64,000 bases of DNA, from contig KB722758.1 in the NCBI GenBank assembly GCA_000349905.1, positions 62,001 to 126,000 on the forward strand. Reading direction: 5' to 3'. Positions 1 through 64,000 of the stretch are shown here, in pieces (within the stretch, counting starts at the first letter, position 1; each line of letters opens with the position of its first letter). A program made the position numbers and the translations under genes. Source of the stretch: Volvariella volvacea V23 (taxonomy: Eukaryota > Basidiomycota > Agaricomycetes > Agaricales > Pluteaceae). The notes beneath the pieces were generated by a model. It saw only the letters and a program-made list of their open reading frames with translations, was not told the origin of the DNA and ran no database searches.

Positions 1-176
1 CACAAAAGACAATGAACGGAAAAAAAGGGAGAAGTAGGCGGTGAAAAAAGTGCAGTCAAGTGAGTTTACAAAAGTCCGATCGTCCCAATTTTGCTTCTCC
101 TGCTCTGTTTCTATCTCACCCAACAGCAACATTTTCAGATCTCCACGGGTGGGAATGGCAAGCGCTATGGTGCTGA

Positions 177-1203
177 TCAGTCACAATCAACATCCATTGA
201 ACTGTTGTCGCTGTCCTCCTCACAACCATATGTTGCATTGGAGTATGAATACCCCATGACGGCGTTATACACTCCATTCCCAAGTTCAGGTGGAGGCCCC
301 GAAGCGGGTAATGGGAATTGAGCCCCACCTCGTTGTGTACCCGTGCCGATTCCAATAGGACCATGGGCATGGTACTCTGATGGAGACGAGGGCAAGCTGG
401 AAGTGAGGAGTTCGTGCGTGGCAAGTTGTCTCGGATGTATTGAAGGATTAGAATAATCCAAACCCATTCCTCCGACAGTGGATGCCTGTCCCTGAAAGGC
501 GTGCTGGTTCGACTGCAATGGGAAAACATTGGCGTTTGCTGGCGCTGATTCAATCATCTTGCTGGCTACGTAATGGGATACAATCGTGTAAGTGATGGAG
601 GACATCAATAACTTGCTCATAATAGAAAAGTGCACTAGCCCATCGGTTAAGCCCGAATGGCATCATGGGTACTAAGCTCACAACACCCAGACCAGCCTGT
701 AATGAGACCCGACGCAAACATGAGGTACTGCACGAGCCACGTATTGCTGTCACGGTCATCTGACATAGCACGCACCGACTCATTTCTATATGCAGGCCGT
801 TCTCGATAGGTAGGAAAAATAAGTGAGGGAGCTGGGATAACTCACGATGTGACCCAATTTGACTAGCAGCTCCGGTATCCAGCTCCGCGTGCCATACTTC
901 ATGTGAGTATCCTCCAGAATGAGGCTGGTACGCGTCGTGACTGGGCCGATTGGTATGGGCGCCAGTCTCTGAGGCGCTCATACTAGCTTGATGAAACGTA
1001 TTTGAAACGCTGTTGTGCACACTGGTCGTCCTCGTCTTTGTCTCGTTGCTCGAACTCACTCTTTGGACTTTCTTGCTGTGGGGGGTCCAATGCATGTCCC
1101 CCTCAATGTTGTTGAAGGTCGTGCCGGACATATGAACATCGCTTGCGTGGCTGAAGTAGCTGACACGAGAGCTAGATTTGCTTGGAGGTACGCCTGAGGC
1201 CAT
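177..1203 (-). CDS. GDMH-motif protein of unknown function (minus-strand copy)
   Basis: The product is a paralogue of the gene at 2482-3508. The start is the ATG at 1203, because the reading frame above it only opens with a TTG and the paralogue also begins Met-Ala-Ser. Residues about 15-40 carry YFSHASDVHMSGTTFNNIEG followed by DMH. This motif recurs near the N-terminus of many mushroom NACHT/NTPase-type proteins, but no NTPase domain follows here. Exon 1 (1203-846) ends in phase 1 at GTGAGT, exactly as in the paralogue. The last exon runs from about 560 to 177, starts at Lys-Met-Ile and ends in an acidic tail containing MDVD. A middle exon with ALFYYEQV near 640 matches VLFRYQNAV of the paralogue, but its borders could not be resolved. 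The function is not known. Confidence 0.6.
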
Positions 1204-2481
1204 TTGGTAATATGGAGCACAGCCGGCGCTGGATGACAATGAGGTGGGTTAAGGTTGAATAATGGAGAGACGCTGAACACAATGTCAAGGAGGAAGTATT
1301 GGAGGAACGGACCTTTTGAACGAGATCCTCAAGTAAAGGGCTAGCTTTGTGGCTGAAAAGCGCAAGGATGCTAGCGGGGTGTGAAAAAAAAGGCAACGGG
1401 TACTCTTCCTTTAAGGAGATTCTGTGTAAGGCCATCCAAATGTGGACGCAGGGTCCGCTTTAGATGCCTTACTAAAAAAACGAGAGCAGCATTCTTCGGG
1501 CAGACTACTGTATAAAGTCTGTGGCCTGGGATCATCACCTACTCCTCACCTGACAATCGGGGATGCCTGGACCATCTATCAACGCCAATCGTGCTCAATG
1601 GAGAGGCGTGTATATGAAGACTGCCCTAGGGCTCATGTCAAGTTCATGAGATAGTAGCTCGCTGCTATTCTCCAACAGCTCACCATTGCTTTTGAGCACT
1701 TCAAGCTTCATAGACATGCAATTTGTGGGTTATTGTGCGAATATCACGCGGGCGAGGCCAGTAGAGTGTGTTTATACAGCACCTCAGCGGTACCTGCTTT
1801 TTATGGTGATAGCGATCCTAGCCGTCGAAGTCCTCATGTTCAAGCACTGCCAAACGAGCGAAAGGTTGCCTAGCTGGTATGTAAGCGTTCCTCAAGGTGA
1901 TGATCACGCACTCAACAGCTTTTCAGTCTCGCGTCCCTGAGTGTTTGTCCATCACTGTCATTGTTATGTCCCACCGTTGGGTCAACTTCCACTGTGTTTT
2001 GTCGTCCCTCATCTGGGTATTTTTTGTTCTTGGGGGCGTCTTTGCTCCTCTTCGTGATATTCTGGCTTCAATCTAGCGCAACCTCGTGGCCTTCGCGTGG
2101 GTTTATTGTAATTGTTTTGGCATGCTGTTCTGTTGATCAGTGGCAGGTCCGCATTAGGTTCTCCGATGAAGCTGTGCTAGAGAAAGGGATTATAATTGAA
2201 GCGGGTCCTTGGTTTGTCGTTCTTCAGTACACCTCGTCCTCACCTGCGAGCACCCTCTTGCTTTGCTCATCCCCTCTCACACACCCTCGCACTCGCATTT
2301 CAAATCTTCCCCAGTCAGTGGCGCATCAACTACCCCACTCTATCTAGGACTGTTGATCCCTCCACGTAGAGGTTTGCTCTGCTTGATTCCCATGCATGGC
2401 CTCATTCTGAGTGTGGACATCATCTAGTCTCATCACTCAGCACTATCACGCCCCAGCTGTTACCACAACTACAAACCTTAA
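1204..2481. other. Intergenic region between divergent GDMH-motif genes
   Basis: About 1.3 kb separates the two divergent starts. Short open frames exist on both strands but none resembles a protein or has a paralogue in the window. It presumably holds both promoters. The CT-rich stretch at about 2230-2340, shortly before the plus-strand ATG, is typical of fungal core promoters. Confidence 0.5.
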
Positions 2482-3508
2482 ATGGCATCCAAAAAGTCCC
2501 CTTCCAGTAAAGCCGGTACTTCGCACGTCTCCTTCTTTCAAGGTGCTAGCAATTTCCGGATGCCCAACCCGACATTCAACACCGTGCAAGGCGATATGCA
2601 CGTCCACAATCAGAATAGCAGCGTCGCAAACCACAACTCAAACAATCGGACGACTTCAAACACGGAGAATGTGACCAACAACACCTCGAACCATCACTCT
2701 CAGAATGTAGTTTTTATGCCGTCTTCAGCGGGTGCCAGTGGTAGAATGTTTGGTTTCGTGGAGGACGAGCTCAAAAACCCTGCGCCCCGCAGAAAGGCAC
2801 AGAGAATGAAGCAAGCAGGGTTGGCTATTGAGGCAGCTAACCAGATGGCGTCATCACAGCGTGAGTCACATTCGTTGCTACACCAAATTTTCTCGTCGGT
2901 GCCTCGTGAGCCGCAACAAGCTTATACGCTGTACACGCCTGCGGCGGTACATGTTCTGATGACATGTATAGTCGAGCTGTGATCATAAGAGCTTGGTCCG
3001 AATCTGGGAGGTCACCCACGATGGCATTCCAGGACCTACAAGGCGATACAACACGTGTCCTCTTTCGGTATCAAAATGCAGTAGAATTTCCAGAACACTC
3101 ACATGGTCACATCCCATAGGCACCGGGAACACTGCCACACCCAAGATGATCGCCGCAACGCCAGCCAATACCAATGACCTGGCATCGCAATCTGTCCCAC
3201 AAACCTCTCGCAAAGCTCGTCAAATGGAAGAAGTATACGCATACCGTCCATCACAATCGGGGCGTCAAACTGCATACAATGCTCGCGAGTTTGACCCACC
3301 CCCGCAACCAGGCTTTAGCAGCCGCGGTCCAGGTGGTAGAAGGGGCGGTACATGGGGGCGAGGCGGTGCTAGATATCCATCTTCGAGCCCCTCAAGCTCT
3401 TTGGAGGGTCCTAGGATGTTTAATACTTATATGGGCAATTCAAGTAATCGTGTTGAAGAGTACGACAGCGACGGATACGACGACGCGATGGATGTTGATT
3501 ACCAATGA
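2482..3508 (+). CDS. GDMH-motif protein of unknown function (plus-strand copy)
   Basis: This is the divergent paralogue of the gene at 177-1203. Exon 1 (2482-2860) encodes MASKK..., then SFFQGASNFRMPNPTFNTVQ followed by GDMH, an Asn/His/Ser-rich stretch and a basic segment ending in AANQMASSQ. It stops at a phase-1 GTGAGT donor, identical in position to the minus copy. The final exon begins near 3143 (KMIAATPANTN) and encodes a Gly/Arg-rich stretch (RGPGGRRGGTWGRGG) and an acidic tail ending MDVDYQ. An intermediate segment near 3040-3110 (VLFRYQNAVEF...HSHGHIP) is shared with the paralogue, so there are at least three exons. The motif with a low-complexity body suggests an accessory or regulatory protein, but nothing in the sequence fixes a function. 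Confidence 0.65.
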
Positions 3509-3823
3509 ATAGTAATGAACAATGTACTGTGGAACTGTTCTTGCCTTGAGAAGGTGAATATGATGTCGTGTGGTGCAGCCTGGGTGGGAGCAGAGCGAGG
3601 TTCGGGAGGTGATCAGTTTACAGTACCTTATCTTTGTAGTATTCAAGTCTCGTTAGAATATCTCCGCTATGCGTTCCCCTGTACATGCTCATACTTGCAC
3701 ACTGGTGGTCCGAGGCCTGGTCGGGCTCGAGGTGATTGGGATGTGGGCGTTTGTTTGTCCTTATTAGAAATCAAGGCCCATGGCGTGCATGATCAAATTT
3801 CTATTGGGGCGATTTCTATCCCA

Positions 3824-4920
3824 ATGCCTGCCAGTTCGTCTTCGTCTTCGCGTTCTCCATCTCCATCTCCTTTACTATCCAAAAAGGCGTCGTCCTCAAA
3901 TCATGAGAAGAAAAAATCCGGAAAAAATGAAGGCGTCGATCCAAATTGGGCTTTTAAACCGCCTCCGAGTGTGAAGGTGTTGGAATTTGATAATGAGGAA
4001 GATGAGGGGGAGTTTGATTGGGAAAGCGTGAATGATGACAAGAACAATGAGGTTTGGTTGATTCGTATACCGGAAGGTGTGAGTCTTTAGCGTTATAGTG
4101 GACTTTAGACACGCTGGAATTGATGTGTCAATATTTGATGACGGCGGTCATAGGTTAAACCAAAGTACCTCCAAGGTTTAACACTGCAGATACCAGACAG
4201 TAAAAAGGCCTCAGTCAGGACCACCAAAATTGGGACGTTGCCCCGAAAACACATCTCGTTTGACGTTTGGTCACTCGGGGAGGGAGATGTGGGTCATGGG
4301 AGAACAGCGGATGATACTGTGGCTGCTAGCGAAGCTGTCTCTGCTGAAGAGATGAAGGGTTTAACTTGCCTCCTTCCTCGGAAGGCAAAGGGAAAGCTTT
4401 TCCCAAGTATGTCCAAGCACACGCATTTGGAGTTGCAGGGGTGCTAATAACCGACTGGTCGTCTATAGCGCCAAGACCGATAGCAAGACGAATAGTTTTA
4501 TCTGCACAAGCAGCCTTACCTACGCCAGCCCCATCACCCGCCCCCGGTGGTGTTTCTGTTGGCAAGACGATAATTGCTGGAACGGAGACTTCCCCAGAAG
4601 TGACAGGACCACCATACAAAAACCCGGAGCGTAAATCATATCCGACGGAGATTTTAAAGCACCAGTTTATGCCTTATGGCTCTCTAACGCCGGCGTATGG
4701 TGTCGGAGATGTGACGATGGAATCAGACGTTGCCGAAGCAGAGGCGGAGGCAGAAGCGAAGATAGTGAAGCGGAAGCCAAAGAAAGAACTCTCACCCGTA
4801 GTTGAGATCGTAAGAAAGGGTAAGAGTAGCAAAGGAGATAGCGGGGGTAAGAAGAGGAAGGGTGACGAAGAAGCGTCCAATAGTCAAAAGAAGCCCAAGA
4901 AGGCGAAGACGGACTCATAG
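3824..4920 (+). CDS. RPA34: RNA polymerase I A34.5/RPA34-like subunit
   Basis: Three exons, 3824-4078, 4154-4406 and 4469-4920, join in phase to a 319-aa product. The Ser-rich N-terminus with Lys residues is followed by a block around EVWLIRIPEG-VKPKYLQGLTL, then IPDSKKASVRTTKIGTLPR and PRPIARRIVL. The end is a long Lys-rich tail (KKRKGDEEASNSQKKPKKAK). Order and character match the fungal RPA34.5 family, the Pol I subunit that pairs with A49 and works in rRNA transcription initiation and elongation in the nucleolus. The exon 2 acceptor was chosen after CATAG because it restores V-K-P-K-Y in frame. The second intron contains a clear GCTAATAAC branch site. Family assignment rests on motif memory; a search against RPA34.5 would settle it. 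Confidence 0.72.
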
Positions 4921-5361
4921 CTTAGCATGTGGAATTGAGTGAGGGGCTTTGTACTCTTGTATGTCGTTTGTTCTGTTTGTTTGGGGATTGTACTGGCCAC
5001 TTTGATGTGGGGTTTGGAGCCAGACCTATATCCGCCCATTGTGCGTCACTTCTACATGACTTTAATTCTGTGTTTATAGGCCCTGCCGCCGGCAGACGCT
5101 GTCAACGGTTATATCATACTGGATGTGTCACAGAAGCCCTTTCCTGCCATGGATGCTGCTAACTCCATCTATTTTGCATTAATATTCGTATGATGTCAAG
5201 TTCTCGTAAATGCTGGCGCCGGCCCAACCGGGTTCCATAACAAGTAGCCACAGGTTTGGACGATCGTAGGCCTTCCTCAAAGGAATGAACACGTGTAAGG
5301 CGTCCACCATTCCACAGTCTTCGCCCCATCAGTGGGTTAGTACTACGTCCACTCGTCAACG
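4921..5361. other. Intergenic region upstream of BTB copy A
   Basis: No coding pattern is visible. The CACGTG-type palindrome at 5289-5296 lies here and recurs upstream of the related BTB genes. Confidence 0.5.
5289..5296. promoter_or_regulatory. ACACGTGT palindrome upstream of BTB copy A
   Basis: Perfect 8-bp palindrome with an E-box core (CACGTG), 73 bp before the start at 5362. The same octamer stands 66 bp before copy B and 70 bp before copy D. E-box cores are bound by bHLH regulators in fungi; binding here is inferred. Confidence 0.5.
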
Positions 5362-6769
5362 ATGGCACTATCGACCACTTCGCATACTTCTTCTTCGACT
5401 ATTGCAGATCTTGATATCTGCAATCTTGGCTTCGACGAAGAGTTTATTGCATTATCTGCTTCACCTACTCCCTCAGAGTTCAGCGCAGTAGAGGGCGACG
5501 AAACTATTACTCAAATCCATAGCGATACTCCCAGGCCAAACCTAAGAACGAAACTCAATCCACACCCAAAGTACTTTTTCGAGGATGGAAACCTGCTGGT
5601 TCGGGTATGTATCCGTGTTCTCGTCTCGCGCTATGCGTATACAGCAACTCTGTCCCACGCGACTTTGTTGTAGGTTGAGGGTGTCGACTTCAAAGTCCAC
5701 CGCTACTTCTTCATGAGAGACTCTGCCCCGTTTAGAGAATTTTCGAAGAATGGGCTAATTGGTCGTATAGCTGACAATGGCTCAGACAATAGCGACGCTG
5801 CCGAACACACTACCCCGCTCGTGTTTAAACACCTGACCCGCTTAGATTTTGAGCGTTTCTTAAGTGTGCTATATCCAACGTGAGTCTCTGTTTATTTCAA
5901 GGCTGATGGACGCTTTATACTCCTCTTTGAATGCTCCCAGTCGCTTCGGTGAAGATGAAGACAGATCAACAGCACATTGGACCTCCGTGCTCTGCGTGTC
6001 CTCTTACCTCTCCTTCCAATCCGTCCGCTCCCTTTCCATCAGTACACTCTCCATAGTAGCGACGCCAATAGACAAAATCATACTAGGGCGGAGATATGGC
6101 ATAACGCATTGGCTTGACGACGCCTACTGCGCACTTTGCACGAGGCGAACCCCATTGACTAGGGAGGAAGGAAGGAGGCTTGGATTGGATGACGTCGTTA
6201 GTATCATGGAAGCTCGACAAATCCTACTCTGGGAGAGACCGACCTTGCGAATCGAAGAGCAACGTGAGGTGGTGAATAAAATAATTGGATTGGGGTCGAA
6301 GCCCGCTCTCACTACACCTCCCCGCACCCCCTCCGTGAGCACGGATCGGGACTCTATTGAATCAAGATCGCAATCACCACCCCAACGGCAATCAACACCG
6401 CCAGTCCAACAACAACAGCCAAAGCAACAGCAACAGCAACAGCAGGCAAAACCCAAGGCACCCAAAAGGATGTCATCTATCACCTCCCTAATCCGACATT
6501 TCCCACAACCACCGGAAATACCGCAGAGGCAGTCCTCGGATGAAGCACAACTTGCTCGATTGGCTTCATTGATGCGGGAAGATGTACCCACTGCACCATT
6601 ACGACCCTCTATTTACTGGAGTGGCAGGAAGAGGCTCCCGAAGAAGGGCGCAAAGTATCGTCCAGGCACTCCGGACTCTTCGGACGACGAATCTGCTGAT
6701 ATTATCGGAGGCTATCAGGATAGTAGTGATGAAGAAGATTATAACGCTGACGGTTTTATTCTACGATGA
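5362..6769 (+). CDS. BTB/POZ domain protein, copy A
   Basis: Exons 5362-5604, 5674-5879 and 5941-6769 give a 425-aa protein. Residues about 60-150 form the BTB-like domain: LNPHPKYFFEDGNLLVR, then VDFKVHRYFFMRDSAPFR, ending LDFERFLSVLYPT. A helical second half (SYLSFQSVRSLSISTLSIVA, then GITHWL and LTREEGRRLG) resembles a BACK-like extension. The C-terminal tail is Ser/Pro-rich with a Gln tract (about 6407-6446) and acidic patches. Both introns fall at the same positions and phases (0 and 2) as in copies B-F, so the family arose by duplication of a spliced gene. BTB proteins usually dimerise and often act as Cul3 adaptors or transcription cofactors; the partner here is unknown. It is separated from the other five copies by 18 kb. 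Confidence 0.88.
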
Positions 6770-7371
6770 TGCGCTCTGAGTTGAGCTATATATGCTGCGG
6801 ATTATTCGTACTTCGAGTATTTATCTACTAGGACGGGACGGGTCCTGCACATGCCTATTTATTTGCTTCTTAGGTAGGCAATTGGACTGGGTTGATATTG
6901 TATATTTCCGAGCCATGAATATGAACTTTAGGTTAACTTGGTTGTCTACCTAGATCCGTATATGAAGTAAAATGGCAAGGATCCATTGTGAAACACCATT
7001 GGCACTTGGGCACGTGTTTTGCGTCCAGGGGTGCTTCAAAGGCACGAAACTGATACCCGGACTCGATCATCGTAGTTAAAAAAAAAACTGACACGCAGCT
7101 ACTCCATCCAAGTTATACGTAAAGCCTAAGTAATGTAATTGGTTTTGTGCGGCCCTAGGGGTCTAAGGGCTCACTACCCTAGATATAACATCAGCCGATC
7201 TTCACTCGTTGCTTTTTAGGTTGGTTAAATGATGATTCGAGTGAAATGAGCGTATACTTAATGTCGGATACAACTTCAATCATAGTCCATTGTAATAGCG
7301 AGAATACACCACGTAACAAGGGAAAATGTCCAGCCTGTTTATCAACTAGGGATCGGCGTTCGGGTCCAAGA
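6770..7371. other. Intergenic region between BTB copy A and the first triple-module gene
   Basis: This is the convergent 3' side of both neighbours. It holds an A run near 7078 and no coding pattern. Confidence 0.5.
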
Positions 7372-9767
7372 TTACCAGTCCTCCCCGCCGTCAGATTTAT
7401 CACACCCATTATACACCTTCAAGTGCACAATTAGTTTAGTCAATAGCAAGAGGCAAGAGGCAAGAAGACTTACAGCGAGATAGTAGGCATAGGGTCGAAT
7501 GAGCTCTCCTCCACCAACAGAGTCCTCCTTTTTCCTACCTAGAGCGTAGACATACACGACACGCTCATGGATAGAATCCTTCACTCCGGCAGGGTCATCG
7601 TAGTAGCGATCTTGGGATGTAGCATACCAGTAGTTGGCATCCTTAGAAGTGTCAGTTCCAAGGTATCGATTGAAGTGCTGGACGACGTTGTCGTAAATTG
7701 CCTCTGAAGAAAATTGGGTGAGCATAGATGCAAGCCAGCGTCGGAGGGATACCTACCTCTGGCATATGGCGGGAACTTGGTAGTAGTGGGACTGCGAGCG
7801 TCAAGTGGAATGAGGAAAAGTTCTGCAACTATGAAGCAGCTTCAACTCACTCGAATAACTCGTTGGTCATGAACTTTGTGATTTCATCTTCACCAGGAGG
7901 ATACGAAACAGGATTGCACAACACGGCGAAGCTGCGGGTCGTGTTTCCTTTCTTATCTGGGGCAGCCGGATTGTTAAAGTCGAAATCGAAACCGAAGCTT
8001 TGCTTGAATTGTTTCATGGTATAGCTCAAAAGATACTCTTTCAACGCAGCGACGTCTCTCGAGGTCGAGGTTGTACCCTACGATCGTGAATAATCGTGAT
8101 TGCGCAAGCAAGGAAAGGGACACACCTCGAAGTGCAGAATAAGGTCGTTGCAAAGGTCGATCAAAAGGTCTCTAGCCAGAGCTATGTCTGCAGGGAATAT
8201 TTCATAGAAGATCTGCGGATAAGTACCTTGGTTAGAAAAAGAGTGATGACATTGGGAAACTTGGTACCGACAGCCATGTAGAAGATATAGGTAACCGAAA
8301 CTGTGACCTGACTATCGGTAGTCTTGTGATCATAGAAGTAGAAGATCACACCACGATTACGAATGGGATTAACACTCGGGTCGCTGATTCCGTAGGTATT
8401 GTCAATGTAGTTGGCGACCCAAGACTGAGCACTCTGCGCTTTAAGTATGGTTTGGAATTCGGTGGTGACATCCTGAATTGCCTGATCTATGTGACATCAA
8501 TATCAATGCCTGCGAAAATCGACAAGAGGAAAAAAAAACATCACTTTTAATGGAGTCGATTCCAATGTTAATACCGCTGTACATAAAATTGTGAGTCCTG
8601 AATTCAAAATATTAGGGGATGCATACCTGAAGATCTCGTTCTTAACCAATGCGGGAAGGGTGTTGGTCTGATCGAGGTCAGGCAAGTAACAAAGGTGGGC
8701 ATTGCGAGTGATTGACGACGTTCGGGCGTCAGTTGGATAATCAGGTGGAGTAGTATCATAGTCAAAGCCAAACTTGTTCTTGAATACAGTCTTTCCATAT
8801 TCGGAGAGGGCTTCCTGGAGATCTTGGTTGGTAGTTATGGCTGGGCTCTGGTCAAACAGTATTGGTAAGCATTCAGATGTCAAAGAACGGAATATAACTA
8901 ACAAATCCTGTGGTAGTCTTGGCGCTATTGTATGCTTCAGCCTGCAAGCTGTCCCTTGTGGCCTTCGCCTCAGACTCGATGTTGTAGTAGACCTAGAGCA
9001 ATGCGATGTAAGTAGAATCAAGAAAACAAAAGAATGGAATACATACGCCCATGAAATAGATAACACAAAGGTTTGCATTCAAACTATCTTCTGTGAGGGA
9101 GCCATTCACGTAGACCAAGTCTGCCTCGACCTTCCAAGAGTCCTGGTCTTCCATAGCACCGTCAAATGTCCGAACGTATTCAGAATACAACCACTGCTGA
9201 TCGGTGTCGACACCGACAAGACCTGTCGCGAGCGTGACAAGGTCGGCCTTTGCATTGGCTGATTTACGGACAATGTTAGGGAAATGGACAGTTGAGGCAT
9301 GGAGGAAACGGACCTGCAGCCCAGCCAGAGAGGTCGACTTTACTGAAGAAGACGTGAGGACCAGTTTTACAAGGAGTCGGTCAACTATACATGCCTGAAG
9401 ATCACTTGCTCGACATAATTCTTTGCTTGATCAGAGGTGGGGTCGGTGATACTGCAAAGCTTAGCAATGGGGGTGATGCGTCCGATTGCGTCAGGAGGGG
9501 TGCACTTCGTGGGGTCGTCGTCGTACGTGAAGCCGAACCTGGTTTGGAAGCGATGGAGTGCAATTTGATTGAGGATATCCTCGAGTTGCCAGGAGGGATC
9601 CGCATCAACACCAAAGTCCTTTAAAATAACGAGATTAGAACGGAGTAAGCCCAAAGCTATGAACGACTAACCGATTTCAACAAGGCTTTGGCGTTGGCCA
9701 ACAGTTTGTTCTGCAGGTCTTGTTGAACTTCGGAGAAGGATTTCTTGGTATCGTTTTTGCCACCCAT
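7372..9767 (-). CDS. Triple-module protein, minus copy (unrecognised tandem-repeat family)
   Basis: Thirteen exons could be assigned in phase: 9767-9672, 9618-9395, 9342-9314, 9258-9047, 8992-8903, 8847-8627, 8576-8545, 8486-8272, 8212-8126, 8077-7851, 7791-7757, 7703-7474 and 7416-7372. They total 1743 nt, or 580 aa. A 32-residue Lys-rich leader is followed by three repeats of about 150 residues joined by linkers of 29-30 residues. Each repeat has a Phe/Tyr-rich start (RFQTRFGFTYDDDPTKCTPP in the first), a very short exon, a conserved Trp, and a 'Y-V-N-G-S-L-T-E' then 'YF-M-G-V' ending. The protein ends GGEDW-stop. The second intron needs a GC donor (AG|GCATGT). No signal peptide or membrane segment is seen. 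I do not recognise the fold. It is divergent from the paralogue at 10509. Confidence 0.8.
7474..8077 (-). repeat. Protein module 3 of the minus triple-module gene
   Basis: Exons of 227, 35 and 230 nt. The module starts with LLSYTMKQFKQSFGFDFDF and ends LIRPYAYYLA, followed by the last exon VYNGCDKSDGGEDW. The short exon is two codons longer than usual. Confidence 0.75.
8272..8847 (-). repeat. Protein module 2 of the minus triple-module gene
   Basis: Exons of 221, 32 and 215 nt. The module starts with LSEYGKTVFKNKFGFDYDTT and ends VTVSVTYIFYMA. The short exon is one codon longer than the usual 29 nt. Confidence 0.75.
9047..9618 (-). repeat. Protein module 1 of the minus triple-module gene
   Basis: Exons of 224, 29 and 212 nt encode QIALHRFQTRFGFTYDDDPT at the start and LVYVNGSLTEDSLNANLCVI near the end. 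The exon phases (2, then 1, then 0) are the same as in the other modules. Confidence 0.75.
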
Positions 9768-10508
9768 TGTGAAAGGAGATCAGAGGAAAGCTAGCGAGGA
9801 ATTCAAATTCAGGAGTAAGAGTAAGATGCAGGAGGATGCTGCAGAACAGAGAAAAGGATGGGTCGTTTATAAGTGTCGGCTGAGGGTAGTTTCCGTAAGA
9901 TGAGCTTCGCCGATAAAATACCAAAAATCGTTTATCATTCACGAAGAATCCAGAACAACATAACTTCCAAAGACAACGGACGAGATGAGGCTCTGAACGG
10001 GCAGTAAATCCCTTGAAACAATGAACGAACCTCGTAATCATGACAGAGGCGTCAGGGCAGTGATAAAGTTGCGGTGTTCATGCCATTCCGACACACTAGC
10101 AATGACAGAAATAAGTTGGACGTCGGAAGGAATGAAGGAAACCCCTCATAGTTGTCGGAAAATAGGATCTGGTGTGGGGAACTACATTACTTTGCCTCCG
10201 GGCCCTCCGGTATTACGAGAACAGTGTGGCGGCCGATGATGACCAGACCCGCGTGACGTCACTGACAGTGACACTCAGAATGTTCCCTAGAGGTATCATC
10301 CACACAGCACTCTGAATTTCGCTTTGAATCTTCAGCTCAAAGAATGGGGGCCATTGCTAGCCGTCTGGGAGGCGGTATCTTTGGATCTTGGCGAGCGGCG
10401 GATATGACCGTCATATTTAGCATTTCAGTGATCGCTGGTTCACTCATATATCTCTCACTCCCCACTCCCCGCTGCGCTTGCAACCACCTCGAGCATTGAA
10501 CCACAACC
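9768..10508. other. Divergent intergenic region of two triple-module genes
   Basis: About 740 bp between the two starts, with no coding pattern. It presumably contains both promoters. The plus-strand start at 10509 has a good ACCATGG context. Confidence 0.5.
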
Positions 10509-12891
10509 ATGGTATTCGGAATCCGCACAGACTTGGATCCTGTTGACCCACCCAAGACGTACGACGATGTCGTAGCCGATCTGCTCACGCAGCTCTGTCA
10601 AGGCGCTAATGCGTCCCTTGGGTCCAACGTTCGTCACCACAATATCTCCTTTTGTCTACTTGTATTGATGTTACCTTTATTCAGGCCATCATACTTGACG
10701 ATCCACCCACAATCGATAATTTGAAGGACATATTCACTTTATTAGCTGCGCAACGCTTCAAGCAGAACTTTGGTTACGACTATGCTGGACGCGATAGCAA
10801 GCCTCCTAACAGCGTTTTTACTGCCTTGTCTGCGTCCGCGGTATTTTTCGACGTTCAGGATGGCGAAAGCGCTTCGAGCTATGTTCCAGGTCTTGTTAGC
10901 AAGGACATCATGGGGTTTGTACTCAATTTGTTCATTGCATCTATGCTCCACTAACAATAAACTAGTTCTCTTTCCGTCCCTAGCTGGTGCAAAGGTGGGT
11001 TCTTCCATCCCATAAGTGTCTCATCTAATATTTCTGCTGGTTAGACGCAGTACAGAAGGCTCTTACAACTGAATGCAGCACCATTCTGGAGTCATCCGGT
11101 CTCATCAACAATTGGACAAGCGATAAATTCACTGGGACGTATCCAGCTGTTGGCAAATACGATAACGCTTTCCATGCCGATGCCATGTTCGTCTACATCC
11201 ATGGGTCTTTGACTGAGGATACTATTAGTGTTACTCGAACTGCGTTGTTATATATTGGAGTAAGTTTTCTTTCACTAATTCCAACATTTCTCAAGCTCAA
11301 ATGTGTTTCATGAAGGTTTATTACGAGGTCGAAGCTGTGGCGAAGAAAGAGAAGGAGGCCTTGTGGAACACCGTGTGCAATTCTGCAAATACCCTCATCC
11401 CCGAGGTGCGTGCATTCATAATAGAATCGATAAATGACTAACTATAGATCAGCCGCTCGCGCTATCGACACCTCCTATATTGGGCGAGCTTACAACGATC
11501 TTGGAGCAGTATCGGGACAAGACGTTCGCTAAGGACTTCTCCTTCAGCTATGGCGGTCTGAACTCCACCCCTGCGGGTTCTGTGGGTGATACTGGTCGCG
11601 TTAGTTACCTCTTCGTATTCCAAGACGACGACACTTCGTCTCTTCAAGACAACCTTGACAACCGGGTTATAGCGTATGTATACTATTCATTAATGCATCT
11701 GCCTTTCTGATGTCGAATCTCATACCAGGAAACTCAACCTACCAACGTGGCTTCAAGGTATGAATATAAAGTAGTGCTTTTCAGTTACACTCATTAACGA
11801 AACGTTCAGACACAGCCCGAGCCGATATTCTACAAGAACTCAAGTACTGTCTTTCGGCACCTTCCGATCCCAACAACTGGACACCTGTCAAGATTGACAT
11901 GAGCTATTTTCCCGCTAGCCCAACGGATCAGACCATTTTGGACAAGGCCGAGATTTTGTATCGCAATGCAGTATCTGCCAATGTCCATGGGGTTTCGTCC
12001 CGTTATATCTACTATTCAGCAGTAAGTCTCGCGCTTTATTTCCTTTACTGAAGTTGATTAATGTAAATAGGTTTTCTACAAAGTGCCCTCAGTCCATGAT
12101 GTCGTCTATGGGGATCTTATCAAGACGTTGTGTAATTCCGGGCAGAGCATGCTCAGCGAGGTAATGAAAACCCAATTGTTTTTCTATTGTTCTAAAACGA
12201 CTTTTTTGCAGCCTTTGACGGTATCCAATCCACCCACGAAGGAAGACTTGGATAAGATCGCTATCGCAATATCGAACGCTCAGTTCAGGAAGACTTTCGG
12301 ACTCGAATACAAGGGTACCAGTACACAACCTGAAGACAAATCCTCAGCATCTTCTGCGGTCTATGCGTGCCAAGCGTGCATTTACCCTGAGCTCGATGAC
12401 ACGACTGCGGTCGCGAATTTTGTTGACCAGCAAATTTTACCGTGAGTTACAACCCAAACTTGACTGAAAATCACACCCATACGTCGTTCAGGGGGCTTGC
12501 ACTTCCGTTTGCGTCCCAAGGTAGGGTATTTCTATTGCTAAAACCCGCTCTAACTGACACGGTTCATTAGAAACTTCGCTTCTTGATAGCATCCGCAGAG
12601 ACCTCATCAAACAGGTTCAGGAAGCACTTCAAGCCAGTTCCGGCACTAGTTTCCGTAATTTATCCCAAGATAAATCGTATTCGTACTCGGACGACTCCCA
12701 TGCCCCTCTTGAGACAAAGGGGTTATTCCTGTTCGTGAATGCGACGGCCACCGAGGCTTCTCAGAACAATTACACGGCCCGCGTAAGCTTCGTGTATTAC
12801 ACAGGGGTATGGCCTTGTTACTTCCGTCGCGCTTACGTACTTAACTATCACATCGCAGATTTGTTATGACCAGGAGGCGGATGAATGGTAA
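10509..12891 (+). CDS. Triple-module protein, plus copy (unrecognised tandem-repeat family)
   Basis: Exons assigned in phase are 10509-10628, 10685-10914, 10966-10994, 11045-11259, 11316-11405, 11453-11673, 11729-11757, 11810-12021, 12071-12160, 12212-12441, 12492-12520, 12571-12806 and 12859-12891. They total 1764 nt, or 587 aa. The layout is the same as the minus paralogue: a leader of about 40 residues, then three modules separated by two 30-residue linkers each encoded by a 90-nt exon, and the ending ICYDQEADEW-stop. The three short exons are all exactly 29 nt and encode the pattern L-x-(L/V)-P-x-W or a relative (SLSVPSWCK, KLNLPTWLQ, GLALPFASQ). No signal peptide or membrane segment is seen. 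Function unknown. A structure prediction of one module would be the quickest route to a fold. Confidence 0.82.
10685..11259 (+). repeat. Protein module 1 of the plus triple-module gene
   Basis: Exons of 230, 29 and 215 nt. The module begins TLLAAQRFKQNFGYDYAGRD and ends with FVYIHGSLTEDTISVTRTAL then LYIG. Confidence 0.78.
11453..12021 (+). repeat. Protein module 2 of the plus triple-module gene
   Basis: Exons of 221, 29 and 212 nt. The module begins ILEQYRDKTFAKDFSFSYGG and ends SRYIYYSA. It keeps the NNW pattern in the third exon but has lost the N-G-x-T-E motif. Confidence 0.78.
12212..12806 (+). repeat. Protein module 3 of the plus triple-module gene
   Basis: Exons of 230, 29 and 236 nt. 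The module begins AISNAQFRKTFGLEYKGTST and ends FVNATATEASQNNYTARVSF then VYYTG. Confidence 0.78.
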
Positions 12892-14022
12892 GGAGCAGAG
12901 TCGATACGAGGACATATATGATGGCTATGAACCCTTTTTTTGTTTAATGTTACGAGAGTGATGCTTGTACTCGTTTTCAGAATATATGTGTTTCTGTATA
13001 ACAGCAGTGATAAATTTTGGCTTTTCTGATTTTGTTACTGCTGCTCAAGTAACGGTAGACCCGCTGTGCTAAAAGCAGCCCTGGTGTGACATTACTACGA
13101 CAGACAAGTGGCTGGTGCTAACGGTCACTATGATTAAACCTAGGCTGCGAAACTTGCGTTGAGTCCTGCGTTCTTGAGGTGACCAAACATAATAACATAC
13201 CCCAACAATAAAACGAATATACTGAGGGTTCCAATGCACAACAAGTCATTTGATCACAAGAGGCTTCGTTGTCGTGCCTGGGCCGCTTTTTCCCCCGATA
13301 TGCCTAGTGTTTCTCCATCTGCAAGATTGTATTATGAACTGCCTACATTCAATCAAAAGTTCGCAAATTGATCGTTTCAATTCAGCATTCCATATTTACG
13401 TTCCGACGTGTTCGTATCTAATTACATTTTTCGGGGTACTAAGACCGCCTTGGTGGAACTGGCTTTTGTGCAGCATTTCGCTATGTATCCGCTGTTACAC
13501 AACATATGTTTGACGCAGGGGGTTAATTATCTAACGGGCGGGGTTCTTGCCAATACGGATCAAACATTGACGGCATTCGCCGAATGTGGTTGTGCACGGA
13601 AGTCAGGGGCACCAGCTCCATCATCGGCACGTCCATATCAGCGGAAGCAGGCAGTGAGCAGTCTAACGCTTACATCATGATTGAACAGGAGACACAGCTC
13701 CTTGACAGTCGTGAGTGCGACATGTTGCGTCTGGGGAATTCACGCCATGACTTCAGGGCATTGTGGGCAGAAACCCCCGATTATTCTTTATGATACCATT
13801 CTGAACTCGTCCACCAGTGTCTAGGCGCGTACATGAAGCGGTGGTATTTTTATTGTTGAGTTTCACGGAGTTGTCTAACCACTTGAATGATGATGTATTT
13901 CCGTCTCGTTCGCCGATTCAAGCAATGAGCTTCTCAGATATAAAGCTCTATAATGTCCCTCACTTTCGATACATACCCTAAGTTCTGATCATCTCACCCT
14001 ACAACAGAAACTGTTGAAACTC
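12892..14022. other. Intergenic region upstream of the giant fusion gene
   Basis: About 1.1 kb. Open frames at 13250-13793 overlap one another without splice logic or paralogues and look fortuitous. The last 100 bp contain a TATAAA-like box near 13938, about 85 bp before the start at 14023. Confidence 0.45.
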
Positions 14023-17000
14023 ATGTCGAGCAAGAAGCACGCTGTTCTGCACGTAGTGAGTCCTGATCGCTTGAATCAATGTGTTGTCGCCTTGTTGATC
14101 GTACCATCCCCCCCAGGTTCAAGCCAGCTATGGAGATGCATTGATCCTCGAGTATGATGATGGAACCGGCAACGCTGCAGTTCGCTTTTGTGCCTAATCT
14201 ATCCGGGAGTATTTTTGACGATAGCTATCAGAATCCTCAATTTATGGTCATTGATGGTGGACCGACTGCAACAACGCGCTATTATCAACTCCCACCGGTT
14301 AATAGACCAAAGAGCAATCTTTTTACTGCATTGAACTACCTTTCTGGGGAGGACTCAGCATCGCAACCTCCGTATGGTAAGCTGAAGAAGATAAATACAG
14401 TCGTCCTTACCCACGACGATGAGGATCACAAGCAAGGTGCTACTTCTTCCGGCACTTGTATATGATAAACGATATTAATCACCTTTGATCAGGCATCCAG
14501 GACGTTTTTGCGGCATTGTACGTTTATCCTTTGGGTCTCATGCCAGTTTTAATACTGACAATTACCCAGATTAAACCCTGACGAAGATCGTGACAAGTTT
14601 AACGCATGGTTGCTAGGTGACCGCTTGGTTAAGAATAAGACTCCAGCTATCGACCACATTTGGTACAACAGGTGAGGCAATCCCCTCAACTCACAATGCA
14701 TTATTGGTGACACCTAAGGGAATTAACAGCCTTCGCAATATCGCCACAGCTACGGTATGTACCTGTCTTTCCGTATACTTGTCAGACGTCACTCTAATGG
14801 ATTTTCAGGGTCAATCGCCGGAAGACAATTGGTTTGATCAGCAGCTCAAGGCATACAGTGCGAATGTACCCATCCCCGGTGCATTCAACGACGATATAGC
14901 AAAGGATTCTACATTGAACAATGTTGCGCTAGCAATGGAAGGTGTCGAGGCCGCTAGTGGTGGCGGTGAGATTAAGCGAGGGCAATTCACCATTTCATTT
15001 ATTGGTCCCAGCGAGGACACTATCACGAAGCCTAAACTCCTCAAGGCTCTGGGGGCTACTAATTCGGTGAAAATGCCCAAATATGATTTCGAGGAAGAGT
15101 GAGTCAATCCTATTTACTGCTGAATCCTCATCAAACACTTCAACGCAGGGTCGATCAGAAAGTTGGCGAGTTAAGCAAATCAGCACTCAAAGACATGCAG
15201 ACTCTCGCAAAGACTGGTGGCCTCAACGCTAAACTTGATAACTCTATAAAGAACCGCGCTTCGATCGCATTTTGCGCTGCAGATGGCAATAATAAGATTC
15301 TTCTCCTTGGTGACGGAAATGCCACAATGTTTCGCCAAGTTTATGAAGACAACGGGAAGGTGCCCCTTGATTACACTATTATGAAGGTACTTTAGCTATT
15401 TAATGCCCTAACTGACCGCCCAACTGGAGTAATCCAATAGATAATGCACCACGGAAGCAAGCACAATAATTACTGGAGTGAAACGGGCGCAGATGCTCTC
15501 CTCAACATTTTCAAAGATATACCGACACTTAGCAAGTTTCAGAAATGTGTGACTTACTTCTTCTCAAAGTAAATCATTTTTATCAATTAAATCCACCTAT
15601 CTGACGCACATTCTAGGATTCGCGCAGAGAAATATGTTGTATGACTGCTAATTTTCTCTTTTGTACTCACTAAATACTCTACCCAGATATCTGCTTCGCC
15701 CCTCGAAAAGCACCCCAACCCCCACGTCACAACTGTGCTCGGGATTATGCTAGCTGCTCAAGAAAACAACAAGCCTGTTAGCATCTACTTCACCAATCCC
15801 ANNNNNNNNNNNNNNNNNNNNNNNNNNNNNNNNNNNNNNNNNNNNNNNNNNNNNNNNNNNNNNNNNNNNNNNNNNNNNNNNNNNNNNNNNNNNNNNNNNN
15901 NTGTTCAGGGCAGTTGTGAAAGCCATCTGGGACTTTAAGAATGCGAACAACAAGATCGACTTTTCAAAGACTACATACTGGCTTTTGGCGGAGGATTCGG
16001 ACTTTGGGACGGTAGATCTTTACAACAATGGGAGGGATGAGTGCTGGGTGATGTACGATGCATCCGGAAAGGATGTCTGGAATTCGTACGATACCCTCGT
16101 CAAATCTGAGAATCCCACAATCGCCGCCATCACGTTCAATAAACCTGTACAACCCCCAAAGAAGAAGCCGAAAACCACCAAACTAACTAGCTTTGCTGCT
16201 GTGTCGAATCTCGCTGCTGCCATACCTTCGTCTATCGTACTTCCACATCCATCTGTGTCTGTGGCCGCACCCCTCGTTGTTCCCAAGGTAGCTCCTAGTC
16301 AACGAACTTCTCAACATGGCTTGTTAGGCACTTCATCCTCGGTAACACATGATGCCATTGCTGCATCAGAGGTGCGCACAGTTCTGCCTCCGATCTCTTA
16401 ATTCTGTCATTGAAAACTCTATTAGCCGTTTCCAACTACGCAAATATCTGATTTCACGAGCATGCTGCAGTATCTAGTAAGCAAGAACTGCATACTATCG
16501 ACCCAAGCATCGCAGATCCAGCACGAAGCCACGAGCGGACAAGGCTACACGCTGTCTGCCATATGTGCTCTATTCTTTGGAATAGACCAAGCTAGCGAAT
16601 TTTTAGCCTCGATGCCTTGTAATCTTGCAAGCTCGACAGACTTCCTCTCTTTCCCCGATGCACCCTCCCGTTGGATTGTCACAAACTTCACGGCCAAGGT
16701 CGTAGATACCACCGCGTACGTGATATCTCAGTTTTTAGTCATGTAATCAGCTTAATCTATTGATTAGGGTGGACAATCCTGTGGCATTCGCTGGTTGGAA
16801 AGGCATCTATTCCATCACATTCGATGTGGCTTCTCCACAAGGCACCCCAATCCTTTGGACATTCCCATTCGCCGAAGCCTCACCTGATCAGAACAAAGTC
16901 CAGTACCGGTTCCAGCACGACGGTGCAATGAATATAACGGTCGTGTGGCCTGCATACGTCCAGCGAATTACTTCGGGTTGCTTCCAAGGTACTTTGGCAC

Positions 17001-20000
17001 TACCTACGAAGACGTACAATGTAAGGGCTTTGGTTCCTATTCCTTCTGTCAACTAATGATCCCAGGTTGTTGGTCGACTATATATGCTCACTGGGCAAGC
17101 GACGCAATACGAGTTCCTGTTTGCAGACAGCTCGTACTCTACAACCAACTACACAATTTCTATCAATGACATGTTAACATTGTTCAACACGCAACTCACG
17201 TTCTCTGACGCTGTTAACTCGCTTGCAATCAGCGGTGAGTGGTTTGCCTTCTCTGCTAGGTTCAGTGCTCATTCATCAAATTAGGCTTGGAGAGCGTGCT
17301 GGGGAAGTTGTCAGATACGATTCCACTGAACAACGGTGGATTTACTCTCAAGAAGATCCTATCAAAAGTAGTTTTGAAACAGATTTTCGCTGACCTCGAC
17401 TTCGACAGTATTCCTGCATGGAAGCCTTTTGGATCCACTAGCTTCTCCTTTGGGGTGTCTCAGCTGCACATCGTACTCAACGATGTCTATTCCTCACGGA
17501 GCCGGAACGTTAGTATAATCATACTTATTGAAGTACCCGAACTCATATTTCTGCAGCTCATACTGCAACTCGATGGGGATATGGCCTACCATAATTTAAG
17601 CAATTCCAGTGCAGTCATCCCCTTCGAGCTTACAGCCCAATTCACCCTCCAACAATTCATGTTCTTCGAGGTCGCCATATTACCTGGAATCGATGACGAA
17701 CTAACAATCAGCGAGCTTCTCACCGTCGTTGGTCTTCCTTCGTCGTTCGATCTTTCACAGACGTTCTCTGGTGTCTCCAACCTGTCTAATTCCCTTAGTA
17801 TCTCACACGTAGCGCTGGGATGGATGGGTAATGTCCTACCAAAATACGCTACGATCACCGTATCAATTGACGACTGGACTTTGATACCAAACGTACTTTC
17901 GATCGAGAAAATCTCGGTTGAGGTTCAGGCATCGAATTTGTCTTCCCTGGGTCCTGCACAACTTGCGCTTGCTGGTTGGGGTACTCTAATGATCTCAGAT
18001 ATTGAGGTCGACGTCTACCTAAACGTCATTCACGACCCATCCAGCCCTACTCCTGACATTGCCAACTTCAGAATATCGACTCAAGAGCAGGATATCCCTC
18101 TTGGTGTCGTACTGGCACACTTCTTTGAACAGAACTTTAATCTCTTCGCTCAAAGCTTCGATTCCCTCCTCACCGAAACGGGCATAGAAAACTTTGCTAT
18201 CCAGGCGGTTCACGATGCGAACGGGTGGTCAATTACTGAGCTTCAGATTGCTGTGCGTGTTGATGGACGGATTGACGTTTTCGGTATGTGGATGTTCCAT
18301 TCTGTGCCTTCTTTACCGACTTCGGACCCAGAAAATATAGAGTTGGAATATCCCACACTGACGGTCGTTCTACAGTACCCCTTTGATACGGTGCGACAAA
18401 TTCATCCCACACTTTCTGTGATCTGATGACTTTTTAGACAAGAAGGACTATATATACTGCATTGGATACAACTGTGTTTATAGGGGATATAGCTAGCAGC
18501 GCCACGATTTTAGTATCCTCGCAGGCTCAGACTGAAATTGCGCTGACATTTACTTCTGAAGAGCGACCAGTTACTCTCCAAGCAGTATTGGCATACTTCA
18601 TTCCAGGTAAAAATTTATTCTTGTCATTCATTCCTTCAGCTCTAATGCATTCTCAGACCTGGACAGTATCGCTATTCCACCTAGCTTAACATTCTTCCTA
18701 GGTCTCGGAATCCAAAGTGCAACCCTTGTACTGGACCTCGTGAATGGAAAGTTCTCCGTCAGCGAGGTGTCCGTAGGCATCATCTCGACATCGTCTCTCA
18801 AACTATGGGACGAACTCACTCTAAACCGTATTTCACTGCTCTTCTCATACTCAAAGACTAGTGGAAATAAGGTGCTGTTTGATACCATGCTCGAAATTGG
18901 TGACGGATCAAATTACCTTAACTTTTCGCTGCTCTACGATGGCCCGCCCACTTCTGTATCCCCTTCAGTGAGTCCGTCAGACCCTGGAACGGCAATCACT
19001 GTCCCTCCTGGCTCGTCATGGACTGCCACGGCAACTTACGACGGCACTATTTCTGTCGTTGACGCGTTGTCAAGAGTTTCAGGCATCGATATTCGGGAAA
19101 AATTTACCTCACTTAGTCTCTCGCAATTGTGCAACGTTATTGACATCAATATCTCCAACTTATCAGCTTCCCTCATCAAGAATCCTAATACGATGGCCTT
19201 CACATTTATCGCTAACACCGACTGGCTGTTCTTCTCCAACATACGATTCGCCTGCTCTAGAACAACGAAATGGTCGTATTCACTCGGGTTTGGGCTTCAA
19301 TCGAGCGATCAGCTCTCAACTACATTCCCTGTTCTCAAGCCCATCTTCGACGTCGTCTCCTTTAGTGATGTTACAATTGTCGTGTTTACCGACGTATTGG
19401 ACCCTGGTGCCCTTCCACCCAAACTGAATATTCCACAGCGGTTTACACATGACGGTATCAACGTTGCATTCGCCGGCCAACTCGCAATTAATGGAACTAA
19501 ACTTGGACTCTTTGGAAAGCTTCTAGACTACGCTAGTCTGGATATCTTAGGAGTTATCGGAGATGAATACCTCTCCCTCTCAGTTTCCCTCAAGTCTGTT
19601 ACCCTCTTCAATGGTGACATGTCGCTTGCAGGTGCATTTGTAATGATATGCTCCCAAGATACGAACATGATGCCTAAGATTGGAATTCAAGGTAGATTTT
19701 CGACATTTATTTTCTCGAACTCTCCTAATTTTTTGCAACAGGGACTGCTGTCTTCGACTTCGGAGAACACGTCTCAAAGAGCCCTGTGACAACCTCACTC
19801 CTTCTCTTCGTCGACACAAGTACGACAGCCCTTGGTTTTACTTTCAAGCTTGACAAATGGGAGTCTGTCTTTGGCTTTGATGGTCTGAGCTTCGAGAATG
19901 TCGTCTTTTCTGCCGAATTCCCTCCAGAAGAGTTCCCAGTGCCATCTGCGTTCACTGTTGCTGGAACAATCAAGCTGACCGTCAATGATGCATATTTTGG

Positions 20001-23000
20001 GGGAAGCGTCGATGTCCACTTTGAAGAAATGGCATTAACAAAGTCATATGCTATGGGAAGCATCGAGTAAGCTCGCTCATTTGAGGTCTTTGAGTACACA
20101 ATTAATATCTGCCCATAGGGGTCTCACTTTACAGAATATCATTAAAGCCTTCACGGGCATTGGGGATATTCCTGAGTATCTTGATGCTGGTTTCGGACCT
20201 CTCGACTTCAAACTCGTACCTCAAGATATCGTAAACTCGAAGGGAGAGCTGACAAAGAAGGAATTCAAGATGAAGGGCTCCATGGAGATTGAAGTCATCC
20301 ATTTCGCAGCTGATGTTGATATCGACATATCAGAGACCCAGATCGTTGCAGACGGACGCATCTCCCCTATTGTCGTTGTTCACGAGCAACTCTTTAGCAT
20401 CCTAGCATCCCCAGAAGAAACACCAACGCCTCCCCCAGGAAGCGGTGCATCAATCCATATCTCTCTTCTTGGAGATGAAGAGCCTGGTGTCAAGATTTCG
20501 GGACAGTTCACGTTCTTGAGTATGACGAGCGACATCTTCTTCAGCCTCACGGAGAAAGGCCTTGAATTCGACCTCGAACGTGAATGGGTAATTGGAGGAG
20601 CTGTTTCTGGACTTATCAACAAGGACGGACTATCACTTTCTGGAACCGCATCCCTTTCTCTTCAGCTCGAGCTACCTACTTTCACGATAGGATCCGTCGA
20701 GTTTGGAACAATCCCTATCGCCTCATTTGCGGCAACCCTCGGTCTCAGTGTTATCTGGAATAACGTCGTGTGGAGTCTTAGCGTCGGTGGATCATTTGAC
20801 GTTTTTGGATTATCCATGAGCAAGTCTGTCACCGTAGGAGGAGATATACAAGACCTAGAGGCAATAGGGAAGGCGGTCGGAGACGAAATCAAGAAGACGT
20901 TTACAACTGACTTCCTTAATACATTGAAGGCCATATCTAGCGATCTCAAAAAAGTGATTGACATTCTGGACAAAATCGGATTATCGACGAAGGACATACT
21001 CAAGTTTATAACTGAAAGTCTAGGAGCAGCTCTGGATGATGCCGTTAACGCTGTCAAAACCTTCTTCGGAATGGGATGGGATGCCATCGCATCAATCATG
21101 CAGGGTATCGGGAAAGCCGCTGAGGAAGTGGGTGATGTTTTCAAGAAGCTTGGATGCGAGGCATATGATATGGCCGTGTATGTCCTGTTCTTTCTGGTCC
21201 CTTTGATCTTCGCTCTTGTTGACCCACTGATAGCGCAATTGCAAGAGCATTTGGAAATGCAGTCCAACAGTTCTGTGGAAAGATTCTCCAGGATGCTGGA
21301 AAGGTGATCAAGGATGTAGCTACGTAAGTCACCAATGCATATAGCTTGACGTCTAGCTTACCTTCTTTTTAGATTCTTTATAGACATCTTCTCAGCTAAT
21401 GATCAAGGAGTCGTCGATGCACTCATTGAGCTGGCATACGACGTCTTCGACATCGTTGACGTTGTCTGTGACCTGTTCAAGATGCTTGCAACTGCAGTTT
21501 GGGAGTATGTTGGCCCTACTTATTGCAGCAAATTTATTAACCCCTTTCAAAGTTTAATTCATGGAAGTAGATCCAAGAAGTCTCAGGAGCAAGTTCAAAA
21601 GGACCTCTTGCTCATCTTACTCATCAACGCTAACAGCCTCGTTGCAAACGTAAATCATTGTTGATTTGAAACGACTCCTTATTCACTTTATTGCAGCCCA
21701 TTCCTATCAATGGATCTGCAGCAACACAGCTCCAAGATGTACTTAATGAATACGCCCTAACAAGCTTCAGTAAAGAGTGGCAATACGCATACGCAGGGAA
21801 GAATACCACACCCCCAGGAGCAATAATCCCGCCTGCGGTTACCACATTTGATGGTATGCTATCATTCACGGATGGACAGGTGAGCCACATCGATGACTTT
21901 GCAACTAATGTCACGAGGTACGGCTTTCCTCCTGAATTTTTTCTGCCTCGTAGCTGACTTGTTGGGTGTAGTGGTCTGGGTTTGCCGAGTTGGAGCACAT
22001 GTAAGTGATGGCAGCAATACCATAACTCCATCTCACCATCCGGTCTTAGCGGCTGCTGGATACGACATCAGGCGACAACTGGAAGGACTGAACGACCTGC
22101 CGAAGGGAAATACCTGGCAGGTCGTAAATTTCCTCAAGATGTATACTTCAGAAGATGGTCAAAGCTGCATAAAGGCCAACGCTGTGATTGTCTTTGCAAA
22201 TGGTGCATTGACAGAGGATGGCCATGACGTTACACAGACGGTGATGTACTATATGGGAGTGCGTATAATGCTAGCTCTTTCGTGATACTTCGGCTTATGA
22301 GACCCCACGAATAGGTCTACTTTAACATAGTTCCCCCCACCATAGCAGCCAAACAAGCCTTGCGCGCCGAGGCATTGCAAAAGGCAAGCTCGCTCATGAA
22401 TAATGTAAGTACTGGCGTCAGTCACAGACTCATTGTATACTTAGCATTCGTCTATCTCCTAAAGGGCAAACCGATCGCAAATGATGCTTCTCTTCAAGCA
22501 GTCCTGGAGACATATACGGCCAACCTGTTCCAATCGCAATTCCAGTTTTCCTATAACTCGACACCACCAGACTTACCTACTGGAGGAAGCTTCCTAAATT
22601 CCAAGGCCGATGCGTTAGACTACCTTGAGGATAAGAATGTGAATGACATTGGAACTTTTGTACAGACGAAGCTTATTAAGTGCGTGTATTCTGATCTAGA
22701 ACTCATTTCAGGAGCTGACGAAGGACTACCACAAACAGCAAGCTATCCCTTCCACAATGGGTTAATTGTGAGTCGATTATCTATCTTTTTAGTGCAGTCC
22801 TGGAATGCTAATTTTCAACAGCCATTGCACTCACAGACATGATGAATGATTTCAAGAGCGTGGTCTCTGTTGGAGCACCCGGATTCTGGACCAGTGAGAA
22901 TGTTGATCGGACTTACAACCCCTCAGACGGCGTGTCGAGACCTGTTAGGTGCAAAGGTGTTATCGTCTACTATACACAGACCAAGTCAACAGATGATGGG

Positions 23001-23874
23001 GTTGAGGTCGAGATTGCTTATATCTTCTTCCTTGGGGTGTGTATCTTTGCATTTAGCATTTTATTGCAGTTACTCACGTTGCTTTCCAGGTATTTTACGA
23101 GATTCTTCCTCCTGATACGGCTGTGTTCTCTGATCTGGTGAGAGAGCTGTACATCAACCTTGTCAATACTATGGGCGGGGTAAATGTCTCATCGTTTGCG
23201 GTCTTTATGGGTGTCTGATGGCACCTTCATTTGCAGAAACCTGACCCCGGTGTCACACCGACACCCGACGCGCTCAAAGAACTCCTTGCAACATACTCCC
23301 GCTCCCAGTTCCAACGTAAATATGGGGTCGACTATAAGGGGAATTCAACCGCTCCTGGGGATTCAGCTGGCGGTGCAGTATATGGAACTGAGAGCTTCCG
23401 TCAATTCCAGCCTGAAAGTGATTCATCTGTTTTGGGCACAGATATATCTGGTTGGGTGGATTCCGTGCTTGTGTACGCTTAGCTCCCACTCTGTTGTCCA
23501 AGTTCGATCTAATCTTGGGCGCACGCAGGTCCTCTCAATTCCCTCTCTTCAACCAAGTTCCAGCCATGCGCACAGATTTCATGAACGAGGTGGAATACCT
23601 CCTTTCACCTGCAGCTGCGCACAAGACCAACTACTGGGATATCGTTCAATACGAGAGGTCGTACAATCACCCAACGAATTCTGATCAGATGGTCAACATA
23701 TCAGCAACATTCATCTATGTCAATGGTTCTACGACGGAGCAAACAACCACAGTGAAAGCAAGCTTCGTATATTATCTCGGGGTGAGTATTCTGTCTAAAA
23801 TTTGTCGTTGTTCCGTCTCATGAGTTTATGCACTGAACTAGGTTGCTTATGTTGGTACTGCGGACGATTGGTGA
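14023..23874 (+). CDS. Giant fusion: ComEC-type metallo-beta-lactamase, beta-rich region and triple module
   Basis: A single multi-exon gene of about 2,700 residues is inferred. Exon 1 (14023-14055) encodes MSSKKHAVLHV and exon 2 (from 14117) VQASYGDALILE, the usual start of ComEC-like metallo-beta-lactamase domains. Then come FMVIDGG, VVLTHDDEDHKQG (metal-binding His/Asp cluster), ILLLGDGN and IMHHGSKHNNYW (HHGS motif). A 100-N gap (15802-15901) interrupts the end of this domain. A Lys/Pro/Ala-rich linker (about 16140-16400) leads to a long beta-rich region (about 16.4-20.8 kb) of alternating hydrophobic strands with internal repeats. An amphipathic helical part (about 20.85-21.65 kb) follows, then three C-terminal modules homologous to the two neighbouring genes, ending VAYVGTADDW-stop. 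No signal peptide or true membrane segment is evident. Neither the beta region nor the modules are recognised. Confidence 0.72.
14117..15560 (+). other. ComEC-like metallo-beta-lactamase domain region
   Basis: The order is glycine-rich start (SYGDALILE), buried strand with DGG (FMVIDGGPT), metal site THDDEDH, Asp/Gly strand LLLGDGN and HHGSKHNN. This order is characteristic of the ComEC/Rec2-type branch of the metallo-beta-lactamase fold, whose members are hydrolases, some acting on nucleic acid. The metal-binding residues appear intact. Substrate is unknown. Confidence 0.75.
15802..15901. other. Assembly gap (100 N) inside the giant fusion gene
   Basis: Exactly 100 N, a conventional placeholder, so the true missing length is unknown. 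It interrupts the reading frame just after YFTNP, near the end of the metallo-beta-lactamase domain. Confidence 0.98.
16430..20850 (+). other. Beta-rich repetitive region of the giant fusion
   Basis: Many consecutive exons encode strand-like alternations of hydrophobic and polar residues with recurring blocks such as 'tl..il...gl', 'FSFGVSQLHIVLND', 'LSLSVSLKSVTLFNGDM' and 'SISHVALGWMG'. The blocks suggest internal duplication into several related beta units. I cannot name the fold. Confidence 0.55.
20850..21660 (+). other. Amphipathic helical region of the giant fusion, with a hidden intron
   Basis: Segments such as DILKFITESLGAALDDAVNA and AIASIMQGIGKAAEEVGDVF predict amphipathic helices. 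The frame appears to run on through a hydrophobic stretch at 21178-21233, but that is an intron (GT|GTATGT to CTGATAG). Splicing gives AIARAFGNAVQQFCGKILQD, which continues the helical pattern. Confidence 0.65.
21697..22258 (+). repeat. Protein module 1 of the giant fusion
   Basis: Begins VLNEYALTSFSKEWQYAYAG. It has a 29-nt short exon (GLGLPSWST) and ends VFANGALTEDGHDVTQTVMY then YMG. A 30-residue linker starting VYFNIVPP follows. Confidence 0.78.
22465..23036 (+). repeat. Protein module 2 of the giant fusion
   Basis: Begins VLETYTANLFQSQFQFSYNS. The 29-nt short exon encodes KLSLPQWVN and the module ends VEVEIAYIFFLG. A 30-residue linker starting VFYEILPP follows. Confidence 0.78.
23237..23781 (+). 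repeat. Protein module 3 of the giant fusion, short exon fused to the next
   Basis: Begins LLATYSRSQFQRKYGVDYKG and ends ATFIYVNGSTTEQTTTVKAS then FVYYLG. The sequence matching the 29-nt short exon (SSQFPLFNQ) runs straight into the following exon, so one intron has been lost precisely. Confidence 0.75.
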
Positions 23875-25110
23875 GCATCGCAGTGTAAGGTGATTTTGAA
23901 AGGGGATGAGGAGTGAGATTAAGTATACAGACGCTTTCCATTTTTATAAGGCTTCAATAACTAAATGTCTTGTACCTAGTCGTTATTTTATCAACTATGG
24001 AGGTATTGTATAGTTGAATTGACAAAAGCACCGTGCGGTCAAAGCGCTAGACGTTGAGCGTTGAGCTATGCCATGTTTTCTATTGAGCATACGGTCTGGT
24101 GAGGAATTCAATAGGCATTCAACCTCATCATTGCTTATGCGGTAACTTATTCGCTCCATGAACAGGCCAGCGCGAAATAAGGCCGTCGAACGGTCACGTG
24201 ACATCTCAGCCTTTCGCTCCACCTCTGCGTCCACGCTGGTCAAAACACTCTCATTTCCAGCTGCCTTCAGAGTGAAGAACGAGTTTTTCCTTGGTGATGT
24301 CCTGTTGTAAGTAAATACTAGGAGCGATGGTTTGACTTTACCGCTGAACTATCAGCTGCGCACTTGGGTAGTCGCCTGGCGGTCACCAGCAACTTTCATT
24401 GAGGTCTCTAGATCAGTCGTATCAGCATCCTTTCATTCCTCAGCACGTACCCTACTCTGATCTTATCGCCCCTGCCCTCCTTGGCAGGGTAATGCTCTCA
24501 AGTGCGCAAATCTGGTGCCCAACTCACAGCGCAGTCGACTCGATGTAGAAGCTGATGAGATTACAGAAGCAGAGAAAGATTGGGAGTGAGGAGGTTGGCA
24601 TGAATATATTGGCTGCATTTTCTATTATCGTGACGATTTTATAAGCGCTCTGGGTACGTCTGGCTCTCGTGATATCATTTGGGTGGTATTCAAGATAGTG
24701 GCGATAGCTTTATCCAAGACTATATTCTCGGTGTCATCTCTTCCCCGTGGGTTTGGGTTTAATGGATTTGTGCCTTGGGCTGCTCATTGATTCCAACCCC
24801 AGAAAGTTGCAATCTTGGGCGAATCCTTTCACCCCACTCACTAATCATATGGGGTGCACGCCAGGCGCTAGTATTCTGTCCTTGGCTTTATGTCTACAAT
24901 TTTTTGTCATGGCCTTGCCCTCGAGGCTCTCGTTCAACACACCAGTGGATGCTCAGCCTAGCCTCGTCCAATATTCGCACACAACTCCAAGCTCTCATAA
25001 ACCTAAGTTTCACAGCAAGCACGCGGCGATCACAAGGGTGGAGTACACGTGTCCTACTTGCTCTTCATAGCACCTGCACCACAACGTCGCTAGCACCCTA
25101 CCCTTCTTCC
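23875..25110. other. Intergenic region between the giant fusion and BTB copy B
   Basis: About 1.2 kb. Overlapping open frames at 24747-25070 lack splice or homology support. The palindrome near 25045 belongs to the BTB promoter. Confidence 0.45.
25045..25052. promoter_or_regulatory. ACACGTGT palindrome upstream of BTB copy B
   Basis: The same octamer as before copies A and D, 66 bp upstream of the start at 25111. Confidence 0.5.
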
Positions 25111-26455
25111 ATGATGGAGTTGACCCTAGTTAAAGAACGTCCTTCTCTCACTGCCTTCGGTGTTGACCCCAGCAACGTCAATCTTGACGAAGAGTTTACT
25201 GTCCTACTTGCCTCGCCTACTTCCTCTGAACTCAGTGCTTTGGAGGACGATGAAAACACTACCCACACTGACGATCCCAAAGGGAAGTCTGTATTTCAGC
25301 TGAACCCACACCTGAAATACTTTTTCGAGGATGGAAACCTGCTCATCCGGGTACGCTTTCGAGTTTCTCCCACGTGTTCTGGATGCACAATAATATGGCA
25401 CCATCAGGTCGAAAATGTAGACTTTAAAGTCCACAGATATTTCTTTATGAGGGACTCTCCCCGCTTCAGACAGCTGTCGAAGAATGGGACGATTGGCCGA
25501 ATCTTCGATAATGGCGCGGAGGATGCTGCGGATGATACGATACCGCTTGTGCTTAAGCACTTGACGAGCTTGGATTTCGAGAGGTTCCTAGGTGTCCTCT
25601 ATCCTACGTGAGTGTTCCTGCTCTGCCAATGCTAGACGGAATTTCATACCTCTTCATTATTTCACTAGGCGCTTCGGTAACGATGAAGAGAACACGTCTG
25701 CTTACTGGGCGTCTGTGCTATGGGTATCTTCATACCTCTCTTTCAAGTCTATCCGTTCCCTTGCCATTGAGAGACTATCCATCATCGCCACACCCATAGA
25801 TAAAATTTCAATGGGACGGCGATGCGGCATTCATCATTGGCTGAGGGATGCCTACCGTGAAATTTGTACGAGACGAGCTCCATTGACCAAGGAAGAAGGG
25901 AGGAGAGTCGGTGCGGATGAATTAGTCGCGATCATGGAAGCCCGTCAGATTCTACTCTGGGAAAGCCCGACCGCTCAGGAGGAAGAGCAGTATAAAGTGA
26001 TAAACAGGATATTCGGTTTGGACTTTTCTACTACGACTCCTGTCACCGTTTCTGAGAAGGATCTATCTGACCCGCAACTGGACTTGGTGACTCGGCCGGC
26101 GCTCCAGCAAGCACCGGCGGCTCCGGCTCTGCGACCAGTTTTATCCCTTCCCCAACCACACCGAGAGGGTTCACTAGCATCGCACTCGGATTCCTGCTCC
26201 ATATCGTCGCTCGCCACAACTTCCTCATCGGTGGCGTCTCGAGTCCGATCTACCAACACCCCGAATGGGAGTCCACAGGAGCGGAGGGAGGCGGGTTCGA
26301 ATAGCCGAGGACGTTTGTTGGGTAGCTCCAAATCGTTCAACACTAGATCTCCTCCGGCTAAACCAGCAAAACCACCTCAATTAGGTGCCAAACCCATACC
26401 CATGCAGTCTGGGAGCGGGGAGCCCTCGGGTCTCTGGGCACAGCTCTTAACTTAG
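25111..26455 (+). CDS. BTB/POZ domain protein, copy B
   Basis: Exons 25111-25350, 25408-25607 and 25669-26455 give 408 aa. The BTB-like core runs from LNPHLKYFFEDGNLLIR across the first intron into VENVDFKVHRYFFMRDS. LDFERFLGVLYPT closes exon 2, and exon 3 starts RFGNDEENTSAYWASVLWV. The helical second half keeps GIHHWLRDAY and LTKEEGRRVG, and the tail is Ser/Pro-rich and basic. A second Met directly follows the first (ATGATG). It heads the right-hand BTB array. Confidence 0.88.
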
Positions 26456-27016
26456 TGCGCCCCAAAATGAAAGGACTATCAAGGGAACATAAGGGCAAAG
26501 CAGAGATTCCTGTTTCTACGGTCGGTGACGTAGAAATTTAGTATACTCCCCCTATTGGGCTCTACTTTCCTGATTTAACTTGTATTCTAGCCCACCGACT
26601 ACGGAGGAGCACTAGCGTTCACATGGTTGACCAATGTATCATATTGATAAGCTGTTCTTCACTTGCATAAGAAGCACCGAGATGGGAATTGAATTTGTGA
26701 TCGAATGTAGCGAGCTTAACAGCACCTCCAATGTCCTCAGTACGCCCACGAGGCAGCCAGCACAATTCATGGGGCATTTAAGGAGAGAATGGAGTCCTGG
26801 GCAATATCGTCGAGAGCGGCAGATGTAAAATTCATGTCATTGCGTATGCGATCCACTCGTTGGCTTTTTCGACGTGTACACACCCTCTCTTCGCATTACA
26901 TGAAGTTTGCGTAACTCTGAGCCCAAAATGAGCGAGAGACGATCACGCAAACGGACATGTGTTCTGCATCTTTTCTCAACAGCACCGCGGGGTTAGCACC
27001 TTATCATATATCCACG
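26456..27016. other. Intergenic region between BTB copies B and C
   Basis: About 560 bp with no coding pattern. The part just before copy C is recognisably similar to the region before copy D. Confidence 0.5.
26955..26962. promoter_or_regulatory. Degenerate E-box (ACATGTGT) upstream of BTB copy C
   Basis: It lies 62 bp before the start at 27017, inside a stretch alignable with the copy D promoter, where the octamer is the intact ACACGTGT. One base change destroys the palindrome, in line with decay of the gene. Confidence 0.4.
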
Positions 27017-28378
27017 ATGTCGGAAAGGATATCTATCTCACCTACAGCCTCGCTAACTACGAGAAACAGCACCAGTAATCCTGATTTTGACGAAGAGTTT
27101 ACTGCACTGTCCGCTTCGCCCACTTCCTCAGAATTGAGCGCCGTCGAAGATAATGAAATCATCCTCCCTCCCCAAATGACTCTAAGGGAAAGTTGGTATT
27201 AAAGCTCAACCCCCACCCGAAATACTTCTTCGAAGACGGAAATTTACTAATTCGAGTACGCTCCCACGTTTTTATCCCTTTTAATGATAACACAATTTGC
27301 CATAGGTCGAAAATGTTGATTTCAAAATTCACAGATATTTTTTCATGAGAGACTCTGCCCCATTCAGAGAACTTTCAAAGGACGGGATTGTTGGTCGTAT
27401 CGTTAGTAGTGGTGAAGATGATACCGCGGGATACACGGCTCCACTTGTGCTTGGACACTTGACGAGCTTGGATTTCGAACGATTCCTAAGTGTTCTTTAT
27501 CCTGCGTGAGTGCTAGGTTTATATCAATCCTAGACGGCGATTCGCACCTCTTCGTAACCTCGCTAGGTATTTTGGCAAAAACGAAGAAAATACAACCGCG
27601 TACTGTTCCTCCGTGTTGGGGGTGTCGTCCTACCTTTCCTTCGAATCCATTCGTTGTCTCTCAATCAAAAATTATCTCTTGTTGCTACTCCCATAGATAA
27701 AGTTGCACTTGGACGACAATACGGTATTACGCACTGGCTTAAGGACGCCTATCGCGCAATCTGTACGAGGAAAGCGCCATTGACTAAGGAGGAAGGATGG
27801 AGACTGGGGGTGGACGAAGTGGTTGCAATAGCGGAAGCCCGGCAGGTTTTACTCTGGGAAAGCCCTACCACTCGAGATGACGAGCAAGATGAAGTCGTTA
27901 CTAGGGTATTTGGTTCGCTTTGGGAATTACTCCTACCACCACTATCACGCGCAAGGACTCGCTTGAGCCACCACCCAAGCCATCCATTACATCTGAAATA
28001 CAATCAGCACTACCGCCACCAGCAGATTCGACTTCCCAAACTCACTCGGAAAATTCACCGACGTCGTCTAAAATACCTTTGCCATCAGTAGTGCAGCAGG
28101 TTCCTACAAATTCGTTTTTTGGAATACAGGATAAAGGACTGCAGGAGCAAATAGAAAAAATCTCTATGGAGAGGGAATTTCCGCTGGAAGAGCCGATTCA
28201 GGTGTCACCCCAATCAACGATATTTCCAAGCATGCCGTTGAAGCAGTTGGAATCGCGATTTGATGAGCGATTTGAGAAGTTTGAGAAGCAGTTATCTCAG
28301 TTGGAGGTTCATATACGATCACTTGGTCCTCGAAGCCCCTGGCGCAAATCCACCTCTGCATGGGGAAAACCAGCATAA
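27017..28378 (+). pseudogene. BTB/POZ domain gene, copy C, broken by three frameshifts
   Basis: The exon plan is intact (27017-27255, 27306-27505, 27567-28378), with the standard splice sites. The reading frame breaks three times relative to the paralogues. The first break is at about 27172-27178, in a C-rich run before LNPHPKYFFEDG. The second is at about 27668, in an A run before LSLVATPIDKVALGR. The third is at about 27912-27916, just after the conserved V-F-G. Each break is consistent with one missing base. Exon 2 (VENVDFKIHRYFFMRDSAPF) is undamaged. The out-of-frame C-terminal segment (27920-28378) is still recognisable and ends in a coiled-coil-like stretch. Either the copy is a young pseudogene or the assembly has homopolymer errors. 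Confidence 0.8.
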
Positions 28379-29505
28379 AGTATTTGGGGTGGTGTCACGA
28401 TGGGATAGTCTGATAGTCTCTTCTAATAAGTGGGAAGGCGGAGGCTCTATCTTAAGTACGTCATGACTACGATTAATGTACCATTAAGCCTAAATACTCT
28501 TCATTGTATATCTTGTCGAATCGTGATCACGTACTCAGTTTTGGCCCACCTACCGAGGTATGTGAAATGCCAACTTTTAAATGCCCGTCGAATATATAGC
28601 TATAGTTAGGACTGCATTTTGAGCACATATACTATAGCTTAAGTAATAACTTGGCGAAGCTACGCCCCTCTTAATACTGATATCTCAAGGAAGCGGATTA
28701 TTTTTTGAGGCTGAGGTCTGAAAGCTGAGGACAGTTAGTCGACCCGCCGACAGTCCTTCGACAAAGCTGCCTGACCATTAGCAAGTGCGTATTCTCATTA
28801 ACTTAATCTCGGTTGATGGACTGTGCATGTGAAGGTTCCGCGGTGTGGGGATCCATCGCCTATCCCCAGAGGCCAAGTCGTGAATTTCCCCCGCTACCAC
28901 CTAATGCCCTCTGCCCTGACTCACCTCCTAATGACACCCACGGCATGTTGAAAGCCAACCCACCACTTTCGCCTTCTGTGGCCGCAGATTCATCTTAATG
29001 TCATTGACTCTTTCTCGTATATCGACCGCTTAGATATCGCAGTGCCACAGTCGTCGTGATTCTGTATGTGCCTCATGTGATACCTTTTATGTCATCAAAT
29101 TCCGCCACTCCACTTCCAACACAAACAAAACAACCTCCATACACTTCGCCTCTAGTGCTCCTCCCCAACGCGAAATTTCAAATCAACTACCCTCATAAAC
29201 AGGCACAAATGCCGGATTACGGTTAGGAACTGTAAGCTAGCTACCCATTACACGTTGGCGGATATAACAAGTGTTGAAGCACGGTAGTCATTGCCACACG
29301 CATGCAATGATTTGACCGAGCTTTAAATCCCACTTTCCAAGAAAATGGATATTTTTTGTCAGCTTAGTTGATTGACATCATCGTAATGTGAGGTTCTATT
29401 AAATCTGAATTCCACAATAAGCGAGCGTCGATCGCACACGTGTTCTACGGCTCTTTTAACAGCATTTGTACTGAAACGAGGTTTACAACTTATCGCCCAT
29501 CCACG
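28379..29505. other. Intergenic region between BTB copies C and D
   Basis: About 1.1 kb. The only open frame of any length (28813-28998) has no paralogue or splice context. The last 70 bp hold the copy D palindrome. Confidence 0.5.
29436..29443. promoter_or_regulatory. ACACGTGT palindrome upstream of BTB copy D
   Basis: Perfect octamer 70 bp before the start at 29506. Confidence 0.5.
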
Positions 29506-30792
29506 ATGGCATTAGCGATAGCTAATTCATCTGCTACCTTACTCACTACTGCTAGTATCAATACCAGTAATCTCGACTTTGATGAAGAGTTCACTGCGCT
29601 GTCTGTCTCGCCCCCTCCCTCAGAATTCAGCGCTACAGGAGATGGCGAAGCAATCACACACTCCAAGGGGAAATCAAGGTCAGGGCTCAACCCACACCCA
29701 GAATACTTCTTTGAGGATGGAAATCTACTAATTCGGGTACGATTTCAGTCTTTTAAAATCACGAGATGGAGTAACTGTACTAAATACAACCTTTTATAGG
29801 TGGAAAACGTAGACTTCAAGATCCACAGATATTTCTTCATGAGAGACTCGGCGACATTCAGGCAACTTTCGAAGAATGGAGTCCTGGGTCGTATTTTCGA
29901 CAATGGCGATGATGAAAACGATGCGACGGAATATACGACCCCGCTTATGCTTGAAGGTTTGAAGAGCTTAGATTTTGAGCGATTTCTAGGCGTTCTTTAT
30001 CCAACGTAGGTTTTATCCTCATATCGAGGTTAAAGGTGATTTATGCGCCCTTTAATGCAATTTAGGCGCTTCGATCAAGACGAGGCGAATACGGCCGCTT
30101 ATTGGGCGTCTGTGTTGAACGTAGCCTCATTCCTATCCTTCTGTTCCATTCGCTCCCTCTCTATTGAGAAGCTCTCTCTTGTCGCCCAGCCCATAGAAAA
30201 AATTGCGCTGGGCCGGCAGTATAGCATCACTCACTGGCTGAAGGGCGCATATCATACTATTTGCACAAGACCAGCCACATTGACGAAGGAAGAAGGAAGA
30301 CGAATTGGCGTGGATGAGGTTATAGGGATCATGGAAGCCCGGCAGATTCTGCTTTGGGAGAAACCCAATGCGACCGACGCAGAGCAGTATAAAGTGGTCA
30401 GTAGGATCTTTGGACTGGAGCCTGTTGAACCCACCTCCGCTTCTGCCACTTCTTCCACTTCCCACCCCGTGGACGGAGGTCAGGGCATTTTCAATGCACA
30501 AATGCAGAGGGCGGCATTGGAATCGCAATCGGTGTCTCCGGCGGACCAGCCCCAACTACAAACGAGCCCCAACTCATCACCGAGAGAAGTTTCAGTCACA
30601 AATGTGTCTCAATCTCCGCCAAATGGATTGCCATCGGAAGCGCAGGGCACCTCTTTCCCTGATTTTCAAGCTCCCCCGATAACTTCAACTTCGGACCCGT
30701 CGAAATTGGCCACCAGTGAACCCAACAGGCCTAAGCGCAAGAAGTTGAAAAAAGGTGCTTGGAGCGCTGCATTGCAACCGACAAATGTCTAG
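29506..30792 (+). CDS. BTB/POZ domain protein, copy D
   Basis: Exons 29506-29736, 29800-30005 and 30066-30792 give 387 aa. The core has LNPHPEYFFEDGNLLIR then VENVDFKIHRYFFMRDS, and exon 2 ends FLGVLYPT. The second half has YSITHWLKGAYHTICTR and LTKEEGRRIGVDEV. The tail is Ser/Pro/Thr-rich and ends in a basic patch (RPKRKKLKKG) that could be a nuclear localisation signal. It is the closest relative of copy C by promoter and N-terminus. Confidence 0.88.
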
Positions 30793-31403
30793 CGATGCGG
30801 GTAGCGTCAGTCTTGACATTTGAGTCATGTCTATCACCGAGTGTAGGTATGCGAATCTCACGTCTTCAACTGTGCGGTTGGACATTGAACATACCCCCTT
30901 TTCTAGATTTGTATGCCTCTGATGTAAGGGAGTAGGATAGGCGAAAATAGTATCGTCATAAGTTGTGGCTGCAAATTTCACCTATTTTGTGTAAACATAG
31001 TCATAGGGAATTGATTGCCATACTATTTCGTGCGCGCCCCACCTTTCACTCGTCTGTTGGTGTTTCTTAGGGCTATCGAGAAGGTAGCATACTCCAGTTC
31101 CTCTAGTAATTCTTTCTGTCATGGGATCGCCCTGAAAATAACGCCGATCTTGAGTACCTTAAGAAACATTGAGTGCCAAAATGCTCGACTCTGTCCATGA
31201 GCTTCCTTAACACACTAGAGGACTGTACATGAATTATGGATGGTACGATACAACCCAGGAATTTGAGATTAGCCACAACAGGAAACAGTCGGCGCAGTCA
31301 TCCACTCGCTTCTCCATTTTACCGTCAATAACTATTATCTCACTTTATCCTGACTCAGACATCGGTCAATACTTTCTTGTACAACACTATTCCAACTACG
31401 GCC
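30793..31403. other. Intergenic region between BTB copies D and E
   Basis: About 610 bp with no coding pattern. Unlike the other copies, no CACGTG palindrome was found in the 100 bp before copy E. Confidence 0.45.
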
Positions 31404-32294
31404 ATGTCCAAAGACACTACAAACGGCGAGCCCAAAAGTGCTTCTGACGATGAGTTCACAATCTTATCCGTGTCGCCTACACCCTCAGAATTCAGCACTA
31501 TCGAAAATGCCGACACAGTCGCCCCTACCACCAGAAAAACGACCAAAGAAGAGGCGGAATTGAAGTTAAACCCACACGAGAAATACTTCTTCGAGGATGG
31601 GAACTTGCTTGTCAGGGTGCGTTTGCTGTGGTGTCACCCGCGTTATCGCAAAATGACGAGGTAGCTAATTCAGTGTATCCTAGGTGGAAGGTGTGGATTT
31701 CAAAGTCCACAGGTACTTCTTCATGAGAGATTCTCCTGTCGTCAGACAGATCTCCAAAGAAGGAACGATTGGTCGAATTCTGGACGGTGGAATAGGTTGC
31801 TCTACCGGTGGGCATACCTCTCCACTCATTCTCGAGGATTTGAAGGGCGTTGATTTTGAGCGTTTCTTGAGCATTCTGTACCCAACGTATGTCTTACTCA
31901 CCCCCTCAGATCCATTTCTCGCATGACCATTGTGAGCAGGGATTTCGATAAAGACGAGGATACCACCTCAGCATATTGGTCCTCTATACTCGACGTGTCT
32001 TCCAAGTTGACCTTCCAGTCCATTCGCTCTCTATCAATCAAAAAACTGTCTATTGTCGGTCTTCCAGTTGACAAAATCGCGCTGGGCCGAAAATTCGATA
32101 TCACTCATTGGCTTAGAGAGGCCTATCGTAACGTCTGCACCAGGAAGGATACCTTGACCAAGGAAGAGGGGAGAAAGCTTGGTGTGGATGAGGTCGTCGG
32201 AATTATGGAAGGGCGACAGCTCATGTTTTCGAAAAAGATGGAGGCTAAGGATCAGAACAAGGTCCTAGACAAGCTATTCAAGTTGACCAACTGA
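31404..32294 (+). CDS. BTB/POZ domain protein, copy E (short form)
   Basis: Exons 31404-31616, 31684-31886 and about 31940-32294 give 256 aa. The BTB-like core (LNPHEKYFFEDGNLLVR, then VEGVDFKVHRYFFMRDSPVV) and the helical half (FDITHWLREAYRNVCTR, LTKEEGRKLGVDEV) are complete. The protein stops after LDKLFKLTN, so it lacks the 100-170-residue Ser/Pro-rich tail of its relatives. The exon 3 acceptor is ambiguous by three bases (GAG or CAG). It is convergent with copy F, with 123 bp between stops. Confidence 0.85.
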
Positions 32295-32417
32295 CCCTAC
32301 ATCCATGGCCGGCAACTCGTGTATCAGATGTATACTACATATCAATACATAAATAGTGGTATTAACAGGTTGGTATGGTATACGCATTGTTCAGTAAGGC
32401 GTAGGGATATCCGCGTC

Positions 32418-33830
32418 TTACGTCGGCGGAAGCTTAACCGGAGCACCCCAGTTAAGTTTAGGTGGCCGAGTTCCCTGCGGTTGTGCTTTCGGACCACTGA
32501 AATCGTTAACACCCTTTGGGTTGCTAACTTCAGGTTTGGCAGTGAAAAAGTTGAAACTTAGATTGGTCGGTTTCGCAGGAGCAATGAAGGCACTGTCAGA
32601 AGGCGGAGATGTAGGAAGATTGAATGAAAACGGGCCCATTGACGGTTTTTTATCTGAATCTGCTGAGGACGATGGAGGGGAGGAGGGCTTAGATAGTGAG
32701 AATGGTGCAGGCAGGGGTGCTGGACGGAATGGAGGGTGGATGCCGTCTTGCGAGGGGTTCACTTCCGCTCCCCCAGACGAAGATGGTTTCTGCGACGATG
32801 GATGAGCCTGATAGACAGTCGGATCTGGTGGTAATTCCAATCCAAAGATGTTTGCGATGATTTTGAGCTGTTCGTGTTTTTGCATCTTCGGATTTTCCCA
32901 AAGCAGCCTTTGACGTGCTTCCAAAATCCCGGTGACCTCATCGACACCAAGCCTTCTCCCTTCCTCCTTCGTAAGATGGGTCCAGCTTGTACAAATGGTG
33001 TGATATGCATCTTCGAGCCAATGTGTGACATTGAACTTGCGGCCAAGCACGACTTTGTCCACTGCAGTGGCAATGACGGTTAACTTTGAAATAGATAGTT
33101 CACGAATTGAACGGAACTCAAAGTAAGTTGAGACTTGGAGGACAGAAGACCAATATGCAACTGAAGTGCCTTCGTCTTGACCGAAATTTCTAGATATTGG
33201 GAGGTTATACTAGAGCGACACAAAAAAGACTGCCTTTCAACTTACGTTGGGTAAAGCACGCCTAAAAAGGATTCGAAATCCAGACTGGTCAAGTGCTCAA
33301 TAACGAGCGGACCCGTATAGGGAGGACCCAGTTTGCGTATTGACATATCGGTGGTGTTCGGATAAACCTCATCGGAGGTGCGACCAAGGGTTCCACCATT
33401 GGAGAGGGCACGAAACTTTGACGAATCTCTCATAAAGAAATACCGATGAACCTTGAAGTCCACGTCCTCAACCTAATTGCAAAGGAAAGAAATGGTGATA
33501 ATGCTTTCAGTACTGCACAAAACTTTGACATACCCGAAGCCATAGATTTCCGTCATCGAAAAAGTACTTTTTATGAGGGTTTAACTTTGCAGGCGAGCCA
33601 TTACTCTTTTGGATGACCGATGGAGATGAGGTTACTGGAGCAGTGCCAATAGCGCCATCCCCAGTGCAAAGTACTTTGGGTTGTGTCATCATTTGGCTTT
33701 CATTTTGGTTGTTGGTGGCAATAATTGTGGAGGTTGCCGCTAAGCCGTCGTCTTTGTCGATAGTGCTAAAGTCCGAAGGGGTTGGGGATACTGGGCTTGC
33801 TTGCTCTTTGAAGTCCTCCGGGTTGACCAT
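32418..33830 (-). CDS. BTB/POZ domain protein, copy F (inverted)
   Basis: Exons 33830-33534, 33472-33246 and 33189-32418 give 431 aa. It is the only copy on the minus strand of the right array. The core reads LNPHKKYFFDDGNLWLR then VEDVDFKVHRYFFMRDSSKF. Exon 2 is about 20 nt longer than in the relatives because of an insert (TTDMSIRKLGPPYTG) before the conserved FESFLGVLYPT. The tail is Ser/Pro-rich and ends with KLNWGAPVKLPPT. Intron positions and phases match the other copies. Confidence 0.86.
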
Positions 33831-33958
33831 GATTACGGGTGACAGACGAAAAAGTGGGAGTCCAAGTAGCGTAGAAAGGTATGTGGCAGTTGAAATACAA
33901 ACGGAGCAAATAAAGCATTGCCGAAGCGCGTTGTCGCGATCGAGCTGTGGCTGGAATA

Positions 33959-33966
33959 TCACGTGA
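33959..33966. promoter_or_regulatory. TCACGTGA palindrome upstream of BTB copy F
   Basis: A CACGTG core palindrome about 130 bp before the copy F start, on the minus-strand 5' side. The flanks and spacing differ from copies A-D. Confidence 0.35.
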
Positions 33967-34122
33967 TCGAATGAGGTGGCCACCTGTCTGCGCAGGACTG
34001 TGGATGCCAAGACCGCAGTCTGCTCCCTCAATAGATTCAACTCCAAGTGTAAATCGTTAGCAACACTGATTTGCGCAACAGAAGCAGCTAGAACTACGCA
34101 TTACAGAAGACGTCTCGAGTAA

Positions 34123-35826
34123 TTATCTGATCAACTTTACGCTACGCTCTTGGACATTATAACCCCAAACCGGCGCAGCGCATCTCCTTGAATTTTTCTT
34201 TCCGGCAACACCGCGCAGTTCAGATACCTGCAATTCCTCGCTCACCTCGGCGAGGTGGTGTTCCCAAATTTTGGAATACCACAGCTTAATGCACAGAGGA
34301 AACCCTGTCCTTGATCTCAAGGGCCTAGGTGAATACACATTGCCATCCTCGAACTCCTTCACCAGGTCGAGTGCATCTGGGTCATCAGCGTCCTTCAAAA
34401 GTTTCGCTGGGCTCCATGTTATCACTGTTGGCCATTTGATGCTCAGCATCTTTAGCCTTGGAAACTCGGAAAACACGTCGATGTACTTTTGCAAGTTCTT
34501 CGCCGTGAGCTTCGTCACTTGTGAGGGCCAAAGGAGGAATCTATCCTCAAATGCGAGGTATTCCAATTGCGCAAAAGAAGACGGGCAGGGCCAAAACTGC
34601 TGAATGTAATTCGGAGAGATGTACCTGTGGCTGTCATGCCCCCTATACCACGGGAAGATGAGTTCCCGAAGCGTCGGTGCATGATGTCCGAGAACGTGCT
34701 GAGAGAACATGAGGTCATCCCCCGCATAGTCTGTCGCCCAATCTGAAATTCGAAGCTTTTTTAGCCTTGGAAGGGTAATGAGGGTCGTAAGCGTTGAATG
34801 ATAAACTGAGGTATTCAATGACTCGAGGGTGACAGCGCCGTTGGTCATTGCCGCCCAAAATCTTTGATTGGAGATGGGGTAACCAATTGTCGTGAGATGG
34901 CGTAGCCTGTTTGGTGTCGGAAAGTGAATTGGCGGTGCTCCTGTGTTGCCTTCACTTTCGTACTTCATGGGATTGATCAAGGAAAGGGTCTGCAACTGGC
35001 AGTCCTTCATCGAAGAAGAAAATATATGCTGGAATGTTACAGGGCTCCTGGAGCAGGAGTGACAAATATTCAGTAATTCGAGAGCGGCTTGATTCAATAG
35101 AAAGGCCTTGATCTGTGCGCCGATGGTAGAGCAGACTGAGCATCCCCCATCGGTACTTCCTCCCATAACGTAGCATTCGTGTTTGTATCGAAATTCCTTC
35201 AAACAGTTGGTGCGCAGGGAGGAGATGGAGATAGGTACTGCATCGACTAAAGCAGCGGAATGATCAACAACATCCGGCGAACTTGTCTGAACTTCAAGAG
35301 AGTCCAGAACGCCACCTGTTGTTTCCAACACCGCCAAAACAACTTGGTCGTAGAGCTTATTAAAGATCGAAGCGGTCTCGATAGTTAGCTCGTCAGCGAA
35401 GCTGCTTGACAATGTAACCTGAAGGCTCCGCACAGAGCTGAGCCTGCGAATCTCAGTCCAAAACGTGGAGAACGCATCAACTACGCGTGAGAGTTTATAT
35501 CTGGGCGGCTTTATGGAAGGAGCAATTATCGCAATGGCGAGTCGAGTGAAATAGCGCGTGATAGTCTCGGGAGCTGACTTGAAGGACTGTCTCCTCCCTC
35601 TGAGCACGCCGGGTGGCGCTAATACCATGTTAATAGTCCGAAAGATGTACCTAGCGGAGAGAGAGGCGAATTGAACGGACGATAGGCGGAGGTTAAGGAG
35701 GTCGTCTTTATCCAAGTCTGGGTCCCCAAAGATGAGGTCAAGGATCTCTGGGGGGCGATAACGCGTGAAAGTGGGGACAGTGGCTGTGGTAGCATTACGC
35801 GAGCGCTGTTTGGCGGCCCTAGGCAT
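34123..35826 (-). CDS. F-box protein, intact copy 1
   Basis: One uninterrupted frame of 567 aa starts at the ATG at 35826. Residues about 22-60 form an F-box-like segment (PPEILDLIFGDPDLDKDDLL then NLRLSSVQFASLSARYIFR). The rest is a leucine-rich, repeat-like body without clear LRR consensus. F-box proteins recruit substrates to SCF ubiquitin ligases through Skp1. The protein is paralogous along its whole length to the one at 46545-48233 and to the decayed copy at 36187-37502. No introns are seen, unlike most genes here. Confidence 0.78.
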   Translation of the reverse strand: MPRAAKQRSRNATTATVPTFTRYRPPEILDLIFGDPDLDKDDLLNLRLSSVQFASLSARYIFRTINMVLAPPGVLRGRRQSFKSAPETITRYFTRLAIAIIAPSIKPPRYKLSRVVDAFSTFWTEIRRLSSVRSLQVTLSSSFADELTIETASIFNKLYDQVVLAVLETTGGVLDSLEVQTSSPDVVDHSAALVDAVPISISSLRTNCLKEFRYKHECYVMGGSTDGGCSVCSTIGAQIKAFLLNQAALELLNICHSCSRSPVTFQHIFSSSMKDCQLQTLSLINPMKYESEGNTGAPPIHFPTPNRLRHLTTIGYPISNQRFWAAMTNGAVTLESLNTSVYHSTLTTLITLPRLKKLRISDWATDYAGDDLMFSQHVLGHHAPTLRELIFPWYRGHDSHRYISPNYIQQFWPCPSSFAQLEYLAFEDRFLLWPSQVTKLTAKNLQKYIDVFSEFPRLKMLSIKWPTVITWSPAKLLKDADDPDALDLVKEFEDGNVYSPRPLRSRTGFPLCIKLWYSKIWEHHLAEVSEELQVSELRGVAGKKNSRRCAAPVWGYNVQERSVKLIR

Positions 35827-36186
35827 TCTGCGCTAGTGAGGGTCGTTAAAAACACTGGGCCTTATGCAAAAGCATACCTTTCCGTATGCTGTTAAAGGAC
35901 AAAGTAAGGTGCGCCACCGCGCTCTATATGATGACAAATTCAACTTCCGGCAACTTCCGGTTAGAGGCGACCCGTTGAGCTCAGGGTCGAATTTTGTCCC
36001 TAGAAACTCGCTCATAACCCCAAGCCTTACTAGCGGCTTCGGTGCCTCCTTTTCCATCCTCCATCTGCAATTTGAACGAACTCAACTCATCAATAACTGT
36101 AATATTATCCCCAAACCTTCCAGAATTTCAGCTTTATACGTCGAGGGAAACCGGTGTTCGACACCAGAGCGCCTTGCTCGTACACA
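35827..36186. other. Short spacer between F-box copy 1 and the decayed copy
   Basis: No feature beyond the putative promoter of the gene at 34123-35826. Confidence 0.4.
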
Positions 36187-37502
36187 TCATTCCGCTCGAA
36201 CCCCTTTCCTAATTCGTCCTTTGCTTACTACAACCGAGCTCTCCACACTCATACCATACTCCGAGGGGTTCCACTCCATTGCCCCTAGCCCCTCGAGTTC
36301 CACTACATTCTGTTTTGGAAATTCCGATAATAACTCGACGAAATTTTGCAGATACTTTGTTGTAAGCGCAGTTTTCCGATAGGGAGGTGTTCCAAATGTG
36401 CGAATGAGGATGGCTTTGATCAAAACTGACGAATATACGTACGCTGGACTGATCTTGTTCTCGCTGTCGTATCACGGGATGCGTAGTTCTTGAAGGGCTG
36501 AGGCATGTTGAGGGAGAACTTGTCGAGAGATTATGTGCCTGAAGTTGTAAGAGCTTTCTCGGATTTGAAGTTTGGTCAACCCAGCATAGCACGGGGTATC
36601 GATAGATTTTCAGGTGAGAGCACAGTTGGCTAGCGCATCCCAGAACTCTTCATCAGGGAGGGGATGACCAAATACCGTCAGATGATGGAGCCTGTTTAAA
36701 CAGGTGAATTACTTCCGATGCTCCTACGCTGGATGGGTGTCCCTTAAACGTGTCGTCGTTACATATGCAGAGGAGATTTCACAGATGGAGGGAAGATATG
36801 GTAGAAGGTGAGCGGAGTGCTAGGGCAGGAGCAATGCAGATCAAGCCGGTCGAGACTGGATTGCTTCGCTATCAGATCCGCAACTTGCGGGCAGCTCATG
36901 GAGCAAGCCATGCGCCCTCCCCCATATTCAAACGAGCTGATGTGGCGCTTGTATTTGAGATGCAGTTCTTTCAACGAGTTAAGGCGCAGCAAAGATATGG
37001 AGGGTGAGAACACATCAATTGGTACTATGCTGCCGTCGTACGGAGACCCCGTCTGAAGAAAAAGCGAATTCAAGACGCCACGGGTCGTTTTCAGTACGAC
37101 GGAAACGACCTGGTCGTACAGTTGATTAAAGAAGCGAACGGACTGACTTGACAGCCAGTCATCGAAGTCCACTTTCAGTATTCGGGTGGTGTTTAACCTT
37201 CTTATCTCTGCCCAGACCTCAGGAAACGAATAGATGGCGCTAGCATGTGTATATTGGGGAACATCCAAAGCCGATATGTTGATCCTGACCACGAGTTCGG
37301 GGTAGTTTGCAATGGTCTCGGGGGTCGGTTAGAAGAGCTTGTATCTCTCCTTGAGCATTGTTGGAGAGGCTAATACCAGCGTGATAGTACGATGAGCATA
37401 TGGTGCGGCTATGAATGAAAATTGAGCAGATGATAGACGTAAGCTCAGGAGGTCGTCTTTCTTCAAGGTAGGATCTCTGGTGGGTAGTAGAACGCAGGCC
37501 AT
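36187..37502 (-). pseudogene. Decayed F-box gene related to 34123-35826
   Basis: Reading from 37502 the translation follows the intact paralogues (DDLLSLRLSSAQF) but lacks the first part of the F-box. It meets an in-frame stop at 37329-37331 where the paralogues continue, then goes on in the same frame (FPEVWAEIRRL, FFNQLYDQVV) to about 36760. Beyond that, matching pieces appear in shifted frames (for example LTTKYLQNFVELLSEFP near 36300-36370). The copy is truncated, stopped and frameshifted, so it is a pseudogene next to its parent family member. Confidence 0.8.
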
Positions 37503-38915
37503 TGTTTGAGCTAAGCATCCTAGGAATGCTAATTGCTAAAACAAAGGGTGGACTTTTGAACAGAAGGATACCTCTTTCAACATAGACGTCGAGCGCCTAT
37601 TCAAGGGCAAAGTGCAAGAGCTGACAGGTGTATATTTATCGATTATTTATGTATATATGTCACAAATTAGGACAATTGCAAATTTAATCCTGTGCTTAGT
37701 GCTAGTGGGCGCCTCAGCGCGTAGTCTTTGATGCACACAGCCGAGAGGCTAACAACGCCATCACAGGATACCCTGAACTTGGAGGGGAAAAAAAAGACAA
37801 CAAGTCTGATAAAAATGCATTGAGAGACTACAATACCAGATGTGCGCGAGAGACTGTGAGACAGACAGACGAATAGAGGGAAAAACAGAGCACCGGGAGG
37901 GAATGGGAAATGGGTCGATACCGAGATGGAGAATGTGTGCGGTTTGGATAGGAATACTTGTATAAGACAGCTTGAGAGTGTAAGATCTGGGTGATAATAA
38001 TTGACCGGGCTTGTCAGTAATCGATGTGTTCATGGTGGGAAGTGGGAAATTGGTAGAAACTGGGGGATTTGTGGTAGAGTTATGAGGAAGGATGGAGAGA
38101 CTGGAGCAACGAAGGAGAGAGATTGTGGATGATGGCACCACAAACGGTGAGGCTGATGTGTAGTAATGACAAGAAAATGCTGAATAGAGCGAACGAAGGG
38201 GGAACGAGCTAGAACAATAAAGAAAATAACAAAGGAGTGGGTTGGGGGAAGGTGAAGGAACGGATCCAGAATTAACGATTGAAAGTAACGCCGTCAGGCG
38301 AATCAAAAGGGTGTAGGTGGGAAGGCGAATGGAATGGAGGGAATAAGAAGATAAGATAAAATATAATACAGTGAACCTTGAAGAATAATATAAAGGATGG
38401 ATGTTGAGAATCAGCAAGTCTCGGAAGCGAGCAATACAGAACAGATCCAGAGCGGTGGCCGGATTGAAGTCAACACGTCCAGGGTGGGGTAATAGCGGTG
38501 GTGCGTGGTGCGTTGTATGTACTACGTGGCACGCTCCAAGCAGGGCTGGAACCATGCGCGTACACGTACACTGTATTCACCCAACAGCACGCAGTCAGGA
38601 TGGATAAGGCGAAGCCGGCTATTCAGGTCCGTCAACGTCAACGTCGTGGCTCTTGGTGATGCCATCTTGCCAGGTCTATTTGCAACAATACCCCAGCCAA
38701 AAAATGCCCCCAAACGAGTCGCCTCAATCATTGCCTCTTAACCAGCCGTGTCGATACACCCCTACCGAAAAGAATAAGATAGCAAGCCGTGTCAATACAC
38801 CCCTACCGAAAAGAATAAGATAGCAACCAACGAAGGACCCAAACTAAAGGCAGCCTCCCCCCCACACACCCCGACACCACCAGCCCCACCAAGCAACAAC
38901 CCGCGCGCCGCCCAC
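37503..38915. other. Long intergenic region downstream of NGG1
   Basis: About 1.4 kb. The plus strand is purine-rich from 37790 to 38400, which creates a long but unsupported minus-strand frame at 37761-38555. A 41-bp tandem duplication sits at 38744-38825. No supported gene. Confidence 0.5.
38744..38825. repeat. Two-copy 41-bp tandem duplication
   Basis: Unit 1 is 38744-38784 and unit 2 is 38785-38825. They differ at one base (tenth position, G versus A). The high identity suggests a recent event. Confidence 0.9.
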
Positions 38916-41473
38916 TTATCCCACATCCATCGAGTCGTCTCTCTCCTTCCCCTTGCCCTTCCACGCCCCTCCGCTCCCATTAACCCCGCTCGCGAACCCC
39001 TTGACCAGATTCATAGCTGCCGCATTTGCACTGCTAATCGTCTTATCCCCTCCACCAGCAGTACTATACAGCTCGCTCCCTCCTTCAACCACGCTCCCCA
39101 CCGCCAACGTGCTCCCGACCCCAACGCCGTACTTGATCCCCTCCGGCTCGCCCTTGAGTCCCTTGAGGGTCTCCTCAATCTCCTCTTCGATACCCTCGTA
39201 GATGGTGTGCGAGGGCAAGCCCCATATCCGACCTGGATGCTGCTCTTGTTTGGAAGCAAAGACTGTACCGACCGTGTCGACCCATTGACGGCGCGTGTCC
39301 GCGAGGTGCTTGAGCGGCTCTGGAATGTGGAGGTAGTTGCTTTCATCCGGGGAGAGACCCAGAGCTGCCGGAGTTGGCGGTAGATGGTGCAGAAGCGGTG
39401 TACCCGCCGTCGAGGGAGGTACATCGCCATTCACGTTGGTGGAGTTTGAGGATGTCGAGGCTGAACCGTTGACGATGCCGTTGACGCCATTTACGGCGTG
39501 ACCGTGTCCTTTCTCCTCCTCTCCCCCTGTTGATCCGGATCCTGAACTGCCACCCTTCTTCTTCTTCCTTGCCAGCTTTGGCGCGTCCTTCTTCTGCAGC
39601 TTCATGTACGTCGTTGAGATATTCTTGTCTATTGAGTCTCGCAGCTCGAGGTATTCCTGATATCCTAATCGGTCCCGGGCTATTTCGGCTAAGCGACGTT
39701 TCCGTGCTTTGTTGGTAGCCAGGATTATACGCAGTTTGGCTTGTGCTTCTCGAAGGGCTGTGGCTATCGGGTCGTCAACCTTGTTGGTGAAATCCGGCTG
39801 AGGTCGAGATCAGAATCGATAAAAGACACGTAGATAGTTACGAAGACCCTCAAGGGGAGTAGTCGTCATGAAAGACAGGCGCTATACGTACCACACCGTC
39901 AAGTAACCCATGTATCCGCATTGTGTCCCTGATCCTGTTCTCCAAGTCTGATACGTTCATCTTCTCCCGCCGCGCAGCAGCAGCACCACTACCACCAGGT
40001 CTACCCTCCATAGCATCCTCCGCAGCTTTCACAGTCTTCCAGCCTGCGTCCTGCATAGGTAACAGAGCGCTAATAACCCTCTCGGTCAGCGGTGCATGTC
40101 CCTTCTCCTCGTTTACCAAATCCGTCTCGGCAAGCGTCGATGGATCCCATTTCGGCACCGGCGCTTGATAATACGACTCGTGGGCTTCCTGCCAGTCCGC
40201 TGCTATCCCGCCTCCGTTTCCAAACATGGCCGCATCCTGTTCTTCCCAAACATCCAAATAATGTCTACCCAACTTTGGCAAGATGAACGGTTCGACTTCG
40301 TCTGCTGTGTATTCCAGAAACCCAATGTCCTCTTCTCGGATATTTCGGATCCAGGGTTCGACGGTGTTGTAAAAGGTTGTGATGGGCGTTTGGTTGTTTG
40401 GAGGCCTTTGCTTGCTGAAGTCTTCTGTGACGTCGGTTGCTTTACTGGGTATTGGTGTTGGTGCTGGGGGTAATGGCGGTCGATCGGGAAGTAGTGCATA
40501 AGACGGGGGTAAAGTGAAATCTGGGCCTGTGGACGGCTATGAAACAACCATGGTGGCTCAAGGTCAGCCTTAGCAATGAATTAAGAAGTAGCAATGAAGG
40601 ACCTTGGAACTTGATGATATCGTAGACTTCTGCGCTTTCGGAGGAGGTGGTGGAGGCGGTTGAGGTTGGGGAGTTGGTGCGGGTGATGTGGCTTTCCGCG
40701 GGCGTTGTGTTTCTTGAAAGGTAAATATAGTAAGGACCAAGACATGGATGAGCAAGTTGCAACGCACCGACTTCCGGTTCGCTTTCGTCATCTCGTTTCC
40801 GCTTCTTTTTCTTCTTCTTGTCGTCGATTATTCTGTAGTCGTGCGCCACAATTGAGGATGCGGGAGAGCAGAAGGTCTATCGGAGATGTACTCACGATTT
40901 CCGCTGGTCTAATGAAGATCTACTGGAGGAAGGCGGGACACCGTTGATGGGATGGGAACCTGGCCTGGAGTGTGGTATTGGTGGTTTCGCGTCTTCGGAA
41001 TCAAGCGACGGTGTATCTGTGTCGTAAACGGCAAGCGGGTATAATGCGTCGTCAGGAAGGGACAGAAAGATCGCAGGCAGGCGAATCGCGTCCATGCATG
41101 TCGCAAGGCATTCGAAAGCACGGGTGATAGGCAAGCAAGTGAAATGGTTCCGAGCGTCGGAGATGTGTTAGCAAGTAAAGCATGGCCCGGCGTAGGACGA
41201 GAAAAAGGACGCACAATCACGCTCTCTTTTGACCTTTTCGAGCACTTTCGACTTTGCCTTCTCCTTCTCCCTCAATCTCCGCATCGAATCCTCAAGCGCT
41301 TTCAGATCCTCTCCGGCCTTCTTCAGTCTCTCCATCGTCTTTTGCTTGATGAGTTTGAGTTCGTCGTGGAGCCTCTCGAGCTCGTCGGTCGAGGGTATGT
41401 TGTCGGGGACATTCTTGACGATGGAGGAGGTTATTTGGGGGGGCTGTTTGAATGGAGAGAGTCTGAGAGCCAT
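38916..41473 (-). CDS. NGG1: Transcriptional adaptor Ngg1/Ada3 (SAGA/ADA complex)
   Basis: The start is the ATG at 41473 (MALRLSPFKQPPQITSS). Exons are 41473-41221, 41017-40896, 40876-40768, about 40712-40607, about 40523-39892 and about 39799-38916. A coiled coil (ELERLHDELKLIKQKTMERL) and a Lys-rich stretch precede the Ada3 signature: EPWIRNIREEDIGFLEY, LPKLGRHYLDVWEEQD, SDLENRIRDTMRIHGLL, ALREAQAKLRIILATNKARK, then ADTRRQWVDTVGTVFAS. Ada3 links Ada2 and the Gcn5 acetyltransferase in the nuclear SAGA and ADA complexes, so it affects histone H3 acetylation and transcription. The C-terminal region has a Ser/Asn-rich insert (about 39420-39550). It is divergent from the Mg2+ transporter 147 bp away. 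Confidence 0.85.
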
Positions 41474-41620
41474 TTCGACCTGCCAGACTGCACTCCCTCA
41501 GCTCACTAAACCAGACACCAACAATTTATTCCCACCCTCTCTTGGCCGCTGCTCACGTAACATCTTCGCACGCTTCCTTGCCCACCCTCCCCACCCCATC
41601 ACCCTCCTCGATGCCAAAAA
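41474..41620. promoter_or_regulatory. Compact bidirectional promoter region
   Basis: 147 bp between the start codons of NGG1 (minus) and the SLC41-type transporter (plus), so both 5' untranslated regions and promoters must share or overlap this segment. It is C-rich on the plus strand towards 41620. Confidence 0.6.
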
Positions 41621-43713
41621 ATGGGTCTGCTCGGACAACCTTCGCCGTCGCCAGGCTCGTCGTCGACCGACATCGAACTCGCCGGGATCAGGACCTCCAA
41701 GGAGCTCGAGCCCGATTATTCGCCACACGACCTTGATTACGACCGCCATTCGGATGACGACGACGATGTTGGCGGGGCCGGCAGCCATGGAGACGAGGGC
41801 AGTCGCGCGCTGTTGGGCTCGCAGGAACGGACGAGGGGGAGGGAGCGGATAGAGTGGAGGGACTTTAAGACGATTTGGGCGCAGGTTCGGAACATTGTCG
41901 TCGAGGTAGCGTGCAATTATTTCGCTTCTGACCACGTTTCAGCCGTCCTAACAAGCTTTAGAGTGCGCCTACGTTACTGTTCACCACAGTCGGCTTACTC
42001 TTCACAGGGAAGCTGCTGGAAGAAGTCTCTGTAAGCGCATATAGCCACCTCTTAGTCGCGAGTACGATTACTCAACTGTGCTCAGCAATGGCGGGCTATG
42101 CGAGAGGTCGACCAGCTCATCATGATCATCCCCGTGGTGCTCAACCTCAAGGGCAACATAGAAATGAATCTTTCGGCGCGATTGAGTACGGCAGCAAACG
42201 TGGGCGAGCTCGACGATTCGTCCAAGCGAAACAAAATCATAAAAGGCAACTTGATACTCCTGCAAGTTCAGGCTGCGGCTGTATCCTTTGTGGCCGCCTG
42301 CATGGCCCTCGTTCTCGGCCTTATAATTCCTCCCACATCTGATGAATCAATCTCGTCCCCTCTCAATGGCACAGATACCGTCAACGCAACGCACGTCGCT
42401 CGTTCCGCCCTCTCATCGTACCACTCCTTCATCCTTGAACCTAGGCGTCCCCTACCTACCGTACCGCCCGACGCCCGTGTTCCCCGCCAGTCCGGTCCCA
42501 ACACGTTGGTCATTCCCTGTTGTTCTCACGCCCGCACCGTTGACGCTCAAACTGTAGTTTCATCATGATTGCCTCTACAGCCATGACTGCCGCATCTCTG
42601 TCGGGAATCTTTCTCGGGTCGTTCATGTGCACACTTATAGTTCTTTGTCGTAGATGGGGCCATGATCCTGGTATGTTTTTCATCCCCCGCATCGCACATC
42701 GCCTGACACTTGCCATCAGATAACATCGCCCCAGCAGTAGCTTCCTGTCTCGGAGACCTTGTAACGCTATCGTTCATGGGCCTAGTCTCTTCCGTTCTTA
42801 TCACGTTCAAAGGAACAATCATCCCTCTCCTCATGGCGTGCCTCATTATAGCCAACGCGACCTTCTGTCTCGTAGTGACACTCCGGAATCCTCACGTCAA
42901 AGGCCTCTTGACACAAGGTTGGACGCCGTTGTTTGGCGCCATGATTATCAGCTGTGGAACTGGAATCGTACTGGATCTTTTCGTCAGTAAATACGAAGAT
43001 TTTGCTATTTTGGCTGTTGTAATCAGCGGTATGTCCCATCGTCATCTATCGCCCTTATGCGAGTCCTTCATTATGCGTCGATTTCTAGGTCTACCCGGTA
43101 GTGTTGGCGCTATATTCGTATCACGACTGTCCACAGCCCTTCACGCAGCCGCTCTATCAGCAGGCAACCTACTATCCCGCTCCCTCCCTACTCACAACGG
43201 CTATGAATCTCTAGATACCTCAGAGCAACATCACTTTTTGTCTCACCCCGATGACAACGCGAAGATGCGTGCAGAGCAACACCCTGAACCCAGCGCTAAA
43301 CTGGTGATGATCACGCTGCTGATCATCACGATACCGGTGGAGATTATATTCTTGTCGATTCTGAGGTTGTTTGGGTGGCTAGGAGCGCCGTTCACGTTTG
43401 TCGTCTTGTCCGTTTTGTTTTTCTGTTGTGCGGTGAGTCTTTTCTTTTCGTCTTCCCTTTGTCCCTCCCTTCTTGCACGTTGCTGATTTCCCATCTCTTC
43501 ACCCTCTACTCCCTCTATCGCGCATTACAGGTCCTCGTGTCCTTCCTCATCGCATATAAACTCACAAATTGGCTCTGGTCGCTTGACCGCGACCCCGATA
43601 TGTATGCTTTGCCTATACACTCTGCCGCGATGGATCTCGTCGGGCAATTGTTGCTAGTCTTTTGTTTCGAGGTTGCATCGGTGTTGGGTGCCAAAGTTAG
43701 AGCGAGGAGTTAG
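41621..43713 (+). CDS. SLC41/MgtE-type divalent cation (Mg2+) transporter
   Basis: Exons 41621-41905, 41962-42030, 42086-about 42504, 42558-42670, 42720-43028, 43089-43432 and 43531-43713 give about 573 aa in phase. The cytosolic N-terminus is acidic. Two MgtE-like halves follow: the first carries IPVVLNLKGNIEMNLSARL then STAANVGELD, the second VGAIFVSRLSTALHAA. Around them are about ten hydrophobic segments such as LQVQAAAVSFVAACMALVL and TFVVLSVLFFCC. LPIHSAAMDLVGQLLLVFCF closes the protein. SLC41 proteins carry Mg2+ across the plasma or an organelle membrane. The exon 3 donor is the least certain boundary. Confidence 0.85.
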
Positions 43714-44139
43714 TGATTGGGATGGTACCGCCCGGGCATTCGTGCTGTGTTGTGCGTATGTTCTGTCTGTTAGCTATATGTTATTTGCTCTGTTGCTTTG
43801 TCCGATTGGTTTATAGGCGGTAGGGGTGGTAATGTGGACATTTGCGTTGGTGGGGATATATGCACATAGACTTGGTTATGTGGTGGGTACCAGTATTTGT
43901 ACGGACGATACCCCGAGACGGTGTTGATTAGTTGTGGGTTTTGGTAGATACTTATAGTATGTCTATAATCGACGCAGGACTTTGCGTTTCCAGTTGTTTT
44001 GATCTTCTAGCCATGGTGGTCGGCCGATTGGCGATTTGCAAGATGGCCGATTAGTCCGGAAAGGATACTTTTGTTGGAGGTCAGCCTCAAGTTGAGGTTG
44101 GCTGGGTGCTTGTTCGTGGCTTGAAGTCCACCAGGAATC
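43714..44139. other. Intergenic region upstream of the PL14-like gene
   Basis: About 430 bp, no coding pattern. Confidence 0.5.
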
Positions 44140-46312
44140 ATGGCATTTCAGTTGCAATGGACGTATACCGCTCAAGGCCTCTCACCTGTCCCTACCAATT
44201 TCGCCCTCGACACACCCATATACCCCACTCCTGCCTCTTTACCCTTCGACCCTCTACTAGCCACTTCAATGTTAAGTGCATCATCGCCAATAGCAACTCA
44301 AGCAGTAACGACACCTGCACCACAGACTTCGACAATCTACGAAACCGTCACCGTCACTCTGGTACAAACGACGACCGTTGGAGATGTGCCGAACTTGTTG
44401 TCCAACATCGCTCCGAGTTCCACGCCTGCGGCTGTCTCGAGTGCAACGCAAGGTGCCACATTACCACCAACGCCGTCTGCTTCTCCACTAGGAGAGCAGC
44501 CTTTACTACCTTTGCCGATATCCTTATCCCTTCCGATACCGGTTCAACCCGTCTTGCCGTCGCTACCACTAGACCTTCCTCTCCCACCCGTCCTACAGTT
44601 GCCCACCAGCACGTCGTCGTCGTTGCCAAGCACCAGCGCGCTGCCAAAACCGCAAAGAGAATGGAGTGCTCCGTCGTCCATCGAGGATCTGAGCAGCTTC
44701 GGCATAATCAAGTTCTACGGGAACGTGCACAACGTGGATTTGGTCGAGGGTATACCAGCCAGCGCTAGCGCACTCCCTCATCCATCGTCTGCACCTTTTG
44801 ACCCCAACGCGCCTTCATACCTCCAACACCCCTCATCGTCTAGCGGTACTGCGGGTGACGATAGTGGTGACGGCGACGATGACGATACCACCACAACCCC
44901 GGCCCTCCCGATTCCTTGGGACTCCTCCTGGACGAATACTACGAAGGTTCTGCAAATCCTCTACCCCGCCCACTCCGCCAACCCCTCCTCAAAACCCACC
45001 GGCGGTGCCCAGTTCTACGCCAACCCCTTCCTCCACACCGCGTCCTCTCCTTCCTCTTCCTCTTCCCCTTTCACCTCCGCGACCGCCGAGGGAGGGATCG
45101 AGATCGCTAAAAATGTGTCGTTTGAGTATAGCGTGTTCTTTCCGAGAGATTTCGATTGGGTCAAAGGCGGCAAGTTGCCCGGGTTGTATGGAGGACACGA
45201 GGGGTGTTCGGGAGGGGACAGCGCGGAGAGCTGCTGGAGCACGAGGATGATGTGGAGGGCGGGAGGGGAAGGGGAGCTGTACCTCGTAAGTTCACTTTTC
45301 TTCGTCTTTCTTGCTTTGTGTTGGTGTTGAAGTAGACCTCTAGTATGCGCCTAGGGACAAACAACCCGCCTATCTCTGCGCAGATCCAACGTCGGTTTGC
45401 AACGCTGTATATGGGTTCTCCGTCGGACGAGGGTCGTTCTCGTTTGTGAGCGGTGGGTGGACAAAGTTACGGCAGACGATTGTTTTGAATACACCAGGAA
45501 AGCAGGATGGGGTGTTTGTTTTGGATATTAATGGGAAGCGTGTACTCGAAAGAGATGGGTTATTTTATAGGGATACAGGGAGGAAAGGGTCTAGTGGTAG
45601 GGACGGGGACGACGACGAGCGTAATGGGACGGGTGCTGGGAAGGGAGGTGGCGGAGGGAAAGGGAAAGGCGGAAAGAAAGGCGGTAAAGGTTCTTCGAGT
45701 TCAGGCGGTGGACTACTTGGTGGACTGCTTTGGTCGCCTCAGAGCTTACTCCAGAGAGAGGACCAGCGCCCAGTGAATCTTCAGGTACCCGCACAAGACG
45801 ACGCGTACGTTTTATAAATTTTTGCATGAAAAGTGGGCTAATTATAACCCATTCGGTCTAGAGTCCGAAGCGATTTGGCCGCCCAGTTCCAGAAGATATT
45901 AGGGCCTAGTCGCTCAGTATATCTCGCGGGTGTGGCTCCTGGAAGTGTAGAGGAAGACATGCTTCACGGAGCGCAAGGCGTCCTTCGACCTGACGTGATT
46001 GAATACAGCGAGGTAGACCCGCAAGACAATGAAGGCGAAGGTTACGACGAGCGCCAATTACCAATATTGACTTTGGGCTCTATTAAACTGTCTGCCGAGA
46101 ACAATCTCGAGGCTTTTTCTCCCATTGAAGGGGACATTGCATTCGAAAAACCCTCGGCAACCATTCAAGACCAAGCGGCAGCGACAGAAAAACCGATAGG
46201 GTTTACCGGGATCTTCTTCAGCACGTTCTTTGGTGGTCATCAGCCAGAGTATGCGACGCCGAGGGATCAGTACGTTTGGTTCAAGGACTTTTCGGTGGTG
46301 CAGAATAGTTGA
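44140..46312 (+). CDS. PL14-family polysaccharide-lyase-like protein
   Basis: Exons 44140-45285, 45344-45804 and 45862-46312 give 685 aa. The first 250 residues are Pro/Ser/Thr-rich low complexity. From about residue 260 the polysaccharide lyase 14 pattern appears: FEYSVFFPRDFDWVKGGKLP then GLYGGHEGCSGGDSAESCW, YLCADPT, GGWTKLRQTIVLNTPGKQDG, and at the end TGIFFSTFFGGHQPEYATP then FKDFSV. PL14 enzymes cleave uronic-acid polymers (alginate, glucuronan) by beta-elimination. A Gly/Lys-rich insert (about 45590-45720) splits the domain. No signal peptide is seen after the ATG at 44140, which is odd for a wall- or substrate-acting enzyme. An upstream exon or anchoring by another route is possible. 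Confidence 0.78.
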
Positions 46313-46544
46313 GCGAGGCGCGCCGGAGTCTGTTTCCCCACACGAGTCATTTCAGGCTATGTTATTTCCCGGTGCCTGCTCTCACCCTTCATTCAGTCAC
46401 ATCCTTATTGACCCTGACAGAAAGAATTAATCATTGTCAGCTGCTCCTTATGGGCGAGCGCCTTCCTTTGTCCTAGAGCGCATTTAAATCCTCACGCCAA
46501 AGTGCATCTCATTTTCCACCACGAGTGCAACAGAATTCACTGCG

Positions 46545-48233
46545 ATGAGGACTACCAGACCCAACGCCCGTTTTTCCACTCCCATCCACTACCCTCCTGA
46601 AGTTCTCGACCTGATCTTTGGGGATTCCGAGTTGAACCTTTACGAGCTCCTTAATTTGCGTCTTACGTCTATCCAGTTTGCATCCGTCACTGCTCCTCAT
46701 CTTTTCCGCACAATCAAACTGGTACTCGCTCCTCCGAGGGTCCTCGCGAAGCAGTACAAACCGTTTAAACTAATCCCAGGGAACATCGCCCGCTACTTCA
46801 CCCGACTCGTGGTTGCTGTCGCCGCTTCCTTCATCCAACCCCCCCAGTATACATTATCTCGGGTCACTGACTCATTCTCCGCGTTTTGGACCGAAATACG
46901 GGGGCTCACGAGTATACGAGCCCTTCAAGTAGAATGCTTGGACAAGTTGACGGCTGAAGGCGTTCCGTTCTTCAACAAGCTCTACGGCCATGTCATCTTC
47001 ACAACATTGGAAGCGACTGGAGGTATCTTGCATTCCCTTCGCCTCCAGGTTACTTCTTCACGCGGTGCTGTGGCGGTTGACGCGGTGCCCGACTCCATCT
47101 CCTCCCTTCGTCCTAACACCCTGAAGGAATTTCAGCTGAATTACGAGTGTCGTACCGAAAGCGATCACGACAGGTGTCCAGCCTGCACCGTAGTTTGCTC
47201 TCAAATCTCGAACCTCGTTATCAACCAGTCTAACCTCGACAGACTCGAACTGGATCACTCCTGCAGAAAAACGCCAGTGACCGTCCACCACATATTCCCT
47301 CATGCGATCAAGGATTGTAATCTGCGTACCCTCCGACTCTACAACAAGGCCGATTCAGAAAGTGGCGTTGGTGTGTCGGAACCGGGATCACTTCGCCTCC
47401 CCACGCTGCACAAACTCCGTCATCTCACATTGCGCGGTCATCATGATTCTGAGACTGTGTTCTGGAAGGCGATGAAGAATCGGATTCTCAACCTCGAGTC
47501 TCTGGATATGACTTTCCGTGACTCTGCCGTCCTATGCCCCTCTTCTCTTCCAGGAATCCCAGTGCTCCGCGCAAGAAGAGAATCCGGGGCTGGGTTTTCC
47601 CCTCTTTGGGGACTTTCTTTCTCTCAAGAGGTGCTCGCAAGACATGCGCCGACGCTGCGGGAGCTCTCCCTTCATTGGTATTCGGCAAGGGGTGAGCCCG
47701 GGCCTTGGGGCAGGATCTCTGCGGGCTATATTCGCCGGAACTGGCCACAGCTTTCTTCGTTCATTCACCTGGAACGCATCGCGCTCAAGGCTTTTGGATT
47801 CACTGGAGCTATGCAAGGTTTGCGTCAACTCCAAATTGAGCAGATACAGGAATTCCTCGATATATTCTCGGAGTGTCCCAAGTTGGAGGTGGCGGAAATT
47901 GAATGGACTCAGGTGGTGGTATTCGACACAAGGGAGCTATCGGAGTATCGTCGTGTGACGGATGCTACGCTGCTCGAGGCGCTTAAGCAGAGAAAGATAT
48001 GTGATTCTCAGGCTCTGAGGTCGAAAACCGGGTTGCCAAGAAAGCTGATACTTGTCTATTATCTTTTCACGCATCCGAATCCTAGCGTCCTCGTCACGGA
48101 AGAGTTGCATGCGATCAAATTAGAAGGAGAGCATAGGAAGGGAAATTTAGATAGCGGGGCTCGGGTGTGGGGTTACGAACGGATCTCTAGGACATTGGGA
48201 CGCTGTGGCGAAGATGTTTTTGTAATAATGTAG
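46545..48233 (+). CDS. F-box protein, intact copy 2
   Basis: A single frame of 562 aa, paralogous over its full length to 34123-35826. The F-box segment is YPPEVLDLIFGDSELNLYEL then LNLRLTSIQFASVTAPHLFR. A body with hydrophobic, LRR-like spacing follows, and both proteins share features such as RYFTRLVVAV, FWTEIRGL and, near the end, ARVWGYE. About 11 kb and the NGG1, transporter and lyase genes separate the two, and the orientation is opposite. Likely an SCF ubiquitin-ligase receptor; substrate unknown. Confidence 0.76.
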   Translation: MRTTRPNARFSTPIHYPPEVLDLIFGDSELNLYELLNLRLTSIQFASVTAPHLFRTIKLVLAPPRVLAKQYKPFKLIPGNIARYFTRLVVAVAASFIQPPQYTLSRVTDSFSAFWTEIRGLTSIRALQVECLDKLTAEGVPFFNKLYGHVIFTTLEATGGILHSLRLQVTSSRGAVAVDAVPDSISSLRPNTLKEFQLNYECRTESDHDRCPACTVVCSQISNLVINQSNLDRLELDHSCRKTPVTVHHIFPHAIKDCNLRTLRLYNKADSESGVGVSEPGSLRLPTLHKLRHLTLRGHHDSETVFWKAMKNRILNLESLDMTFRDSAVLCPSSLPGIPVLRARRESGAGFSPLWGLSFSQEVLARHAPTLRELSLHWYSARGEPGPWGRISAGYIRRNWPQLSSFIHLERIALKAFGFTGAMQGLRQLQIEQIQEFLDIFSECPKLEVAEIEWTQVVVFDTRELSEYRRVTDATLLEALKQRKICDSQALRSKTGLPRKLILVYYLFTHPNPSVLVTEELHAIKLEGEHRKGNLDSGARVWGYERISRTLGRCGEDVFVIM

Positions 48234-48433
48234 CCCTCCTTAGCTCCAACACTTTTGTACCTTCGCGATTATCGATGAACGATTATTATGTTAGCTATTC
48301 TTGGAACAGCTAAAATGGCAGGTAGATCACCGTTCGTGCATCGCACATACATCAGAATTCCCACGCAGAACTAACTCTGATTTTGAACGGGTGTAGATTT
48401 GTCACCTTGCAGTGCTCTTGCGCTATGCATGCT

Positions 48434-49090
48434 TTACAAGATAACACAAGGTCCGAGAGGCTGAAGCTTGGTGTATGCTTCCCTTCGCGCCTTCCGTACT
48501 TCGATTGCCTTGTACAGCGCCTGCTTGTGACGTCCATCCAACAGTACCAGGATAACGAGATTAGCGTGTGCTCGTACCCCGTATCGAACTCCCACTTACC
48601 TGTGTTCATGCCTTCCAGGGTCCACGCAGAGCACTCCAAATACACGCACGCTCCGATTTTCCGAGCCAACTTTTTCGCTTCTTTATATCTTACCAGGGTC
48701 GGTCCTCCCTTATCCTTTTCCATGGTCTCGCCCTGTCTTTTATCACACTTCATCCCGATTAAAAGACGCGGCAGATCCTTTGCTGTCCAATGATCCAGCT
48801 CGGGTGCAAGTCTGGTCTTAACGGCCTGAAACGATTCGGTGTCGTCAATACTAAAACAAATGAGGAAGACATCAGCGTTTAAGTAGCTGAGGTAGGGGCG
48901 CAAACGATCCAATTCTCCGCGATCTGTCGAAATAGCAGTGTTCATATTTGCATGAGAAAGAAAATAAGGATAATGCAATTAACGCACTGCAGGTATCTAC
49001 GAGTTTTCATATCCCATAGTATTTCATTCGGTAGGGAGCTATGGTTATCACGCAGCATGACGTGTTGACCTTCCGCATCATACGTTGACT
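48434..49090 (-). pseudogene. Rho-type small GTPase relic
   Basis: The central part is clearly Rho-like: GELDRLRPYLSYLNADVFLI then CFSIDDTESFQAVK, LLIGMKCDKR and YLECSAW (G5). After an intron with GTAAGT the C-terminal piece ALYKAIEVRKARREAYTKLQ ends PLGPCVIL-stop, a prenylation-type CaaX box. Three faults stand out. No P-loop exon (GxxxxGKT/S) is found upstream. The G3 region reads WDMKT instead of WDTAG. The phase at the last splice junction does not join the CaaX exon in frame. An upstream piece YDAEGQHVMLRDNHSSLPNE may be a diverged effector-loop exon. A truncated, decaying copy is the simplest reading. Confidence 0.65.
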
Positions 49091-49299
49091 TTCGGGAACA
49101 GAGTTATTAACGTATAAATCAGACAATTTAACTTCAGTGACATCGTACTGTGTCCGGACTTGCAGTCTCAAACGACTGTATTTCTAGGTTATATGCTGGG
49201 ACTTTTGCGGCGTATGATGAAATCAAGTTGGTCGGTGCATCTGTTAAGTCCAATAATGGCTTTGATAGGCTATCTGCTTACTTTACTGACATTGTCACT

Positions 49300-50042
49300 G
49301 CCTATTACCACTGTTGGGGAAAAAGTGGATACTCAGATTCTATTCCCAAGCGAAGAATATAAGTAAAGGTGTGGAAAGAAGAGGCTAGCTTGGAGTCACT
49401 TACCTATTCCCAAGCGAAGAATCTTTAAAGCTGGGGAATAGGTGGTGAGAGCAGTATGGTATATATACTACTCGAAGATAAATAAAGATAAATAAAAGGA
49501 TATAATCTCTTGGGTGGAGAGAAGTGGGGGGGTAAGAATGAAAGTAACAAAGTGGGAGTTCTGAGCGATGAGTGTAGCGCACAGACCAGGGGACACATAA
49601 GCTGGGTCGGCATGTACTGTCACGGTTTTCCATGTTTGGTCATGTTTGTTGCATGATTATATCATCAACATCCGATTACTCCTTCCTTCTTATCACCTCA
49701 TGCCTTCTTAGTGCTCATCTTTAACCTTGGTTGCCCTTATAACACAAGTAACGACCTTACCTTGGACATTATAAGTGGTTATCACCTTCTAGGTTACATT
49801 ATATGCCCTAGTAGTAACACTCCTAAATGTCTTCACACTCTTGTACTCTAAGCGCTGGTTATAAGCCTTAGATATACTAAGTTGCTACTACCTAGTGGCT
49901 GTCTCATAGACGCCCTCATACCTTAAGCGCTAGTCAAGCCTTAAGCGCCTAGAGCGGTTAACCCTTAGGTTATACCCCAAGTGTCCCTAGACACCTTGGG
50001 CAGTTACTCATAATGCGCTAGTATAAGCGCTTACTGTATTCC
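49300..50042. mobile_element. Possible retroelement or LTR remnant ending at the gap
   Basis: The segment has no gene and is AT-rich. It contains TGTCACGG at 49618, a frequent first motif of fungal LTRs, a TATATATA box near 49458, and recurrent TAAGCGC words between 49850 and 50040. It stops at a 100-N assembly gap, as repeats often do. No coding domain of a retroelement is visible, so this is a guess from composition and context. Confidence 0.3.
49340..49422. repeat. 19-bp direct repeat pair with a hairpin
   Basis: CTATTCCCAAGCGAAGAAT occurs at 49340-49358 and again at 49404-49422. The second copy begins an inverted repeat (CCTATTCCC...GGGAATAGG) with a loop of about 20 nt. This lies in AT-rich, apparently non-genic DNA next to the assembly gap. 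Confidence 0.7.
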
Positions 50043-50142
50043 NNNNNNNNNNNNNNNNNNNNNNNNNNNNNNNNNNNNNNNNNNNNNNNNNNNNNNNNNN
50101 NNNNNNNNNNNNNNNNNNNNNNNNNNNNNNNNNNNNNNNNNN
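50043..50142. other. Assembly gap (100 N)
   Basis: Exactly 100 N, true length unknown, flanked on the left by repeat-like sequence and on the right by 250 bp without a recognisable gene. Confidence 0.98.
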
Positions 50143-50394
50143 TCGAGTTAGATGCGGAGATGTCTTTGAGAAAAGAGTCAAACAAAAGGTGCACAGCTTC
50201 CCTCTGTGACAAGTTCATTCAGCCCATCTCCTCAAGCCGATTCCCCTGGCAGTACATTCAACGCGGAGTGTCTCCCAATCGGTAGATAGAGGGGGTTCTA
50301 ATTTCCTTCCATACTTGAAGTCCGTGGTATAGCTTCTTCTGACAAATAGCACCGCTATCCTCCTCAATTCGTTCCCAACTTTACCTGATCGAAC

Positions 50395-51530
50395 CTAATC
50401 AATCGCTGGGTGCAAATCCAAAAGAGCCGTGTCCGGAATGTGTGACCATACGGTACGAGCCGAAATCACTATAATTTGTGTACCGATTTCCTCCAATCTT
50501 GGGGGAAGGTGTTGGAAAATGCCGCTTTGAAAAGGTGCAAAGTATCGGAAAGTGATAAGCGAAGGGCAGATCTTGAGAATGTTGATTACGAAATCTTGAC
50601 TTGGTCCAGTTACAGAACAAGTGGCAGAGCGTAATCGTAGATCCAACATCGTTAGATTAACGGAAAGGTTATTAATCTTGAGGAGATTAAGTATGAAGTC
50701 TAATGTCGATTCGGTAAGGCCAATCACGTTTAGGGTCAGCTCACGAAGTGGGACGGTAATTCTTCTGCGATAACGACCTTCGTCGCGTGAAGATACCTTG
50801 CAGAAGACCCTAGAGAGTAATCTACTATAAAATGCGGGTGGCTCATGCTCCCATCCAAGGTAGAGACGGGATAGCTTTGGAAAGGATGGTGGGATCGCAA
50901 TGGGGCCTTGAAATCCAAGTGCTCTAGATCTGGAACATAACTCGAGGTTGGTCAAGTTATTGCAAATATCTGGTCCTAATCCAACGAGGACTGGGGAAAC
51001 AGTGAGGCGATGGAATTCGAAGTATGATGTCCTGATTACGATTGAGGTCAATTTCGATAGGGCTCGACGATTGGATTGAAAGCTCGTGACACGTCACCAG
51101 GAGACGCCCGAGAAAAGACATCTTCTGTGTGGACTAGCTGAAGTGTACGGAGATTTGTACACTCCCCTATACACGCTCCTAAGAGCTCTGAGTCTTGAAA
51201 GCGATCCAACGAATACCCGGGTAGAGAGCAAATCACGAGATGGCGAGTGAGATCAGGGTGCGTTTTAAAGGCGATAGTTTGGCCTAACATGATCTGTCTC
51301 GGTTTGAGAAGGAGGAAGAAGAATAAGTAGAGGGATGGGGTTATGGCTTGGTACCAGTGTGGGCACACCAGTCGAAGGTCAGCTAAGGTTCGAAATTGCT
51401 TAAAGTACAAGGTAGAGTTGGGAGGGGTTATCAGATTTCCGAGCAACTCCGGCCATGGATCCTCCCTTGGGTGTTGAAGTTTGAAGTTCAATAGTATGTG
51501 TTGTAGAGTCTCCACTGGTAGATTGGCCAT
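50395..51530 (-). pseudogene. F-box/LRR-like gene with a frame break
   Basis: The start is the ATG at 51530 (MANLPVETLQHILLNF), since the frame above it opens only with TTG. The N-terminal F-box-like segment continues to LRLVCPHWYQAITPSLYLFF. The frame then ends at 51048, while a second frame picks up without a usable intron at about 51080-51050 (RRALSKLTSIVIRTSYFEFH) and continues as leucine-rich repeats (LTNLELCSRSRALGF, VPLRELTLNVIGLTESTL) to the stop at 50395. The two halves clearly belong to one gene. A single-base lesion, or a sequencing error, separates them. It is unrelated in sequence to the other F-box family of the window. Confidence 0.65.
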
Positions 51531-51756
51531 ACTTAGCACCACGGAGTTGAATTCCAAGATTCCAAGCGTTACTCAGGCTGTCACAGTGTTGACGTAATCA
51601 AAGCACGCGGTCTGGCACGGTCCGAGCTACATCTTCACCCTACTCACCTGCAAGATTATGTTGGAGACCGAACATGCTGGTATAGCATTCCGTGCTTGTT
51701 ATATCTAAATTAAGCTATATTTCACATCAGACCATCGATTTCAAAAGTGAACAACC

Positions 51757-54084
51757 TTAGTCGATACTAGGCTCATGTTCTTCGTCATCTTCTCCGTATA
51801 GAATACCGTCTTGTTCTACTTCCCCTTCTACCCCTTCTTCCACAGTATTTTCATTCTCCAATATGCCACCCCCATTGGCTCCTATCTCGTCATTCATTTC
51901 CGCTTGTTCTTTTAGCGCTTTAGCCCGAGCACGCTTATTCGACTTTCGTCCATTCGTTTGCTTTGACGGGTTTGGATTAGGCGGGCGAAGCGAGGCTATG
52001 ACATTGCAGATCCAATGAACAACTACGTCGGAAAGTGTTAGGGCGTGTCATACCATGAATAACAGGATGCAGGTTGTAAATTCGATACAAGTGTAATACA
52101 GCTTGCTCCTTGTCCTTCGCTTCGATCATCAGATCTATGTCACAAGCACTCGTCAACGGCAATCGATGAGGTATCATACATCAACCCACCAATATCGTCA
52201 GGCAAATCTGGAGGGAAAGATTCACACCTATCCGAATGTGCGCGCTTTTCCATGACAGTCACGGCTCCTGGTCGAGGTTCACTGAGATGCTGCTTCGGCT
52301 TGATGCCACGTCTAGCCCATATTGCATTCGCTCGTTGGATAATTACACTTGGAGGAATCGTCGAAGGGTTCAATGAATCGTGGTGATAATCTATATTCAG
52401 CCCAAATAAGAAACAAATGGGTCGGATGAGCGGTAGCGAACTCACCGAATACTAACGGGACATCCAGTTCTTCACATAGCGGAAGTAGATCCTCTGACGT
52501 GTAGCACAGCTAAATCGACGAAAGATAAAGATCATTCTCTGCAAAACTATACAGAGCCATACCTCGTCGTTTTCCAACACAAGCCTACTTCGAACCTCGG
52601 GACGCAATACATTGGCGATGGTGTTCTTCAGCCTTTCCAGCGTAGTTGCCTTATCCTCATATACTCCACCACCCTGCCAACACGAGATAAGTCCATGCTT
52701 CCTATATCTAGGTCTTGTACGTACATGAATAACCATGACGCCATCTGGACTAACTTTCATTCTGTCCAACATTTCGCAGTGATATTCAAGCTCCCTCACG
52801 GCGGATTCTATAACTCCTGGTTTCGGGCTGCCAAGCTGGGTATATTGACCAGGGTGAGTAGTTAGGCGGTGCCTATATTTAGCTGCCAAAGCTCCCGCTT
52901 GAGCGAGTAGATCGTCACAATATTCCAAAGAATACCCGTGATCCTTATGGGACGCAAATGGAAACATTTCTGACGACACGCGGAGAAAACGAATATTCTC
53001 CTCGCCCCAACATAAATGTCAGCTTACGGTATAGTAAAATACTCAGAGTGTAGCTTACGTTGTCTTCGTTCCATTGAATCATTGTGATAAGATCTTCAAC
53101 GTTCTTCCGTCCAAGGTCTTTTACCCAGTCGAGGCCATTCTTCTTCAAACTATCAAGACTGTGGAGCATTTATTAGCTGAAGTTTCCTGTGAAGACGAAG
53201 AACTGACGAACCGACATGTCCTTGAACAAAAGACTGACTCGCTCGCCGGGCGTCTATTTCGTAGCACAGTATTGAGACAGGCATATCCTAGAACCATTAT
53301 TAATGCCAATTTTGTAAAAGGGGTCTCCACTTGAAGCAGCGTATCACTCACCTAATCTACCACGAAACGTGGTCTCTTTCTTCTCGACATCTGGAATAAT
53401 GTAGACCGGCTCAGGTTTAGGCGCCCTCTTCTTTCGTGGCTTCTTCTCGGCGACAAACTCGTCGTCGTCCTCAGGTTCGGCGTTCCTAGAGCGTTTCTTG
53501 CTTTTACGTCGAGACTTAGTCGGTGCATCCTCTTCAACCTCTATCGTGACATCAGACTGTTCTTCCAAAATCGTCACAGTGCGTTGTGTTCTTTTTCGTC
53601 TCCCCTTCCTTGATTGTTTTAAACCACTTTCCGCATTTCCGGTCTTCGGTTGGGCCTCCGTACTTGGTTCATCTTCGAGGTCTGAAAGCGGTGAATCGAA
53701 GCCTTCTGTCAGCATATTATCATTGCTCTCTGCCTGCTCGACCGCCTTTTCTTCAGCAACGAACTGCACCTTCTTCCTTGTTCTGCGCGAACTGCGAGTC
53801 GAAGTGGGTGATTTAATCGTTGGAGAACGTAGAGGGGGTAATTGGGGTTGCACCAACGAACGAGATGCCGGGCCTGCGTCGGCTGTGACTGCAGACGTAG
53901 TAATGGACGCGGCTAAGCGCGCACTTCTGCGGCGGTAAATAGTCAAATCCGAAGAGTCTGCCATTTTGAACAATGAACAAATGGTTGGCCTTCGTAGAGC
54001 TTGAAAGGTTGACTTGATATTCCACTGCAGTAATCGTCCTGCAAGATTTACGGGCTGTATCCTTGGGCTGAAAAAGCGGAGCAT
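51757..54084 (-). CDS. UVE1: UV damage endonuclease Uve1/UVDE
   Basis: Exons 54084-53352, 53287-53212, 53158-53059, 53000-52725, 52673-52563, 52509-52446, 52390-52190, 52134-52054 and 51995-51757 join in phase to 626 aa. The UVDE domain begins TTFRGRLGYACLNTVLRNRR and includes FLRVSSEMFPFASHKDHGY, RLTTHPGQYTQLGSP, VMVIH, SRLVLENDE, DVPLVFDYHHDSLNP and DLMIEAKDKEQAVL. The family makes an incision 5' to UV photoproducts and starts an excision repair route separate from NER, using a metal-binding TIM barrel. The tail is acidic. The first 40 residues from the ATG at 54084 (MLRFFSPRIQPVNLAGRLL...) resemble a mitochondrial presequence. A second in-frame ATG at 53964 would start just before a basic, nuclear-type region. 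Confidence 0.92.
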
Positions 54085-54589
54085 ACACCGTTGAACTGGT
54101 GACCCTCTCTGTAGGTTGTTCGTTGGTTGAAAAAGAGAGGGTGCGCTGGGAACATAGTTCAAGTCTCAGCCGACTACGATCTGTTGCTGAAAGTGTTGAA
54201 CCAAAAGGGGCACCGAGTCCGATCGCGCCACAGTGATTGGTGCAAGATGCCGGGCCAATTGATCGGAGTCTTAAGTCGACGAGTTTTCTGGCGCGGAGAA
54301 AGGCAATATGACTACTGGAGCATCAGCAGAATCTAAAGTAAAGTAGTAATGAAAGATGTGCCTGGACTACTGCAGTTTGCATGTACTATTCATCAATTTC
54401 AGCCAAGCTCAACTATGCTGAAAGCGAATATCATTTTGGGGCTTCGTCTGGGCGTACGTGTTATGTTGGCATAATCACACGTAACTGAATTTACAACCAG
54501 ATTGAAGGAATACAATGGTATGTGTAGCGTATAAGAACTAGCATAGATTGATAAAAGTGAAAGAGGTAATGTAGTCCACTTCATAACCG
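54085..54589. other. Intergenic region upstream of UVE1
   Basis: About 500 bp between the UVE1 start and the stop of the patatin/vWA gene on the same strand. No gene seen. The frame continuing upstream of 54084 lacks an ATG. Confidence 0.5.
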
Positions 54590-56898
54590 CTACGCCCGGA
54601 GGGCCGAAATCACGCTGCGGACGCTTGGGTGCAATCCTCCAAGCAATATTCTGTTCAATCGTTCTGGCGTGAGCTTACCATCATAGGGGACGGAATCGAC
54701 GATATCCTGAACCGGCATGCATTAGGACTTGCAATCGCCAATGACATTAAGACTGAGCTTACCCCCACTTGGCCGTATTTAAGCTTCTCTAAGGCAGGTT
54801 GCGCGCCGGGGTCATTACCAATTTGGACGAATTGTATACCGACGCAATTAGGGTGGTGCCTTGATGTCCGAAGTTGCGTGACTGACTCTTTAATTACTTC
54901 AGATGGTTCGTCGTCTGAGGAAGTATTGAGCAGGTAGAGGATAGGTGCAATTGGATTATTGCACACCTGGAATTCCATCAGTGAGTACAATGATGTCGAG
55001 TGGAGCAATTGTGCGATATTCGGGTTTGTCAATTGCCACGTTCAGTTTTGCAATATGATCCTTCAGGATTTCGTTGAGTACGGTACCGGTGGGCGTGCGT
55101 CCTGTTCAGAGTCAGTACCATATCATGCGAAGGGATGTTGGATCCTACCCCGTGGCGGTTCATTAAATAGCTTTGAAAGCTTTGATGTACCCTGACGAAT
55201 TTCGGGGAATGCCTGAGTTTTGTAGAGCAGAGTTGAGGGATATACTTACCTGTACGCCCAGAGAATTCCTGCTTTTGTCGTTCAAGAACTTTATATCAAT
55301 TGTCTTGGTCTTTTTTTTCTCGGCATGGTCTACGATCTCTGTCAAGGCGTCTCGTGTTTCTTCCCATCTTCCCTCTTTGTTCATCTGATGATTGCCCTCA
55401 GGAAAGAAGTTGTAAGGGAATGCTTCAACTTACCGAGCCAGAATCGTCGATAATGAATAGAACGTGGTAAGACCTAAGGTAATATTGGTTGAGATCCTAT
55501 TCAGCTCAAAAGTAGCGAATCTTACTCGAGATACTCCGTCAAACTCTCGGGTCGTGGTTGATCAAGAACCGGATTATAGTTCTTGTTGACATTAGATGGG
55601 ACTGGTGGTGCAATGCCTTTTCCATCGTGGACGAGCTTTTCAGCAATTTGCCCGACGAGCGCTTGAGTCTCATCTTCTTGCAGCCAGCGCTCCACAGGAT
55701 TCTTTATTGCTGTAAAATCTATTGCAGTCTTCAGGGCGATGCGATCGACCAAAGCTGTTGAAGAGAGGTCCATCCTGGGTATTATACGGAAATAAGGCCT
55801 GAGGTGTAATATTAGCCAGAGCGCTTGGACGAGATTTTTAGTCTTACCCGATATCTTGCTTCGTTTCCATTCTGTTATGCGTTTCTTGAGCTTCTCCTGC
55901 AAGCATCATTAACTCGTCCGCTAGAGCCTTTGCCCTGTCACCGATTTCCTGTTTCGACAGAGTATCCACGCCAGTAAGCCTTTCTCCAATTTCCTTCGCT
56001 GCTATCCTAACACAAGCACGTTTTGCTGACAGCGTAGACTTCCCTCCAGCACCATTCAAGATCTCCTGAAGAGGCGAACCAATACTAACGACTACGCCGA
56101 TTTCATCATCCGGCCACAAGGCCTTTACTTCTTCCAAAGCTGATTCAGTGGGATTCATGCAGCCGGAAAAGCTTGCATCGCGAAACGCCAGTTTTCCGTC
56201 AACAGTACGGGGTCGAACGAAGTAGTGTCCTGAAATGATAGTCATGGCGGCAGTCGTTGAGGGCCATTGTTGCTGATTAACCGGAGCAGGCAAACCACCA
56301 GATGGTGGGTCATACGAACGGACGGCGTAAATCCTGTTGTCGTATGTCGGCGCATCCGATGCCACGTAAACCAGGACCTAACAGCAATTCAAAATTTACC
56401 CCGGAGAGAACGAACTACCATTTACCTTGGCCCTCCGCGTCCCATCCGAGCTCTCTACGAAGAGCTCATCATTGAAGACTCTCGCCACATCATCCTTGTA
56501 ATTCTGAGGGTCGAATTGGGCTCTTCCGATAACACGACGCCAGAAGTCATTTTCATCACCACCGAAGAGCCGGAAGCAAAGACGATCGTAGGCTTCCAAT
56601 GCTTGTTGACAGCTCATCTTATAGCGAGCTAAGAGGATGGCTATTAGCGCACCACCGGATGTTCCGGAGATGATATCAAAGAGTTCATAGGGCTTCAGAG
56701 GCACTTGGGTTCCGAGCCTCTTGGATGCAGCACTGACGACAGCATCGAGAAACAGCAGAGTCGAGACACCATAGAAGCCCCCTCCGTCGATTGTAAGGAC
56801 CCGTTTGTGAGAGGCTGGATTTTTCGGAGCTTAGGCCAGTGGTATATGCGATTGTGGGATGACTCACGGAAAAGACTTATCCTGGGTGTGCCGCTCAT
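54590..56898 (-). CDS. Patatin-like phospholipase fused to a von Willebrand A domain
   Basis: The start is the ATG at 56898 (MSGTPRISLF), joined by an intron to KNPASHKRVLTIDGGGFYGV. The patatin part shows the oxyanion loop DGGGFYG, the nucleophile motif GTSGG (about 56650-56670) and, further on, FRDASFSGCMNP, where the catalytic Asp is expected. Helical Lys-rich segments follow (AKEIGERLTGV, QEKLKKRITEWKR). The second half is a vWA domain: YHVLFIIDDSGS (MIDAS DxSxS), GRTPTGTVLNEIL (MIDAS Thr), PLDIIVLTDGIP (MIDAS Asp), CVGIQFVQIGND, then DIVDSVPYDGKLTPERLNRI then LLGGLHPSV. The last exons end at 54590. Patatins hydrolyse acyl chains of lipids; a vWA domain binds protein ligands through a metal. 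Exon borders other than the first were not all fixed. Confidence 0.82.
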
Positions 56899-58291
56899 GA
56901 GTACAGGTCGAGGGGTGTGAGACGTAGACGATCAATCGCAGCGTTATAATGCTCTAGGCCTCGTGTCCACCGCGCCGTGAACGGACATGATCAGCACTCT
57001 GTGATCGTGGAATAGACCAATCAATGGAATGCAACAAGACGCCTATCAGGAATCTGTACGAAGGGGTTAGGGCGCAGTATATGACATAAAGGATACACTG
57101 CATCAAACAGGGAAATGTATATAGCGGTGGAAGTCATTGGGGTGCCTACAGCAATCACCCTGCCCATAAGCCTCATGTTGCTTCTCAATGGAAGCACGTG
57201 TACCAAATCGGGTTACAACATTGAACCTGGGCGCTTCCATTGAGTAGGTGCGACCCGAGTATGGTTTAAACCCAACTAGTGACTTCCCGGAGCCTATTCG
57301 TTTGCAGTTGCGCGAATCTGGGGCATCAATGGGACGAAAGTAAAGGAGACTTGAAAGAATCCGAAGCTCGTCCCGGCTCACACTGCAATAAGATCAGGCA
57401 CCCTAGGATGATGCTTAGTATCATGCACAGAGCTTGGTGGCATCACGCGTGCAAACATGCTGAACGCTAGGGTAGGTGCATTGGGGTGGATATCGGCCTA
57501 GACAGAGAGACATGGGTATACATGTTTATCATGACGACATTCCCGGTCGGCAAAGCCTGTTGTTTTGTTGAACCCTATGCGATCGGGAATTGCCAGTATA
57601 AGTCAAGCCTGCAAAAGCCACAAGGCTGTGAGCTCACATAACGATACCACGGTAATACAGTACAGTACGCAGGCTAGCCGTTGAAAACTCACTCAGCGTC
57701 ACATCGCTGTGGCGTAGAGATCCATGGCTTGCAAGGGAACCTCAGATAGGCATCAGCAAAAAATCGAAGGATACATGAGGTCGTTGCCGGGTCGATTTAA
57801 ACCCCAAAACCTCTGTCGTATGCGTATTAGTCCATTGTAGCACACCATGAAAATCTTTTAGAGTGACTTGGTCACTGAATTCAGCATGCAATCTTATGCT
57901 GTTGAGCATAGCCTCCTCACCTGCTCCCGTTCCGGGATCTCACATAAGACTGACTTTCACCTGCCATATACAATTCTTTTCATGCTATCTCGTCGGTTGA
58001 AATAATAAGCTGTTTATAAGCTATGCAACGCCCCGAAGCTCAAGTAATTTAATGCCGACCCCTAAATGCATTAAGTCTCACTGTCAGGTTCAAATTGCCA
58101 TGCTTCGATGCTTCGTTTGTACCCTGCCTATCCTTGTGACTGTACAAGTATGTTTTTATGACACTGGACGCAATCAGACCGCTTCTGTCCCAAACATATT
58201 TCACATTACCAGTCAAAGTGAACGTTTCAAAGACAGTCAAATAGCAACGATAGAGAACATACGCAAATGCAATGGCAACCGCACATCCTTG
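56899..58291. other. Gene-poor region upstream of the patatin/vWA gene
   Basis: About 1.4 kb. Short frames near 57020-57470 and 58050-58300 have no paralogue and no splice logic. No tRNA-like B-box was noticed. Confidence 0.45.
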
Positions 58292-60984
58292 TTACTTTGA
58301 AGACAGTTTAAGCATCGCCATAACTATGGCAGTCGTACCCTCGTTGTCTTCATTACTATGTCCCACAAAACCCAAGTGTCCCTTCCCAACGTCTGCATAC
58401 GCGACAGCCGCCTCGGTAATTTGCGCTAGAGGCTTATATCCGTGAGCTCCCTTCTTTGGCACATACACTGCTTGCTCAGGTTTAATCCCACGGACGTGAT
58501 GCGTACGCTCGACAGGATAGTGTCTGGGTAGGCCCGGATTTGACTTCGTTAGGGTATTCTTGCCGTTGGGCTCAAGGACAGTCTCAGTGAGCGAGATAGT
58601 CCCTGGTTCCCAATTGAGGCCCAATTTCCGGAAAAAGCCAGGAACCCGTCCCCATCCATTCATACCATCAAGGAATCGGAGTAAGATCAAAGTGCCACCT
58701 CTCTTGGTCCACTCAATAATCGCAGAAAGGAGCTCTGCATTTTCCTCGTCGAGTATGTCGTGGGTCGTGACAATCAAACCGGTTAGACCGTTCGATGGCA
58801 GCAAGTCGAGAACACGATCGTTTGATAAACCGTGCAAAACTTCGACCTTGGACTTTAATGCTGAAAGCATATCGCCGCACCATTCCTCTATGATTTCCTT
58901 GTATATGTAGGATATTACCATCACAAACGGAAATGGTTTTCGTTTCTGGGTGGAGGAGCTGCTTTGGACTACTGATGCTAAGCCGGTGGAGGCGCCTGAG
59001 GAAACTGCGGCTGCGTCGCGAGTGGAAGGACCAGGATTGCTGGTGGTGTCCAATAGTCCAAGCATGGCAAGAACGATCTTCGTTGAACCAGTCTCTCCAT
59101 TAACATCCCCTACGAAACCAAGGTAGCCATCTCCTACTTTTCGTCCTACACTTGGTGCTTCATTCAGATTTGTAATGGGTTCTGGCGCGAATACTAATGA
59201 CTCAAGATAAGAGTCCTCAGTGGGTACATAAAGAGCGTCAGCTGGGATTATGGAAGCGACATGGACTGCCTTCATGCTAAGTTGCTCGTCTAGAGAACGG
59301 TTATCCTTGACGGTGAGATTTTGGGGATTTCGGACGAAAGTTGTACGATGATAGGACCCTATCTTCCAGCTTACATCGAACTTCCGGAAGACAGTATTCA
59401 TTTCGTCTTTCTTCGCAAAGGAGGAAAAGCATCCGCCAAAGACAACTTTCCCTCCTGCTTTTGCATATTCGACTAGTTTCATGAGGACTGCGTTCGCTTT
59501 CCGTCTGGCTACTCCAGCATCTCCAACAACAACCCCCGCAAGGCCGGGTGAAGACAATACGTTCATGGCTTGAGCACTTGTTTGGGCTGTCTCTACTCTG
59601 ACCTTAGATGGAAGGGTGGACGAGAGATCGTCGAAAACGTCATTGAACATCCTGAGGTCTTCAAGAGTCAGGAGGAGAATGAAACGATCTGTGATCTGTT
59701 GTGTAGGATGCGGCGCAGTTGGGCTGTTCGTAGAGTTCAGCTGGGCGGGATCAAAAAACACGCTGGCGATATGATGATGGACTACCACATCGTCAGATGG
59801 GACATCACTCTCATCCCGATCCGTATCAGAGTCTAAGTCATCCTCGTCATCATAATCATCGTCCGTATAATCCGCATCCAGTAAAGCCGCTTTGCGAGCA
59901 GAGGTACGAGTGATGGCTTTCTTTGTTGTAATCGCCAGCCGAGTGAACTCTTTAAGAGCGCGGTTCTGTTCGCGATTCTTCCACCAGCCATCTTCTGGCA
60001 AGTGTTCGAATGAATGAGAGTAACTGCACCTATCTCCATACTTGCATATATTCAAAATATGGTACAGGCACACGTTCCGACCCCTTTCAGCAACGAATAA
60101 GCTTCGGATCCAAAAGATGAGATGAGCAATAATAACTTACAATTTGTCGCGAACGCTCTTCTTATCAGGGGCATGAGAGAACCGGCAACTTGCTCCTCTA
60201 TTGCAACCATCTCGATTATAAAACAGACAAGGGTTGTTGTTTCCACGATGCTGGCAATCGCTTGAGTCTGATTCTATATCGGAGTCCACTTCCCAGGTAG
60301 CGTCAAGAGCTGGCTTTTCAAGGTCTTCGACGCGCATGTGTGAATCCTTGATTTTGGAGCGGTCTCGAGATAGATCCACGACCTTTCTCCATTCTGCCTT
60401 GGTTTCAGAGCAATTGGGCTCTATGGTAAGAACCATCTCTAGATCTGTTAAACGGTCATCAATGGGCGCCTCTTTGAGACCAATACCCTACTCACCTATG
60501 AGTGCACCCTTCAAGTGACCTAGGTTCTCTCGAGCCAAGGCCCTCCGGTATCGAGGTTTTGTGGCCATTGGATTGTAACTCAAAGCCTTGGTGGCCACCT
60601 TAACAGCTTCCTCGTATCTTGGTCGTTTGGTATTAGGCTAATGGAAGTAGCTGCAGGACGCTCACGAGCACATCTTTAGGTATGCTGCGGCCAGATTAGA
60701 GTATATGAACTCCTTAGACCCGACTGCACGCTGCAATGCCTGCTTATACAACTTGATAGCCTCTGCGTAGTTTCCCTTTTTGAAGAGTGTATTGCCCTGA
60801 TCCAGCAACGAACGATGGGAGGGACGTCGTACGGCCATCAGAAGCTATAATGCTGCGTTACCTTTTCCTTTAGTTCATCAGCCTCCTTTATGCGATGGGC
60901 ACGATTCTGCTCTCGCTTCTCTTCCCGCTGTTTTAGTGCGTGCTGAACATTCTGAGAGGCTCCGGACGCGTTGTTGGTGGTCAT
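58292..60984 (-). CDS. TPR and CCCH zinc-finger protein with two alpha/beta repeats, copy 1
   Basis: The start is the ATG at 60984 (MTTNNASGASQNVQHALKQR). A charged helix leads into TPR-like helices (LFKKGNYAEAIKLYKQALQR, then YEEAVKVATKALSYNPMATK). Two CCCH fingers of the C-x7-C-x5-C-x3-H type follow: CLFYNRDGCNRGASCRFSH and CLYHILNICKYGDRCSYSH. An Asp-rich linker separates them from two homologous alpha/beta domains, each with a 'dRFILLLTLEDL/MVISYIYK' start, an 'LxGVVVGDAG/LTGLIVTTHD' strand, a 'GGKVVFGGCF/GGTLILLRFL' strand and an 'AVYVP...GYLGFVGD/GKGHLGFVGH' end. These resemble a class-I glutamine-amidotransferase-like or ThuA-like fold without a visible Cys nucleophile. The intron before the second finger is phase 2 (TT|G). 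The protein probably binds RNA; the role of the alpha/beta repeats is unknown. Confidence 0.8.
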
Positions 60985-61255
60985 CTTGTCCAAAGATTGT
61001 CGAGTGTAGAATCCAGGTAAACGTTGCGTTGGGGTCACGTGGTTAAAATGACGTGTACGCGTACTTAGGCCGAACTCCGGTGCTCTCGGTCTCATTGCCC
61101 TCTCCGCGCCCCGAAGGTTTCTTCCTTGTGCGGTTGGAATTTGCTGCTGAAACGCTGTAAGTACTGGTTGGTGATGATGATCCTGGTATTAAGCAACGTT
61201 GTGCATATATCCAAGTAATAACACCCAAAGCATAATGGCACAGGTACTCTAGTTA
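60985..61255. other. Short spacer between the tandem TPR-CCCH paralogues
   Basis: 271 bp from the stop of copy 2 to the start of copy 1, both on the minus strand, so it holds the copy 1 promoter. Confidence 0.5.
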
Positions 61256-63959
61256 CTACAGAGACGAGTTAAGCATCGCCATAACGATAGAGGTCGTGGT
61301 CTCGTTATGATATCCCATCTGACCCAAAAACCCCAAATGACCCTTCCCAACTTTTGCATACACCACAGGCGACTCAGTTGTCTGTGCATCGGGTTTATAC
61401 CCGTGAGCTCCCCTCTTGGGCACGTACACCGCTTGCTCAGGCTTAAACCCTTTAATGTAGAGGGCGTTGACTGAATAGTACCCCGGTAGCTTTGTGCCAG
61501 ATTTCGTCAAAGGGTGCTCTTTATTAAGCTCAAAGACAGAGTTGGTGTAAGTTCCTGCCTCCCATTCGAGACCCCACCGTCTGAAGAAGGCGGGGAGGAG
61601 TTCCGTTCTGTCCAAGTTGCTGAGGAACCCAACTAAGATAACCCTACCACCAGCCTTGGTCCAGCCAACGATAGCAGAAAGGAGCTCGGCGTTTTCTTCA
61701 TCCATTAGGGCGCAGTTCGTGATGATCAAACCGCCGAGATTGCTTGACCCTAGTAATTCCAGGACGTGATCGTTTGGTAGATCGTGAAGAACCTCGGCCC
61801 TTGCGTTCAATGCTGACAAGATCGGGGCGAAAGCGCGCTCTGTAACATCCTTGGATTTAAAGGACATTATCAGAACGGATCGACGCGCTTCCTGTGTCTG
61901 GACCGGATCGGGCTCTGTCTCTGTGTCTCTAGACTGACCTGGAGAAATTGAAGGTGAATCGCGTGTAGGAGAGTGAAAAGTGGTGATAGTGTCGAGTAGA
62001 CCAAGCATGGCGAGGAAAATCTTCGTCGCACCGGTCTCTCCATTCGAGTCTCCCACAAAACCCAGGTATCCTTCCCCGATCTTCCGTCCTACGCTAGGCG
62101 CTTCGTCCAGATTCGTGATGGGCGTTGGTGGGTACACGAACGATTCAAGAAGAGATTGCTCATTTGGCATGTAAAAGGCGTCGCCTGGGGATATGGACGT
62201 GATGAGACCCGCCTTCATGCTGAATCTATCATCGAGCGAGGGATTATCCCTGACAATCGGATTTTGCGAGTTCGGTACGACGGTCGTGCGATAATAAGAG
62301 CCCTTTTCCCAGCTCAGCCCGAATTGGCGGAACACACCCGCCGTCTCCTCCGCATTCACAAAGTTGGCAAATCCTCCGCTAAGCACCACTTTCCCACCGC
62401 CTTTGACATATTCAACGAGCTTCGCGAGGACATTGACACCCTTCGGTCGCGCGATGCCGGCGTCCCCAACTATCACCCCTGTAAAACGGGTCGAAGATAG
62501 AAGTTTCAGGGCTTTAGCCTTTATGTGGGCTGCTTCAACCCTAATCCTTTCCTGAAGAGCATATAGGAGGTGCCGGTGCACCCTATAGAACGCCCCGTGG
62601 TCTTCAATCGTCAGGAGCAAAATAAACCGGTCTGTAATTTGCTGTGAAGGGGGAGGGGGCATCGGTCCACCCCTAGCATATAGCGGAGCAGCGCTTTCGT
62701 ATGTAATCGTGATATTTGGTCGTTGATGAAGCGCTTCAACTACTGGAGCGATATCTCTGTCCATCGGCGAATCTGATCCTTCCCATTCCTCCCTGTCGCT
62801 TGTATCATCCGATTCTTCCCCATCGCCAATGTCCATTATATCCTTCAATTCCAAACCATACAACGCCACTTTACGAGCAAGCGTACGCGTGATTGGAAAG
62901 TGGTCGAGGATCGCGTACTCGATGAAGACCCGAAAATCGCGATTCCCCTGCAGATTATTCCACCACCCTTTTTTGGGCAAGTATTCCATCGAATGGGAGT
63001 AGCTGCACTTTTCTTCACCAAATTTGCAGTCGCTCACACGATGTGGTACAAGCAAACGTTCCTGCCCCTATGCAACCTGTCAGCTTCAACAACCGGATTT
63101 CACAGTATAAGCATCTTACAATCTGTCGCGAATGCTCTTTTGATCGGGCGCGTGTGAGTATAGACAATCCTTCCCCCTGTTGCATGCTCTGCGGTTGTAA
63201 TAGCGACAAGGAATCCCATTTCCGCTATGACGACAATCGCTCGAGTCAGATTCAATATCAGAATCTGTCATCGGAGGAGCATTAAATACAGGATATTCCA
63301 GCTGTTCATCAGTTTTGTGCGCATCTCTGACGTTGGAGCCGTCCTGGGATAACTCGATGACCTTGTTCAATTCGGCTTGGGCATCAGGACAATTGGGTTC
63401 GATGGTGAGAATAACCGCTAGATCTGTGTGACTAGAATCACCGAAGGTGCCCATAGGATGGAACTCCTTACTTACCAATTAAAGCGCCCTTGAATTGGCC
63501 AAGGTTCCTTCGAGCGACAGCTCTTCGGTATCGTGGTTTCGAGGCTGTAGGGTTATACCTCAAAGCGTTGGTAGCTGCCTCTGCTGCTTCCTTGTATCTG
63601 TCATTCTTTAGTGCCTACGTTGAGAGAGATTATGGGCGAAGCTCACGAGCACAACTTCAGGAAGGCTGCAGCCATATTAGAGTATATCAGATCTTTCGAT
63701 GACACAGCACGCCGTAAAGACCGTCGATATAGCTTTATAGCCTTCGCATAGTTCCCCTCTTTGAAAAACGCGTTACCCTAGACTCAAAACGCATTTCAAA
63801 AAACGACCACAAAGCATAGCGCTACTAACATACCTTTGCCCTCAGTTTATCTGATTCCTTGCTGCATCGACTAATATTCTTGTTCCGCTTCCTTTCCCTT
63901 TCTAAAAGTGCGCGTTTAATTTCGTCCGTGGGGTTGCCACCGGCACGCTTTCCCGACAT
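61256..63959 (-). pseudogene. TPR and CCCH zinc-finger protein with two alpha/beta repeats, copy 2, frame break in finger 2
   Basis: Tandem paralogue of 58292-60984. The start is the ATG at 63959 (MSGKRAGGNPTDEIKRALLE). The TPR part (FFKEGNYAKAIKLYRRSLRR, YKEAAEAATNALRYNP) and the first finger (CRYYNRRACNRGKDCLYSH) are intact. Splicing as in copy 1 reads LGRNVCLYHIV then a stop at about 63035, whereas a frame starting two bases later continues SDCKFGEEKCSYSH and the entire 500-residue alpha/beta half. Removing one repeated TG would restore a perfect C-x7-C spacing. So the gene is either newly broken, or the assembly carries a two-base error. Everything downstream is well conserved, including AVYVPKRGAHGYKP and GHLGFLGQ. 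Confidence 0.75.
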
Positions 63960-64000
63960 GTTTTCTGAAAATTCGTGGTGGAAGTGAACGCGCCAGACGC

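Follow-up and report, generated by a model that had tools for sequence, protein, structure and literature searches.

A mushroom locus of triple-module genes in which three of the modules form the tail of a giant metallo-beta-lactamase protein

Three neighbouring coding regions of the mushroom Volvariella volvacea V23 each end in the same module repeated three times, and the module resembles no sequence family that we could recognise. What do these genes encode, and why always three modules? We addressed these questions in a window of 64,000 nucleotides, the whole stretch of DNA analysed here, and on the contig that carries it (C23). Features are collected in Table 1.

Table 1. Coordinates, in the window, of the module genes and of the parts of the giant protein.
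Feature	Position	Strand	Description	Basis
g1	7372..9767	-	stand-alone triple-module protein, ~580 aa, C-terminus GGEDW	exon reading, homology to g2 and giant, splice-free matches
g1 modules	~9618-9047, ~8847-8272, ~8077-7372	-	three modules	matches without splicing
g2	10509..12891	+	stand-alone triple-module protein, 587 aa, C-terminus ADEW	
g2 modules	~10685-11259, ~11453-12021, ~12212-12891	+	three modules	
Giant gene	14023..23874	+	~2,630 aa	orthologue P0003 (AX16_008934), relative P0004 (M. fuliginosa)
Giant, N-terminal metallo-beta-lactamase domain	14023..16147	+	pro-nuclease clade	P0003 residues 1-497
Giant, long middle part	16426..20850	+	beta-rich by eye	P0003 ~591-1868
Giant, helical stretch	20851..21504	+	weak tape-measure-like or coiled similarity	P0003 ~1869-2090
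Giant module 1	21697..22258	+		between-module BLAST, splice-free profile match
Giant module 2	22465..23036	+		between-module BLAST, splice-free profile match
Giant module 3	23237..23874	+	C-terminus ADDW	between-module BLAST, splice-free profile match

Homology and number of the modules

Nine module copies, three in g1, three in g2 and three at 21697-23874 (called g3 in the comparisons), were established by BLAST homology and profile counting, and the three C-termini are exactly those that a sequence-only reading of this DNA had given. Between genes, the second modules of g1 and g3 matched at E = 2.5e-31 and the first modules at 1.4e-21, and the whole triple-module products matched pairwise at 3.5e-64, 9.7e-53 and 8.9e-32, all these values coming from very small databases (nine and three sequences). 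The weakest module pairs were non-significant alone (g1 module 3 with g2 module 2, E 0.2; with g3 module 2, E 0.05). Profiles built from the two types of large exon, applied without splicing, recovered all nine modules and gave 0 matches on the reversed sequence; g2 and the giant match by construction because both are in the profiles, which is not the case for g1. The motifs previously proposed as common to all modules held up unevenly when counted by regular expression: F-x3-F occurs in 9 of 9, but the Y-Y-x-G end in 7 and N-G-x-(x)-T-E in 4. Invariance across 11 module rows is confined to L10, F22, P34 and Y113.

The statement that there are nine copies, always three per gene, holds inside the window but not outside it, where further copies and incomplete genes occur. 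A second module cluster lies ~40-70 kb upstream on the same contig, and profile counts over C23:1-126000 gave 27 first-exon and 26 third-exon matches. These 126 kb contain 27 module copies, distributed over eight genes with three each, one gene truncated where the contig ends, which keeps two, and a single-module fragment. Since first, second and third modules fall into three separate groups, one per position, in five genes, that of Macrolepiota fuliginosa among them (moderate support), a single old triplication would explain the fixed number three. The open-ended repeat is thereby ruled out, and the defined three-part unit of constant copy number suggested earlier is borne out by the eight complete genes.

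In the protein-set search, the nearest proteins to the locus products came from V. volvacea strain WC 439, and the spliced product that we read for g2 is 99% identical over 100% to the public predicted protein AX16_008949 (P0001), in agreement with the splice pattern proposed for this gene. Because each search of this 5.8-billion-protein set scored only ~8,000 candidates of similar length, relatives that are distant or carry one module may have escaped detection. Proteins of the g1 type from WC 439 were absent from the similar-length candidates scored in these searches.

A giant protein ending in three modules

The modules had been assigned to three adjacent genes; the third proved to be the C-terminus of a giant protein of ~2,630 aa starting at 14023. 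The NCBI annotation AX16_008934 (P0003, 2634 aa) is a single protein colinear with 14023 to 23871. A giant of 2672 aa in M. fuliginosa (P0004) is colinear as well, with 36% identity at 100% coverage. Both proteins, and likewise a giant paralogue modelled at C23:18033-8215, span a metallo-beta-lactamase (MBL) domain through to the last module, and this fusion rules out a free-standing third gene. Such a gene is also contradicted by the lead-in exon, as its only in-frame ATG sits inside the coding sequence of the upstream protein. The likely meaning of the third triplet changes with this result, because it is now the tail of a protein with a recognisable nuclease-type domain at its N-terminus. 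An assembly gap of 100 N lies inside the giant gene (15802-15901).

The middle part gave no Pfam match at cut-off when stretches of it, and the paralogue, were scanned, and no internal repeats were detected in it by BLAST at E 1. The exons that we compared are under purifying selection, those of the middle part being the best conserved. The helical stretch matched PHROGs at E 1.4e-5 and a chemotaxis receptor at E 0.0019, and the giant paralogue gave PhageMin_Tail in Pfam at E 0.0042, below cut-off. Tail tape-measure, Prominin and other helical-family matches (Pfam, PHROGs) were taken as composition.

Relationship and possible activation of the MBL domain

By profile similarity and motifs, the MBL domain is a relative of the gated pro-DNases with which bacteria resist phages (HamM, Avs1a, the Lamassu- and DRT-associated MBL proteins, CanC). 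The domain of the giant paralogue matched the PADLOC/NCBIfam profiles LmuA (2.8e-26), RTasMBL (1.3e-14) and Avs1a (1.4e-10); the Avs1a score is 40.5 bits where the cut-off is 420, so that it is not an Avs1a equivalog. The metal-site motifs HxDxDH, GD and HHGS are present in P0003 and P0004, the giant of the window reading HDDEDH, LLGD and HHGS; HHGS is readable also in one frame of the cluster-A paralogue. The motifs are common to the giant and the bacterial plasmid relatives, as is a long stretch before N-x-x-S-I; from HxDxDH to N-x-x-S-I there are 190 and 208 residues in P0003/P0004 versus 151-170 in four bacterial relatives, and insertions that block the active site might lie here. In bacterial genome contigs the MBL scan yielded pattern matches only, and no relative. 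HxDxDH is the ComEC-type motif (PMC12799240), and its presence argues against the proposal that the locus encodes fruiting-body proteins with a structural or storage role and no toxicity, with the MBL domain as a metabolic hydrolase. So do the NCBIfam models, metabolic families included, of which only two match the domain at E 1, both of them anti-phage. We consider this proposal very improbable, even if the conservation of the middle-part exons, the best among those compared, would suit it.

Unlike the bacterial gated pro-nucleases, the mushroom domain is fused N-terminally to a scaffold and triple modules, and no linked protease was found: C23 gave no match to Peptidase_S8, caspase or Trypsin_2, the protease families searched. 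This bears on a second alternative, in which the giant is an effector of internal immunity or allorecognition comparable to the protease-activated fungal gasdermin systems; a distant host protease would activate it, DNA would be cut and the fungal cell would die, with the triple heads sensing or localising. In favour of such an effector, MBL relatives in bacterial defence are reported to be DNases activated by proteases (PMC12799240), and a fungal gasdermin is reported as the likely substrate of a subtilisin-like protease (PMC12881547). The giant is probably cytoplasmic; its N-terminus shows no signal-like stretch by eye and hydropathy, and S8 and caspase genes are present elsewhere in the genome, both of which would fit. 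Against it stand, beside the missing protease matches on the contig, the lack of an NLR or other sensor among 18 long neighbouring ORFs scanned and the near identity of g2 in two strains, which does not suggest allorecognition polymorphism. We hold it to be possible but doubtful. The HET-Q1/HET-Q2 gasdermin/subtilisin pairs offer a likeness in that a fungal cell-death effector is likely cleaved by a protease; at the locus described here, no protease of the three families searched was found. The folds are generally regarded as unrelated.

Predicted module fold and a model for the locus

That the module has no recognised sequence family was supported, with no threshold match in Pfam, NCBIfam, PADLOC or PDB. 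Pfam gave 0 matches for the giant modules, P0001 and g1, and for P0002 a single sub-threshold one (DUF6197, E 0.065); P0001, the sole module protein tested there, matched nothing in NCBIfam and PADLOC, and no module matched a PDB sequence under E 1. In 72,556 plasmid and 50,697 phage records, tblastn with P0001 found nothing at E 1, so that within the limited sensitivity of the search no bacterial or viral source was found. The module profile drew weak PDB rows from M17 aminopeptidases (E 1) and a scaffoldin (E 1.6), which were taken as chance, as was PHROG 3723 against P0001 (E 0.016), and the label DUF6603 was dropped for want of a Pfam match.

The predicted fold is another matter, since it most resembles the cytolysin (Cyt/volvatoxin) fold, so that the structure of the module may not be entirely new. 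The model of giant module 2, built from its P0003 orthologue, reached a pLDDT of 88.1, and for two module models the top structural matches by VIA had the Cyt/volvatoxin A2 fold, with modest Z. Among the matches listed, Cyt-fold entries held ranks 1-8 and 10 for one model, with CytC at rank 38 as the exception, and ranks 1-5, 7-9 and 11 for the other. In the viral fold library, searched with the second model, the best match was to a Megaviridae protein that is uncharacterised (E 3.7e-3). Volvatoxin comes from the same mushroom; unlike volvatoxin A2 and the Cyt toxins (PF01338), the modules are always triple, and sequence similarity is undetectable. PF01338 matched no module at E 1 and found 12 loci in the genome, 0 on C23, and hhalign of the modules against volvatoxin-like ORFs of 8 of these 12 gave a probability of 0.1%, no better than 100 column shuffles. 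The modules might instead be an orphan alpha/beta domain binding ligands or proteins (PAS-, START-, hotdog-like or a new fold), the Cyt resemblance reflecting a common arrangement; the giant would then be a nuclease-scaffold protein whose triple tail serves recognition, and the stand-alone genes would be decoys or receptors that share its recognition surface. We find this conceivable yet on the unlikely side, as most listed Cyt-fold rows ranked at the top for both models and the alignments of the top ones spanned 118-144 residues, whereas the PAS-like row covered 101-105.

We tentatively favour, as quite possible, the reading that this is an old locus for defence or killing in fungi, centred on the giant. 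In such a locus the giant would combine the N-terminal MBL domain, a long scaffold, beta-rich by eye and then helical, and three cytolysin-like modules at the C-terminus, with neighbouring stand-alone genes encoding the triple head alone. The head may bind lipid or membrane, or assemble with other triple heads; stand-alone heads may co-assemble with the giant or restrain it, as volvatoxin A1 does A2, and the MBL domain may cut DNA after release or proteolysis. A bolder version, which we put forward as speculative, is that at least two mushroom families (Pluteaceae, Agaricaceae) possess a giant joining an anti-phage-type pro-DNase, a ~1,600-residue scaffold and a triple cytolysin-like head, so that membrane-acting and DNA-cutting heads would sit in one molecule, flanked and tuned in V. 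volvacea by head-only genes. We found no description of such a eukaryotic killing or immune machine in the open-licence literature searched. If true, a bacterial anti-phage effector nuclease would have been rebuilt into a giant protein in mushrooms, and a sequence-orphan module family would gain a testable membrane role, connecting fungal protein toxins with the question of how parts of prokaryotic immunity spread to eukaryotes. Even without the fold call, an orphan triple-module family linked to a nuclease domain in two mushroom families merits a structure, and it illustrates that a fixed triple repeat can pass for an unknown family as long as the domain fused to it goes unread. As for restraint by stand-alone heads, volvatoxin A1 is, to judge by its size, presumably a tandem of A2-like domains. 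One report gives 44.8 kDa for A1 versus 22.4 kDa for A2 and states that A1 inhibits A2 (PMC9230820), a precedent in this species of a cytolysin regulated by a larger protein.

Nine homologous modules and their copy number

The sequence-only reading had proposed nine copies of one module, three in each of three adjacent genes (g1 to g3). We cut the three gene products into nine segments of 173–188 residues, linker included, and compared them by BLAST within a database of these nine sequences. The best pair was g1 m2 with g3 m2 (E 2.5e-31), ahead of g2 m3 with g3 m3 (2.0e-22) and g1 m1 with g3 m1 (1.4e-21); a few g1 m3 pairs, taken alone, were not significant. The triple-module products matched one another at E 3.5e-64, 9.7e-53 and 8.9e-32 (database of three sequences). 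As judged from these comparisons, the nine modules are real and homologous.

Profiles were made for each of the two large exon types, because splicing is thereby avoided, from a shallow alignment of 11 rows taken from P0001–P0004, and were run on six-frame translations of contig C23:1–126000, the only 126 kb covered (E <= 0.05). They gave 27 first-exon and 26 third-exon matches and none in the reversed sequence; the single absent third-exon match adjoins an assembly gap (C23:23943–24042). The matches sort into eight three-module genes, which bears out the proposed count per gene, one two-module gene truncated by the contig start and one single-module fragment. Since gene 2 of the window, its paralogue and the giant of the window are represented among the profile rows, their matches are expected by construction; the g1-type genes have no such representation. 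In the whole genome (assembly G000, 35.4 Mb in 54 contigs, the window being C23:62001–126000), the gene 2 protein had at least 17 matches (E <= 0.001) and the giant's modules at least 37 (E <= 1), on C23 only.

A second cluster, found by exon-profile and protein searches, contains three g1-type genes, one of them incomplete where the contig begins, a minus-strand giant, one g2-type gene, a further g1-type gene with a gap, and the fragment at 29.0–29.6 kb. Among the matches listed, AX16_008949 (P0001) of V. volvacea WC 439 is nearest to gene 2 (99% identity, full length), and AX16_005923 of the same strain shows 67%.

Features and assembly gaps on contig C23
Feature	Location	Remark
Second cluster	C23:1-30000	order opposite to the window's
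One-module fragment	C23:29032-29598	
Assembly gap, 100 N	window 15802-15901	within the giant's metallo-beta-lactamase domain
Assembly gap, 100 N	window 50043-50142	
Ada3-like ORF	window 38919-39809	ordinary neighbour
Polysaccharide lyase 14 ORF	window 44125-45327	ordinary neighbour

A GC-AG intron seems to be needed before a 29-base microexon in g1 m1 (window 9312–9400, minus strand), and a 29-base exon was read again in several further modules. In the microexon region of module 1 of AX16_008934 (P0003), the public annotation departs from the reading of the other modules and is probably a mis-splice; since it reads part of the module differently, this row was excluded from the module alignment.

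The third gene as the tail of a giant

The third gene had been described as separate, a view that did not survive. One coding frame joins a helical stretch to the modules, and the sole ATG in frame with the module-leading exon lies within upstream coding sequence. P0003 (2634 aa), also from V. volvacea WC 439, is colinear with the window's giant from 14023 to 23871, being 100% identical in five pieces free of introns and gap and less so where pieces cross introns or the assembly gap. P0004 of Macrolepiota fuliginosa (2672 aa) shows 36% identity over 100% of the paralogous giant used as query; P0003, P0004 and the paralogue modelled at C23:18033–8215 share one N-to-C plan, modules fused. On frame and homologues, the third gene is the giant's tail. 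The acidic-Trp C-terminus, proposed as fixed, stands as a loose rule, since P0004 ends in ESGW.

The giant's middle part comprises about 1,300 residues. The helical stretch (window 20851–21504, P0003 1869–2215) gave weak phage tape-measure matches (best E 1.4e-5), and the metallo-beta-lactamase (MBL) part (residues 211–337) likewise matched a phage tail family (E 4.1e-6).

In a tree of 15 modules from P0001, P0002 (a triple-module protein), P0004, the window's g1 and its giant, m1, m2 and m3 each formed a single group, with moderate support (88/85, 81/80 and 77/83) and recovery in 87, 78 and 78% of bootstrap trees; the long branch of g1 m3 is of unsure placement. Position labels changed twice in all, the minimum, a value as low in 0 of 200 shuffles. 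As each position forms one group, the triplication probably predates both the stand-alone/giant split and that between Volvariella (Pluteaceae) and Macrolepiota (Agaricaceae), both families of Agaricales. The window's giant and its paralogue were compared exon by exon (14 pairs of 34 modelled exons): dN/dS was 0.03–0.36 in 12 pairs, with synonymous sites saturated in two. By this measure the giants are old and under constraint in the exons compared.

Relatives of the MBL N-terminus

The modelled N-terminal 485 residues of the paralogue matched the PADLOC profiles LmuA (2.8e-26), RTasMBL (1.3e-14), PDC-M48B (2e-6) and Avs1a (4e-4), and the NCBIfam profiles Avs1a (E 1.4e-10, 40.5 bits against a cut-off of 420) and 6A-MBL (2.3e-5). 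The sole Pfam match of its first 890 residues was sub-threshold (Lactamase_B_2, 0.11). The LmuA profile had three matches in this genome at E <= 1, all within the two giants. With the MBL domain of P0003, tblastn found 6 of 72,556 plasmid records at E <= 1e-3 (best 2e-8), four of which were examined for neighbours and aligned. An S8 serine peptidase gene precedes the Rhizobium leguminosarum relative; that of Agrobacterium lies with genes for two caspase-family proteins, a TIR-domain protein, a CHAT protein and an S8 peptidase; an ABC-three-component system follows that of Priestia; the fourth record is unannotated. HxDxDH is present in all six aligned sequences (two fungal, four bacterial) and HHGS in four, the others having HHAS and HHGA. 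The HHGS exon is missing from the paralogue model yet present by frame translation. HxDxDH and N-x-x-S-I are 190 and 208 residues apart in the fungi versus 151–170 in the bacteria.

In the portion of Tuck et al. consulted (PMC12799240), two insertions are shown or predicted to cover the active site of such nucleases; a trypsin-like partner cleaves both in HamM, a single cleavage seems sufficient in AVAST, a caspase complex activates CanC, and Lamassu and DRT likewise contain the nuclease/protease pair. The string 'fung' was not found by a word search of that text. A protease linked to the giants was looked for in three families: no Peptidase_S8, caspase or Trypsin_2 match was found on C23 (genome-wide 23, 1 and 0).

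Possible working and the volvatoxin family

Many mushroom defence proteins are cytoplasmic. By eye and hydropathy, no signal-like N-terminus was seen in gene 2 or the giants, so these proteins are probably cytoplasmic; internal Kyte-Doolittle windows of P0003, beyond the N-terminus, reach 1.79. The MBL domain would be the giant's DNA-cutting end, and predator, competitor or own cell are candidate targets. In the part of PMC9230820 consulted, volvatoxin A1 (44.8 kDa) inhibits the pore-forming A2 (22.4 kDa), which its authors read as direct interaction; by analogy, the triple heads of the stand-alone genes may regulate that of the giant or join it.

The PF01338 (Cyt/volvatoxin) profile found twelve loci in G000, nine above cut-off, on contigs C1, C13, C16 and C53, several lying close together on the last three; judged by this profile, a volvatoxin gene family is present in this genome, off C23. 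The best viral fold match of one module model was an uncharacterised Megaviridae protein (BFVD A0A5J6VJS8; Foldseek probability 0.99, E 3.7e-3, TM 0.36).
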